Positions 1 to 64,000 of a stretch of 64,000 bases of DNA are shown piece after piece. How positions within the stretch are numbered: the first letter of the stretch is position 1; each line of letters begins with the position of its first letter. The notes below the pieces were generated by a model. It worked only from the letters and a program-made list of their open reading frames with translations. It was not told the DNA's origin and made no database searches. A program made the position numbers and the translations under genes. The stretch is taken from contig NW_006768844.1 of the NCBI RefSeq assembly GCF_000204055.1, positions 62,001 through 126,000 of the forward strand. Direction: 5' to 3'. This DNA comes from Melampsora larici-populina 98AG31 (Eukaryota; Basidiomycota; Pucciniomycetes; Pucciniales; Melampsoraceae).

Positions 1-113
1 AAACTAAAGGATCAAAAGGAAAATGTTAGACTGACAATGTGTATGTGAATTCCATTCTGGTGGTATCTGTGAGCCTAATAGCGTCTGTTAGGCTAGTAGA
101 GTCAATAAAACGG

Positions 114-1466
114 TTGTACACATAGTGTTGTAAAAGCTATGGTTTTAATTTTCAATTTGGGTTTTGTGAGATTTCAATTTTTGCTGTTGACCCATCTTGT
201 GGTCAAACACGTAATCCATAACTTCTCCAATTTTTGATATGAAGCCCTTAGCATCTGATATCAAAAACTGGATGGCCGGAATGCACCTAGCAAAGATGAG
301 GAACATTGATATCAGAAATGCCCTTGGATGCCCAGTCACAACAGTCCAATCTGTCATTGCTAGATTCAAGATCAAAGGTTCAGCTAAGCATCAAAAACCT
401 ACAGGTTGACCATCTCTGTTGACCAATTGCAATCTCTGACATCTTGAGTGTGATGTCAAAAAACTTGCCGGGATCCCATGCGTGAGTTGGTCCAGGAATT
501 GGTGACAAAAGCTAGTGCTACTACAATCCGGCTGGCTCTGAAATCACTTGGTTACAACTCAAGAGTGGCAATAGTCAATCTGTATTGGAATGCTAAACAT
601 AAAGCTGCACATCTTGAGTTTGCAAAACATCATGTGGCATGGACAGTGGATGATTGTAACCGAGTCATCTGGACGGATGAATCAACCTTTGAAATTGGGA
701 AGCCTTATCACAAAGTTTGAGTTTGGCAAAAAGTGACAGAAAAGTATGAGGCATCCTGCTTGGCACCCTCTTTCAAGTTGGGCCGTAGTTCAGTGATGGT
801 CTGGGGTGGTTTCATTCCTGGACACAAGCTCAAGCTCAAGCTTGTCATCATGGAGCCTGGTTTTCAAAACTCAGACAACTTTATCGAGCAAGTGTATGAA
901 AAATTGTTAGAACCCTTTTTGCACAAGTCAAGCAATACCAAAGATCACATTTTGATGGAGTATGGAGCTCCAGTCCATCACTCTAAACTTTCTTCCAAAT
1001 GGTGTGAGAAAGATGGAATAGTTGAGTTAAAATGGTCAGCGCAGTCACCCAATCTGAACCCAATCAAGAACCTTTGGTCCCTCATGAAATCTGATATCTC
1101 AACCAAACATCCGATCAAGGATCTGGATTCCTTGAAGGCCAATGTGTTGAAGTCATAGGAGAGTGTACCTACTGAGAGATTGGAACGTCTAGCTGCCTTG
1201 ATGCCCAAGCAAATTCAAGCCATCATCACAGCCAAGGGCGGATCCACCCATTGGTGATTGACCAGGTAAATATTTTCAACTCTTTACCGTGGGTCTCTGT
1301 CTCTACATCATCAATTAGACAGCATGTTTATTCTTCATGATGTCCATTTTTATTAGGTATGATATATGTACATTAAAACTTATGATGAGGTTTGTAAAAC
1401 AAAAATTGACTTTTTTTTTAAAAAAAAAATAAAAAATCCGTAGCTTTTCCGTGACTACGTGTACAA
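114..1466 (+). mobile_element. Degenerate Tc1-like DNA transposon
   Basis: The ends are diverged terminal inverted repeats. The left end (114-149) starts TTGTACACATAGT and the reverse complement of the right end (1431-1466) starts TTGTACACGTAGT; about three quarters of the first 36 bases match. The interior holds Tc1-type transposase remnants on the plus strand. No convincing TA duplication flanks the ends, which fits an old copy. The element is about 1.35 kb, normal for Tc1-like elements. Confidence 0.75.
254..1256 (+). pseudogene. Tc1-like transposase pseudogene
   Basis: A Tc1-type helix-turn-helix segment (272-409, containing TTVQSVIARFK) ends at a stop. The catalytic region resumes in a second frame at 478 with WTDEST, then VMVWGGF, then SPNLNPIKNLW. 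In-frame stops occur at 718-720 and 1156-1158. Of the DDE triad the first Asp (WTDEST) is present. The second, normally in MEDGAP, reads MEYGAP. The Glu normally in NPIEN reads NPIKN. The enzyme therefore cannot be active. Family knowledge: Tc1 transposases cut and paste at TA sites. The copy is a fossil; residue losses are read directly from the sequence. Confidence 0.85.
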
Positions 1467-2116
1467 GGTCTGATCACTTCTACTAAAGGTGTGTAGAAAC
1501 AATATCTACAAGTATGAACAGGTAGAGACTTGGGTGTAAGAGCTTCACTTGGAATAAACAAGTAAAGACTCCAGTTAGTGGAACTTTAACCAAAGGCTTT
1601 AGCGCAGATATTTTGGGTTAATGATTGTCTTTACAATAATAATTAAAAATGAGAGCAACTGAGGCACAGTTCTCAATTGTAATTTGATCCTCTTATTATT
1701 CAAAGCCAGGTCAAAGAAGGTGGTGTTAAAGTCTATTATAACACCAGGAACTTTACACTCTGACTAATAGAATTTTCCCCATAGATTTATAGTTTCTTAT
1801 ATCAGATTAATGCCAAATATGATATAATCAGTACTCAAGGATTACTCCCTTACAAGTAATTCCACCAAAGGAATATTACAGGAATCACTGATTATGGAGT
1901 CTAATCAGAAACAAAGTTGAATGGGCACATAGAGTAAGCAACAAGACACACGGTTTGAGTTTCAAGGTTTGTAGAATCAGGCCTTCAAAGCTTGGTAATT
2001 GATAAGCAAAGTTTAAAGGTTCTAAGAAGATGAATAAAAGCAAAGTTGGGTAGTTGTTGAATGATAATGTCATAATGACGGTTCTCAATGTTTGTATAGT
2101 CTGAACCTTGGAAATC
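1467..2116. other. Intergenic, nothing recognised
   Basis: AT-rich sequence between the Tc1-like element and the Harbinger element. Only short open frames occur, none with a recognisable motif, and no repeat structure was seen. Confidence 0.5.
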
Positions 2117-2360
2117 TTAGAGCACCCGCAATCGTTTGCGTTAAAAAGTAGTTAGCTAACCCTAAGTTAAAGATTTTTAGCCGGGGTCAACTAATCCAAT
2201 GCCATTTCCCACAGTCGTTGGCGTTAAAAGTGGATTAGGTAAGAGTTGAACCACGCATTGACACCTGGTTCCACAGTCGTTTGGCTCTAGACTAGAGCTA
2301 AACTTTCTTCATCCCTTGCGCCTCTTTGCCTGCAAAAACCGTGTTTTACATATATGCAAC

Positions 2361-4597
2361 ATGAATTCGAGAGAAATCATTCAACGAATCTCAAGGCTCA
2401 TCGATGAAGATGAAGATGAAGAATATGACCAGATGCTATTATCTTTATTACATCAACCAGAAATAGACGACAAACCAAGAACACGAACGATGATTGAGCG
2501 TGACCGGATCACTGCTGACCAGTGTCTACAAAAAGACTACTTTGTAGAATCACCTCTGTATCCTCGTGCTTATTTTGAAAGGAGGTTTCGAATGAGTCCT
2601 GAGCTCTTTGGGAAGATTGCTACGGATCTGCAGAACCATAATATCTACTGGATACAACGCCGAGTATGTTATTTACCTTCATAGTTTCAATATTGGTCAA
2701 GATGATGCTGAGTCAATTTGTATTCTACATAGGATTGTTGCAAAAAACTAGGTCTTTCAACATTTCAGAAGATGACGGCAGCAATACAACAGCTAGCCTA
2801 CGGGATTTCGGCTGATGCTGTTGATGAATACTTAAAGATTGGGGAAAGCACTGCTCTCCAAAGTATGAAGACCTTTGTACAAGATATAATACAAATATAT
2901 GGAAAAGAGTACCTCAGGCCCCCAAACTCTGCTGAACTTGAGACTATACTGAAGGAGAACGAGCGTCGAGGGTTTCCTGGATGTAAAGGTAGCATAGATG
3001 GTATGCACTGGCTTTGGAAAAATTGCCCTCAAGCATGGGCTGGTCAATTCAAAGGAAAAGAAAAAGATACTTCGGTAGTTCTTGAGGCAGTGGCCTCACA
3101 GAGTCTGCATATATGGCACACGTTCTTTGGCACACCAGGTGCTCTCAACGACATCACACTACACGAAAGATAATATTTTCTGGGCAGAAAATTAAATTAT
3201 TGATACACAAAAATATTGAGAGGCCAGGAGAAGGGCAAAAAATAAATAAAAATATGCATCTTGTTCCCTGCGGTGAGAGCTTCACTCTCCATATTCTTCC
3301 ATATTTTTACAGTCCGTATTGGTAAGTGTACTAACAATAAACCTTCATAATCATCCAATTACAACCTGTAACAAGCACTGAAATTTGACTCATTAGTGTT
3401 TAGAGGAACTTTTGATTTCTGAAAACACCTATAGCTTTGTCAAATCTGCCTCAAAACACTCAATTTTAAGTGCATTAGAAAGCTGAACTCTTCCTCTCAA
3501 ACGTTCATAAGATCAAAAACTATGTAGCTAGTATGACAATCATTCTATGGATCTGTATGTACAAATGTATAAAAAATATGATATCTTTTTTAGCAGACCA
3601 GCATGCTGTGTGGTCCTATTATGAACTATTTGGAGGACAATTCCAGCTTACCAATGCGCCTAAAATCGAGCGTTTTGGACCGGAATTGAAAAAGTTATGA
3701 GTATTTTCATAAATCAAACGTTTCTCTAAATACTAATGAGCCAAATTTCAGTGCTTGTTACAGGTTGTAATTGGATGATTGTGAAGGTTTATTGTTAGTA
3801 CACTTATCAATATGGACTGTAAAAATACGGAAAAATATGCAGAGTGAAGTTCTCAACGCAGGGAACAAGATGCATATTTTTATTCATTTTTTGCTCTCCT
3901 CCTGGCCTCTTAATATTTTTGTGTATCAATAATTTAATTTTCTGCCCAGAAAATATTATCTTTCTTGCAGTGTCAACGTCTTACAAAACAGCCCGCTTTT
4001 TGACAACTTCATCAACGGTCAGTGTAATGTTTTATATGGACCTTTAAACCCAAATAACTGATTGTAATCTTTATATGAACTTCAAAAGGCACCAAAGACG
4101 AAGTCCATTTCAAGATCAACGGGCATGAATACACTCGAGGTTACTACCTGGCCGATGGGATTTATCCCTCATGGCCAGTCCTCGTCAAATCGATCCATCG
4201 GCCTGCTGATGAAGCCAGCAGCTATTTTTCAAAGCATCAAGAATCTGTCCAAAAGGACATCAAGTGTACTTTTGGTGTTCTCCAGGCACACTGGCATATC
4301 CTGGTAGCACCATGTCGCCTTTGGGGTTTAACGGACATGACCAATGTCATTTTATGTTGTATCATACTACACAACATGGTAGTAGAAGACCGAGGTGAAA
4401 AAGACCAAATTGTTATTGATTATCGAACAGAACATGGTGTTGAGGTACATCCGAATCGACTGGATCCTCAGATTGGGTATACACTTGCTCGCTACCATAA
4501 TTCCAATGCTGAGCTAAGGAACAGAAATCTACACTTTCAATTATTAGAAGATCTAAAAATCTCGTTGTGGATGAGGAGAGGCACAGGTGGAATTTAG
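2361..4597 (+). pseudogene. Harbinger DDE transposase, split by an insertion
   Basis: Nuclease of the DDE_Tnp_4 / ALP1-like family that excises and inserts the Harbinger element. Exons read as 2361-2663, 2733-3156, then, beyond the nested element, 3976-4017 and 4089-4597; introns 2664-2732 (GTATGT...CATAG) and 4018-4088. Visible motifs are CKGSIDGMHW (first Asp), GALNDI (second Asp) and YYLADGIYP (third Asp), with C-terminal CCIILHNMVVEDRG. Dropping the 816-bp insertion and one TSD copy leaves the frame open throughout. The gene is therefore an otherwise intact transposase broken by one insertion. ATG 2361 is chosen because it begins the acidic N-terminus and keeps phase with the first splice; an in-frame ATG at 2316 is the alternative. 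Confidence 0.85.
3157..3972. mobile_element. CACTA-type hairpin element inside the Harbinger transposase
   Basis: An 816-bp element that is almost entirely one inverted repeat (arms roughly 3157-3440 and 3690-3972). The termini read CACTACACGAAAG and, at the other end, CTTTCTTGCAGTG. TCA is duplicated on each side (3154-3156, 3973-3975). CACT termini plus a 3-bp TSD are the signature of CACTA/CMC elements. It has no coding capacity, so it would need a transposase supplied in trans. Confidence 0.85.
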
Positions 4598-4955
4598 TCA
4601 TCAAAGGAAATTTTATATTGTTTTTCAAACATTTCACTTTCTCCAATATTTTTCAAAGCCTTTTTTCCAATCACTTCACTTTCTCCGCTCTTTTTCAAAA
4701 CCGATTGTTGTTATTGATCAATTATAATCTTGTGAAGATTTCAATACGAGTCTTGAAAATAAAAGCAACTGATTCTTTGAATAAAAACAAACCGAGTCTT
4801 GACAAGAAAACAAACAACAAACTGATTCTTTCAATAAAAACAAACCCAGTCTTGAATAGAAAACAAACTGATTCTTTAAAAGAAATAAAACTGAGTACAT
4901 GATTTAGTTGGAAAACAAACTGATTCTTTAAAATAAATAAAACTGAGTACATGAT

Positions 4956-5827
4956 TTAGTTGACAGTATCTTCCAAGTTTTCTGACTCGTCTCTGTATTT
5001 TTTCAATAACCTCGCTTTCATCAACTTGAGAATCTCTCTTGATTTTTCATCCGGACATGAATCAGCTGAAGTCATCAAGGTGTTAAGGTGCTTGGCTTCT
5101 TCCTCAAGTTTGAGAGCGCGTTCGGCAAGATCGTGACCTTTCTCCATAACTGCTGCTTCTCGTTCCTGAATGTCGGTAGCACGCTTGAGTTCCTTGGTGC
5201 GTTCAACCTTGGTTTCACGTTCTTCACGTTGACGTTTGTTTTTCTTTTGGCCAACAGGTCGTTCATTCATATCACTAGATGGAGGAGGAGTTGATTGAGG
5301 AATATAAGGTGGGCTAACACCAGACCCGCTGGTAGAACTAATGGGGATGTTGATGGCTGGATTGGCGACTGCGAGCCATCTGGGAGCGTATCAAAGGATC
5401 TGCCAAGGGACCTCGTCTCTGAATTGCTGGCCCTTTCTGAATTGCTGGCCCTTTGTTTGATTTTGATATTCCTTCTTAGCAATGTCCATGTAATCAGCGT
5501 TGTATTGAAGCGTAAATTCCAGAAAACTTCAGTGTTGATGTATTAATCGACTTCCACCTATGATGAATCATCAGATTCAGTTTATCAAACATTTGTATCA
5601 TATCTACTTACCGGTTTCTAAGCTGATCACAAGAACGATTATGTATAGTACATGCAGCCTTGAAGTGCTTGGTCACTCTATTGTAGAAATCACTTCCAGT
5701 TTGATTGTTTGCAAATTTGACTGATAGCAACCCAAGAGATCGCCAGCTGCTCATCCTCTGCTGCTACAAAGTTGTCACCACGCTTCTTCGAGGTGGTAGG
5801 GGGTTGTGCATCTGATGGTTGATCCAT
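4956..5827 (-). pseudogene. Harbinger accessory protein (Myb/NAM-like, coiled coil), frameshifted
   Basis: Second gene of the Harbinger element; in this superfamily the accessory protein binds the termini and carries the transposase to the nucleus. The minus strand starts at ATG 5827 with a SANT/NAM-like segment (DNFVAAEDEQLAISWVAIS), then FYNRVTKHFKAA in a shifted frame and, after an intron, RWKSINTSTLKFSG. It ends with a charged coiled coil starting NERPVGQKKNKRQREE and stopping at 4956. At least two frameshifts and one stop (near 5385) interrupt it, so this copy is broken, while the C-terminal 104 codons stay open. Confidence 0.75.
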
Positions 5828-6214
5828 TTGGGTTGTTGGGACTGGTAATCAATGAGGTTGAGATTGGTGATGAGGTTGAGGTTGAGGTTGGTGACGAGGT
5901 TGATCCGAATCAGAGTGATTCACCGTGCCGAAGGATAGAGCGGATGGGTGCGGGGTTGGGTTTGCGAGGGCACGGAGTTAGCTAAAGAAAATCTCTAGGC
6001 TTGGATAACTTTGACCCAGCCTAGAGATTTTTTGACAAAAAGTTAACTAATGATTGGTTACAGATTGACCGTTGCGGGAAACCTGTAAGCTTTAGGTTAA
6101 AAAGTTGGCTATTCCCCCGACTTAACCCGACAATTGCGGGTGCTCTTAGGACTACAACTGTGCACAAATTGTGGTTCTGTGGTTAGGTTAATTACAGTAA
6201 CACAGCTACCATTG

Positions 6215-6601
6215 TAGGGCTGTGGCCCGGGCCCGACCCTGACCGACCGGCTTTGCCCGACCACATCTCAATGGTCCACATGGCCGGGCCCGGGGCCACG
6301 AGACCTAGCCTGGCAATGCTCCGAAAGGCCCTGCGGGCATCTCGGGTGCCCGACCCGACCGGGTCACCACTGCTTTTCTGGTGACTAAGCCTATCAAAAA
6401 ACAATGTTCGAATGAAAAAACAGGTGACATACAACTTACCTGCCAGCTGATCATCACCCATTGCCCCTGCCAAGCCTCTGGGCTCGACTTCTGGCCCTGC
6501 CCTGAGTGAGCCGAGCTGTTTTTGGAAGCCATTGGGTCACATCAGGTCCGGGTCTGGTCGTGAGGCTGGCCCTGAGCTCGCAGGTCCGGGCCACAGCCCT
6601 A
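6215..6601. mobile_element. GC-rich hAT-type miniature element
   Basis: A 387-bp block much richer in G+C than its surroundings. It begins TAGGGCTGTGGCCCGG and ends with the complement CCACAGCCCTA. A perfect 8-bp duplication, TACCATTG, flanks it (6207-6214 and 6602-6609). TAGGG-type ends with an 8-bp TSD indicate the hAT superfamily. There is no coding capacity. Confidence 0.88.
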
Positions 6602-6609
6602 TACCATTG

Positions 6610-8144
6610 GGTTATGAGTATATTTCACTTGTTACATATGTGTTCCTGCCATGAAATATATGTAGCTTTGGTTTGCATTAAATTTGTACATATATGGTCA
6701 CACTCTTTGATGTAAGTACTGCACATGTTACATATGCTAAATCATATGTAACTTGACTCTCAAAACTGAGCCTTTATTTTTAAGGTTTTTATTATGATAT
6801 GTTGCCCGTTGGTACTCTGGTTTAATACTCAGTCTCAGGGCTGACAGTCTTTGCCAAAATTTAGTACATTCTAATGAAACTGTGTCTACAAAAAGATGTG
6901 AACCTAGATCTCCTACTATCATGAAGCTAAGTACAAGAACAAAGAAGGAGTTTGCTCGGTTCCAAGACATATTTCAAAGAATTGAGTTTATTTGTTCAAA
7001 TTTGGTAGCAGTGAAATCAAAATTATTTAGTGAGAGCACATAATTCTAAAAACCAGAAGAAAGTCTTAGAAAAAGCTGTGGGATAATCAAGTGAGATGAG
7101 AAAAAAGAAGTGACCTCAAGGCCCAAATTCCCCTTGACAAAACCCTTCATGATGAACTTTTACATACACTAACTGAACACAAACTCCTCCCATGGGGAAC
7201 ACCAGGCTGTAGTGGGATGAAAACCTAGCCCCCAAAGAAGCAGTGAGAATGCTCATGGGCAGAATCTGCTTAAAATCCTAATACCCATTTCACTTTGTCT
7301 GGGACTGTCTTCATCCTCCAGTTTTCCCACCTGCAGTCAAGAAAACCTTTAAAAAGTTTCTGATGGAGTTTGTATTATATACTGTTTTTTTGCGTCTTAT
7401 AGCCTATTGAGACTTATAGATTTTATGTAACAGACGCCCATGCCAACGGTTCAAGGGACTTGAAGGATTAAATTTGTGATCCCAATTATTAACATCAGAG
7501 GCCACTCTACTATATATGTTGTTAATGATGATACCCTTATTTTTGTTTCTTTAGCTTCAATTCATTCACATCAAGAAATCATTAGATGAACCTACATAGA
7601 TTGTAATATTGAATTTACAAAACAAAACCATTCTGATCTGAAACATTAAATTGTCAATCCATATACATACACATCATTGAAAAAAGCCCATTGCAAAAAA
7701 CCCAACTCTAATGATCCTCTTGATATATAATCAATCAATAACATTAACCTCTTCAAAACCCTTCCTCTAACCAAAAAAAATCAAAAACAAAGATAAATTC
7801 ATTACAATCTCATTATTCTCATTATTTGAATATTTTGTTTTGTGTTTGTTTTTGTTTACTGAAAAAAAAATCAATCTAATCATTAAATTTTACAAAAATT
7901 AAACAGAAATTAAATCCAAAATGATATATATAGGACATATATTTTATATGTGATTATCAAAAAAAAACAAATTATACAATTTTTACACATTCCAAACTTC
8001 ATCATGAACTTCATCATCATCATGAGTTATATTATTAATTACACATACATAGCATTAAACCCCTTTCTCTTCCCCTTTCTCTTTCTCTTTCTCTTTCTCT
8101 TATCAAAACCCCTAACCCCTAACCCGATCTATAACAAAACCATT
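6610..8144. other. Intergenic, 3' flank of the kinase
   Basis: AT-rich sequence with pyrimidine-rich and A-rich runs near 7780-8110. It contains short open frames without recognisable motifs. The part next to 8145 is the likely 3' untranslated region of the minus-strand kinase. Confidence 0.5.
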
Positions 8145-10926
8145 TCATTTCATAGCATCAATCAACAAACCTAATCCGATCTCACAACTCTCTAACCATT
8201 CCGATAAGTCTCCCAATGTGTTTTCCAATTCACTCTTGACTTCTTTAACTCCAATCAATGAATGATAATCTAATTCTTTCATCGGTTTCTTCACTCCATT
8301 TGGCCATTTATGATTCATACTTTTGTTGGTACTATTCGTCATCGTAGTAGTAGTCGTAGTAGTCGTTATTGGAGTAGAAATGGGATTTATGGAAGTACTC
8401 ATCGTTTGTGATTTGTTTAATTGTGGTGTACTTGAGATCGGAAACGGTGGTTGTGGTGATCCTGGAATAATAATTTGATTTGTATTCGAATTTAGATTTG
8501 AAGAAGAAGTTTCAGTACCAGATCTTAATCGATTACTCAAAGGTAAAGGAGGCATCGGATGATGATAAGCAGGATGAACAAGTGAATTCGAATGATGATT
8601 AGGTTGTGATGATTTAAGTCCTCTATCACGTTCAGACGAATGAAGATTGTTTAAATAAGCTGATGGAGTGTGTTGTAGATTATGATGAACACTAGTATTG
8701 CTCATCGGTGTATTATTTAACGTAGATGAAGGTCCACCAAAACTAAATCCATTCCCTCCAAATTGTTTTCCACCACTAGCACCTCCACCACTAGCACCTC
8801 CAGAAGCAGAAAAATTAGATCGATTAGAAGGCATCATAGGTGTATTATTAGCCGAATTGCTTGGAGTTCCATCTTGAGTGACTGGTGCTGTATTAGATCG
8901 ATTCCGACTAGATGATCCTGAAGAGTCTTTACTTGAGACCACCGGAAGAGATGGAGAAGTTGAAACGTTAGCATTTGAAAAATTCGATTCTGAAGATTTA
9001 TCAGGTATAGGTGAAGGAGCAAATGAAGTGTCTGGAGATTCAGCAAAGTCTGATGCTGCACGTGCGCTAAAAGGTAAGCTACCGATCGTTGGTGTAAGTA
9101 AAGGAGAAGATGTAGCCAGTGGCTTATTACGATTAACAGATAGCACACTTGTGTTGACCATCGGCATACGTTGATAGTTATTAGGTGTAGGTGTGATTGA
9201 TCGATTTAATCCAGCAGGAGAAAAAGGGCGATTGGGATTGGTATTAGGGATCGGATTAGGTGGTTCGAGAAAGCTATCGAGTTCTTCTGAAGAAGGAATC
9301 GAAATCGTAGGTGGACTGACATCCATCATTCCATCTCCAGGTGACATCAAATGATTATTAGCACCTGGCATTCCAGGAATATGAAATCCTAAACCGATCA
9401 TTGGAGTTTGGTTTGGTGAAGGATTTGATAGATTAGGTGATTGTTGAAATGGACCTTGATAACCATTAAAGATTCCACCCATAGGTGAAGGATAATTATT
9501 CGAATTCTCATCTTCAAATAATTTCATTAAACGATGAGCTCGATTCTGACGTGAAGGTTGTACATAATTTTGATTCGGTCGAACTGTGATGGTTGATGAC
9601 TCTTTGGTAGTATTCCATTCATCATGTTCTGTAGAATTTAATCCTTCTGATAAATCATTTGAATAATCTTGATCGGCTTCTGCATCATCCATAAAATCCC
9701 AATCTGATTTATCCATATTCATCGATTCAGGTCTAGCTCCAAGATCGTTTGGAGACACTCCTGCTAAAGATTGTCGTACACCGCCTGAATTGATCCAACG
9801 TGAATAACGATTGGTAAGGTCTTTGAGAGGTGTCAGAGGTGCTTTTGAGATTGATTTGATCCATTTGTGTTTGATCAATTCATCTGCTGTAGGTCTCTTC
9901 ATGATCAAATCATATTCAAACAAAGATGATGGTGTCAGTTTATATCCTAATTTTAATATTGAGAGCTTCTTCTTCCATTGAAAAGCGTCTTTGAAGGTGT
10001 TGACTTACATCATTTGGTTCATCTATCAAACAAGCAGCCAAGAATTCCTTAACCCCATTCGAGAATTGATTACCTTCTAATTTTGCAGGTTGACTTCTAG
10101 GAATCTTTAAAATCACTTTAGCAGGTGTCAAATCAGAGTAAGGAGGATTCCCATTTAACATTTCGTACAAAGTGATCCCAAGTGACCAAATATCAGCTTT
10201 AGTATCATATAATCTACCATCTGCAATCACTTCAGGTGCCATCCAATAAGGAGTTCCGATAAATGTAGACCGTTTATGATTCGTAGATTGAAGTGGAGCA
10301 GCAATTCCAAAATCACAAAGTAAAACTCGATGAGAATTAGTGAGTAGAATGTTAGCCGATTTAATATCCCGATGAATAATATCTTGTCGATGTAAATAAT
10401 TCAATCCGATCAAAGTTTCACGTATGATCAATTGAGTAAACTTTTCTTCAATCTTTCCTGGTTTCAATAACGTTCGAATCGATCCTCCAGAAGCAAAATC
10501 CATGGCGATCCATAATTCTGTTTTATAAAAATAACATCCATGATATCCAATACAATTATGTCGATCTGAATCACGTAATTGTGATAGAAGGGCTACTTCT
10601 CTTTGGATCTCGATGATGTCATCTTCTGCTGTGTCCAAATTGATCACTTTCAATGCTAGTATAGTTCCTGTTGCATTATGAATCCTGATATCACAAGAAC
10701 AAACAGTCAGTATATAATCAAATAGAAAGCTGATGGATGTAGATTGAATGAAAAGATACCCTTTATAAACTGCACCATAAGCACCTTTACCTACGATGTC
10801 TAGTTTAGTGAAGAGTTGTTCGACAGGAACATCTCGATGTGATTGAATATGTTGAAGTACGGTAGAAGTTGAAGTTGAAGAAGTAGTAGAGACAGTCGAA
10901 GTGGATGAGTTTGAGTTGATGGGCAT
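8145..10926 (-). CDS. STE20/germinal-centre-kinase-type serine/threonine kinase
   Basis: Transfers phosphate from ATP to Ser/Thr. The subgroup (GCK-III, as in Kic1/Nak1/Sid1) acts in fungal polarity and septation signalling; this placement is inference. Exons 10926-10760, 10684-10009 and 9896-8145; introns of 75 and 112 nt; 864 residues. Kinase domain about 40-310: glycine loop GKGAYG (46-51), Lys68 in LALK, Glu85, HRDIK (160-164), DFG (180-182) and the GCK-type GTPYWMAPE (199-207). The Ser/Asn/Pro-rich C-terminal half looks disordered, and a short conserved-looking helix ends the protein (VKSELENTLGDLSEWL). ATG 10926 gives a short Ser/Thr-rich leader before the domain. All catalytic residues are present, so it is probably functional. 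Confidence 0.93.
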
Positions 10927-11047
10927 CTTCTCTTCTCGATGTTTGGTGCTGTGAAGAAGAAAGCAATCCAATCCAATCCAATCCAATTCACTTTCAAATC
11001 AAACAAACAGTGGTTCTTTATTTAGACTGAACTACAGTTTAATTTAA

Positions 11048-11877
11048 GGATCCCGGTATCCCCACCACCCCCCCTTGGTAGCCCCACCACCCCCTCCCTT
11101 TCACAGCTAGTGAAAGCCTTACTTACCAGTGACACAAGCTGTGACAATTGTCCAGCCACACTGAAAGGTCCCTGGATTTTGTTTTCTCAAGTTTGCTCGG
11201 TATAAATAGCACTTAAAACAATTTTAAAGCACACATCAGCTAATCAACCTTCCCAAAAGCATTTAGCTTCTACTGGTTCACTACCTCCTCATGAATCAAA
11301 AAATTTGATACCAACTTCTAGAGAATTTGATGCGACTACTAGTTTGGGTTACTAATTTCCTTGGTCTTGGATTGGTCGTGCATATGAAGATTTTTAAGAT
11401 TTGCATCATGCTGTGGGTCTTCAAATGTATCACTTGAGTTCGGGCCTCTTACTTCAGTAGGATTCTTTTAACTTTGTTTACAACTTTCTGTCCTTTGTCT
11501 CTGATAGCTCTTTTTAGCTGGCACAGTTGATGACACTCTAAAAAAATCGATCGTTCTGGTACATCGATTTTGAATTGGTCTGACTCACTGATCTTCAATC
11601 TTGGTTTTCAATTGGTCGTCTTTTTCAATTGGTCGGAGTAATATTGATTCAAGTCATCCAGTTATTCATATTCAATACTTGATTCTAATTGAATGATGGA
11701 ATCGCTGAGCCAAGAGGATCTTTGGTGAGCAAACTTGAGAAAACAAAATCCAGGGACCTTTCAGTGTGGCTGGACAATTGTCACAGCTTGTGTCACTGGT
11801 AAGTAAGGCTTTCACTAGCTGTGAAAGGGAGGGGGTGGTGGGGCTACCAAGGGGGGGTGGTGGGGATACCGGGATCC
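11048..11877. mobile_element. Foldback element with identical 151-bp arms
   Basis: The arms 11048-11198 and 11727-11877 are exact reverse complements by eye. They begin GGATCCCGGTATCCCC and contain tracts of CCACC and CCCC that could form G-quadruplexes. An 8-bp duplication, TAATTTAA, flanks the element (11040-11047 and 11878-11885). The 528-bp centre has no gene. Arm identity and an intact TSD indicate a recent insertion upstream of the kinase gene. The 8-bp TSD suggests hAT-type mobilisation. Confidence 0.85.
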
Positions 11878-11885
11878 TAATTTAA

Positions 11886-12166
11886 TCCATTTCACCACTT
11901 CACACTCCTTTCGCACAGTTTGAAATCAACAACCCATGATCAGGGTCCACACATTGAGACCCTTTCACTATTTTCATGCTCTCAAAAAGTGATCAAATTG
12001 CTGTCAATCTTCTGTGACTTGCCCTCAATCAAACTTTTCACCTCACCAGATCAACATGTTTTCCATCCCACTACATATCAAAACAAGAAAGTATGCCTGG
12101 GTTTGAATCATGACTACATTTAATTTAGGGTACTCAAGACTATCAGGTGCAACCAAGAAACCCTTT
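11886..12166. other. Intergenic, nothing recognised
   Basis: AT-rich sequence with no supported gene or repeat. Confidence 0.4.
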
Positions 12167-14002
12167 TCAAAGATGTTTCAAGAACACAGATTCAAGGTTT
12201 TCTTTGGCAGTGGAATTTTGAAGATTTCTTAAGAAAGATATGGTACTAGACCTTTGTTTTTGGACATGAGACTCAGAGAGATCTCCATGAGATAAAAATG
12301 AAAACTTCCTCCAGAGTTGTGAATAATTCTGTTGCCTGACACATACCAGTAAGCAGGGTGCTAGATGAATTATATTAGATAATCCTGAGGTATCCCCTTT
12401 CAAAAGCCTGAGTGTAATATTCAGCCCAATTAGTTGAGATATTTGAACCAAAAGTCCTCACTTTCTTTGATGGAAGACGTTGTGAAGAACCCTGTGCCAG
12501 CACATCACTCCAATCTTCTTCCAAGTCTTGATCACATGATGATTTGAGGTTTTTATCTTGGGCTTTTCCTCCTTCATCATTTTGTCTCACCTTTTGAGGG
12601 ATATGGGAAGTGAAAGTTTATGTAGCTGTATCATTGTTGACTAAAAAGTTAGATGTACCACAACTATCATATTCTGGATTCCCTGTTCTTGGTATCCTAC
12701 AAGAGATTTTTGGCCTTTGTTCTTCAAGGGAGTTTGTTGGATTGTCATGTGCCCTGACTGCATTTATTGTTGGATCTGATAGTATACTTCTTCTTTCTGG
12801 CTTTTCACTAATCTTTCAATCGAGGTTTCCCTGCGATGAAATTCTAAAATTTATTTCAAATCACATCTCATATAATTCAAAGATGATTCTGTTTTTGAGT
12901 TGTACTGAGTCATCCTACTCATATTGTGAAGATGTTCATGCAGACCTTGCAGACCAACATACACTCTAGAACTCTGCCCTAACTGTGGAATATAGTCTTT
13001 GGGCAGAGTTTCCTGGTATCTTTTTTACCAATATCTGCTCTTTGAATATATCTTGACTTGAGACAATGCCTGAAGAAATAGATGGCTTTTGCTTTTGATA
13101 TCTCTTTGTTAGAGTATTTTGAAGGGCTTTCCTTATGTAAAAATCCACAAAGGATGGAACTGACTTACACTATCAGGAAAAAAATCAAAATGGTTGATGA
13201 TATATCCAAGCCCTACTATAGTATCCAAATCCTTCAGAGACCCAAGATTTCCCACCAAACCTTAAATCATGTCCTGTAGAATCAACCTCTCACTATGATT
13301 TTCCATACTCTCAATTGATATCTTGGCAATCCATATTATCTTGCTGAGCATGATAATTTTTCCATTGGTTGATGGTCAATGTTGCTGATAAATGAGATCA
13401 AAGTTGGTGATGTTCCAATCAGACCTGACATCTCTATTACATTCTCACAGATATCTAACCTGATCTTGTTTATCTGATGGATTGCCCCAACAACCTTGCT
13501 TGATTCCATATAGCCACATTCCCCTATTTCTTTTTTCATCCCTGACATGTGCTTGTCACCATCATACTCATTGTCAAAAGGGTTCTTGAACACTATTCTT
13601 TGGGCTGATTGGTTTGGCATCTTGGATCTATTGTGAAGGAATGATGAGCTTGTGACCTTTTCAAGCATTCTTGTTTCCATTTTAGGTTCTTGACCCTTTC
13701 AATTGGCATCAATATCCTTGACCCCTGGAGATAAGAGAGATTCTGAAGTTTCAATAAAACCCTTGTATAACTCAAATGATTTCCCATGAACCTTACTTAC
13801 CACTGATTTGGGCCAATAATGGTTATCCAAATTTTATTGGAATTTGATTGAAGGCTCATCTGTTGAGCTTGAGGTAGAGATTCAAAATTTGAAATAGAAT
13901 CTAGAAAGAGCCTGCTGCAATATTCTTCCATAAAATTCTTTATATTTTCTGTTGTATCCTTGTTGGAGATAGATGTAGATATAGATAGATTTGGTTGCCT
14001 TA
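12167..14002 (-). pseudogene. Decayed gene of unknown family
   Basis: Several minus-strand blocks have protein-like composition but are separated by stops. 13995-13797 (NIKNFMEEYCSRLFLDSI) is followed by a plausible GTAAGT splice donor. 13722-13336 (ETRMLEKVTSSSFLHNRSK) has a TGA just upstream in frame. Near 13290-13190 there is HDLRFGGKSWVSEG, and 12590-12375 contains KVRTFGSNISTNWAEY. No family was recognised. The blocks end at the miniature element at 14003, which may have cut off the 5' part. It may instead be several unrelated fragments. Confidence 0.35.
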
Positions 14003-14455
14003 GAGCATCCCCAACAGTACCTTGTAAACGTAACAAACGTAATATGTATTTTACGTTTACAAGGTGTGGTCAAAAAATGACCATCCGTCGGTTGCCAGCT
14101 TTCTCACAACTGGCCACACGTGTGAAATTTGTTTAGAGGGATAACAGGTCTCACATGTCAAGACCTCTATGCCTTGAGGGTCATTGGCAAATATCCAGGA
14201 CACAGTATTTGTGTCATATTGGACACAATAATACCACATGTGTCCATATCACCAAGCAATCATAGCTTGTGGATCCAAAAATAACAAGGATCATTTGGCT
14301 CAGTGTGTGCATTTATAGCGTTTTTGGCAGGGGTACGACATTCAAATGCCTTGCTGCATGTGCGCGTTGGAGGTGACCCAATTATTCAGGGTGAATACAG
14401 CCAACTGTACATTATGAGAACACCTTTTTTCAATTCAGGACCGTTGGAGATGCTC
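14003..14455. mobile_element. Harbinger-type miniature element
   Basis: 453 bp with ends GAGCATCCCCAACAGT and the complement of GAGCATCTCCAACGGT, flanked by TTA (14000-14002 and 14456-14458). The ends resemble those of Harbinger I (GAGCACCC), so that family's transposase is a candidate source of mobilisation. No coding capacity. Confidence 0.85.
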
Positions 14456-14506
14456 TTACAATCTATCCCCATTTGGGTGTTGGACATGATTGTGTGAAGG
14501 GATTTA

Positions 14507-14673
14507 GGGGATACAAAGTTAAAACTGGGATTTTTTTCCCAGTTTCCCAGTTTTTGTTTTTGGCTGTGTTTGGTACTTTCCCACGCTCTCCCGGTTTCCC
14601 AGGTTCCGTTTTTGGCTGTATTTTGGAAACTGGGAAACTGGGAAAAAAATTCCAGATTTAACTTTGTATCCCC
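14507..14673. mobile_element. 167-bp TA-flanked miniature element
   Basis: Ends GGGGATACAAAGTTAAA and its complement, flanked by TA (14505-14506, 14674-14675), as for Tc1/mariner-type insertions. Internal repeats of CTGGGAAA and TTTCCCAG make it a hairpin. The larger element at 19225 has the same end motif. Confidence 0.8.
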
Positions 14674-14848
14674 TAATTATACACCCAAAAAAGTATCCAA
14701 ATACTTGAGTCTGTGCTGCTTTCTCAGGTACATGTGGTACAGTTATTCATGTAACATGATTGAACTTTGAAATTTTGCTTGTTCTTGGTTTACTTGAATA
14801 GGCAGCTACTATTTTGTCACACATCCCTCTGCAGTCATCCAAGTAAAC

Positions 14849-15141
14849 ATGTCATGCACCACAGTTAAAAAGAAAATTTCTCCATAGGATAGGAGTAGAA
14901 GAGACAAACAAATGTGAAAGCTGCTCAGCAATAGAAACACCAGCCCATTTCCTGATATATTGTAGGAAATACAATAAACAACGACAAGAGTTCAGAAAAC
15001 AGTTGAAAAAAGAAGAAATAAAAGTCAATACAAACTCTGCTTCAACGCTCTTGGACACTCCAAAGGTGTTCCCTTACCTAGCACAATTTATTCAGGCAAC
15101 TGGGAGATTCACACATATGAAAACGTACTTAGAAAATTAGA
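14849..15141 (+). pseudogene. 3' end of a non-LTR retrotransposon (LINE) ORF2
   Basis: The frame reads CHAPQLKRKFLHRIGVEETN, then a zinc-knuckle-like CESC...HFLIYC, then RQEFRKQL and TPKVFPYLAQFIQATGRF before TAG at 15139-15141. This arrangement is typical of the C-terminus of fungal I/Tad-clade LINE polyproteins. Everything upstream, including the reverse transcriptase, is missing, as expected for a 5'-truncated copy. Confidence 0.75.
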
Positions 15142-15178
15142 ATCAACATTTCTACAACATTATGCTATATTTCATCTT

Positions 15179-16623
15179 ACAGTCAATCCAGATTAGCTTG
15201 TCCAATCAAAAATTTCAAAACTTTTTTTAAAGTGATACAGGTGATTTTATAAGCATAAATATGCGTATATGAGATAACGAGTTTGATCCACCCTGACCAA
15301 CCAGACCATTCCACTGTTTGAATGATCCAACCTGTCCTCACCGCCATTTCCTTATCCTCACATCCATTGGTCCAGCTTGATCACACTCGATCCATTCTCT
15401 TAGATCTGGACACTTGCTGTAAGTTTTGAACGTGTCCTCTTGGTTTTGAATTTAATCTCACAGTTTCTCTTTTGATCTTGTTTTAATCGACTCAGCTTCG
15501 ATCTAAACCTCGATTTAACCCTCTTATCTTCAATCGATCTCTTTACTTTGACATCTAGGCTTTGATTCTGAGACAATCTCCTTGAATCGTTGTTGAATCC
15601 TTCCTTTGGGCATCAGATTCAACTTGTCAGCTTTGAATCCAACCTTCAAGCTCTGTGTTTCTTGATTGACTCGTTCCTTGCATTTGTACTTTTTGTCCTT
15701 GTCTTTGAATCCACCCTGTCAATGTTTTTCTGCTTCAACTTTTTCAGTCCTCCTTTCCTCTGTAATAGAATATTTGAAATATAGACTCTGTCAGTGGTAT
15801 CTTCACTTTCCAGATGCACCAATACCATCGGACGTAGAAAGGAGATCATGTGCTATGATGGCATTCACAGATGAGAGGTGCCCCAACAGCTGGAAAGCCA
15901 AGTCTTGTGTGGGCAAAGCTCGAAGAGTTCCATACCAAGTGGCAAAAGACATAAACTGCATAGTGAAGTTTGAAAGCAAGGAAGGATGCAATTACGATAA
16001 CGGGTTTATCTTTTTAGATTCTATTGCTCAATTCCGCTTACATTCAGATATCTCCTTAACGACTATGTACAAGAGATGAATTCAGAGCAGGCGGTAAAGG
16101 AAACATATTGCAGTTCATCATGATCGGGAGGAGAGATACAACAGTACATGTCTAAATGCATTGGTGGATCTCTGTGAGGGTGTCATGTACTCTTGAATCA
16201 ACCTGAATATCAACACAAAATGAGTTACACAAGCAAATCAGAGCAAAGAGACCGGTATCGAAGACGAGAAGGTTGGATTGAAGGTGTAAAAGTTTGGATC
16301 GAAGCTGAGACGATCAAAACAAGATCAAAAGAGAAACTGTGAGATTAAATTCAAAACCAAGAGGACACGTTCAAAACTTACAGCAAGTGTCCAGATCTAA
16401 GAGAATGGATCGAGTGTGATCAAGCTGGACCGATGGATGTGAGGATAAGGAAATGGCGGTGAGGACAGGTTGGATCATTCAAACAGTGGAATGGTCTGGT
16501 TGGTCAGGGTGGATCAAACTCGTTATCTCATATGCGCATATTTATGCGTTATAAAATCACCTGTATCACTTTAAAAAAAGTTTTGAAATTTTTGATTGGA
16601 CAAGCTAATCTGGATTGACTGTA
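15179..16623. mobile_element. Large foldback element with about 350-bp arms
   Basis: The arms (about 15179-15535 and 16260-16623) are near-perfect reverse complements beginning TACAGTCAATCCAGATTAGC. A clear target-site duplication was not found, so the superfamily is open. The 700-bp centre differs from the arms and contains a protein-like frame. Confidence 0.8.
15760..16079 (+). CDS. Cysteine-containing unknown frame inside the foldback
   Basis: The open frame ending at the TGA near 16077 has protein-like composition (LHFPDAPIPSDVERRSC, KSCVGKARRVPYQVAK, CIVKFESKEGCNYDNGF). No family was recognised and the start is uncertain; a splice acceptor near 15780 is possible. It could be a captured host gene fragment, given its position between inverted repeats. 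It may also be non-coding. Confidence 0.25.
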
Positions 16624-16969
16624 TATCTTTTCTATGATTCCTTTCTTCTTCTCTGTTCAAAGTTTTTGGGCGCGCATCTTTTCACATTGATTTTTTTATA
16701 AAGGCTCAGTAGTCCGTTGTAAGAAAAAAAAACATAAGAAGTTGTAGTGGTTCTACATCACACCTAGTCAGTTTAGTTAGTGCGATATGTAAAATCAAAA
16801 GCACTTGAAAAAAAAAAAAAACCCACAGTTAAAGCATGTATAATTACAACAACCTCCACAAGATCTACTTGTACAAGTGATCAACACAACACTTACCCTT
16901 CCTTAACCTTCATGACATAGTCGCCTAAACATAGTAAAATAAAGTACAAAGCAAAAACACTTTACAAGA
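16624..16969. other. Intergenic, nothing recognised
   Basis: AT-rich with an A-run near 16807-16820; probable 3' flank of the minus-strand sequence that follows. Confidence 0.4.
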
Positions 16970-17785
16970 TCATTCCACATCTTTCATCATTCCAACCCCA
17001 CCACTCCTTTTAACACGTTCACCCAAATCCATTTGACCAAAAAACACTTTCTTTTCTTGATCTCTAACAAATTTAGCTCTAGACCCATCCCCAATCCCAC
17101 CTGATTTGATTTGATTCTTTTCTCTTTCAATTTCTTCAACTTTCAATCTCTCTAAATCTTCTTTTTCTAACTCTTTTAATCTTTGTGATCTTGATTGATT
17201 CAAACTTTGATCATTGGCTTGCATTGCTGCTAGTTTGGATGCTTTGGCTTCAGAGAGTTTGGAATTGGTTGAAGGTGTTGGTCGGTTTGGTATTGTTTAA
17301 GATTGGGGTCTTTGTGCTGAAGGTTTAGGTGAAAAAGATCTACTGGAATGGGGTTTGTTCGGGTAATCTCGCCTTGGTGGTGAGATAGGTTGGGTTGAAT
17401 GAGGAACTAGTCTTCTTCGTTGTGGAGATCGACTCTCAGAATTTCTGTTTTGATGCCTTTCACGATTTGGTAGAGATGCAGAACGTCGGTGGGAGTGTTC
17501 GGGAGATAAAGGGCGTCGGTGATGATGATCAAAAGACGGAGATCTTCGTCTATGATCTTGTTGATCAGGTGACGAACGACGATGACGGACATCAAGAGGT
17601 TCTCTTGAATGATATCCTTTAGAATGATAACCATCCCTATCATCATATCGATCATCTTCGTATCCTCTCTTTCGATCCTTGCGATCCTCTTTTGCTGTCT
17701 TCCGTTCTTCCTTCTCAAGCCTACGTAAGTCTTTTTCTTTCTTCTTTTCTTCTTTAGATGCTTTCTCAAGTTTCATAGCTTTCAA
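16970..17785 (-). pseudogene. CWC25: CWC25-like splicing factor, C-terminal part only
   Basis: CWC25 joins the spliceosome for the first transesterification step. The visible part has a charged Lys/Glu helix (MKLEKASKEEKKKEKDLRR), an Arg/Ser/His-rich stretch, and a tail of CWC25 type (KLAAMQANDQSLNQSRSQRL...KVFFGQMDLGERVKRSGGVG). An in-frame TAA at 17297-17299 separates the RS region from the tail; the frame is otherwise continuous. The conserved N-terminal CIR-type domain is absent. Immediately upstream lies a G-alpha fragment instead. It is therefore a truncated, disrupted copy; a full-length copy is expected elsewhere. Confidence 0.65.
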
Positions 17786-17801
17786 TCAATTCGGAGACTG
17801 A

Positions 17802-18290
17802 CTAGGGTACAGGGTCGTTCAGCTGATAGAGATGACTGAGTGAAACCGCCTGTTTAAGACCGTTTCGAGACCATAGATGATAGATAGCACTGGTAACTTC
17901 TGGATCGAGCCTATTGGTATCATGTGAGTGGGAGCGCAAGCAGTAGATCAATCCTCTCGGCATCACCTACTTCAGCAGGTATTTCGATACCTTGAAATGT
18001 AGGTAAGACGTCAAGGACAATAGAAGTGATGGTATTTGCAAAGATAATTTCTCGATACGATTCCCGTTCTTGAACTGTGTAAGTCTATCCCGAAGACATT
18101 TCGTTTGCTACGCCGTGATACAAAGGGAGTGAGCAAAGTTAAAATCATCATGAGCCTTTGCAATTGTTACGAGTATATTCAAAAAAGTAGGAGAACGTGA
18201 AAATCAGATCAAGACAGGTAAAAACATACCTTGACAAGTGTTGACTTTCCAGATTCACCAGCTCCAAGTAGTAAGATCTTGATTCCTGTT
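17802..18290 (-). pseudogene. G-protein alpha-subunit fragment
   Basis: A 61-nt exon (18290-18230) encodes the P-loop (GIKILLLGAGESGKSTLVK) with good splice borders. Further downstream on the minus strand ERESYREIIFANT matches the helical domain, and DPEVTSAIYHLWSRNG followed by YQLNDPVP matches the end of that domain. A TGA lies between these blocks and a TAG (17804-17802) follows. Switch regions, NKxD and TCAT motifs are missing because the sequence changes to CWC25-like within about 20 bp. No N-terminal myristoylation exon was found. A broken copy that cannot be a working GTPase. Confidence 0.75.
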
Positions 18291-19224
18291 CTATAAAAAG
18301 GCAAAAGAAACAAGATAAATAAATGTCAAAATTTGATGTATTTGTGATGTATTTGTTTTTGACCCAGTGAATTTTATATTCCATTTTTCGTAAAAGAGAA
18401 TCTTTATCCTAAAAGTGAGAGAATGTGCGTGAATGGTTGATGATTTGATTTGAAATTGGAGTCAAAAGTCAACTTGAGGGTTTGCTATGTTTGTGACTAG
18501 CTTTGTAAGATTTGATAAACTTGATAAATTCAGGATTTGATGGTTTGCTTTGATGTCAATTAGGTTGGGGATAAATAATTGAATGAGAAGGAGTTGAGGA
18601 TATGTAGAGGGAGTTGATGAAGAAACACGGATTGAGCTTGAAGTGGTTTGTTTTCAAAGGTTTTATTACACTTTATCTGATTCACATTCCACTTTATTCA
18701 CCTTCAACTTCATTCACATTCCACTTCATTCTCAATCATCTTCCATTTCATCAATGCCAAACAACATTGCCAATGGTGACATTTCAACCAATTCATTGAG
18801 TCCAGAAGTTATGGAAACTGAGAAAGATTCAATCACAAACCTTGCAAGAGCCTTACCAGACAATGGAATAGACTGGATTTCAGAAGCTATTCAGATGGTT
18901 GATTGGAGCAAAGATGAAGGATCGTGAATTGATTTGAATCCTCAAGATGGTGATATTCACTAGAGTGACTCCTCGTTGCTCCAATCGACCCTCCGAATAG
19001 CTTCTGAAATCCAGTCTATCCATTGTCTGGTAAGGATCTTGCAAGGTTTGTGATTGAATCTTTCTCAGTTTCCATAACTTCTGGACTCAATGAATTAGTT
19101 GAAATGTCACCATTGGCAATGTTGTTTGGCATTGATGAAATGGAAGATGATCAAGAATGAAGTTGAATGAGGATGAAGTTGAAGTTGAATGAGGATGAAG
19201 TTGAATGAGAATGAAGTTGAATTA

Positions 19225-20757
19225 CGGGATACAAAGTAAAAACTGGGAAACTGGGAAAAAACCAAGAGCCCCAGATTTTGGGCTCCATGTCCTCACAACT
19301 TTGCCCCAGCCCCACAACCCACATCAACCCATCCTAACACATCAACCAATCCTATTCAGGCCCTTCACTCACAACTATACCCAGCTGCATGCAACTCGGT
19401 CAAAAGCAACCCACTGTAAACATCATTCAACTTCCCCAAATTGTAAGAGGAAAATGATTAATAGTACAGTTTGTCATAAAAGAATCTAATACTGCACACG
19501 TGAGCCATTTCACCCACACTACATATGTGCAGCAAGCTAAGTCAATAGTTGGCTATCATGTACATACATGTCTGCTCAGTTTTTTGCCCACCAGCAGAAA
19601 TAAATCACATGTTATACCACATGTAACTTTTTTGACTTTGAAAAAATTGTGCCCAAAATTCACTACATATAATTCTGTAGGTGCTCAGGCAATATTGTTG
19701 AAGCTATTTCTTAGTAACAGAAAGGGTGTTACATGCAGTTGAGTTGATGAGATTACACCAAAACATTGAGTCAGTGTATGTAGTCAATCTTTGGAATGCT
19801 TTTTTTGATCTCAAAAAAGTTACAGCATGTATTACATATGAATAACTTATCCTGATGAGCAGATAACTGAGCAGAACTGTATGTACATGATAACCACATA
19901 TTCACTGAGCCTGCTACACATATGTAGTGTGGGTGTTATGGCTCAGGTGTGGAGTGATAGATCATTTGATGACAAATCATACTCCCAGTCACTTTTTCCT
20001 GCCCACTTGGGGAAGTTGAATAATGTTTGCAGTGACCTTGTCCATCAATTGCATCTGAGCACAAACTCAGATTCAGAGACCGATTTTCTGTCAACTCAAC
20101 TCCAATGTGACCCTTATCAATCAATTTCAGATACTGTTAATTGATCTTGATCCGTTACCTCAAATCCACTGTTTTGGACAAAATTCTCATTATCAAAACC
20201 AGAACATTGTCAAACTGAATGGCTTTCATCAACTCTATCAATTCTCACCATCGATAGTCAAGAAGCAATAGACCATATTAATCAACTTCCTACACATCAT
20301 ACAGATCCAATGATCTGTAAATGAGAAATAGTTTCTAAAGAGTTTTGTAAAGAGGTGAATAGTTCATATGTTTTTTCACAAGAACTTCAGATGGACATCA
20401 ATTTGGATTTTGTAGAAAGTTTACTATTTGTTTCTTTTTTGAATGCATGAAATGAGACTTTGAAAGGATGTTTCAATAAAAAAAAGATTGAAAAGAAGAA
20501 CTGAGTGTATTCCTTGGGTATGAATGAGGTTGAGCTAAATCTACTTCAGATTCTCAGAAGCTTGTCCTTGGTTGATGATGAAAAGTTATGACCATATCGA
20601 TCTGAATTAGGAGTGTGTAGTGAGGAGTGTGACCTGACAAGGAGAGACCAAAGTGAAGTTGAGATCGAAGTTGATGTGAAGTGGGCAAGCAAGGTGAAAA
20701 ATTGTCTGATTGGGGATTCAAAGTAGAGAAAACTGGGAGTTTTTACTTTGTATTGCC
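19225..20757. mobile_element. 1.5-kb TA-flanked element, inserted in a foldback arm
   Basis: Ends CGGGATACAAAGTAAAAACT and TTTTTACTTTGTATTGCC, flanked by TA (19223-19224 and 20758-20759). The same end motif occurs in the 167-bp element at 14507. The interior is mainly another inverted repeat (about 19412-19640 against 19800-20036). It has no recognisable transposase; a frame at 19881-20144 has no known motif. Confidence 0.7.
19412..20036. repeat. Inner inverted repeat (hairpin)
   Basis: The left arm contains CATTCAACTTCCCCAA and CACACTACATATGTGCAGC; the right arm carries the complements in reverse order around 19915-20035. The centre is near 19735. It is nested within the 19225-20757 element. 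Confidence 0.65.
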
Positions 20758-20850
20758 TAAATGAGAATGAAGTTGAATGTGAATGAAGTTGAATTTGAAT
20801 AGGATAAAGTGTAATAAAACATTTGAAAACAAACCACTTCAAGCTCAATC

Positions 20851-21745
20851 TGTATGATGGACCAGAGAGGTACGATGGACCAGAGAGGAGGGTGGAGGAC
20901 AAACCCAAAACCCCAAACCTCAAACCCGGTACAGCCTGTACAGATTTTACAGGTCGGTACTCCTAGTTCCATATATGTTTGATTTCGATTCAAAAAGCGA
21001 CTGTTTCTTTGGAATACGATGAATCAGTCAAACTCTCAAAAGATAGGATCACGCCAATCAAGTCAAAACCCCTCTTTTGAAACAAAGACGTTATTTGAGC
21101 TACACACCGTGGCATTTTTTTAACTAAGCGTGCTTTTGCCTTGATCGCAGGGCATTTCTAAAAGCCAGTTTGATCAAACTGTTTATACAGCCGGGTTGAG
21201 ATTACCTGATGCATCAGTCAAATGCTCAAAAGCAAAGACCCTGCCAATCTGGTCAAAGCACCCTGTGCTACTTTACCAAAAGATGATCATGTGGAAATTG
21301 AGAATGTACTGGATTGTTTTTCTACGGATCAGTCCTCTGCACTTTTGCTATATAAGTCTTCCTTCATTAAGCACTTCTAGCTGTTTGTTCACCTCGTCAC
21401 ATGCATGTAAATTTTTCCAGCAAATCCCCTCTTGATACTTATTGAATTCGCTTCAAACCATACATTACTGATCCATTTTGCGTCAATTTCATTTAACTTT
21501 TTAACACATCAAAAACAATTATTATCTACCATTCTCCAAACTCACATTTCAATGAACATTTTATATCTCATAAACTTAACTCTTATCACCTGAATCTTCA
21601 AAGATTTTGAGGTAAGCTTTGCTTATCTACCTTCAAATAAATTAACAAGTCTAATTATTTTGTTTTTGTGCAACTAACCACTTTAATTTTGCTTAGCCAG
21701 CCATACTTGTAGCAAGCTACACTGCACATCTTTGCTGCCATTGAA
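20851..21745. other. Intergenic with an imperfect direct repeat
   Basis: 20895-20960 carries AAACCCCAAACCTCAAA followed by CGGTACAG..CTGTACAG. The same block recurs beside the assembly gap (about 30515-30565), so it is a dispersed repeat. 21020-21068 and 21206-21262 are imperfect direct repeats (CAGTCAAA.TCTCAAAAG.....CCAATC). Confidence 0.5.
21349..21356 (+). promoter_or_regulatory. TATA-like box upstream of the integrase-like gene
   Basis: TATATAAG on the plus strand, followed by pyrimidine-rich sequence. It lies about 1.1 kb before the proposed ATG, so a long or spliced leader would be required. Tentative. Confidence 0.3.
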
Positions 21746-21751
21746 TCTTTT

Positions 21752-22090
21752 CCTTTAGTACTTCTGTACGCCTAGGAAATTATTCATAACAGCATGGATT
21801 TCTGACAGCAATCTTTGCAGCCTCAATTTTTTCCTTTAGTACTTCCGTAGGCCTAGGAAATTACTCGTAGCTGCATGGATTCTTCAATACTTGAATCTTT
21901 TCCTTTAGTACTTCTGTACGCCTAGCAAATTCTTCATAGTAGTGTGGATTTTTGATGACCATCTTTGCAGCCGTGATTTTTCCTTTAGTACTTCTGTACG
22001 CCTAGGAAATTACTCATAGCTGCATGGATTCTTCAATACTGGAATTTTTTCCTTTAGTACTTCTGTACGCCTAGGAAATTATTTATAGTA
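21752..22090. repeat. Five-copy repeat with alternating 80/69-bp spacing
   Basis: CCTTTAGTACTTCTGTACGC followed by CTAGGAAATT occurs at 21752, 21833, 21902, 21982 and 22051. Spacings are 81, 69, 80 and 69 bp. The array is thus about two and a half copies of a 150-bp unit made of two related halves; the spacer types alternate (TCTTTGCAGCC and CATGGATTCTTCAATAC). It sits just upstream of the integrase-like gene. Confidence 0.85.
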
Positions 22091-22427
22091 GAGGATCCAG
22101 GAGACCTGATCACTGGCCTGATACTGAATGAATGTTTTAAGCCTCCCCAATGATTTGAAGCAACCCAGAAACTTCACTAGTGTATTACTCTTTTACCCCA
22201 CCAATCATGTAAGGTAACTCTTTTTGAGACGCAGTGATGTATTGATGAACTTAATTACATTGAGACATGGAACACATTACATTGAGACATGGAACACGGA
22301 GCATGTTTCACATCTTTTGTTTCCCAGTATCCTCTTGTTTTCCCCAAGCGGTGACAAGTCCCTTTCATGTTCCTCTTCATCTCCCTCAAATTCAAGCATC
22401 AATTGCTGTATTCCTAGTTCTTACGCA

Positions 22428-24174
22428 ATGAATAGCTTAAATCATCATCTTGCACCTGCTCTACCCAACTGTGATCAAGCCGAACTAGTAGACCAAGTTT
22501 TTGACATTGACACAATACTCCAAGAAGCATGTGAAACCAAAACCTCATCACCGGACTTACTTCAACTTTTGAAAAACAAGCACAACATCGACTTAACCCC
22601 AAGGCAGCTAAAGTATTGCTTGAGCAAGCTGGATTTGCATACCTACCAACATGTACATTACACAGATGAAAAAAAGTCAGAAATCATTGGCCAAGTCAAA
22701 CTCTGTCCACAGTGCCCATGAAGGGCGCCCTAGACGTCGGGGGCCTTCAAGAGTACAAAGGCAAGCCTTTGTACTTGTTGGAGCCCCTGACGTCGGGGGC
22801 TCTCTCCATGGGCACTGTGGTCATACCCGCGGCCTACAAAAAAAAGAAGTAGTCAGTTACATTCAACGTGTTTGTAAGATACCTGAATTCACCAGCAACA
22901 AACTCAAAACACTATGTCAAGAGATGGGGTTGAACTGGCGAAAAGATGATATTGGATTAGGGTTGACATCTATGCAAGAAGTTAAAGATCAAATGTCATT
23001 AGAGGTAGAAGGATCCCATGCAACAGCTGGTATCAGATCAATGCAGAAAGGGTTTGCAATAGACCATGGTCTTAAGATTAATTGTAACACAGTTTATTCT
23101 ATGATGAAAGAACTATATCCAGAGGGCCTTGAAGAAAGACACCGCCGTAAACTACACCGCTGTTTGTATGATGTTCCTGGTCCTAATTCTGTCTGGTCTA
23201 TGGATGGTCACGACAAGTTGAAGCCTTTTGGCATATGTATCTACGGTGCTATTGATTCATGGAGTCAAAAGGTTTTGAAACTTCATGTGGCAACAAACAA
23301 TAATGATCCTCGAAGAATCGGCGTTCAATTCTTACAAACAGTTGAAGATATGGGAGTTTGCCCTCAAAAGGTGACTACTGACAAAGGATCAGAAACCGGT
23401 GACATTGCAACTTTCCAAATCACTTTTCTTCATATCATTGGCGGGTTAGATTGGGATGAAGCCAAAGGAAGACACCGATTCACAACATCTCAGCACAATC
23501 AAAGAATTGAACAGCTATGGGGACAATTGATGATACAAAAAAACATAACAATTCGTGACTTTATTATAAATGCAATGTTTGAAGGGATATATGACCCTAA
23601 ACAAGCTATCCAGAAGTACGTAAAATTCTCATCTAAATATTTCCACTTAACCCATGATTTTTATTATAATTTTTATTGCTTCTATAGGGCTTTGTTCTTA
23701 CACTTATTTGTAAGGCTTGTTCAAAGAATATTAGACTCCTTCATTCTGGAACGTAACTTCAACCGTATCGCCAAACAAAAGCATTCTCTTGTTCCCACAG
23801 GTGTTTCACCTGAAGTCTGTCATTACGCCCCTGAACAGTATGATGGGACTGAAGGCAGGCTACAGGTTCCTAAAGAATTTGTACAAAATATGATAGCACA
23901 TTATTACCCTGATGAAGAAACATTATTTCAAATAACTCCCCCCATATTTGCTTCCACAGTCTCAAACATAATTCAAAAGCTAGGTTTTATTGAATCCAAG
24001 ATCACTCTAAACAATGTATGGGCAGTATTTACAGCAGTTCTGGAAATAATTAAGTATATGAATGTAGATTTAGATGAATTTCCTGAAGGAGTTTTGAATT
24101 CTGATGGAGAATATGAGGAGTACAACAGAGATGAAAGATTCAGAGTTGCTGGTGATGCAGAAGATCAAGTTTGA
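22428..24174 (+). CDS. Integrase-core (DDE) protein of a mobile element, with an insertion
   Basis: Retroviral-integrase-fold recombinase; the set of motifs matches the eukaryotic 'integrase core domain' proteins of fungi and animals. It begins at ATG 22428 with a helical N-terminus (LLKNKHNIDLTPRQLKYCLS). Catalytic Asp lies in SVWSMDGHDKLKPFG (codon 23203), Asp in VTTDKGSETGD (23380) and Glu in HNQRIEQLWGQ (23509). An in-frame intron fits 23616-23687 (GTACGT...CTATAG, 72 nt), which removes a Tyr/Phe-rich stretch and joins AIQK to ALFLHLF. A 112-bp element (22708-22819) interrupts the N-terminal part. The catalytic triad is intact. Whether it transposes or is domesticated is unknown, and terminal repeats were not found. 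Confidence 0.75.
22708..22819. mobile_element. 112-bp GC-rich insertion in the integrase-like gene
   Basis: Ends CACAGTGCCCATG and its complement, flanked by GTC (22705-22707 and 22820-22822). The interior has inverted GACGTCGGGGGC copies and CAAAGGCAAGCCTTTG, giving a near-complete hairpin. CACxG-like termini and a 3-bp TSD suggest CACTA-type. Removing it with one TSD copy gives a continuous frame (VKLC joined to HTRGLQ). Confidence 0.8.
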
Positions 24175-24471
24175 AATTTGGGACTTCCTGATGGAATTTT
24201 ATTTGTATATATCTGTTCTATCAATAAGGTCACAATTCTCAGTTTTTTATTGATTGAAGCAAGTGACATTGGGTTTATTTTATGATATAAGAGAGTAAAT
24301 TTAAAATTCAAATTTAGGAAAGAAAGATCTAATATTGATTGTAATTTTTTGTTTGAGTTTGGGTAGATCAAGATCTTAGTGATTTTTTGAAATTAAAGAA
24401 ACAAGAATTGGATCAAACTTGATGGTGAATTCTTTGGGTGAAAAATGATAAAAACAATTCCAAGTAGGAGT
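24175..24471. other. Intergenic between convergent genes
   Basis: AT-rich; 3' flanks of the integrase-like gene and of the alpha-kinase. Nothing else seen. Confidence 0.5.
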
Positions 24472-25531
24472 TTATGTAGAAAGGGTACGGGCACCACACA
24501 GCAATTCCCACAAGCGCTCAGCATCAGAGTCAAGCACAGGGAACTCACTCCCCGTACCTGCTACCACCATGCCATTCACAACCTTAGGGTATCTAGCACT
24601 TCGAGGATCTGGGAGGCCAAGTTTTTTACACAAAAAGTTACATTTAGCCGTGAGACAAAATCCAATCAGGCCAAGCCGGTCGGTGTTTCCCATAGTCCAC
24701 GGATATCTGTCACAGGTCAAGTTAGAGGATAGCACACAAGAAATGCATGATGTCAAAGAACACATACTCTTCATCAATGATCGCAATGTCTGTGAGAAGA
24801 CCTTCTTCATTTCCTTGAAGGTCTGCAATCATCCATCTACCATGATTGTCATGATATGTTTTATGTGATAGCGTGTGCATAATTTGATAGATGGTCTTGT
24901 TTTCCTTTTCCTCATCGATTGAAAAGAATAGATTACCAAAGAATTTGACAAATTTCCCTTTGATCTTCTCCTCAAATAAATAAATCTCCTTTGGACCAGG
25001 ATCATCTGTGTGTCCTTGATGTACAATGAAATTCTTGACAAGCTTAACAAAAGAGATCAATCTAAGCAATATATTCAGAAAGTTCCACAAAAAAAAACTC
25101 ACTCATATTTAATCACAATGATTGCGTACATCATATGGAATATTGCCCAAGTTGGCCTCAATTGCCATCTTGAACATATTGATGCTTCTTTCTGCTTCAA
25201 GATAGCGCTGAGCCAAAGCTTGATAGCTTTCAAGAGTCATATTTGCATCCAATTCCTGCTTGGCAACCATCTCTTGAGCTCGGCCATCAATCAAGACCTT
25301 TGCTTCATAGCAATTCATGAAAGCCCCGGACCCAATGAAAGCAGAACGATCAACGGAATAAACTACCTCTGATTTTTCAAAGGTAAGCTGCTCAATTGCA
25401 TGCAGATTTATATTATTTGAGTCCAAATCCTTTGTAATGATTGTAAGCATTGAACCCGATTTCCAGCTAGGACTTAAACGGTTCCGAGCCTTTGTGAAAA
25501 TAGGAAGAGTTCCTCTGCCGAGCAATCGCAT
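24472..25531 (-). CDS. Alpha-kinase (atypical protein kinase)
   Basis: Atypical Ser/Thr kinase of the MHCK/eEF2K fold. Exons 25531-25130, 25042-24768 and 24706-24472 give a 303-residue frame without stops. Motifs: nucleotide loop IGSGAFMNCYEAKV (66-79), catalytic Lys91 in EMVAK, FVKFFGN, IYQIMHTLSH (His194), the DLQG loop (208-211) and TDIAIIDEEYPWTMGNT (218-234). The zinc module normally reads HxCNxxC; here it reads AKCNFLC (246-252), so the first His is Ala while both Cys remain. Rust fungi carry many such genes, often short and lineage-specific; function is unknown. The start is uncertain because the frame is open upstream of 25531, and the 302-residue gene upstream may have been part of the same unit. 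Confidence 0.85.
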
Positions 25532-25628
25532 GATTCCTAAGTCGGAAAATCCAACTTTACCACCCGCTAGATTTTGATGATCAAAGTCAATTCAACTGTG
25601 TGTTTTAGAGGTACTTGGGTTCAAAGTG

Positions 25629-26673
25629 TTACTCAAGAGAATCATCAATAAGCTTGTTCATAACTTGATGAAGTGGTTTAGGACACAAAATATCAACACA
25701 ATCATCAATGACTTGGCTGAAGGTCTGAGTTGCTTTTGATAGTACAGTCGGAGGTGATGTCTGAGTCTCGATAGATTGCATGTTAGATTTAGGACGTTTT
25801 ACATTCAAGGCTCTTTTTGGACGAGGTGTATAGTCTTCAAATCAAAACCAAGACATGCAGTTAGAGAATTCACTAAAAGAAAATTTTAAAAAGACCTCGC
25901 TCACCAAGATCATCAATTGAGTTGGAGTTGTTTGATTCTTGCAGAACTACTGAGGATTCTGAATCCGAAGAAATAGCAGCTGAAGACTTATGAACAGATT
26001 TTCCTATACAAGTAAAATCAGATGGGAATGATCAAGATAGGCTTTGGAGATTGAAGTTGAAGAACTCACTTTTCATAGAATGTGATCGTAGTGACATGCT
26101 TTGTGGACAAGCAGAAGACTGACGTGGCAAGTCCAGGACCTCATCTGCAACATTTCTCTTGCCTGTTGATGTCAAATATTGATTTGCATCATAAATTAAC
26201 ACAAACTTCTCGCAAGCACGTCCAGAAGTCAACCTGCAACAAAGGTAATTTTTGGTAATCCGTTTAGGTAAACAGTTACCCCTGCCTAATCCGCCTAGGT
26301 AGTACCAGTCTTTATAATAAGGTGGTAGGCTATGAAGTTCAAGCTCAAATACTTGTTGAGGTGAGGGAAAAGTTGGATGATCTCTAAAGTAATCACAGAC
26401 CTCGGTAGTCAAATCAAGCATCCAATGTGTCTTTGAGAGATCATAATCAAAGCTTGAACCAATTAATTCAGTTTCAACAAGTTCAGAATTAAGAATATAA
26501 GCAAGGTTGATCTTTATAAATCCAGTGGTTTTTTGTTGCTTTGATTCCGATCCTCTCTTCATCTTTGATCTTGCAGATCCTCTGGCTTCAGGATTGGATG
26601 GGTATGGAACAGCTCCCTTTCGATAATTAGAAACTAGCACATCAGCGGTGGGCGCCGCTTCCAAAATTTCCAA
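25629..26673 (-). CDS. Unknown protein upstream of the alpha-kinase
   Basis: Exons 26673-26070, 26003-25905 and 25834-25629 keep one frame for 302 residues and end at TAA 25631-25629. Introns are flanked by GTGAG...ATAG and GTGAG...GAAG. There is a basic patch near residues 35-50 and a segment KTHWMLDLTTEVCDYFRDH; the C-terminal part is Ser-rich. No domain was recognised. It lies about 100 bp upstream of, and in the same orientation as, the alpha-kinase. Rust alpha-kinases often have long N-terminal extensions, so this may be the N-terminus of one gene now separated by a stop. That is inference. Confidence 0.5.
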
Positions 26674-28260
26674 TTATGTGGATGGCATCTGTTCTCTTCT
26701 ATGTAGTGCAAGACCCATCATGATTGATCTTATAATGTCTGTTCAAAAGATTGCTTTGACTCAATTTAAATGAATCAGCAAAGATTGAGTTCAATGATTG
26801 ATTTCATTTGGCTGTTGGACTGTCTAGCTTAATATATGTCAATATCAATGAGTGACTTTGGAAGCCACAAAACCTCACTGACCAATATTCACTACCACAA
26901 ATATCAACAATTGTGGAGTGTAGATAGATCTACACACTCAACACAACTTTTGACAGAACACCAGAAATGATGTATTACCCATGTGAGAGACAGTCCTGCC
27001 TGAGCTTATGTACCCTGGTATGACTTACAGTACTAAGCTACATGCATTTTATCAATGAATCAGGACTTGCATCCCAAAATGAATGAGACTTCAATATGAA
27101 GCTTTATATTTTCTCTTAAAAATAGAAGAAGAAGTTACCTAAGAAAAAAGTGAATTTACTTTCATTGTGATAAAGTTTGGATTGATACAGTCAAATTGAA
27201 GGCACCTATCCCCATAGGTGTTGAGTAACAAGGATCTCAAACATCATATGTTGATGCTCTAACCTCTAAACCTACTTCCCTGGTATGCTCTACTGCTACA
27301 TCATCTCTGCTTCAGTCTTCAATCAAGACTTCTAAGAATTCCCATTAATAAATCCTTTCCCTTTTGTTTCCTTGATATACTTATGAAGGCAACTTGAACA
27401 ATACTCAACTTCAATTTTCTAATTAATCACTGTGAATTATAGGATGTGCTCTGGAACTTCAATGGGTTCACATGCTGTGAGTCAGCTCATAGTTCAATGG
27501 ACACCTCATTTGCAATTACTTCCTATTTATATGAATGGTGTTGGCTTGATTTGCTTAGACTTGGTTTCAGAATGAAAAATACAACCATGATGAAAAAAAA
27601 TCAAAGCCAATTCAGCTTTGCTTTAATGATCATAAGTTCCACGGCCATGTACTCTTCTTGTATTTGGGTGATATCCTGATCTAATCCAGCGGAAAAAACT
27701 ATACACTTATAGTACACCCATCCATTGGTCTATACGAAAAGATCTGAATCAATTTTCAATTCAATCTGATCTAGAAAAATGAATAATCCTTACGAAATTA
27801 AAATAGGTAAGAGTCCATTGTAAGTCTTAATTGATTTGATTGCCATCATTGCCTATTCGATCAATCAGAAAAGTTTATAGATGACAATTCAAGTGAATTG
27901 CCTCAAGAAAGGTAACCGAGTAACGGTGAACTACAGATCAAAATGAAGCTTTGATTGTCAGTAGCTCCAGTTCAAGTCTTGAGATTGATCTTCAATAATT
28001 CTTTGTGAACTGGATTGAATCGTTGTACAATTCTTCGTGATCTCGATCAAATCATTGGACAATTCTTTGTGAACTTGATTGAATCCTTCTGCACTTGATA
28101 TTGCTAATCTTTAACTATATGATGATAAATTAAATACTTCTGAATTTGTTGTGACTTTTGGATTTGCTCTTGAGAATCTGATTGAATTACTTTAGCTGGT
28201 CAAGTAAACATCCTTCTTGATTGGTGAAATAGCTGAACTTCTTTAATCAAAGAATCAGCA
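26674..28260. other. Gene-poor region, possibly 5' flank and decayed sequence
   Basis: No supported gene. A short imperfect repeat of ATTCTTTGTGAACT.GATTGAATC type lies at 27993-28090. A 77-codon frame at 27446-27679 has no recognisable motif. Confidence 0.4.
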
Positions 28261-29497
28261 TGAAAGGAATGTCAAAAAGGGAAAACACACAATCTCGAGT
28301 AACCATCACGACCTTGACAACTATTAGATTGAGCAATAACCACAAATTGATTCAAATGTTCTTTTAAATTAGTAGAAGTGGGGAAATTGTGAACTGGCTG
28401 ACCTTCTGACATACAGACTTGTCATTGTCTTGCATTACAGACTCTCCAATTCTTTGTACCCCTTTGCCCCGTTGCCCATTAGCTCTTTATCTAAGATCTT
28501 GCACATTGCGACTTGAAAGTTTAAAGATACATAAGATCTGCTGGTGTAATCTTGGGCTGTGCCAGCCTGGGAACCATGGAAGCTGACGACTTTCTTCTAA
28601 CAAAATTGCACAGGGAAGGTTTTGGTCAAAAGTATTACACTACACTTTATCAAGAAGAGGTTCAAACCTACAATTCCCTGACAAAGTCTTGACCTGAGTC
28701 CGGAAGGTCAGCAGACTGATTGCTGGGCTTGAAGTTTCCATTGAGTGTTGGAAATTTTGGGGAGGTGGAGAGACAAAGTAAGACCATAGGATGTCAAGCG
28801 AGATAAGCAAAGCGAGAGAGGGGACAAAGAGTTCTGAAATAGTATAGGACATGATTGAAGTGTAGTTTGAGCTGTTCAAAATCGAAATCAAAACATCCAT
28901 TTGATTCCAGAATCCAAACGGCAGTCGAACTCAAACACTGATACACTCTATCTTGGCTTTTACTGTGATGCGCTTGATAGTCCGGTCACTCCTTTGCCCT
29001 GTCCTTCAAGGAGACATGATTTCCTCAAATCAACTCATGAGAATCATATAGAGGAAACAAACACATATGACTGAAGGTTATTATATGAAGGCTCCTTATA
29101 ACAACTTTACAGGCTTGTCTTGTATCAGGTGTAATGATAATAGCTTGATGTACACAAACAACGTGTTCTAAACTTGCTACACCTTGTGTGAATTGTTTTC
29201 TATATCAGTCAAGCCAAGCATTACTTTAAGATGATCTTCTTGAAGCTATTGTCAGACTGAGGATTGGATGATTTGATGAATTGCCAGGCTGAGGGTTGGA
29301 TTATTTGATGGACTGTTAGAAGAAATGTTGATGACAGTGATGGCCTTGACTATTGACTCGAGAGCCGTCGTGGTTGGGAGGAAAAAATATGTGTGATCTG
29401 AGGGTAATGATGAGTAAGTAATATAGGTAGAACACGTCAGAGTGATATTAAATGGCTTGGACGCAAAAACCCTGAAATCATAGTAGGGATTGAGAGT
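28261..29497. other. Gene-poor region with a minus-strand protein-like frame
   Basis: The minus strand at about 28415-28280 reads NFPTSTNLKEHLNQFVVIA in a short open frame with no recognised family. A second frame at 28900-28640 is hydrophobic and unassigned. The rest shows nothing. Confidence 0.3.
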
Positions 29498-30068
29498 TTA
29501 ATCGAGTTTTGCCACCGAACGTGGTTTACCTATAACTTGAATGATTTGCAGTTGACATTGGCAAGATTGAAGCTCATTAGCCTGTGCAATTGCTCTTTGA
29601 ACACTATTCTCAACTTGCATTCCATAATGAGCTGAGGCGGGTGTAGCCGTGTTGAGTGCAAGAGGTGCCAATGTGTGAGAGCTTGAATGAAGTGAAGATC
29701 TGGAATGGATCAAAGGTTGATAACTTGAGGTGATAGATGTCTTGGATGGTGAGATAAAGCAGTGTTGAGAACTGAGATTGTTTGGCAACATGATTGATTT
29801 AGCTGGTGATAGACAAGATGCTGGATTGAGATCTGGCCCAGAGGCTTGATTAAGAAACGCAACTGCCTCTGGATTTTTCTTGCATCAACCACACAATCAA
29901 GTGTTGAGGACCTCAAAAAGGTACCATTTTGTTGATGCCGGTTGGGTTGTGCTTATTCCATTGACATGGGTCACAAATCAGTCGAGTCGTATTTCTACCT
30001 GGGTAATCTTCACCACAACAACGACATAGAGGAGAATCAAGATCGGGATTAGGTATACTTGGAGCCAT
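29498..30068 (-). pseudogene. Fragment with a CxxC zinc-ribbon-like motif
   Basis: ATG 30068 opens a 51-codon frame containing LCRCCGEDYPGRNTTRLICDPC, a paired-cysteine motif, and stops at 29915-29913. In another frame, 29791-29498 continues with a Ser/Thr-rich stretch and RAIAQANELQSCQCQLQ. The order of paired Cys, Ser-rich region and helical QANELQ resembles the N-terminal regions of some rust alpha-kinase proteins, but no kinase domain follows. Treated as a broken or partial gene; family assignment is weak. Confidence 0.3.
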
Positions 30069-30283
30069 TGTTAGAAAATGAAGCAAAGATGATCAATTGA
30101 ACTAAGTATTTAGAGAAAGTTGATCAGAAAACAAACTCCCAAAAAATGAAGACACATCATTAATTTCAAGCGGTACAAGGTGGTCTGTGTTGCAAACCAG
30201 ACACATAGATGGATCACGCCTCAAGGCTTGTAAGAGGTGGGCAGTGATCAAGAGTATATAATCAGAAGTGCGTGTGGGAATGG

Positions 30284-30673
30284 ATAACAATACATCATTC
30301 TCATTGCTGAACAAAATGGTGATCTGTGCACAAAATTGGTGTTGTGGTGAGGGCGTGTAACTGTGGGTAAAGGGTACATTGTGTAGTGACTAACAAGCTN
30401 NNNNNNNNNNNNNNNNNNNNNNNNNNNNNNNNNNNNNNNNNNNNNNNNNNNNNNNNNNNNNNNNNNNNNNNNNNNNNNNNNNNNNNNNNNNNNNNNNNNA
30501 CGAAGTGCCGACCCACAAAACTCAAAACCCCAAACCTCAAAACCGGTACAGACTGTACAGCTTGTTACTCAATACACAACTTACCCTTTACCCACAGTTG
30601 CAGACCCTCACCACAAAACCAATTTTGTGCACAGATCAACATTTTGTTTAGCAATGAAAATGATGTGTTGTTA
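30284..30673. repeat. Inverted repeat around the assembly gap
   Basis: 30284-30398 and 30566-30673 are reverse complements with about 90% identity by eye (GTACAAAATGG-type ends, CTTTACCCACAGTT inside). The 100-N gap (30400-30499) and a copy of the AAACCCCAAACCTCAAA block lie in the loop. A hairpin probably stopped the assembly. Confidence 0.75.
30400..30499. other. Assembly gap (100 N)
   Basis: A run of exactly 100 N, the conventional length for a gap of unknown size. Confidence 0.95.
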
Positions 30674-30746
30674 TTCACGTGGTGGGCGTGGCGTGAAAAG
30701 AGCACCCACTGAGGCTGGATTTGGGGTGGCGCACCCTAGTTATATA

Positions 30747-30970
30747 TATGAGTCATACACAGATTACAAACGTCAGATTAGTTTGTGATCACAGAAAGAA
30801 AGAACTTCGAATAGATCATGTTTAATATTTCGCAATATTTACTAACAAGTATAATCAAGAGAAATATAGAAAAATAGAATGAAGAAGTGAAAGACGTACC
30901 TATGAGTCATACACAGATTACAAACGTCAGATTAGTTTGTGATCACAGAAAGAAAGAACTTCGAATAGAT
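30747..30970. repeat. Identical 70-bp direct repeat, 154 bp apart
   Basis: 30747-30816 and 30901-30970 are identical (TATGAGTCATACACAGATTA to TTCGAATAGAT). This looks like a tandem duplication of about 154 bp, or part of a long terminal repeat. No retrotransposon genes accompany it. Confidence 0.75.
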
Positions 30971-31385
30971 GAAGTTCTAACTTTAGTGTAGACTCATAGA
31001 CTATAAGTAGTAGAAAAATAACACTGATGAGATACGAGAGTTAAACATCAAGCATGTAAACATATCAAATATGTAGAGATGGTTCATCACGCAGGATGGT
31101 CAGACACGACAGTAACATGAGAAAAGAAAGAGAAACATAACAACAGAGAAAACATCACGCAGGATGAGCATACATAACTAAGAGCTATTTGATAACATTA
31201 CATGTGAGATAATGACCAACTAACAATATAACTAGGCTAATGGGCCACGTGAAGCAAGATAGCTTCCTACAAACCACCTCACTTTTCCCTAATTAACGCC
31301 TTCGGAAGACTTTCAAAGTTAATCAATTCCATCCTAACTTTGAACACTGTAAAGTTTACACCAACACATCATCAAGATGCACCGA
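30971..31385. other. Non-coding, LTR-like composition
   Basis: Contains two copies of CATCACGCAGGATG (about 31086 and 31151) and no gene. It could be a solo LTR remnant; ends were not defined. Confidence 0.35.
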
Positions 31386-31800
31386 CTGGATTCCACCAAC
31401 TTCGGCATTTGGGAAGCGATGGACTGCGTTCTACATGTCAGCTGATCAAAACAGCTCCAAACACCACCGCCTTGCAAAATGTCAGCACTGCCAGGAGACA
31501 ATGGACGGAAAACCAAATAAACTGGCTGATCATATGATCCACAAATGTTGATCAATCTCAATCTCACAAAAGTCCAAATACAAACAGTTGATGATTGCCA
31601 AGGATTATGCAGCAAATGGTATTTCCGCTCTACCACCATCTGTCTCCACAGCTGCTATGAAAGATATCTCTGTTGTTCCAGATGATAAGATTGTTCACAA
31701 CTTTGGTATAAAGCAATTTTTCATGCCTTAGTCACCTGATAAGATAGCAAAACTTGATGAAGAGATTCTCAAAGCCCTCATCACAAGCAAAGTAGCCTTC
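31386..31800 (+). pseudogene. hAT transposase N-terminal fragment (BED finger)
   Basis: One frame reads WTAFYMSADQ...LAKCQHCQETMDG...LADHMIHKC, a BED-type zinc finger (C-x2-C...H-x4-C), ending at TGA. It continues after stops with SPDKIAKLDEEILKALITSK and VAFRF, typical of the segment after the BED finger in hAT transposases. The homology stops near 31800, where SANT-type accessory sequence begins, so two unrelated transposon genes are joined here. Confidence 0.65.
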
Positions 31801-32431
31801 AGATTTCTTCACACCAAAGTACAAATCCTTTAGAAACAAAGGGTTTCCTAATTATGAGCTCATGAAGCAGCTTGAGCATGGCCGGAATGCGGATGACACA
31901 ATGGTTCGAGGCAGTCGAGTCGCCAAGAAGACACAAAGAAAGTCCAACAAGCTCACTGCGGAGGAGATGGCTTTAGATGATGAAGGCAATGAGGCTGATG
32001 GTAACAACAGTGAACTACCACAATTGAACCTATGCACAGGGACTGGAGGTATGAATTTCTCTACAATAATCCTCTATGTTCTTGTTTTTATCACTTTAAT
32101 ATCATTTTCACTTTAATTTGATTTTATCTATCATTCCTATAGCTCACTTAGCAGATCCTGCAATCAATAGACCAATCACACTGGTAGTATTGCCTTCTTC
32201 CCCAGCCCCTCCAACTCACGCTCACACCCGGCCCATTTTTCAGGGCTCAGGGCATGGCTAGGGCCATGGCCTGCACCCGGCATGGCCTGCCATGGTCAGG
32301 CCTTGGCTAGACAGGGCTTTCCCACGGTGTCACGCTGAAGCCCCAAGTGGACAGTGAGGCCATAGATTAATCATACCATTAGTAGGCTTGACACGTCAGG
32401 ACACAAACCACTATCAACTCACACTGAAAAC

Positions 32432-34612
32432 ATGTCACAATTATCTAGAGCTAGTAATCTGAGTGACTCAAGAAGACACATCCACCACTCTCCCTTATCA
32501 CCTCAATCACAAGGGCTGAGTGCAACATCTTCAAGTCACTCATTTCAAAGAACAAGGTCTCCAAACACAAATGCAGAACTTCAAAGACGTTTAGAAGAGA
32601 CTCGAGAATTGATCAAGAAGCGCACTTCCTGGGTATGGGAATATTTTGAACCTGATATCATTGACAGAAAGGTCAAGTTTGTCTGCCAGCTTCCCAGTGA
32701 AAAGTTATCAAATGATTTATGTCGAAGTTCAATAGCTCAAGATGCAAACGGCAGCACTAGATCTCTCAGTCGTCATCTCAATCAAATCCATAGATTGACA
32801 TCAAAGGACAAGCTTGGAGAAGCGGATCCAGATGACATGGTAAGATATCATCATTATCAATTTTCTGTGGTATTGTTTTAATCAGCTTACATGTTCAGTT
32901 ATGATGAATCACATTAGGCCACTTTGTCACCTGAATCCTTTAAGAAAGCACTAGTCAAGATGTGCATTCAAGACGAGTTGACCTTTCAGTTTGTCAACTC
33001 AAATGCATTCAAAAATCTGTTGTCACTTCTCAACCCGAGATCCAAATCTCTTCTCATAACTCCCACTGCATTGAAAGATGCAATATTTGGATCATTTCAA
33101 CTTTATCAAGCACGTCTCATCAATCACTTTCAATCTATCAATCACATCAGTCTCACTTGCGACTCCTGGACCTCACGTAATCACAAATAAATTTTGGGGG
33201 TGACAGCACATTGGATTGATTCAAAATTCGAGTTGAAGAACGCTATCATTTCGCTGATTGAAATCAAAGGTCCACACAGTGGTGACAATCTAGCCAAACA
33301 TCTACTAGGTGTCCTCGATCAATTTTTGTTACGCTCCAAACTTTACTGCATCACTGCCAACAATGCTTCCAACAATAACACTTTGGCATCTTCCCTTGAA
33401 GGCACTATTCCGCAGTTCTCTCGCTCCGAACACCTCAATGGATGTATAGCTCACGTAATCAATCTGGGAGTGCGAGCATGTCTCAAGTACTTCACTAACA
33501 GTCTCAAGCCAAATCATATGAATGTACCGGAGGAGTTTGCTGACGCTGTTGACCACATCATTTCGACAAAGACTGCATGTCTCCTTCAAAAGATAAATGA
33601 ACTCTCAAATAAGTACAAAAATTGTCATCAATTTGCGTTGGACATTCGAGAAATAGCATTAAAAACACCTGGAATTGAGAAAGATCTTGGACTTTGAACT
33701 GAATGCCTGACTCGTTGGAACTCTCTCAGTCATGTCTGTGCCCGTGTCCTTCAATTGAAAAATGTTATCAACTTCAAACTCAACAATGACCCTCAATATG
33801 TTGACCTCCGAATCAGTGACCTTGAATGGGATATACTCGAAAATCTGGTTAAATTTCTTCAACCTTTTGAAAAAATCACATTGAAGCTTTCCGCTTCCAA
33901 ATACCCTACATTATCCTTAGCAGCCTTAGCTTACAAAAATATGATGAGATGTCTTGAAATGGTGGGTACCGAGAACAGATTCCATCTAATCTTGGTCTAT
34001 TGTCACTTGCTCATATCTTCAATTATCGTTGCAGTCCATGAACGCATCAGATTCAGACGTAATGCCTGGTATCCGATCAGCTTTGAAGCCCATGTACAAT
34101 AAACTTACCCTTTACAGGAACAATGCCATCAGGAATCCCACCTATCTCATAGCTGCAGTTCTCGATCCCTTGAGGGAATCTGTCCCACCATTGTATCGCG
34201 TGATACTCTGGAGTATCACATCAACACCGAGTGTATTCGTCTTGGAATTACACAGACACCATCGAGTCATTTGAAGCTAATCAACCAAATCTCAGCTCAG
34301 ATGATCTGTTTGGCAAAACCTCAACATCTCGTCCTGTTTTTCACCTTTGAGACGAAATCACATCATATCTCACTCGGTCACGCGAGCCTCAAACTCAAAC
34401 CCCATTAGGTTACTGGCAAATCAACTGCCTTGAGTACCCTCACCTAAGCAAGCTTGCTCAAGCTATACTCGCTATTCCAGCAACCAGTGTTCCGTCTGAA
34501 AGCTGCTTTTCGGATGCAGGTCCTGTAATGGACAATTACAGATGCTCAATGAAGGCTGATACTCTCATGGAGCAAGTGTGCTTGAAAAGTTGGATGAATA
34601 TCCTCAACTAAC
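32432..34612 (+). pseudogene. hAT transposase with BED-like N-terminus and hATC domain
   Basis: Exon 1 (32432-32839) has a Ser-rich leader and a BED-like region (WVWEYFEP...FVCQLP...HLNQIHRL). Exon 2 starts at 32918 (ATLSPESFKKAL). RNase-H-like blocks follow: HISLTCDSWTSRNHK, ILGVTAHWID, YCITANNASNNNT, LTRWNSLSH. Near 34395-34610 the hATC dimerisation block reads LGYWQINCLEYPHLSKLAQA and PATSVPSESCFSDAGPVMD. In-frame stops at 33188-33190 and 33695-33697 and a frame change near 33970 disable it. Perfect element ends suggest the copy moved recently, possibly with help in trans. Confidence 0.85.
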
Positions 34613-34764
34613 AGTTTTTATACATATCTCTTGTCTTTCTCCAAGTTTGAAGCAAATCAATCAGTGCCTCTGGAATACGAGCCAAATCTTCACTTACATA
34701 CCTTTTCAATACATCGTTTTTATATCCTCAATTATCTCAAAAAGAGTCTTTTCAAATGCTTAAG

Positions 34765-35430
34765 ATATTTTGTTCTGATTTCTCTGCAATGCAAACTATG
34801 TCACCTGAAAAAACATTCAGCTTGCTTATAAAGTTGGGCTTCCTATTGGTCCAGTACAAAAAAACTGTCTTTCTTCAACTGAGAAGAAAATGAAAAGTCT
34901 GGAATCAAATTCCTCAGTTTAAGCTAAACCAGGAACTCCAGCTCACTGAGAGCCTAATACAAACATTTCATCTCATTTGTCTCATAAGCCTGTAATTTGA
35001 AATCAGTCAGGTTTGTTATGGTCACATCATCATTCAAAATCATGAGAGTTGAATGTTCTCAAGAAAGATGAAACTAGATAGAAATGATATGAGACTTCTT
35101 CATTTCTGATTGTTACAGATGATGTTTTTGGTCCAGTGATTGTTAAAAGAATAAAAAAATACAAGCTGTGATGAATTTAGGTAGAACAATTAGAGAACAA
35201 TAGATGATTTCATTAAAAGTCAAAGAAAAGTTATGCTATCTTTTCATACTTTGGAATAGCAAAGGTTCAAGAATGGTGTTCAGTCCTTGGAAGATGTGAA
35301 GCTGTTAAAGAAGTGTATGAGGGATGAGAAGCTCCCTATCAACCATTCCAGAATGAAAACAATTGATAGGTTCAACTTCGATCAATCGTCTTCATGAAAG
35401 TCTCTTCTTTGTTGATCAGACTCGTTATTG
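34765..35430. other. 3' non-coding part of the hAT element
   Basis: AT-rich sequence between the transposase remnant and the GC-rich subterminal block. Nothing recognisable. Confidence 0.5.
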
Positions 35431-35672
35431 GATGTGGGGCACCCGGAGGGCGCCCTGCAAAGGCCACATGTGGCTCGGGGCGAGGGCCAGGGCGTGGCCT
35501 GCGCCCTCGCCCTTGCCATGCGCCCCTTTAGGGGGCCACGAGGCTTTGTGGCACCGGGTGTGAGCGTGACCTCCAACCTTGCCATCACCACCACCTAAGC
35601 CAACCAATGCCAAACGAGCCGCCCCTTGCTCACCAAAGCCTCGTTGACATTGAAAGAAGGCCAACCAACCTA

Positions 35673-36633
35673 CACTTCGCCAAATTTAATTTTTACCACG
35701 TGGTCTAGATAAGTAGTGAGATATGTAACCCACGTGTTAGGTATGTGTTATGTGAAGGCAATGAAGCAAAGGAATTCACTCTGTAATATGCCAAGGTGAA
35801 TAAACCAGCGCATCAATATATTTCATCTTCCTCTCGTAGTGCTGATTGGGATGATTCACGCATAGAACATCAAAGATAATTACATTATATCTGACATGTC
35901 TGCTATTGCCCTAACTAGCCTTTTCAAAGCATTTCAATTATCAATCAGTTGAGAGGTAGCCATATCTGATTTTGTGAAAGGGTTTTTTTTCATCTTTCAA
36001 TTGGATACTTTGTGATTATGATCTCGATGGGATTCTAATCATAGCCATTCTGAGTTTCCTGTGTCGCGCATACAAAAGTCCTGTACATATGTATTTACAT
36101 ATGTATCTTTCAAAAAGTCCTTATATACTTTTTTGTTTCCCCTCTCTTTCTTTGTTTGACTTCTATCGTATTGATCTCGTCGCAATCAAACCATCCAGGA
36201 ACTCTCTTGCGACCCGTTGTCTATGGCCATGGCTACATATCAACTTCGATCGTGGACTCGGACTGTTATGATCTAATGATCATGACTTGTTTATTTTACA
36301 ATCGTAGTGAGGTCCACCAAAGTATGTAATCATTAGAATCTTCCTTCGTTTTCCTTCACCTTATACGATAATTAATTGTTTCTAATGGCCCTTTCACATT
36401 TTTTTCACTGTAGCTTCAGAAAGCAACCTTTAGATCTGACCTATGACTCGTTGGATACGATCAAGCTCAAGTGTAAGTCATCTACAGTCTTACATTATTT
36501 GGTCGACACATCTGTACTCATGTCTATCCATATATAGACGGCTCGCAGGGCTTTTCATTTTTCCTTCGCTCACCTCAACCTCATCTCTAACTTCCACCAT
36601 CTGAAGCTTCCATCGATCAACCTTCCTTGAGGC
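35673..36633. repeat. Left long terminal inverted repeat of the 14.7-kb element
   Basis: Reverse-complementary to about 49420-50373. Similarity is weakest near 35760-35810 and strong from 35820 on. It contains a 60-codon frame (36089-36271) that is identical in translation in the other arm. Splice-like sites occur at 36322 (GTATGT), 36413 (CTGTAG) and 36473 (GTAAGT). Confidence 0.9.
36531..36537 (+). promoter_or_regulatory. TATA-like box in the left TIR
   Basis: TATATAG on the plus strand, about 300 bp before the ATG at 36828 and facing into the element. The mirror copy is at 49517-49522. Confidence 0.5.
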
Positions 36634-36827
36634 AACCTCCTTCTTTTTCTCTGTTAGAACTTAGCGTAGGATGTGGGTATCACATATATTAAATCTCTAT
36701 TCCTTGCCCATTTCCATCATATCTTATACCATTCCCTTTTCAATTTATTTCAATCGATCTGTACACATATCATTATGGCTGCTAATTAGAATTGGGAATT
36801 TCCTCCTTTAGTGTCTGATCAACCATC

Positions 36828-37688
36828 ATGACTAAAAGCAAGCGTAAAAATAGTGGCCAGGCTTCACCATCCACTGCGAACAGCCCTTCAAACGTGACTG
36901 ATCCGACTAAATATCAAACACCAGCGGGTCAAGCTTCCTCGGCCACCCAATCCTCCATTAAACCATTACTACCACCTGGGCCGCCTCCATTACAGCCACT
37001 ACCACCACACCCTGCAGCATTTACATCCACCCAAGACAGCGTAGTATGGTCTTTGGTCCAAACACTACCTTCAGATCTTCGGGTTTTTCTTGAACCAGAT
37101 TACGAAACCAAGCTCAAAAAGATTCTCAAAGTACAGTTTTATCGTATCTTGTTACACTTCGATCCTGCAACCAAGTCTCGTGTCACTCATCTCAAAGCCG
37201 ACCTAAATGCAGCATTCAAGAAGGACGTCCTCCCACGCATACAGCCATTTTTAACTCCACGAGCTCCAGCCCCCATGGACACGGACGATGATTCCAAAAA
37301 TGTCGACTTTAACCCTCTGGGGCGTAAAACAACCCGCAAGATGCTGATTGAGGCAATCCGACACAAAGCTCCAAATGTAATCATACCCGCAGCCGCTAGA
37401 CGTGACGGATTACTATTACTCTATCAACAGCATGTCGACAAGGGCTTAATCATCCCTGGTCAAACCCTAACCATTCGAAAACCTCATGCCATACGTCCTG
37501 ATGCGGTTGAAGGCACAGACATGGAGGATCTTCGATTGGGTCTACAGTGCCATGCTCCGCACATCTTCTTGCATTCAATTCCTATGACACATCAGGTTCT
37601 AGTTGATTGCTATATGCACTTCATTCACGAAGAACCCTTGACTTCTAGTTTGGTCGCCGGATTTCATTACTCAGTCATCTGCTTATAG
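36828..37688 (+). CDS. Element-encoded protein A (286 aa)
   Basis: First gene inside the left TIR. The N-terminus is Ser/Thr/Pro-rich (PLLPPGPPPLQPLPPHP, residues 47-63). The middle has VWSLVQTLPSDLRVFLEPDY, then LGRKTTRKMLIEAIRHKAP and RDGLLLLYQQHV, a helix pair reminiscent of SAP/HeH-type DNA-binding motifs. That comparison is by eye. The frame is intact from ATG 36828 to TAG. It is transcribed inward from the left TIR. Role unknown; a terminus-binding or accessory function is a guess. Confidence 0.55.
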   Translation: MTKSKRKNSGQASPSTANSPSNVTDPTKYQTPAGQASSATQSSIKPLLPPGPPPLQPLPPHPAAFTSTQDSVVWSLVQTLPSDLRVFLEPDYETKLKKILKVQFYRILLHFDPATKSRVTHLKADLNAAFKKDVLPRIQPFLTPRAPAPMDTDDDSKNVDFNPLGRKTTRKMLIEAIRHKAPNVIIPAAARRDGLLLLYQQHVDKGLIIPGQTLTIRKPHAIRPDAVEGTDMEDLRLGLQCHAPHIFLHSIPMTHQVLVDCYMHFIHEEPLTSSLVAGFHYSVICL

Positions 37689-38147
37689 TTTCAGGTAAGG
37701 CATCTTTTCCTTCTTCTGCTCTTGTGTTTCAAGACAGTAGCATGTTTCAGATGCTGATCAATTGATATATCCAACGTACGCCTCCAGAACAAGACTTCTG
37801 GTATTTGTAAAATCTTGATATTGTATCACATTTCATCTGCTCAAGTCACAATGATTGTATGTGAAACTTGTCGATGAGTAGGTACACAGCTTGATATCAC
37901 GTGTCTCATCTTTCAAACAAACTAACACATGTACTCTGAAACTTATGTCACTAGCTTGATTGTCTTGCTTTTCCCCTCGTGTATCTTTCATCTTATATAT
38001 GCCTGTGTGGCTGTTGTACCTTTCACTTCTATACTTTGTCCTTATCGCTATAAATTCCATAAACTCCACAAAAAAAATCAGTTTTACAATCAATCGTGTT
38101 TCTGTTTCCTCTTTGATTCTTTCATATCAACGTATCTCAACTCAACC
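37689..38147. other. Spacer and promoter region of the transposase gene
   Basis: 459 bp with pyrimidine-rich runs just before the ATG at 38148 and a CTATAAATT word near 38048. No gene. Confidence 0.4.
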
Positions 38148-41100
38148 ATGCCTTCCTCAAAGAAAACAAACGTATCCCATCGTGTTGTTTGTCAATGTAA
38201 AGCCCGAGAATGCTACCTTGGCAGCTTTATTGATGCTTACGGAGAGCGCCAATGTGGGGTTGAGGTCTTACCCTCAACTCGTGATGCTCACGTGCTTGCT
38301 GATCGACGCATGCAAGCACTTCAAGGAATCTCTGGCCAGGATTTACCGTCAACCAGCACCCGAGATCAGCCCTCTGAAGATTTGGTCACCTTTTTGGCAC
38401 GATTGCATATCCCCTCCATGGATTCACACTCCCCGTTGATGGCCTCTGAGAGAGCTTCTACTTACCAACCGATCAACACCAATCAGCGTATAACACTTCC
38501 CCGTCCAAGTCCCTTGCCCTTTGTCTCAGGTAGTGTAGAAATCAATTCACCAGCGAGAGAGCCTGAACCTACAGAATCTTCCTCCAATGAGGACTTGTCC
38601 GGTCATGCATCTGATGATCATGAGATAGCTTCATCCATTTATGATTGTGGTAAGTTGAAATTTATATTTCATCAACTTGACATCAACATTCACTCATCTA
38701 AATCGGTTTGGATTGCTTTTCAATAGATCAATTTTATATATTCAGCTTGAAAGCCATCAACCCACTTCTCCTTCATGTGGCGCTCACTAGCTCCATCCTG
38801 GTTATCTTCGATAATCTTTCTTTTAGAACAGCCTCGTGGCTTATGGATGTACAGCGTATTACTATTGAGCTGTCAATGACCTTAGGACTTCTTCCCAACC
38901 AGTCTCCTGGCGCAATCTCAGCCTCAGAGCTGAAGATTTTCAACCGAATTCCCAAGACTCTAGCTACTGCCATCGGTTGGCTCAATATCGACCCAAATCT
39001 TCTCTTTATGAACTGCTGTACATTATGCTTTGCAATGTACCCGCTTGATAATGTACCTGATGTTTGTAATCATCGAATAGCTAGTATTCCCGGGGGACCA
39101 CCAGACTCTCAAATTTCACCCAGCGATAACAAAATTGGTGTTGTAGAAGAGTTTGAACCAGATCTTTCCGAAAAAACTTGCCTTAGCCCTCTTCTGAAAG
39201 TTGTGAGAGGCAAGAAGATAGCAATCAGAAAGTATGCGGTTCAAGATTTAACTCAGTGGATCGCAAGATTCTTCTCGCGGCCTCACGTCGAAGAATGGCT
39301 CGATGAGTCGCTATGTGAATCCAGAAAACCCTACAACCAAAATGATTTAATATCTGATATTCACCAGTCAAGAATATGGAAGGAATTCAAAGGCACCGAC
39401 GGCAAGCAATTTACAGCTACAAGCGGAAACCTGGTTTTCGCAATGTTTGTGGACGCTATCAATCCGTTTGGAAACAAGACAAGCGGCCACCATGCGTCTA
39501 TCACATTCATTGTTATGGTTTGCCTTACTCTTCCAATCAGCATTCGACATCGACCAGAGAATGTATTCCTAGTGGGAATTGCTCCAGGTCCACGAGAACC
39601 ATCCTTGGAGCAGATGAACTGGATCTTACGACCAATTGTTACACAGCTCCAAAAAATCTGGAGCCCGGGGATCAAACTGTCTCGAACGCACTCTTATCCA
39701 TGTGGACGTCTGGTGAAGGCCGCATTAATCCCTTTCATAGCCGATATCCCTGCTTTAAGGCGTTCTCTTGGGTTTCCGAGTGCTTCTGCAACAAAATTTT
39801 GCTCTTATTGCCATATCACCAAGAAGGATATCAAAAATTTGGACCCGGAAACGTGGAAATGTCGTAACAAGGAGGAGCACAAGATGTGGGCATACGAAGC
39901 TCGTGACGCCCAAACCGTTGAAGAGCGTATAACCATCTTCAAGACACATGGTGTCCGTTATTCAGTGCTGGTAGAGCTTGATTATTGGGATATTGTAGAC
40001 TTTCACGTAGTGGATTCGATGCACAATTTGCTATTGGGTCTTTTATCATGGCACCTCCGACGATTCTGGTCTATGCAAGACGTCAAAAATGAAGAGCAAA
40101 TACACCAACCCATCTCAACTGCTGAACTATTACAGCTTTTAGCTGAACACTCTGATCCTCTGCCACCCAAAAACTACGTGAAGGACCCTGAAGATCTTGA
40201 GGACGACGAAGACGGCGAAGAGGATGGCCCGGAAGAGATTTCGCTCAGTGGTAACACTTCAACAGGGGATGAAGATTTCGATCCGCTTGCCGACGTTGGA
40301 TGGAAAGGCGTGTGGGAAGCTCCGCCATTGGAGGAGATCATCATCGACACATCTATGCTTGAAATAATTAATAAATTTTTACCAAGAGTCCAGATCCCAT
40401 CTTGGATTAAACGCGCTATGCCTATAGTAGGAAAAGCTTCATTTGGAAAGCTTAAAGCCGATGAGTGGAGGAACCTATTCTCAATCCAGTTGCCTCTAAT
40501 ACTGATACCATTGTGGGTCGGGAAAGACCAGACGAAACTCTCTTTGCTCAAAAACTTTTGCGACCTTGTTTCACTCGTGAACTTAGCTCTGAAACGATCA
40601 ATATCAAAAGCACAGATTGAGAGATATCGAGTTTATGTTCAAAGTTATCTTGAAGGGTCGCTAGCACTGTTTACACACTGCAGTCTTGCACCGAATCACC
40701 ATATGGCGATTCATTTAGCTGAATGTCTCGAACGGTTTGGTCCAGTAAGAGCTTGGTGGTCCTTTCCTTTTGAAAGACTCATGGGCAATATCCTCAAATC
40801 TTGTCATAATAACCACGTTGGTACGTATGTTACTTTGATCCTGAACAGTTCAAACAAGCTAACTAACTTATGTATAAAAATTCCCACAGGCGAGCTGGAA
40901 ATTACGTTCCTAAACAGCTATTGTCGAGCAGGCAATTTATCTGCCCTCATGGATGACGAAAAGCTACCGGAAGCTCTGCTGCCATACAAGTCAAGACTTC
41001 AGAAACTCTATGCTCCAGCTCCATCGAAATCTCAGCCGCTATCGAACTCCACCTGGCAAGCTCTTGACAAGCCAGTTTTGAACCTCCTTCTCAAGCATCT

Positions 41101-41620
41101 GAACAAATCGACTAAGGAGAAGTCCGTCTGGATACTTCCAGAGGAATGGTGTTTACTGTCAGAAGCAAAGTCAAAAGGTTTTGCACCACTACCAGCTAAT
41201 GCACATTTTTTCAAACACTTTGTTCACAACGACGTAATTTACTCAACATTTACACAAAGCCCAAAGAACAGTTTCATCGTCTTCAAATCTCACTTACCTG
41301 GAAATGATGAAGGCTCCGAATTTGGAAGAATCTTTTCAATTTTTACACACCGTCGGTGTCCTAATCCATCACAGAATGTTATTGATACATGGCTACACGT
41401 ACAGTGTTTTCCACACTTACCATCAAATTCTTACAATCCTTTTTCCAATCTGGATGCGCAGGATGTTCAATTCAACATCCGTGCTTGGGGGCCTACAAAG
41501 GATCAAATCATCAATATAAATGATGTGGTTGCTCATTGCTCATGGATGATGTATAGGCCTGGAGAAATTCACAAGGATTTGAGGGTCGCAACAGTGGCCT
41601 TGGTGACGATGGAAAGATGA
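38148..41620 (+). CDS. Tnp2/Plavaka-family transposase
   Basis: DDE-type enzyme that would cut the CACT termini and insert the element. Exons 38148-38649, 38727-40820 and 40890-41620 (introns 77 and 69 nt) keep one frame for about 1,108 codons. A Cys-rich N-terminus (VVCQCKARECYLGSF) precedes a Ser-rich linker. The Tnp2 core shows LVFAMFVDAINPFGNK, RPENVFLVGIAPGPREPS, RTHSYPCGRLVKAALIP, FCSYCHITKKDI, LDPETWKC and FHVVDSMHNLLLGLL. The C-terminal region shows RAWWSFPFERLMGNI and ELEITFLNSYCRAGNLSAL. These match basidiomycete Plavaka/CACTA transposases. The second intron length is a multiple of three, so it stays open if unspliced. No stop or frameshift was seen, so it is probably functional. 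Confidence 0.9.
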
Positions 41621-41706
41621 TCATTTATATAGGAGGACATCTTAGGTTTAAAATGTTGCACATCACACTGTTCTACAAGTCCTGATATAGAATGTAAATA
41701 CATTAA

Positions 41707-42779
41707 TTAAAGAGCTTTAACACTTGCAATGACACGTGGTAAGATTGGATTAGGATTAATGTCTAATGTACTGAGTTTGAGAGGTGAGAGCTTTGCGAGC
41801 CACTCTGCAGAGTAGCAGTCGACAGGAAGTCCAGGTGTTGGTTTGAGTGGACTGAGAACTGAATTATGTGAGCGGATACGAGGTCGAGGGGGTCGACCAT
41901 GCGTGTTCCTTGGAATACTTGCGGTCAATCTTGCTTTATACAGATCCAAGCAGATCATGACATCCTCCAATTGTGAGCTACGCCAAGGAAGCCTTCGGAT
42001 GCGACATGGAACCGCGGGTCGTAAGGTTTTTGTAGGTGATTCGGCCTCAGCGTCAGTCTCATCGTCACTACAACAAGCCTCAATGATATCAGAAAGACAA
42101 AATAGTGCGTCTCTCGATAAGATAATTTCTTCGCGCAAAGTTTTCAGCTATCAAAGAAAAATGATGTCGTCAGAGGTTGATTTGAAAATACAGTAAATCA
42201 TTTTCTGTAATGTCTTACATGCCGCATTCTAGCCTTTCTTCTGGTCTCGTCAGTACCTTTCCTTTTGCGCTGGTCATCCCAATCTTGTTGTCGGTACCTG
42301 TTCATCCCAAAAGGTCAGTGCTGAGATGAAAAACACAATGTTGAAGTATTGAATTGTTTTGCTTACCTTTTTGATAAAGAGCCAACATAGGTACTCAAAC
42401 ATCTCTGGATATTTGCATGATTTTCTTTTTCTGAGGAGATCCCGGTGTATTTGCCGCACTCTACTAACTTGACAAAGATTGAAAATGCCAGTTTCCATAG
42501 CCACTTGTTATCTTGTGAGTTGGGAGACTCGGAGAAATCTGGTCGAAAGGATGAAACTCCAACTGATTTCATCATTCGCCACATCACAGCCAGCTGTTGT
42601 GGAGTTGAGTTGATATGACCCGGGCCATTTGGATATGGAAAGGATGGATTGATATGGTCAGATGGTGATGGTGGACCAGAATTGTCATCGGAGTTGGAGG
42701 GTATTTCGATTCCGCACACCCAAGATGACTTCTCCTTTTCATCTGCCGGTGAAGGAAGGCGAGTATCATTGGGATCCAT
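41707..42779 (-). CDS. Plavaka accessory protein B
   Basis: Exons 42779-42367, 42297-42219 and 42147-41707 keep one frame (933 nt, 310 residues). It shows MWRMMKSVGVSSFRPDFS, FSIFVKLVECGKYTG, RYRQQDWDDQRKRKG, CCSDDETDAE, LPWRSSQLEDVM and a C-terminal PGLPVDCYSAEWLAKLS. A protein of this type often accompanies Plavaka-type transposases in basidiomycetes; its biochemical role is unknown. It is convergent with the transposase (stops 86 bp apart). The preceding minus-strand gene ends only 94 bp upstream of this ATG, so the two could be alternative parts of one transcript, though the simplest splice between them is out of frame. Confidence 0.7.
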
Positions 42780-42873
42780 TCCTAAGAGTGTGTCAATGTG
42801 AAATCGAATATGTGACTGTATTCAATAGAAATGTTAATTTCTTCTATTGATAGGTGTAACTCAATGGAAAAAT

Positions 42874-45030
42874 TCAACTTACTGCAAGTCGACCCCCACG
42901 AGTCTTTTTCTTAGACTGAACTTCGTCTTTTTTCATACTACTCACTGTTTTCGATAAATGTCTAAAGTCGTTGGTCAAACTATCGACCTTGTCCGTTAAT
43001 TGACGTGTTTCGTCCTGAAGGTGTTTGATTAATTTTGAATCTTTCGCAACTTTCTGGCGTAGATCTGAGATAGTCCAGGCGTCTATTGAAGGCAGTTGAG
43101 GGGAAACTGAACGGGAGGGAGGTTTGTTCGACGAGCCATAAGGATTTGCGGAATGTGTTTGTGTTTTTTGAGTCTTTGATTTTTTCTTGGAAGCTCGGAC
43201 AGATTCGTCAGCTTCAGGCTCCCAATCACTGTCCGAGAGGATTCTCTGTGGCGGAGGTGATGGGCGTATAGTGGGTGGTGGGCGCGCATGTGTAAATCGT
43301 CGGTGTTCTAAGCTTGGATAGGAAGGATTTGATTTAGTGTGTGTTGATGTAGAGGGGTTGTCAGATTCTGGATGTGATTCTTGAGGTAAGCTTGATGGAC
43401 CAGGACTTCCCGAACTAGCGGGAGCACAATTTTCTCCTTTCTGGGTGGCTTGTAGTGACGCTCGAGTACGTGTTAACCTACTGTGTTTGGTCAAGCCTGG
43501 CATCAGGGTAAAAAAACAGTAATGAGCCCTTTTTTGATTTCGGACGCAGAGCCCAAACAAAACAAGACTTACTTGGTGTTGGGCTATCAGTGTCGAAACC
43601 TACATTCACATCCCTTTCAACTTCCTTCCCTTTGAGTGATTCTGTATGAGCCGAAGAGTTATCCAGCGGTTTAATAGCATGATCATCTTGAACCGCATGT
43701 AAAGCTTTACCCGGCTCTGAAGAATGCTTGGACGTGGAAGCGTTTGACGATAGTTTCAACTTAGAACCTTGTGAGGACACTTGGATCGACGGAGTGTGAG
43801 TTGAAGTACTCACAGATTCAATAGCATTAGTCGACTTCCTAGAAGTCCTACGTCTTTCGATTTGAGTTGTATTCGGAACCATGTTTTCTTGCGCCACCGC
43901 TCCAACACCTTTCCATATTATCACATATAGTCAAAGATTGTGTTAATCAAGAGAAAGCAAGTTTTGAGAAATCAAAAATCTTACCAGATGTACAGCCTTC
44001 CGCGCTTTCTAGGGCTGCTTCACTGCCTTGAATGCTAGTCTTTCTTCCTCGAGTTTTTGGGGTTTTAAACACTTTTGACCTATTATGTTTCTTTTGAACC
44101 TTTTGAATCTCGGGCAAGACGGTGGCTTCTTCACTTCGTCGCAGATTTGTGTGAGAGATTTCTGGAACTCCTAAGTTCTCGATCGAGCTCTGAACTACCT
44201 GAGTTGTAGTTCTGTCGCTTATAGATGGGGGATACTGAACCAAAGCGTGGGCCGCGCCTAAAGGGACTTGCAACGTAAATTCCGAAGTGGTCATATCCAG
44301 ATGGTTATTTTGGGTGACATTCCTCCCAAAATGATCTGGAATGATGACTAATCCACATTCAAAGTGATCAACATGAAAGCTCACTCAATCAATAGGGAAT
44401 AAGTTGATACTAACTGAGCTCCTGATAACTCGTGCACTGTTCAAGAAGGGCTGTCCTTTCCAGCATACGACCATCCACTCCAACCATTTGCAGGAGTTCC
44501 TCAAGTTGTGAATTCTCGAAGACAGAAAAGTTGACATTTGGTTCGGAAGAAGGTCCGATGTTTAATTCAAGAGTCCTTTCCACATTGGTTTGTTTGGGAG
44601 TAGCTTTGACGATAGGTCCAGGAGTAGCTTGCATTGGAACCGCGGATGTGCTGGAAACAACGGAATGATCGTGCTGGCCCCTGCCGCGAGGCGCCTGCGA
44701 GCTACGTATTCTCCCTGCTGGATGGCTTTGATCTAATCGTGACTTTTTCCGTATGACGTGTTGGTCGAGCAGATCCAAAAGACGATTCCGAGTTGTTTTG
44801 GGTCCAACTCTAACCCCCACTTCGGTCAAGGACTGTTCTGCACTAGCCTCGGTCAACGGGACCTGCCCTTCTTTGGGTAAGATAGGTGGACAAGGTTGTA
44901 ATCATCAGGTCACCCAAAAGATTTCAGATATATATATGATGAAGAAAAAAAGGAAAAACCGACCATTGTTATTATGAGATTCCGAACCTGCAGTATTTCT
45001 CCTTCGCTTTGTTTTCCCGGGTACGTTCAT
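42874..45030 (-). CDS. Element-encoded protein C, Ser-rich with a coiled coil (614 aa)
   Basis: Five exons, 45030-44964, 44870-44415, 44347-43985, 43908-43573 and 43496-42874, splice with consistent phases into 615 codons. The N-terminus is basic (VPGKTKRRRNTAG). Long Ser/Thr/Pro-rich, low-complexity stretches follow. The C-terminus has a coiled coil (ISDLRQKVAKDSKLIKHLQD...TDKVDSLTNDFRHLSKTV) and a basic tail SKKKTRGG. No catalytic domain was recognised. Suggested as a structural or DNA-bridging component. The frame is intact, which suggests selection or recent arrival. Confidence 0.65.
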
Positions 45031-45824
45031 TTGAAAACTTTTGTGAATTTGATTGTAGATAAATTTGAAGAATGAATGTGCGTGTAGAGACTGAAGGAGA
45101 GCGCAGTCGAATTGAGCTCAGAAAGAACGATATGAAACAGGACCAGCCTAAGATTTCAAAAGATGTCTTCGAAAATTTACATGAAATTTGAGGAATAGGG
45201 AAAATAAAAAATGCACAAGAGCGTGAGATGTTTAAAATTCATCAGATCCTCAAAAGAACTTTGAACGGTGGGAACAACATGACTTTGTAAGAGGCAAGTA
45301 GCAGACATGACAACATCTGACTCATCAAACACTGAGCTCGGTTAATGAGCCATTGTTCTTGTTGGTTGTACACTATTTTCATGCCTAACAGATATACAAA
45401 ACAGGGGCAACAAATGGCTTTACATTCACACCACCACTCCTTTCTTTACCACGTAGCCAGTAACCATTAATGCTGGTAGTCTAATAAAGTAAAGTCACCG
45501 GACAAGTCTAAGATCCACAAGTAATGATACGTAATGACGGAAAAGGGAACTCAGTAAAGCCCAACCATTCTTACTACCGGGAGTATAATAAAGTAAAGTC
45601 ACAGAACAAGTTCAAAATCCACAAGTAATGATAGGTAATGATGGAAAAGGGGATTCAGAAATGAAGTTGTTGTTGAATGACAAATACGTTGAAGTTGACC
45701 CATTCCTTCAGCTTGTAATTAGACACAGCTGAACACTGAAGTACACAAATTTGGTTTTCTATACTCAGTATAGGAAAGTGCAGCCATATTTTGATAGATC
45801 AGCACAGTGCAATCACGGTCGCGA
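45031..45824. other. Spacer with a two-copy direct repeat
   Basis: 45474-45553 and 45588-45660 are imperfect direct repeats (AATAAAGTAAAGTCAC, CCACAAGTAATGATA, AATGA.GGAAAAGGG), about 113 bp apart. No gene. Confidence 0.6.
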
Positions 45825-45993
45825 TCATGTGCATTCAGAGAATTCACCAAACCTTTCAAAGCTCACCTCCTTGTAAATTTGCTCCCAGCGACCACCTGAT
45901 GCGCTCTGAAGATACGTGACAGAAATGTCAGAATATAGATAATCTGGATGTTTGAAGTTAAAACTATCAAGATCACACAAACTTACCACTTGT

Positions 45994-46407
45994 CTACGCG
46001 GTGGCACCCGCGCCGTTGTTACCATCATTGTTAGCCTCGCCAGCGTCCGGATCCGGTCCAAGCTCGATAAGAAAGGGGACGTCAAAGATGTATAAGATAC
46101 CACGTTCTTCATCGAAGACTTTAGGTGAGCGAAGGATGGGAACAATATAGTATATGAACGACTCGATAAGATTACTCTTGGTGAGCATGCGGACGTGAGG
46201 GATTGTGTGATAGAAACACTTCAAACTATCGCGGAGGTTTTCTGTCGTGGTAGTTCGGTGATGAAGCACACTCAAATCCAGAGTAACCAGATGTCGGAGA
46301 TGAACAGGTATATCATAAATATGTATTGGCGGCGGGAGGTCTGCTATACTAGTGTGTGCATGAACTAATGGAGGCTGGTTGTTCTGCCCTTGTGGATTTG
46401 GGAACAT
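45994..46407 (-). CDS. Element-encoded protein D (137 aa, unknown)
   Basis: Intact single-exon frame with hydrophobic and leucine-rich helices (HLRHLVTLDLSVLHHR, ESFIYYIVPILRSPKVF, ILYIFDVPFLIEL) and an acidic, Gly/Asn-rich tail. There is no signal peptide. A donor-like GTAAGT near 45985 means it may continue into 45825-45980. No family recognised. Confidence 0.45.
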   Translation of the reverse strand: MFPNPQGQNNQPPLVHAHTSIADLPPPIHIYDIPVHLRHLVTLDLSVLHHRTTTTENLRDSLKCFYHTIPHVRMLTKSNLIESFIYYIVPILRSPKVFDEERGILYIFDVPFLIELGPDPDAGEANNDGNNGAGATA

Positions 46408-46549
46408 GATATATAATACGAGAAAAGTTTGAGTAAGTGAAATTTATGAATTCTAGAATAATTGTAATTGTGAAGTTTGAGATTTGATTTTTAATAGTTA
46501 AATATGATTGTGGGACGGCAGACGGAAGGTAGAAATGCCAAAATTTCAC

Positions 46550-47766
46550 TTCTTATAAGGTAAATTCTTCGTCTGTTGCCGGCAGAAGCTCGGCATCAAA
46601 GCTGTCGTTGAAAAACTAATGACCCAAAATATGCACAAGTCATCAGTCCATGAAGAAACGTGGTGTAAATCCCTCAGAAATCTCATTCATAAAACGTTAT
46701 GAATGTTCGAAGAGGAAAGAAGGGAACACCTTGTTTTTTATCCACAGAAACGTACTGATTTTGTAGTCCTTGGATATGACAATCAGTTGATCAATTGATT
46801 GTCTCAAGCTCTACTTTAATCCTGAGCTGACCGATCACTCATTGCCCCACTCTTAGATATATTATCAAGCTCATGCTGTTTTGAATGATGTCGGTTTGAT
46901 TTTTTTCACCTAACTGCACTCGCATGTTCTCTATCCTTATCTTCATTTGTCAACAATAGATTTCTCAGAGGGTTATACATAAGATAATAAGATAATGATA
47001 TCAGCGGTTCGATTTCGGCTTCATTGAGTGGCGTCCGTATGTTCATGATATAAAAAGCAGATCGAATTTTGAAGTTATCAGTCTCATTAGGCGTGTTGTT
47101 GAGTTTGGTTATAATATCATGAAGATACGCTCTATCACCATATACCTAAACCCCCACTTGTCAATTTATATAATCGCAAGTAAGAGGCAGCCCCATGGAA
47201 ATGGATATTCGCAAATTTATGTAGCTCGTTTCTTCTTCATCTTCAGTATGTATGTGCATCTCATGAGAAATAATTCTCTTACAAAATCGGCATCACCCCA
47301 CACTCAAAGATCGAAGATCAAATTTCTTTTTGATTTACAGTAGATAAGATGGTATTCAAAATTGAATGCAGTTATCTAAACTATATGGCTTAAAATTGTA
47401 CTAAGATAAGGATAACCAATTATAAAGTCAAAAAAGTTTTCTACAATATGTAGATACAAACATATCTCAGAAACCTGTACACGCTGATGGATCTACTTCT
47501 TGAAACAGTCCAAGTGAGTGGCTTTGGGAATGGCCAGGAGAGTGATACAAAGGAAATAGACCCGCCTCATGATTTGATTGTTCTCAGCAAGCTGGGATTG
47601 ATGATAGAACTTACAAAAAGAAATAATGATATCTAATCATTCGTACATAATCATAGAGGAAACAAATTCTAGTGTTCAAGGATGAGCACTGTGACGCAAC
47701 GACTCTTTTTTTTGTGGAAAGATGATTAAACCAGCTACGCCTATAATTCTAAACTTGTTTGAATAA
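46550..47766. other. Non-coding interior of the 14.7-kb element
   Basis: AT-rich; only a 74-codon plus-strand frame (47119-47343) without motifs. Nothing supported. Confidence 0.4.
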
Positions 47767-49367
47767 TTAAATATGAGAGATCATACTACTCGAGCTTTCA
47801 ACAGACCTGCTCTCATCAGATTCCTGCATATTAATCAAGCTTGCGATGACCTCTTCGTGCGCCTGGATGTCTTCGACTGCTGCAGCCAAATTTTTGCAAA
47901 GGCGGGACACCTCACCTTTTAAGTCGGTCAGAGTAGCATGCAGTGTTCCCATGTGATCAACTTTTTGCTTGAGATCTGCAACAGACACTTGTAGCTGGCG
48001 AACTTCATTATAACACAATGATGAGAACAGGACACTGAATGATTTACTTAGACAAACTCACATACCTTCTTTGTCTCGCCTCATCTCATCTGCCAAAACA
48101 GTCAAATCAGACTTCTCGTTCATCTCCATTTTCAATCTGAGATTTTCCACTGATTCCTCGAGCTGCTGAACTAATTAGACAGGAACATCAACTCAAATTG
48201 AACTCACAGAAAGCAGAAGCGGACTGACTTTGCTTCACTCGATTTCTTTCTTCTTGAAAAACTTCAACACCAGACTTTTTGCTGGCAGTTCTAGCAGAAG
48301 CGGATTCGAGTGGAATGGGTGGAATATCTTGTCCAATCACTTTGAAGGTATGAAGGAAAGTGGATTCAGTTTTGGAAAAGCTGTAGCTCATGTGAGTCAC
48401 CAACCTGGATTGGGGGTGTCCATCCAATTTGTTTCTGACAAGTCAATGAGAGGCGGAATGCATGTATTGGAATTGTCCAAGGCCTGAGGTCCAACGGGGT
48501 TTGAGGTAGGTTTGGATGGGGTGAGTTGATTGTGACTTGCTCCATCAAGCATGCTAGTTTGTAACTTCCTCGATTTTGGACGCTAGGAAATAAAAATGCA
48601 CAATGGGATGAATGTGAGAGACTGCGCACATTTCACATTATACATACGAGAATTAGTAGATCAAACTCACCCATTTTCTTTCTTTCTTCAGAGCAACTGG
48701 CGGTTCCGGTATGGTTGGCATCAAACGACCTAGATAGATAGGCAGCATCCAATATGATTTGGTAAGTCGATTCACTCTTGTCATGTACAAGGTAGAAAGA
48801 AATATAAACTCAGAATAGTTACCTGGTTCTGAGCGCTTGAAAAGGCGATCATGATCGAGTTCATTGGACCCAACTTGTTTCCTTTGGCCAATTAACGTCG
48901 ATTTGGTCTCCAAGAGGACTGGTGCAACAGACGTGACATTTAACATCTTCTCAGCCTGAGAGAAGGTGACGTGTTAGTCTGTGATCAAGATTGAGGCTAA
49001 GTATGAGTATAGTGGATGACTTACAGGTGAAGCTGAAGCAGAGTCGTGATCCAATGATCCGGTCGAGCTGGCAGAAAGGCTAGAATTGGAGGTGTCAGCC
49101 GTTTGATCAACAGCCGGGGCATCGCTGTCAGGATTCGAGAAATCTTTTCATCGAAAGATACATTATCAAAATCAGATCAGCTCAATCTGACAATAACTGA
49201 ATCTTTTTGAAAACATGCACAGGCTGACGTTCGGGTTGCATCTGGCGGACTATCTTAGAGACTTCGTTTTTGGTGATTCCAGACTTAAGCGGGGTTTGAG
49301 GGTGATTGATGCGCATCCAATCAAGCATGGTTTGCTTGCTCATACCGCGACTGCTGGGGTCAAGCAT
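47767..49367 (-). CDS. Element-encoded coiled-coil protein E (multi-exon)
   Basis: First gene inside the right TIR, transcribed inward. Exon 1 begins at ATG 49367 (LDPSSRGMSKQTMLDWMRIN), a short helical module. Further blocks are at 49140-49030 (Ser/Asp-rich), 48955-48830 (LETKSTLIGQRKQVG), 48590-48410, 48400-48240 and 48180-48070 (QLEESVENLRLKMEMNEK). The last is 48018-47767 (ADLKQKVDHMGTLHATLTDL), ending at a stop. The C-terminal third is a long coiled coil. Exact splice borders are uncertain, and one or two junctions need atypical sites. Like protein C it pairs a disordered region with a coiled coil; the two may be paralogous partners. Confidence 0.5.
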
Positions 49368-49419
49368 AATTTCAGTCTAGAATGGATGATGTTAATTGAT
49401 CTTGAAACGGAAATGATGA

Positions 49420-50373
49420 TTTAAGGAAACTTGATCGATGGAAGCTGGAGATAGTGGAAGTTAGAGATGAGGTTGAGGTGAGTGAAGAAAGAATCGAAAA
49501 GCCCTGCGAGGCAATCTATATATGCATAGACATGAGTGAAAATATGTCGACCAAATAATTTAAGATTGTAGATGACTTACACTTGAGCTTGGTCGTATCC
49601 AACGAGTCATAGGTATATAGGGTACTTTCTCAATCTACAGTGTAAAAAATATGAAAGGGCCATCATAGATAATTAATCGTATAAGGTGAAGGAAAACGAA
49701 GGAAGATTCTAAACGATTACATACCTTGTTGGACCTCACTACAATTTTAAAATAAACAAGTCATGATCATTAGATCATAACAGTCCGAGTCCACGATCGA
49801 AGTTGATATGTAGCCATGGCCATAGACAACGGGTCGCAAGAGAGTTCCTGGATGGTTTGATTGCGACGAGATCAATACGATAGAAGTCAAACAAAGAAAG
49901 AGAGGGGAAACAAAAAAGTATATAAGGACTTTTTGAAAGATACATATGTAAATACATATGTACAGGACTTTTGTATGCGCGACACAGGAAACTCAGAATG
50001 GCTATGATTAGAATCCCATCGAGATCATAATCACAAAGTATCCAATTGAAAGATGAAAAAAAACCCTTTCACAAAATCAGATATGGCTACCTCTCAACTG
50101 ATTGATAATTGAAATGCTTTGAAAAGGCTAGTTAGGGCAATAGCAGACATGTCAGATATAATGTAATTATCTTTGATGTTCTATGCGTGAATCATCCCAA
50201 TCAGCACTACGAGAGGAAGATGAAATATATTGATGCGCTGGTTTGTTCAGCTTGGTAGAATACACAGTGTGTTCATTTGTTTCATTGCCTTCACATAACA
50301 CATACCTAATATGCGGGTTACATATCTCACTACTTATCTGGACCACGTGGTAAAAATTAAATTTGGCGAAGTG
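49420..50373. repeat. Right long terminal inverted repeat of the 14.7-kb element
   Basis: Reverse complement of 35673-36633. The 60-codon frame 49957-49775 (minus) gives the same translation as 36089-36271. The outer 100 bp are more diverged than the middle. Confidence 0.9.
49517..49522 (-). promoter_or_regulatory. TATA-like box in the right TIR
   Basis: TATATA facing into the element on the minus strand, about 150 bp before the ATG at 49367. Mirror of 36531-36537. Confidence 0.45.
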
Positions 50374-50923
50374 CTAGCAGTACTGATGGGTTAATGATTC
50401 TTGCAACAGTCAGCAAGGAAAAATTAACTGCTAAGGAGTCTGAACGTAAGGAGGCTGTTAAGGCTTGGGAAGAAAGTCAAGCTAAATTAGATAAGATGTA
50501 TATTGATAGAGAGATTCAACTCGAGAAGTTGCGAAATGAAAGAAAGGCGGATGCAGAGGCTAATGCACTCAAGCGCCTTCGCCTCAATGAAAGGCGCATT
50601 CAGGCAAAGGTGCAGAAGTATCCCAATCAAGCTAAGGCAATGGAGACCTTCCGAGCAGAAGTAAAAGATAATATCTCGGAAGAAGCCAAAAAAATCAAAG
50701 CAGCGATTTGTATAAACATTGAGGAAAAGGTGTTTTTCTTCAATCAACTACCTGATGATATGAAATGGGGTTGGCTCAAGAGTGAAATCACCACCAATTA
50801 ACTTTATCAATTTGTACCTAGATTATTTTATGCTCTAGTATAATCAATATCAAAGTATCAATCATCTCCACAGAAATAAAAAACATTTCACTTTGTGAAT
50901 TTGTATCTAAAATACTATTTGAC

Positions 50924-53114
50924 CTATTTGAATACAAATAAAACTATATTTGATCTCCATTGTCTTCTAGGATGAGCCATATAATCATCAAACATTTCCT
51001 GTGCCATAGCATCCCAAGCAGCATGTGCCTCATTTTGAATTCCAAGATTGGGTTCTTCATAATGATTGTTTGCTCTAGCTTGTGCCCATTCTAAATTTTG
51101 AGTATTCTCCTCCTCCCTTTGAAGCCTGTCAAACTCATCATGAAAAGAGTCTTCAGGTCCAGCATCCCGTATGATATTGTGTAGAACACAGCATGCCACC
51201 ACAAGTGAGTATTGAACTTCTAGATCATATCTAGGCATGTATTTCATTACTTGAGATCTCATCTTCATAACACCAAAGATGCGCTCAATGACATTTTGTG
51301 CCATGGCATGTCGTAAATTGTAAAGTTCTTGAGGAGTACGTGGAGCACGGTTTCCAATGTGCCATTCTTGAAGATGATATCAAGTTCCAGAGTATGGGAT
51401 CCATACATCTGGGCAATGAGGATAGCACAAATGCCCTAAATAGTATCTTCCTAGAAACCAGATTGCATCAGATCATGGAATTTGAAGGTAACAATCAAAA
51501 TACTCACCTTCAGGTACAATGAAGGCACCATTCTCACGTGCTCTAGTGAGCACATAGGAGTCGTGCACCCTATCACCTATTCCAGCATAGACAAAGAGGA
51601 ACTTCATGTTAAATGAACAAGCTGCTAAAACGTTTTGTGATAATGTAAAATGTCAATTGCGATGTTTAGATCTGTCAGAAAATTTGACTTGAGCTTCAAT
51701 GTGAGTACTGTTGAGATGCAATCAAGACTGTCACAATGAACTGACATGTCTGTATTGTGATATCTCAAACAGGTGTTAGCTGTGGTGATATGTGTGTTCT
51801 AGTTATGTTTCTTTTGTTTTGTGATCAGTCACTTTGAAAGTGGTTTTCTTAATCTTGTTCCCAATACCTTTGCCGCACATCATCCCCATTGTGTTTTCAA
51901 TTTGAGTTGTTGGGCCAATGTTATATGTTGTGAATCGGTTTTGTGTTCCCACTCTCTTTCCCATCTTTATGGAAAGAGAGTAAGTCTTTTCTTAAAATCC
52001 TCAAATTCATTATCAACACTAATGTAGGGATGTGTTACAGAACTTCCGTTTAGATCGTATCATTAGCTTTATCAAAAGCTTCTTTATTATTGTTTCTCAT
52101 CTTTATCTTTACCTCCCACTATTTCAGGTACAAGATTTACTTTTGTCATTTCGCTTTATCACTTTCTCTAAAAACTCATCTCATCTTTCTTTCTCTATTA
52201 TTTTTCTACTTAGGTTAGTCAAAGGTCTGCATACCTTAGACATGGAGAGAAGAGTGCTTATGTTAGCATTGGTTTTAACAGGTTAGCTTTGAAATACATT
52301 AGATCTTTATGGAAAGAGAAACTTGCGTTTAGATCGTATCATTAGCTTTATTAAAAGCTTCGTTATTATCGTTTCTCATCTTTATCTTTACCTCCCACTA
52401 TTTCAGGTTAGTCGAAGGTCTGCATACCTTAGATGTGGAGAGAAGTGTGCTTATATTAGCACTGGTTTTAACAGGTCTTCTTAGAAATTTACAAGTACCA
52501 TCAAGAGCTCCAATGCAATTCCGGAACCACAGATAGAATTTTGAATTGTCAACTATCTTGTTGGGGATGGGAGCATCAAGTCCTGGTTGAATAATTATAG
52601 AATCAACAAGTCCCTCAAGAGCATTTCGAACAATATGAAAGTATCAATGGACTGTTTTGGTCGAGTGTTGGAATCGTTTGGCAGTGTGTCTCATTTCTAC
52701 TGAATGACCAGTGATGAATAAAAATATCATTACTTATTCATCGATTGTTATGTGCTCTGAAGGTTCCAATAGTGGCTTGGAATAGGTCATGAGATGCTTG
52801 AAGGCGTGCTTTTCAAGCTTCAGGACTTCCAGAAACCGGACATTCCTCCCTTCAAGGAGTTCTCTCTTGTAAGCATAGCCTTGCAAAGCTGAAGTCCGGC
52901 AAGGTATTTTTGCATAGCGTTGCTTGCGTTTCTCATGTTCCATTTCTTCAATTACAGCAGCAGCTGTTGCAATGAGGATGTCCTCATCGTCTGAAGATGA
53001 TAACTCGGATGAGGTACTGTCGTCCATGGGATCATCAATCAAGTCTTCAATGGATGATGAGTAATCATCTGATAAATTGCTGAACGTTGATTCCAAGTCA
53101 CCCAAATCCGACAT
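50924..53114 (-). pseudogene. Harbinger II transposase, broken
   Basis: The acidic N-terminus starts at 53114 (SDLGDLESTFSNLSDDYSS) and runs to SEHITIDE before a TAA (52736-52734). The same frame goes on with MIFLFITGHSVEMRHTAKRF and, after a TGA, YFHIVRNALEG and FYLWFRNCIGALDGT (first Asp). After about 800 bp of unrelated sequence come LAACSFNMKFLFVYAGIGDR and VHDSYVLTRARENG. An intron follows, then YYLGHLCYPHCPDVWIPYSG, a TGA, YHLQEW and NVIERIFGVMKMRSQ. The ADAGY motif holding the third Asp is scrambled. Inactive copy. Confidence 0.85.
51650..52478. repeat. Insertion with duplicated segments inside transposase II
   Basis: 52041-52127 and 52320-52406 are near-identical (TTAGATCGTATCATTAGCTT), as are 52213-52282 and 52406-52475 (GGTCTGCATACCTTAGA). 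The segment separates the GALDGT and VLAACSFN parts of the transposase. Its origin is unknown; ends and TSD were not identified. Confidence 0.6.
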
Positions 53115-53263
53115 TTTTGAGACTTTGGATTATGGATTGATGGTGAATGGTACGTACCAAACACCATCAATCATTTTTTACTTTGAAAAGTGGCTTTTGG
53201 TCGTTTACAGATTTTGAAACTAGATTTCAAAAAATAACAGATTATACCATGCATAATCTATTA

Positions 53264-54036
53264 GAGCATCCACTATCGTTGCTGTAAACAGCCTCGGTAC
53301 TGTAAATTTGACTGAAATTTACCGTACCGAGGCCAAAAATCCCCAATCGTGTACAAAGTACAGATCGGTAGCTACAGATTCGGTCAAAAATCTGTAGAGG
53401 TCCAGTAAATCTACTGCACCTCTACAGAATCTGTACCGAATCGGTATCCACCAAATCTACCGATTCTACATAGGGATTCATCACCACCTTCCCAAAATCA
53501 CCCTCTACTATCCTTCAATCTCTATCACCCTCTCATCGATCAACTCTTTCATCTTCTCATCGATCAAATTTTTCATCTTCTCATCGATCAAATTTCTTGC
53601 CTTCTTGTCAATCAACCATTTCAACCAATCTTCTCAATAATCGACTTGATCAAATCAAAGTGACTTCATCAAATGAACATCTTGTGCTATTTTTTTGCTT
53701 TTTTTGATTGTCCTTGTTGTTGTACAATCGTCCATCAGACAATGATGGATCCTTGAGGTCATTCATCAGACCATGATGGATCTCAGCATCTCGTAAATCT
53801 AGATACTTTGAGACTATCCATGTTTCTGAGCCAAGGTCAATAGCTTGCAGATTATTTACTGAATGTACAATTCTCTATGATTGTGGGGCAGGGTCATTTC
53901 TGTACGGTACGTACCGTACAGAACGATATTACTGAAACGATAGTGGATTTCCACCTTTCTGTACCTAAATTTACTGTACTGTGAAATCTGTACTGTAAAA
54001 TTTACTGAAATTTTACTGTAACGATAGTGGATGCTC
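53264..54036. mobile_element. Harbinger-type miniature element (773 bp)
   Basis: Ends GAGCATCCACTATCGTT and its complement, flanked by TTA (53261-53263, 54037-54039). Internal direct and inverted words such as TACTGTAAATTT/AAATTTACAGTA and ACGTACCGTAC form further hairpins near both ends. Inserted between the transposase II start and the presumed right end of that element. Confidence 0.88.
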
Positions 54037-54498
54037 TTAATCTGGAATGTATTTACAAAACCAAGAAGCCATACCCAACGGGGCCTCAGTCACATACAGC
54101 TGTTCCAACAAAGATTGTTTTTTTTAAAAATCTTGCCAATGTGCAAAACCCGGGTTTTGTCCCTCACTTGATTTTGTCTGCCAGTAATCAGGCATTAGTC
54201 TTAACGGTTCTGAACACTATGTGACCGAGGGTACCGAACGGGCCCTTAGCCTTTATGCACTGTATTTATTCTCTAACCATTCAATTGTTCAACTTGCACA
54301 TCATACAACAACATAGATAAACATTTTGAATATGATCAGATAAACTAATCTTACAAAACCATTCATTCAAAAAACACAACACAAAAAAAGAAACCAAAAA
54401 TGCTATGTAGAAGCCCAAAACAGTCCAACAATTTGTCATTTGGCTTTCTTTTAAAACAATCCCAATTCTTGCAAAATCAAAATAGATATATAAATCAA

Positions 54499-57400
54499 TC
54501 AAAGTTGATGATAAGATCCAGGTCTTAATAATTGAATACCTGATTCATCATCACCATCATCATTACCACCTTCATTTTTCTTTTGACCACTAAGAATCCC
54601 AATCCCATCTTGATGTGAATTAGAATGTAAACCTAGATGATGATGATGAATCTTATCATTTCTTTTAATCTTCATACAACACCTTCTCCAAACCAAAAAA
54701 CAAGCCGCAAGGATTCCAACTCCACAAGCCCAAACCTCTGAACGAAGAAAATCTCGAATCTTAAACCTTAGAGGAATCAAATCAGGTGGAGCAAAAGCCA
54801 GTAAAGCAAAATGACCACCAACGACTGGTCTAACTAAGAATCCAATTGACCAACCCCCTTCGATGGTAATCAAATCACCAAACACGTTATTGTTAGTTTG
54901 TTTTAAATATCGGACCACTGAATCTAATAAACGTTTTCGGGTCTCTTGTAATGTTGAAGCTGCTGAGGTCCATATCAACCAATCTGTTTTGGCTCGATCT
55001 GGTGCTCTTGAATCTAATGGTGGTCCGTAGGTTGATTGATTTCCTATAAAGAGACACGTATAACCAAGATACATTAGAGTGAATAGAAATAAGAAAATAT
55101 AATTGAATTGACGTACCTGCTTTAAGGAGGTACCAACGATCTTGCATATCATAAACCCAATCAGGGAATAGATCCAACTGGTACAATTTATCGAGGTACA
55201 AATTATACTGTTGAAAAAAACGTATAGAAACGATAATTAGAAGATGTTGAATACGAAAAGATACAACTTCAAAGCCTTACTTGAGTACTCCATGAGGATT
55301 GATTATTATAAGATCCTAAAAGATTTGTACGATCTTTTGAAACTGAAATTTCTAAAAACGCTTTAACATACTTAATAGCCACATCCTATTTCCCGTACAA
55401 AAAGATATTCATATTAATAATTTAAAGACCAAAATGAAAAGAACTGATGGTATAATTGTACGTACCTTATAATAAATAAAATCTTGCTTGTGACCTAGGG
55501 TTGATGAAATCTCTGACATTGCACGAAGTCCTATGATTCCTTTGACTGCGAGACTAGTTTGGTTTGGTGAAGGACCGAAGACTATTGAGTACTTGAGTCA
55601 GTAATAGGTTTGTTTATCTTTTTGGATCATTATCTTGACTTACAATCATCAGTCGAACCTATAGGAATGGAATGAGCCCTTAGTTCCTTGGAAAAACAAA
55701 CATCAAAAAGAAGTTTTTGAAATAGAACTCACGTTGATCATCAGGATACAAAGCATTTTCAACTAACCAATCCGCCCATCTCTTTAATAAATAATAATAA
55801 TCTTGAACTTGATCTATACAACTTTCTTTTCTTAAACAACCAAGAGCTAAAGATAAGAAATTACCCGATTCTTCCATTGGTAAAGTAGCCCTAACAAAAT
55901 CATTCCGACCTGTTGCATTTGGATAATGATCACCTAGATCATGTGGAACTGGAATCGGGTTATACAATCCAGTGGAAATATATCGATAGATCGGTTCAAG
56001 TAAAAGGGTTAAAAGTTGAGGTGATGCATAAATTAAAAATGGTAACATTGGGGCTATCACATCGGTTGTTTGACAATTTCCATTCGATGAGATTTCTTTT
56101 AACATGGCCATAGTTCTATATCCATTGATCATTGTATCTGTTCCAGTTCGATTCATCGATTCATCTTGATCCCATACGATTTCTAATGCCATGAAGATCT
56201 GACGTGTCGAAATCTTAAGCATATCTGCATAATCTTGACTTTCGATTCTTGTAGCATCTTGATCAAGTTGTGTATCCCAAGCTTCAGAAAGTGTACGTGA
56301 TTGATGATAATCTTTTATATGAAAGTTGACTAAATCGATTGGTGAATTGAACCGTGTCTTCCATAAAGGTTGCAGTCCAATAATCTTATCTCCTTTTGTC
56401 ATATATTGTACTAACGGTTCACGAACATGACCAATTGAGTAAATCACAGTCCGATCCTCAATCGAAGTTTGTGCTTTGATCTTTCCAAGGTTATGAGCAA
56501 ATGCAAAAGTAGGTTCATCTTGAGTTCCATTTTGATGTTGACTACGAATGGCTCGATAGGTTTGATTCAAGGTATTCTCAAGTTCACCAGTGTTTGAAAA
56601 GATTTCTCTAGTAAGATCTCGATCTAATCCTAAAGATCTTGTGATCTTTGAACCTTGAGGTCCAAGAGTACTATACCAAACTGAACCATGAAGTATCCTA
56701 TCATCCGACTCCACATACTCTCTTTGATCACGTAAATAGACTTCAATGGTTTGTTGAGTTAACTTGGAATGATCTTTCCATTCAATCACTTCTGATTCTG
56801 AATCGGTACACCAAAGCCCATTGAAATCAGTATAAAGTTCAACTTGATGTGGTAATCCATCTAATGATTTAACACTGATGGTAAGATAAGATAATGGTAA
56901 TGATTGGCGGAATAAATCATTTGGTGTGATGGGTGAAAGAAATGAAACTTGAAGTTCAATGGTCGAATTAGCTACTTGATAAGTAAAATTCGAACTTGAA
57001 GCAGTAAGTAAGAATTCAGTATTATTGGCTGCCTGCCCTATTTGATTGCATCCCCCGCCGCAAAAAACAGAAAATAACGCGTCATTATTTAGAAATCTTT
57101 AGTGATGAGGTTAATGAGGAAAAAAGAAACTCAAACAGTTTGTAAGATTTCCCATCCAATTCGATACTACACCGTCTACTCTTATAAGTCCTGTCCAACC
57201 AATATGACTGCCCGTCCAAAACTTTGGACTCATCTCACTCAAATCTTTATCTGTATACTACACTGCCTCCCCATGCTAAATAATGTTCCACAGATATGGT
57301 GATCTGACTGATAATGGAACAACCTATTCAATCCAATCAAAATCAAATCAACATAATGGTAAACAATCAATAAGAAATCAATAGACGTTGTGGTAAACTG

Positions 57401-57516
57401 ACAGTGGGTAGGAAGGGGATAGCTGTGATACCATCTTCTAGTGATCGAAGGCCTAGAATTAGATGAATGTTGGCCAAGTTGAGGATGATGAGATTGAGGA
57501 AGTGACTAGATTTCAT
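54499..57516 (-). CDS. GtaA-like six-hairpin glycosidase-family protein (DUF5127/4965/1793)
   Basis: Resembles secreted fungal glutaminase A proteins. Exon 1 (57516-57403) encodes a hydrophobic signal peptide (HFLNLIILNLANIHLILG). Exon 2 from 57323 has VVPLSVRSPYLW, then MSPKFWTGSHIGWTGLIRVDG. After an intron near 57100-57040: VSFLSPITPNDLFRQSLPLS, YADMLKISTRQIFMALE, HYPNATGRND, LLKRWADWLVENAL and STDDFFG. Last exons 55678-55644, 55581-55466, 55385-55281, 55207-55117 and 55043-54499. A hydrophobic segment near the C-terminus (ACGVGILAACFLVW) and a basic tail suggest membrane anchoring. Two in-frame TAG codons (57278-57276 and 57260-57258) lie in exon 2 between conserved blocks, so the N-terminus may be broken in this copy. 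Confidence 0.8.
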
Positions 57517-58119
57517 GAGGTCGATATCCGAATATATGCGTTGAAAGAGATGAGAATGAAATGAAAATCAAGAATTAGTGAATCCACATTTGCCAACCGA
57601 ACACACTCGATCGATTTATCATTCGATTCCTGTTTGTTTTTATCAAGTTTTGATTTTGGCAATTGGTTGACTGAAGACTGGAATAGGAAATCAAGAGTTC
57701 AAGACTTGTTGGATTTGGATCATATTTATTAAATCGGTTTACTTGCACTGAACTGCCAAATCCGGATATGACATATACCGCGCTTTGACGGTATATCATC
57801 AAAGGAGTCGTTTAACACGAGGTTTGACGAAATTGACATTACGAACTGACACACGAGAGGTTGAGAATGACTCACCCTGATCGGTCTTTGGAGAGTGATT
57901 CAGAGAGACATGAACCATTCAACGACAAGACTGAATCAATGAAATAAATCAACGGTCTGTCTTAAGTTTTAACTTTGAAGTTCAAGGTCTGAGTTAACTA
58001 CACCCGGATGAATAGCCGTTGATGAGAGACTCAAGAAAACGAACCTAGCCAATTCATAATCCCAACACTTGATTCATCTCATTCCTGCATCTCGGCCGTA
58101 ACGATCAGAAAGTATGTTT
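57517..58119. other. Intergenic, promoter side of the GtaA-like gene
   Basis: No gene supported. Probably the 5' flank of the minus-strand gene. Confidence 0.5.
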
Positions 58120-59105
58120 CATGGGGTCTGCCAGCGCCAGCCGGACGAACGGACGGACGTAATGTATGTGTACAGAAAGTTGGAATACCATTTGCGGAGT
58201 AATGTTGGCTTGACTAACAGTTGCATTGGATGTTAGTCTTGCTTCTAATCACGGGGACGCGTGAAATCGGCGCGCCGGAAATGTGATTGATATTTCTGGT
58301 CAAGATGGAAACTTTTATCAGTGACTCAAGTGGACTAGTGGACGTGAAAAAGATCCATTCGATACTTGGTCTGTGGAATGCTGGATGTTTAATGATACAC
58401 CGCTGATGTGATCTCTTTGATGATTTCAGGTTCGAGTTGATTTCAATCACCTGCTGAGCTTTTTCAGTTTGTGATAAAATCTTGTCATCACAAAGACTAC
58501 CAAAACCGTTCGGCCGTGGCAAGATATGACAGAGTCCCGTGACGATGCCGAAGACAAAACTTCCATCAGGGACTTTCCGCTCAGAGTCGACTCATCATGC
58601 ACGCCTTCACGCGGGCCGGATCAATCGAACGCTTGACGCGCTCGTCAGCCTGTGCTTGGTGAAATCCGTCAGCACCAGCCGCACGAACGAATCTGAGGTT
58701 TGGTACAGGGACATCATTTACGTGTTGATGTTGACTCGAATAACGGTTGCATTCGATATCAATCTGGGATTTGGAGGTCACCTTGCTGCTGAAGACGCGT
58801 GAAAGGGACGAGCCGGAATTATGGTCGTCGGTTCTGGTCAAGATGGAAATTGATATCAGCGACTCAAGTGCACTGGTGGATGTGAAAGAAGTCCAAGGCT
58901 TACTTGGTCAGTGCGATACGTGACCTTTTATGAGACACTGCTAATGTGATATGTTTGATGATTTCAGATTCAAGTGATTTCAGTCGAATTGCGAACTTTT
59001 TCACTTCGTGATGATATTTTGTGATTGAAGACATCGCCAAGATTGTTCGGCCGTGGCAAATATGTACAAAGTCCCGTGCCGACAGCGGCACTTCCATCAG
59101 GAACG
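58120..59105. repeat. Diverged tandem duplication (about 450-bp units)
   Basis: 58120-58575 and about 58655-59105 share ordered blocks: GCCAGCCGGACGAACG / CACCAGCCGCACGAACG, GGTCAAGATGGAAA, GACTCAAGTG.ACT, GATGATTTCAG, GTTCGGCCGTGGCAA and CTTCCATCAGG. The sequence is more GC-rich than its surroundings and lies directly upstream of the 59433 gene. No coding frame is shared by both copies. Confidence 0.75.
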
Positions 59106-59432
59106 CATTTGCTTCTGTGCCTTGAGGCATTCTTTCAGCAGACCGGGACACAATCTCAAGCAGAAGACAGGTATAAATATCTGTCGTTCTCTCCGATTTC
59201 TCCTTCTCTCCATCCTCTATCATTCACATCTTTTGATAACATTTCCCAATCACTTCTCACTCCGCACTTTGCTTATCCATCATCTGAATCTTTTCAAACC
59301 TCCCACAACTGCATCATCACATCACTCTATCTCCTACCATCCAATCCAATCTCAGTGATCTCCATATTTCTCGACCTTCTTCCTCCAATCTCTTCAACCT
59401 ATCTCATATTTATTCAACTTCCAATAATCAAC

Positions 59433-61186
59433 ATGTCTTACCTATCGCTTGGCCTTAACTTGCCTGCACGATTCGGAATTGATCCTTGGTTTGTCATGAA
59501 GAGAGCTGTAGCACGTCACAGCGCCACAGTCTCATGTGCATCATCGGACAACTCACAACAGGTAAGCTTTTCTTTTCATCTCTTCATCTGATCAATGACC
59601 AGTCAGCTAATTCTCCTCATTATCTTCCCTAACAGATTTCCTATGAATTGTTCCTTGTCAAACTTTGTGAGAGTCCAAAACTGATCATATGGAATTCGAC
59701 TTCAACCCCTCAGGTTTGTCAATTTTCCATTTCGTGGTTTTCCACTTCAAGTTTCTGTTATGCTGACATTTTTGGTATTTAATAGTCTGAAGTCTCAGAA
59801 GAAAAGTCAATCAAATCTTCCCCTTGTGTTCCACTACCTACTCAAAGGAAGCGTCCTGTTCGTCGACAAAGACTTCCAAAAATCTTGATCTCGGATGAAG
59901 ATTGCACTTCGGATACGGCTCTTGTCACAAAAGTTGACTCTAAATCAAATTTGATAAACTCAACAACTTCTTTCATCCCACTCACTGAAGATCAATCCGA
60001 AAACTTTCACATTTTCAATGATTTACTTGCCGAACACAACCTTTCAACAATCTCAACCGCTTCACTTCCTACCTCCAAGTCTCCCTTAATCATTCCAACC
60101 TCATCTCGAGCCACCAAAAGATCACATTCAAAATCCCAACTTTTCACCACTCCTGAACCAGTTTCAAAGAAATCAAAACCAACAATTCATTGGAGTGAAA
60201 TCTTAGATGATCTAATGACGGCATCTGATTGGGAAGAAGCAGAAGAAGAGTTAAAGAAAGAAAGCAAACCATTAGTTAATACAACTTCACTCAACCAAAC
60301 CCTTTCTTTTATCCCGCTCACTGAAGACGAAACCGAAAACTTTCATGTCTTCAACGAGTTACTTGCTGAACATCAAGTATCTTCAATGTCAACCTCATCT
60401 ACACTACCCTCAATCACTCGTAACTCACCGGTTTTCACCACTCGGTCACCAATTTCAAAGAAATCAAAACCAACACTTCATTGGACTGAAATCTTAGACA
60501 ACTTAATGACAGCATCTGATTGGGAAGAAGCAGAAGAAGAGGTACGACAAGAAAGTGATAAAATGGAATCGATGGAGTTCATGCCTCTTACTTCAGTAGA
60601 ATCTTCCAACTTTGATATCTTTAACGAGTTGATTCTAGAACATCAACTTTCAGAGACTTTGAAATCTTCTACATCTAGTACACTGGCTACTACCTCATCC
60701 TCTTCATCTCTCAGCACGACCACTTCTTCGAATTCAAAACCTTCAAAACCTAGCTCAAAGAATCTCAAAGATAGTAAAAGACAACTTCACTGGTCTGAAA
60801 TTTTAGATAATTTGATGACAGATGAAGATCGACAAGAAGCCGATGAATCTTTCACCATCACTCTTCCTTTCTCTCATGAAAGTTCTATCGAGTCTTTTAC
60901 AATTGATGAAACTTATTCTCTTCCATCTACACCCTCTTCGAATAACCGTTCATCTTATTCGAGCGCTGAAAATACTCATTCTCTACCAACACCTGTAGAA
61001 GAACTCAAAGATCCGTTTGGTTTAATCAATAACAATCATCAAAACTCTTACTATCATCCAGATATTAGTTTTGAGATTGTGAAATCATCTTTAGAAGAAA
61101 ATGATTATTTTATAACCGATCTTAGTTTGAATCTTGAAAAATCTTTTTCGAATCTTGATTTTGATTTTGAACATTCTTTTTGTTGA
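59433..61186 (+). CDS. Unknown protein with three copies of an acidic module (535 aa)
   Basis: Exons 59433-59561, 59636-59713 and 59786-61186, all phase 0. After a basic patch (RKRPVRRQRLPK) three modules follow at residues about 132-224, 244-321 and 334-424. Each starts F-I/M-PLT-x-ENFHxFNxLLAEH and ends with SKKSKP-x-HWxEILDxLMTASDWEEAEEE; the third is more diverged (MTDEDRQEADE). The linkers are Ser/Thr-rich and the C-terminus is Ser-, Asn- and acid-rich. No known domain was recognised. The module has paired acidic and aromatic helices that could be protein-binding. No signal peptide; a basic cluster could direct it to the nucleus (inference). Confidence 0.75.
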
Positions 61187-61730
61187 TTACTTGAGATTAA
61201 AAGAATTAACTAATAGAAATCTTTTTTGAAATAATCAGAAATAAAATGTTTTATATAATTTCGTACTATCTGGCCTGATTTTGTCCTATTTTTCTCGTTC
61301 TTCTCTTTTCTCTTTTCTCTTTTTTCCTTTCTTCTCTAGTTGTTTCTTTCTGATTTGTGATTTGTAATGAAGCATTTGACATCATTCATATAATTGAGCC
61401 TGAAGAAGGATTGAGAGAAAGCGAGAGGAACCTGTTTGATCAGGTGGTGAGTAAAGTGTGAGTTAGATTACTTTTTGCCCGAGGTTTTTGATACGCTTAA
61501 GTGCTAAGCCTACATAAGCTCACCTTTAAGTCTAAAGTGAATGAGAGTTGGATCAGGAGTCTCTTCGAATCCATTGTCGCGTCTCAGCCACAATTTTCGA
61601 ACTAAAAGAGTCTTGAGTGTCAGTAAAGAGAAATTGAATGAGAATCAGAACAAGAAGAAGAACTAAAAGAAAGAACTGAAACAGAAGAACTCAACAGACT
61701 CAACCGATTAATCAAATTTGAATCAAGAAG
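61187..61730. other. Intergenic between tandem genes
   Basis: A pyrimidine-rich stretch at 61280-61350 and purine-rich GAAGAA runs before the ATG at 61731. It holds the 3' end of one gene and the promoter/leader of the next; nothing else seen. Confidence 0.5.
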
Positions 61731-64000
61731 ATGAATTATAACAACAACAACAACAATCCAAATAATTCAGGAATTCCAATCTCAAACAATCCATCAGGAT
61801 CAGGATACCATCGATCAGTGGTAGTCAATAACAATCTAAGTTCACCTCATCCAGGTTTAAACTTAAACTCTAGTACAAGCTTAACACCACAACAACAACA
61901 AATTCTACAACAAGCTCATTTGATTCAACAACAACAAGCTATCTTACAACAACAACATCAATCATCAACTACTTCTAATCATCCGATTCCATCATCTCAA
62001 CAACAACCACAACAACCACAACAACCACAACAACAACAACCTAATCAACATCAAATCTCACAACATCAAGCTATGATTCAACAACAACAACTTATTTTAC
62101 AACAACAACAACAACAGAGACAGATGCCTAGGACCCCTGTTCCTCAACTTCCACCTCAATCTAATCCTTCGGCGATCCCTAATCCTCAGAATATCAAAAG
62201 ACCTATGCCAGCTTTTAATGAAATCGTTGGACCTAATCCAGCTTACACGCGTGCAAAGTTGAGTATGATCTTGTCTTTCAAGCGATGCTAATGATCAGAA
62301 CAGATTGATGGTTTTAAACAAAAGATTTGATTGAAAAAGTATTGATGTGTGATTTTGATTTCCTGCATAAAACAGACGAAACAAACCGACAGATAGAAGA
62401 TTACCGAATTTCTCAAAAGGATCTCAAGATTTAATAAACTTATCAGATCAATTTAATAAATTACAATCTATAGAAGAAAAGATAGATTGGACGATTAGTC
62501 GAAAAAGGTTAGAATTAGAAGATTCTTTAAAGAAAACTTTGGCGGTGAAACGTAGGATGAGGATTAAGGTTTGGAATACGGTTGATGGTCAGAGTTGGCA
62601 GAAAGGATTAGGAGATTTGGAAAATAAGAAAGAAGAGCTCGAGAAGGAACCAGAAACGGTTGTGGAAGAAAAAGAAAATGAGAAGGAGAAAGGTGGAGAA
62701 GACGGAGATAAGAAGGGAGGTGAGGAAGGAGTTGAAGGTGGTGATGATCAGGCTGAACAGATTGGTGAACCTAAGCAAGAGAAGATTGAGCAAAAGGATA
62801 AAGAAACCAAGGAAATTAATATGTTGAGTAATATTGAAGCTGTACCCAAATGGACCTTACATATCGAAGGCATGCTCTTAGAAGTAAGTCATCCTTTAAA
62901 CGCCCAAGTGGATCTTGAACCGCAAAAAAAGTTTTCTTAATCCTTTGATCTTTTGTAGCACCCAACCTCTTCGGAAGCTAAAGAAACGTTGCCGAAAATC
63001 TTGGAAACCAAACGACCATTCTCATCCCTCATCACCGGATTATTAATCAAAGTAGAAAGACCCGATGAATTATACCCAGAACCTAATTTTGTAGAATGGC
63101 AAAGAAGAACGAACCCAACTACCCCTTCCCCAAACGAGTTTTCAGAATTCAAATTCACTAGAACTGGATCCGAAAGATGTCAGATCCGATTAGCCTTTCA
63201 TTTAGATCAATTTCCACAAAGGTTAAAGTTAATGCCTATCTTGGGAGACGTTTTGGATTTGAAAGAAGCTTCGTTGAGTGAGATTATGGATTCGATTTGG
63301 AGGTATGTTAAGAAAGAAAGGTTACAGGATTCGATGGATAAACGACAGATTAAAAAAGATCAGAAATTAGCTTGTGTAAGTTTTTTTTTTTTGGTTTTTT
63401 GGTTTTTTTTGGTTTTGGAGGTAAAGAGATTGATAGGTTTCGTGTTTTTGGATTTCAGTTGTTTCCTCCTATGTGTGATAAAATGCCGTTTCATCAATTA
63501 ACTGATAGTGTAAGAAGGTTTATTGGAATGTCAGAACCAGTGCGTATAGATTATGAGATAGAGTGAGTGATGTGTTTTTGTTTTTTATCAGTTTTAATTT
63601 TTGGGTTTGTAAATTCTGATGTTCAGTTTTGTACTCTCTTTTTCTTTCTTTTTCAAGTGTTGAAGAAGGATGTGAAGGAAAAGCGAAATATTATGATGTT
63701 GAATTTAGTATAGAAGATCCAGCTAAACTTCATATGATGAAAGTTAAAGAATCGTTGGATGGTCAAGATCAAATTTCGAAAGAGATTATAGCATTGGATG
63801 AACAAGTTTGTTGAATTTTCTTTATTACTTTTTTTTCTGGTTATAGAATACCTTATCATCTTCTTTTGAAAAGTTAATTTTTGGTTCTGATTTTTTTTTG
63901 ATATTAGATTATGGAATCGATAGCAAAACTTAAAGAAATCAAAAGCAAACGAGATTTTTATCAAGATTTTTCAAAAGATCCCATAAGTTTTATAAAACGA
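61731..64000 (+). CDS. SWP73: SWI/SNF (BAF/RSC) subunit SWP73/SMARCD, 3' end outside the window
   Basis: Core subunit of chromatin-remodelling complexes in the nucleus. Exons 61731-62257, 62376-62883, 62959-63375, 63459-63562, 63658-63805 and 63908 onward; phases are consistent and about 599 residues are visible. The N-terminus is Asn- and Gln-rich (poly-Q runs). Next comes RPMPAFNEIVGPNPAYTRAK, then the conserved KIDWTISRKRLELEDSLKK with MRIKVWNTVDGQSW and an acidic Glu/Lys insert not typical of animal homologues. The SWIB/MDM2 domain spans about 425-505 (LDLKEASLSEIMDSIWRYVK ... HQLTDSVRRF). The first splice donor is an unusual GTTGAG, required for the frame. Apparently intact. Confidence 0.92.

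What the first reader, a model, noticed from the sequence alone, without database searches (positions are those of the whole stretch)
35673..50373. A complete-looking 14.7-kb Plavaka/CACTA-like transposon with a multigene cargo
CACTTCGCC termini, a 3-bp CTA duplication and a full-length Tnp2/Plavaka transposase define the element. It also carries five other genes arranged in two inward-facing sets. CACTA termini are usually tens of bases; these inverted repeats are about 950 bp. Two of the cargo proteins combine disordered regions with coiled coils, and one has a helix pair like DNA-binding SAP/HeH motifs. A multi-protein transposition machinery is therefore possible. Seen: ends, TSD, frames. 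Known: Tnp2/Plavaka family motifs. Inferred: cooperation of the products.
Basis: partly seen in the sequence, partly recalled or inferred. Interest (0 to 1): 0.9.

Follow-up and report, generated by a model that had tools for sequence, protein, structure and literature searches.

The report
Multi-gene CACTA transposon of poplar rust
This 14.7-kilobase jumping-DNA element of the poplar rust fungus Melampsora larici-populina carries a DNA-cutting enzyme gene plus four other genes; relatives of three of those four lie beside most of the related enzyme genes examined in the genome, so they are likely parts of the jumping machinery rather than passengers.

Summary
Confirmed and extended. The element at 35673-50373 is a CACTA/EnSpm-type DNA transposon: CACTTCGCC tips, CTA target duplication, 956-bp inverted arms, and an uninterrupted 1108-aa Tnp2-type transposase. 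The genome is Melampsora larici-populina 98AG31. A tip-motif search found 50 ends (backwards control 0), forming 15 facing pairs; 14 of 15 have perfect 3-bp duplications, including 9 of 9 pairs not used to design the motif. Each of the 12 pairs over 13 kb contains relatives of accessory genes g1, g3 and g5; a transposase was found in 11 of 12. Of 47 scored transposases (of 454 candidates), 46 have g1, 44 g3 and 34 g5 within 25 kb (1.4-2.1 expected). These are family genes, not cargo; g4 marks a six-copy subfamily. There are four accessory genes, not five; the Plavaka label is not supported. Long arms occur in 3 of 8 elements read. In the window a 497-bp identical tract lies between diverged flanks (0 of 20,000 shuffles), a signature of gene conversion between arms. 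The arms end about 200 and 55 bp before the start codons of the two outermost, inward-facing genes, so they likely act as twin promoters. DNA binding by accessory proteins is predicted only.

The parts
35670..35672 (.). left target-site duplication CTA
35673..36628 (+). left terminal inverted repeat (956 bp), starts CACTTCGCC
35802..36298 (+). 497-bp stretch of the left arm identical to the right arm (likely conversion tract)
   Evidence: longest identical run, 0 of 20,000 shuffles reach it (longest shuffled run 196)
36828..37688 (+). g1, 286 aa, single exon, predicted helix pairs; accessory gene found across the family
38148..41620 (+). Tnp2-type transposase, 1108 aa, exons 38148-38649, 38727-40820, 40890-41620
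41707..45030 (-). g3, 930 aa, 8 exons; low-confidence (likely disordered) N-terminal half, long helix (predicted coiled coil) and helical C-terminal domain in a modelled relative; accessory gene found across the family
45467..45661 (+). two direct copies of a 91-bp repeat (84% alike) between the g3 and g4 models
45994..46407 (-). g4, 137 aa, single exon; found in six places of the genome (subfamily gene)
47767..49367 (-). g5, 359 aa, 8 exons; N-terminal segment conserved across the family, coiled-coil-like C-terminal part; accessory gene found across the family
49423..50373 (-). right terminal inverted repeat (951 bp), ends GGCGAAGTG
49748..50244 (-). partner of the 497-bp identical stretch in the right arm
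   Evidence: gap-free pairing of the outer 662 bp
50374..50376 (.). right target-site duplication CTA

Best explanation
This is a CACTA/EnSpm-type DNA transposon whose Tnp2-type transposase gene is accompanied by three accessory genes found across the family (g1, g3, g5) and one subfamily gene (g4), and these proteins likely act together to move it by cut and paste. Shown: the ends, the 3-bp duplications, the recurring gene set, nonsynonymous change far below synonymous change in the transposase, g1, g3 and g4, and an identical tract shared by the two arms. Inferred: the DDE transposase cuts at the CAC/GTG tips, while g1, g3 and g5 bind the subterminal DNA and hold the two ends together, as TnpA does for maize En/Spm but split over several genes. 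Inferred: the long arms give the two outermost inward-facing genes the same promoter, and gene conversion between the arms keeps them alike. Relatives with the same kind of ends but no match to the genes (982 bp, 3.2 kb and 6.9 kb) would be moved in trans.
For: Tip motif: 50 matches, 0 in the backwards control, 15 facing pairs. 14 of 15 pairs have a perfect 3-bp duplication, 9 of 9 among pairs not known when the motif was written. Each of the 12 pairs over 13 kb contains g1, g3 and g5 matches, the 3 short pairs none; a transposase is present in 11 of the 12. Of 47 scored transposases, g1 is within 25 kb of 46, g3 of 44, g5 of 34, against 2.08, 2.06 and 1.44 expected under uniform placement. 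Against the C54 copy dN/dS is 0.10 for the transposase, 0.12 g1, 0.17 and 0.31 for two g3 exons, 0.24 g4 (synonymous sites near saturation). Uninterrupted models for the five genes. Relatives of g5 and g3 run across five of seven g5 junctions and three of seven g3 junctions. The 497-bp identical run in the arms was not reached in 20,000 shuffles. C9 has 971-bp arms at 100%; C54 has an outer 104 bp at 88% but an inner 440 bp at 99%. In elements with short tips, left and right subterminal DNA are unlike each other, while like sides of two elements match over up to 1 kb at 66-76% (C4/C12, C47/C117), so in the window, C54 and C9 one side seems to have replaced the other.
Against: No tool showed DNA binding. 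Pfam searches of g1, g3, g4 and g5 or their relatives gave no match above a cut-off, and profile comparison of g1, g3 and g5 with each other was not significant. C4 has AAA/ATA instead of a duplication. Long arms were seen in 3 of 8 elements. Gene order is not fixed: g1, transposase, g3, (g4), (g5) in 27 of 47, permuted or incomplete in the other 20. g5 was not seen near 13 of 47 transposases. 10 of 89 g1, 17 of 88 g3 and 7 of 61 g5 matches have no family neighbour within 25 kb among the rows used. 20 of the 50 tip matches found no partner.
Confidence: 0.72

Rival explanations
1. The extra genes are selfish passengers or host-silencing antagonists that ride in the element and are not needed for cutting and joining.
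For: No biochemical evidence places them in the transposition reaction; other rust transposon families carry TET/JBP dioxygenases thought to counter silencing (PMC12730594, abstract, listed passages and sections 15 and 34 read).
Against: They recur near 46, 44 and 34 of 47 scored transposases and in each of the 12 paired long elements, closer than optional passengers need be. None shows a Pfam enzyme match above cut-off. The two weak TET/JBP matches in the genome lie outside the 15 paired elements, but that search was insensitive.
Confidence: 0.2
2. Only the transposase and short tips make the transposon; the long identical arms are an assembly artefact, reads of one arm having been used for both.
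For: The identical run (497 bp) is shorter than a typical Sanger read (recalled), and a gap of 100 N lies at the right tip of the C54 copy.
Against: The arms differ at 14 columns outside and 46 inside the identical run, so both were resolved there. Two other elements have long arms of other sequence (C9, C54).
Confidence: 0.08
3. The gene set is a resident host cluster into which a Tnp2 element inserted.
For: Some g1, g3 and g5 matches lie without a family neighbour (10 of 89, 17 of 88, 7 of 61).
Against: Between 61 and 89 matches for each gene in the genome, and enclosure by facing tips in 12 of 12 long pairs, 11 of them with 3-bp duplications.
Confidence: 0.01

Closest known systems
EnSpm/CACTA families of rust fungi (Kojima 2025, PMC12730594)
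   Same: CAC..GTG tips, 3-bp duplications, EnSpm-type transposase with some likeness to Plavaka, Pucciniales host
   Different: The families described there with TET/JBP genes; none found in this element. The text I read does not describe a conserved accessory gene set or long arms; its supplementary sequence files were not open to me.
Plant CACTA elements En/Spm, Tam1, Tgmt* (PMC2613891, passages read)
   Same: Tnp2-type transposase; large size (8.3, 17 and 20.5 kb there); a second product, TnpA, is required in En/Spm and binds subterminal repeats; 3-bp duplication (recalled)
   Different: There the second product comes from alternative splicing of one unit. Here there are separate accessory genes in two inward-facing sets, without Pfam match; arms up to 971 bp against 13-bp inverted repeats.
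Maize MuDR (Mutator; PMC3440606, passages read)
   Same: Convergent genes; promoters lie in the ~215-bp terminal inverted repeats of MuDR, and the arms here cover the upstream regions of the outermost inward-facing genes
   Different: Different superfamily and transposase. Promoter activity of the arms is not shown here; two genes in MuDR, five here.
Plavaka (PlavakaA and PlavakaB of PMC12730594)
   Same: Fungal transposons of the wider CACTA clade
   Different: Tips TGT..ACA or CATCA..TGATG and 2 or 2-3 bp duplications; the Pfam Plavaka profile does not match this transposase.
CNIRT6 of Cryptococcus neoformans (PMC12810828, passages read)
   Same: Mobile fungal element classed as CACTA, CACTG tips
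   Different: The passages describe a transposase gene; I saw no accessory gene set mentioned.

Membership tests
CACTA/EnSpm | CAC...GTG tips | tested here: met
CACTA/EnSpm | 3-bp target-site duplication | tested here: met
   window CTA; 14 of 15 facing pairs
CACTA/EnSpm | Tnp2-type transposase (PF02992) | tested here: met
   47.9 bits against cut-off 28.6
CACTA/EnSpm | DDE residues with C(2)C and H(3-4)H between second D and E | tested here: inconclusive
   Candidate residues seen by eye only (VDAINPFGN, ADIPA, CSYC, HHMAIH, GELE) in the protein; no reference alignment made. Motif as described in PMC12730594.
CACTA/EnSpm | second product binding subterminal repeats (TnpA-like) | not testable with these tools
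   g1, g3 and g5 are candidates; no binding data
Plavaka | match to Pfam Plavaka (PF18759) | tested here: not met
   24 matches in the genome, none in the element; not listed up to E 10 for the whole transposase
Plavaka | tips TGT..ACA or CATCA..TGATG | tested here: not met
   tips are CACTTCGCC; definition
TET-positive rust EnSpm | TET/JBP dioxygenase gene inside the element | tested here: inconclusive
   no Tet_JBP match in Pfam scans of the element's frames; genome search gave two weak matches below cut-off outside the 15 paired elements, although PMC12730594 reports TET/JBP transposons in this species, so the profile is insensitive here
SAP/HeH DNA-binding domain in g1, g3, g5 | profile or fold match to SAP/HeH | tested here: inconclusive
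   helix pairs in models of g1 and of a g3 relative; SAP E 0.04 in 1 of 19 g3 relatives; FANC_SAP E 0.16 in 1 of 4 g5 relatives scanned; fold searches under Tried and rejected
MuDR-like promoter-in-TIR organisation | terminal repeats hold promoters of the inward-facing outer genes | not testable with these tools
   arms end about 200 and 55 bp before the start codons of g1 and g5 in the window; no expression data

The most novel reading that the evidence does not exclude
Rust CACTA elements are multi-subunit transposition machines: a Tnp2 transposase works only with three dedicated partner proteins that match no Pfam family, and the element keeps its two inward gene sets under one duplicated promoter by converting one terminal arm to the other.
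Probability: 0.4. Interest if true: 0.78.

Novelty: new variant of a known kind. Interest (0 to 1): 0.56.

Why it matters
The CACTA elements whose protein needs are worked out are plant ones, where one transcription unit yields both transposase and DNA-binding partner (En/Spm; PMC2613891, passages). A fungal branch with more than 40 transposase loci beside a conserved set of separate genes gives a natural way to ask which proteins a CACTA reaction needs, and gives a context to three gene families that sit in rust annotations as uncharacterized or hypothetical proteins. The identical tract between otherwise diverged arms is a trace of how transposon ends may be kept matched.
Full report
What is there. 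The window lies in a 98.3-Mb, 243-contig genome. Annotated proteins of Melampsora larici-populina 98AG31 sit on contigs of exactly the lengths of C54, C47, C9 and C80 (659473, 809085, 1918270 and 345040; lengths; proteins), so the source is the poplar leaf rust. At 35673-50373 lies a 14,701-bp unit with CACTTCGCC tips, CTA on both sides, and arms of 956 and 951 bp that are 93.7% identical. Inside are five genes in two inward-facing sets. On +: g1 (36828-37688, 286 aa) and a Tnp2 transposase (38148-41620, 3 exons, 1108 aa, PF02992 E 1.2e-12). On -: g3 (45030-41707, 8 exons, 930 aa), g4 (46407-45994, 137 aa) and g5 (49367-47767, 8 exons, 359 aa). The introns of the models are GT-AG and no frame is interrupted. 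I count four accessory genes, not five.

Is it one transposon? I searched the genome for the tip motif CACTWCNCNAANNNNNNTWTTTNCC, written from the ends seen so far: 50 matches, none for the backwards control. Thirty of the 50 form 15 facing pairs, from 982 bp to 21.1 kb; 20 have no partner. I had or fetched the flanks of the 15 pairs: 14 have identical 3-bp flanks (CTA, TTA, TAA, TAT, TGT, TAT, TCA, AGA, AAA, TAT, TGA, TCA, TAT, ATA), one does not (C4, AAA/ATA). Six of the pairs (window, C83, C47, C117, C4, C12) were known beforehand; of the nine others, nine have the duplication, where chance gives about one in 64 each. Each of the 12 pairs longer than 13 kb encloses matches to g1, g3 and g5. 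A transposase is inside 9 of them, in C47 by tblastn and in C13 by a second search, so 11 of 12; in C41:553677 none was among the scored ones. The three short pairs (982, 3161 and 6850 bp) hold no match to the genes and look like non-autonomous relatives.

Are the extra genes core? One search scored 47 of 454 transposase candidates. Within 25 kb of these 47, g1 is found at 46, g3 at 44, the g5 N-terminus at 34 and g4 at 5. Uniform placement would give 2.08, 2.06, 1.44 and 0.14. For g5 I used the 61 of 87 rows that match its N-terminus. The order g1+ Tnp+ g3- (g4-) (g5-) holds in 27 of 47. Others are permuted, for example Tnp g3 g1 g5; some rows may mix neighbouring elements, since the nearest gene was taken. 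Conversely, 79 of 89 g1, 71 of 88 g3 and 54 of 61 g5 matches have another family gene within 25 kb among the rows used; the other transposase candidates were not in that count. g4 was matched only in C80, C54, C47, C117, C83 and C14, between g3 and g5 in the five where g5 was seen. Against the C54 copy, nonsynonymous change is far below synonymous change in the transposase (dN/dS 0.10; 0.06-0.10 against the five copies compared), g1 (0.12), g3 exons 6 and 8 (0.17 and 0.31) and g4 (0.24). Synonymous sites are near saturation, so the ratios are rough; g5 was not tested.

What are the proteins? g1, g3, g4 and g5, or their relatives, match no Pfam family above a cut-off, which shows no cut-offs, gave a best E of 0.0069 among 19 g3 relatives. 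Named database relatives are uncharacterized or hypothetical proteins of Melampsora, with one g3 relative in Puccinia striiformis (E 4.5e-15, 34% identity over 54% of the region searched); others come from unnamed short contigs. Some of these short contigs (1.7-3.0 kb) encode relatives of the 8-exon genes g5 and g3 whose frames run across five of seven g5 junctions and three of seven g3 junctions; the rest lie in loosely aligned stretches, and the first g5 junction had to be corrected from them. One g3 relative (774 aa on a 2746-bp contig) leaves little room for introns, which suggests a spliced transcript; I did not see the DNA. AlphaFold2 gives g1 several helix pairs (mean pLDDT 72). It gives a g3 relative a confident helical segment near residues 118-162, a long single helix and a helical C-terminal domain (mean pLDDT 64). 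By eye the pairs look like SAP/HeH motifs; DNA binding is a prediction.

The arms. In the window the two arms differ at 60 of 959 columns, but not evenly: 14 differences in the outer 129 bp, none in the next 497 bp (35802-36298 against 49748-50244), 46 in the rest. None of 20,000 shuffles of the differences gave a run above 196. C9 has 971-bp arms at 100%. C54 has an outer 104 bp at 88%, then unequal spacers of about 1.07 and 0.34 kb, then 440 bp at 99% and 72 bp at 100% (its right tip runs into 100 N). The other five elements whose ends were read keep 84-141 bp at 80-100% (C83, C47, C117, C4, C12), with one weaker 70-bp stretch in C47. In these five, left and right subterminal DNA are otherwise unlike, whereas like sides of two elements can match over long stretches: C4 and C12 g5 sides 73% over 1026 columns, C47 and C117 g1 sides 76% over 808, their g5 sides 66% over 446. 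So in the window, C54 and C9 one subterminal side seems to have replaced the other. Gene conversion between the arms is the simplest reading; the window tract, bounded on both sides by differences, is its clearest trace. In the window the arms stop about 200 bp before the g1 start codon and 55 bp before that of g5; in C54 the distances are about 274 and 130 bp, and about 232 bp for g5 in C9 (coordinates; the C9 g1 start was not located). The arms thus span the upstream regions of the two outermost inward-facing genes, as the promoter-bearing ends of maize MuDR do (PMC3440606, passages). Promoter activity is not shown.

Comparison. Tips, 3-bp duplication and transposase place it in CACTA/EnSpm. 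The Pfam Plavaka profile matches 24 other places in the genome and not this one, and Plavaka tips differ. Kojima (PMC12730594; abstract, listed passages and sections 15 and 34 read) reports rust EnSpm families with CAC..GTG tips and 3-bp duplications, some with TET/JBP genes; no TET/JBP match lies in the 15 paired elements, but that search was insensitive. [quoted passage not shown] PMC12810828 (passages) describes a mobile CACTA element of Cryptococcus. In maize En/Spm both TnpA and TnpD are needed, made by splicing of one unit (PMC2613891, passages). The rust element differs in having separate accessory genes and, in some copies, arms near 1 kb.

Judgement. The unit is a real, structurally complete transposon. 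Its 'cargo' is the recurring gene complement of a large rust CACTA branch. How the proteins cooperate is inferred. Novelty: a new variant of a known kind.

Noticed in passing
window 50924-51379 and 50361-50801: Right flank holds a weak DDE_Tnp_4 (Harbinger-like) frame just below cut-off and a frame that looks coiled-coil-rich by eye; the element may sit in or next to an older transposon.
   Followed up: partly
window 54499-57098 (-): Glutaminase-A-like gene pieces (DUF5127 and GtaA_6_Hairpin) about 4 kb beyond the right end.
   Followed up: no
window 22624-24174 (+): Frame with an rva_4 integrase core, likely another mobile element.
   Followed up: no
window 8145-10998 (-): Protein kinase domain frame at 9940-10998 (Pkinase 8.3e-53), next to a 619-aa frame at 8145-10004 without Pfam match.
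   Followed up: no
G000 C9:379792-379891 and 395575-395675: A second inverted repeat (about 101 bp, 90%, starting AGYGGTGTACAAACC, flanked by AAC on both sides) encloses the C9 copy: the CACTA element seems nested in another transposon.
   Followed up: partly
G000 C63:416624-417605, C28:845705-848865, C12:478414-485263: Short relatives with the same kind of tips and 3-bp duplications but no match to the genes: candidate non-autonomous elements.
   Followed up: partly
G000 C77:234328/C8:343435 and C26:338981/C4:365371: Some g3 matches have identical scores at two places: very recent copies or uncollapsed haplotypes.
   Followed up: no
window 45467-45661: Two 91-bp direct copies, 84% alike, 104 bp apart, between the g3 and g4 models.
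   Followed up: no
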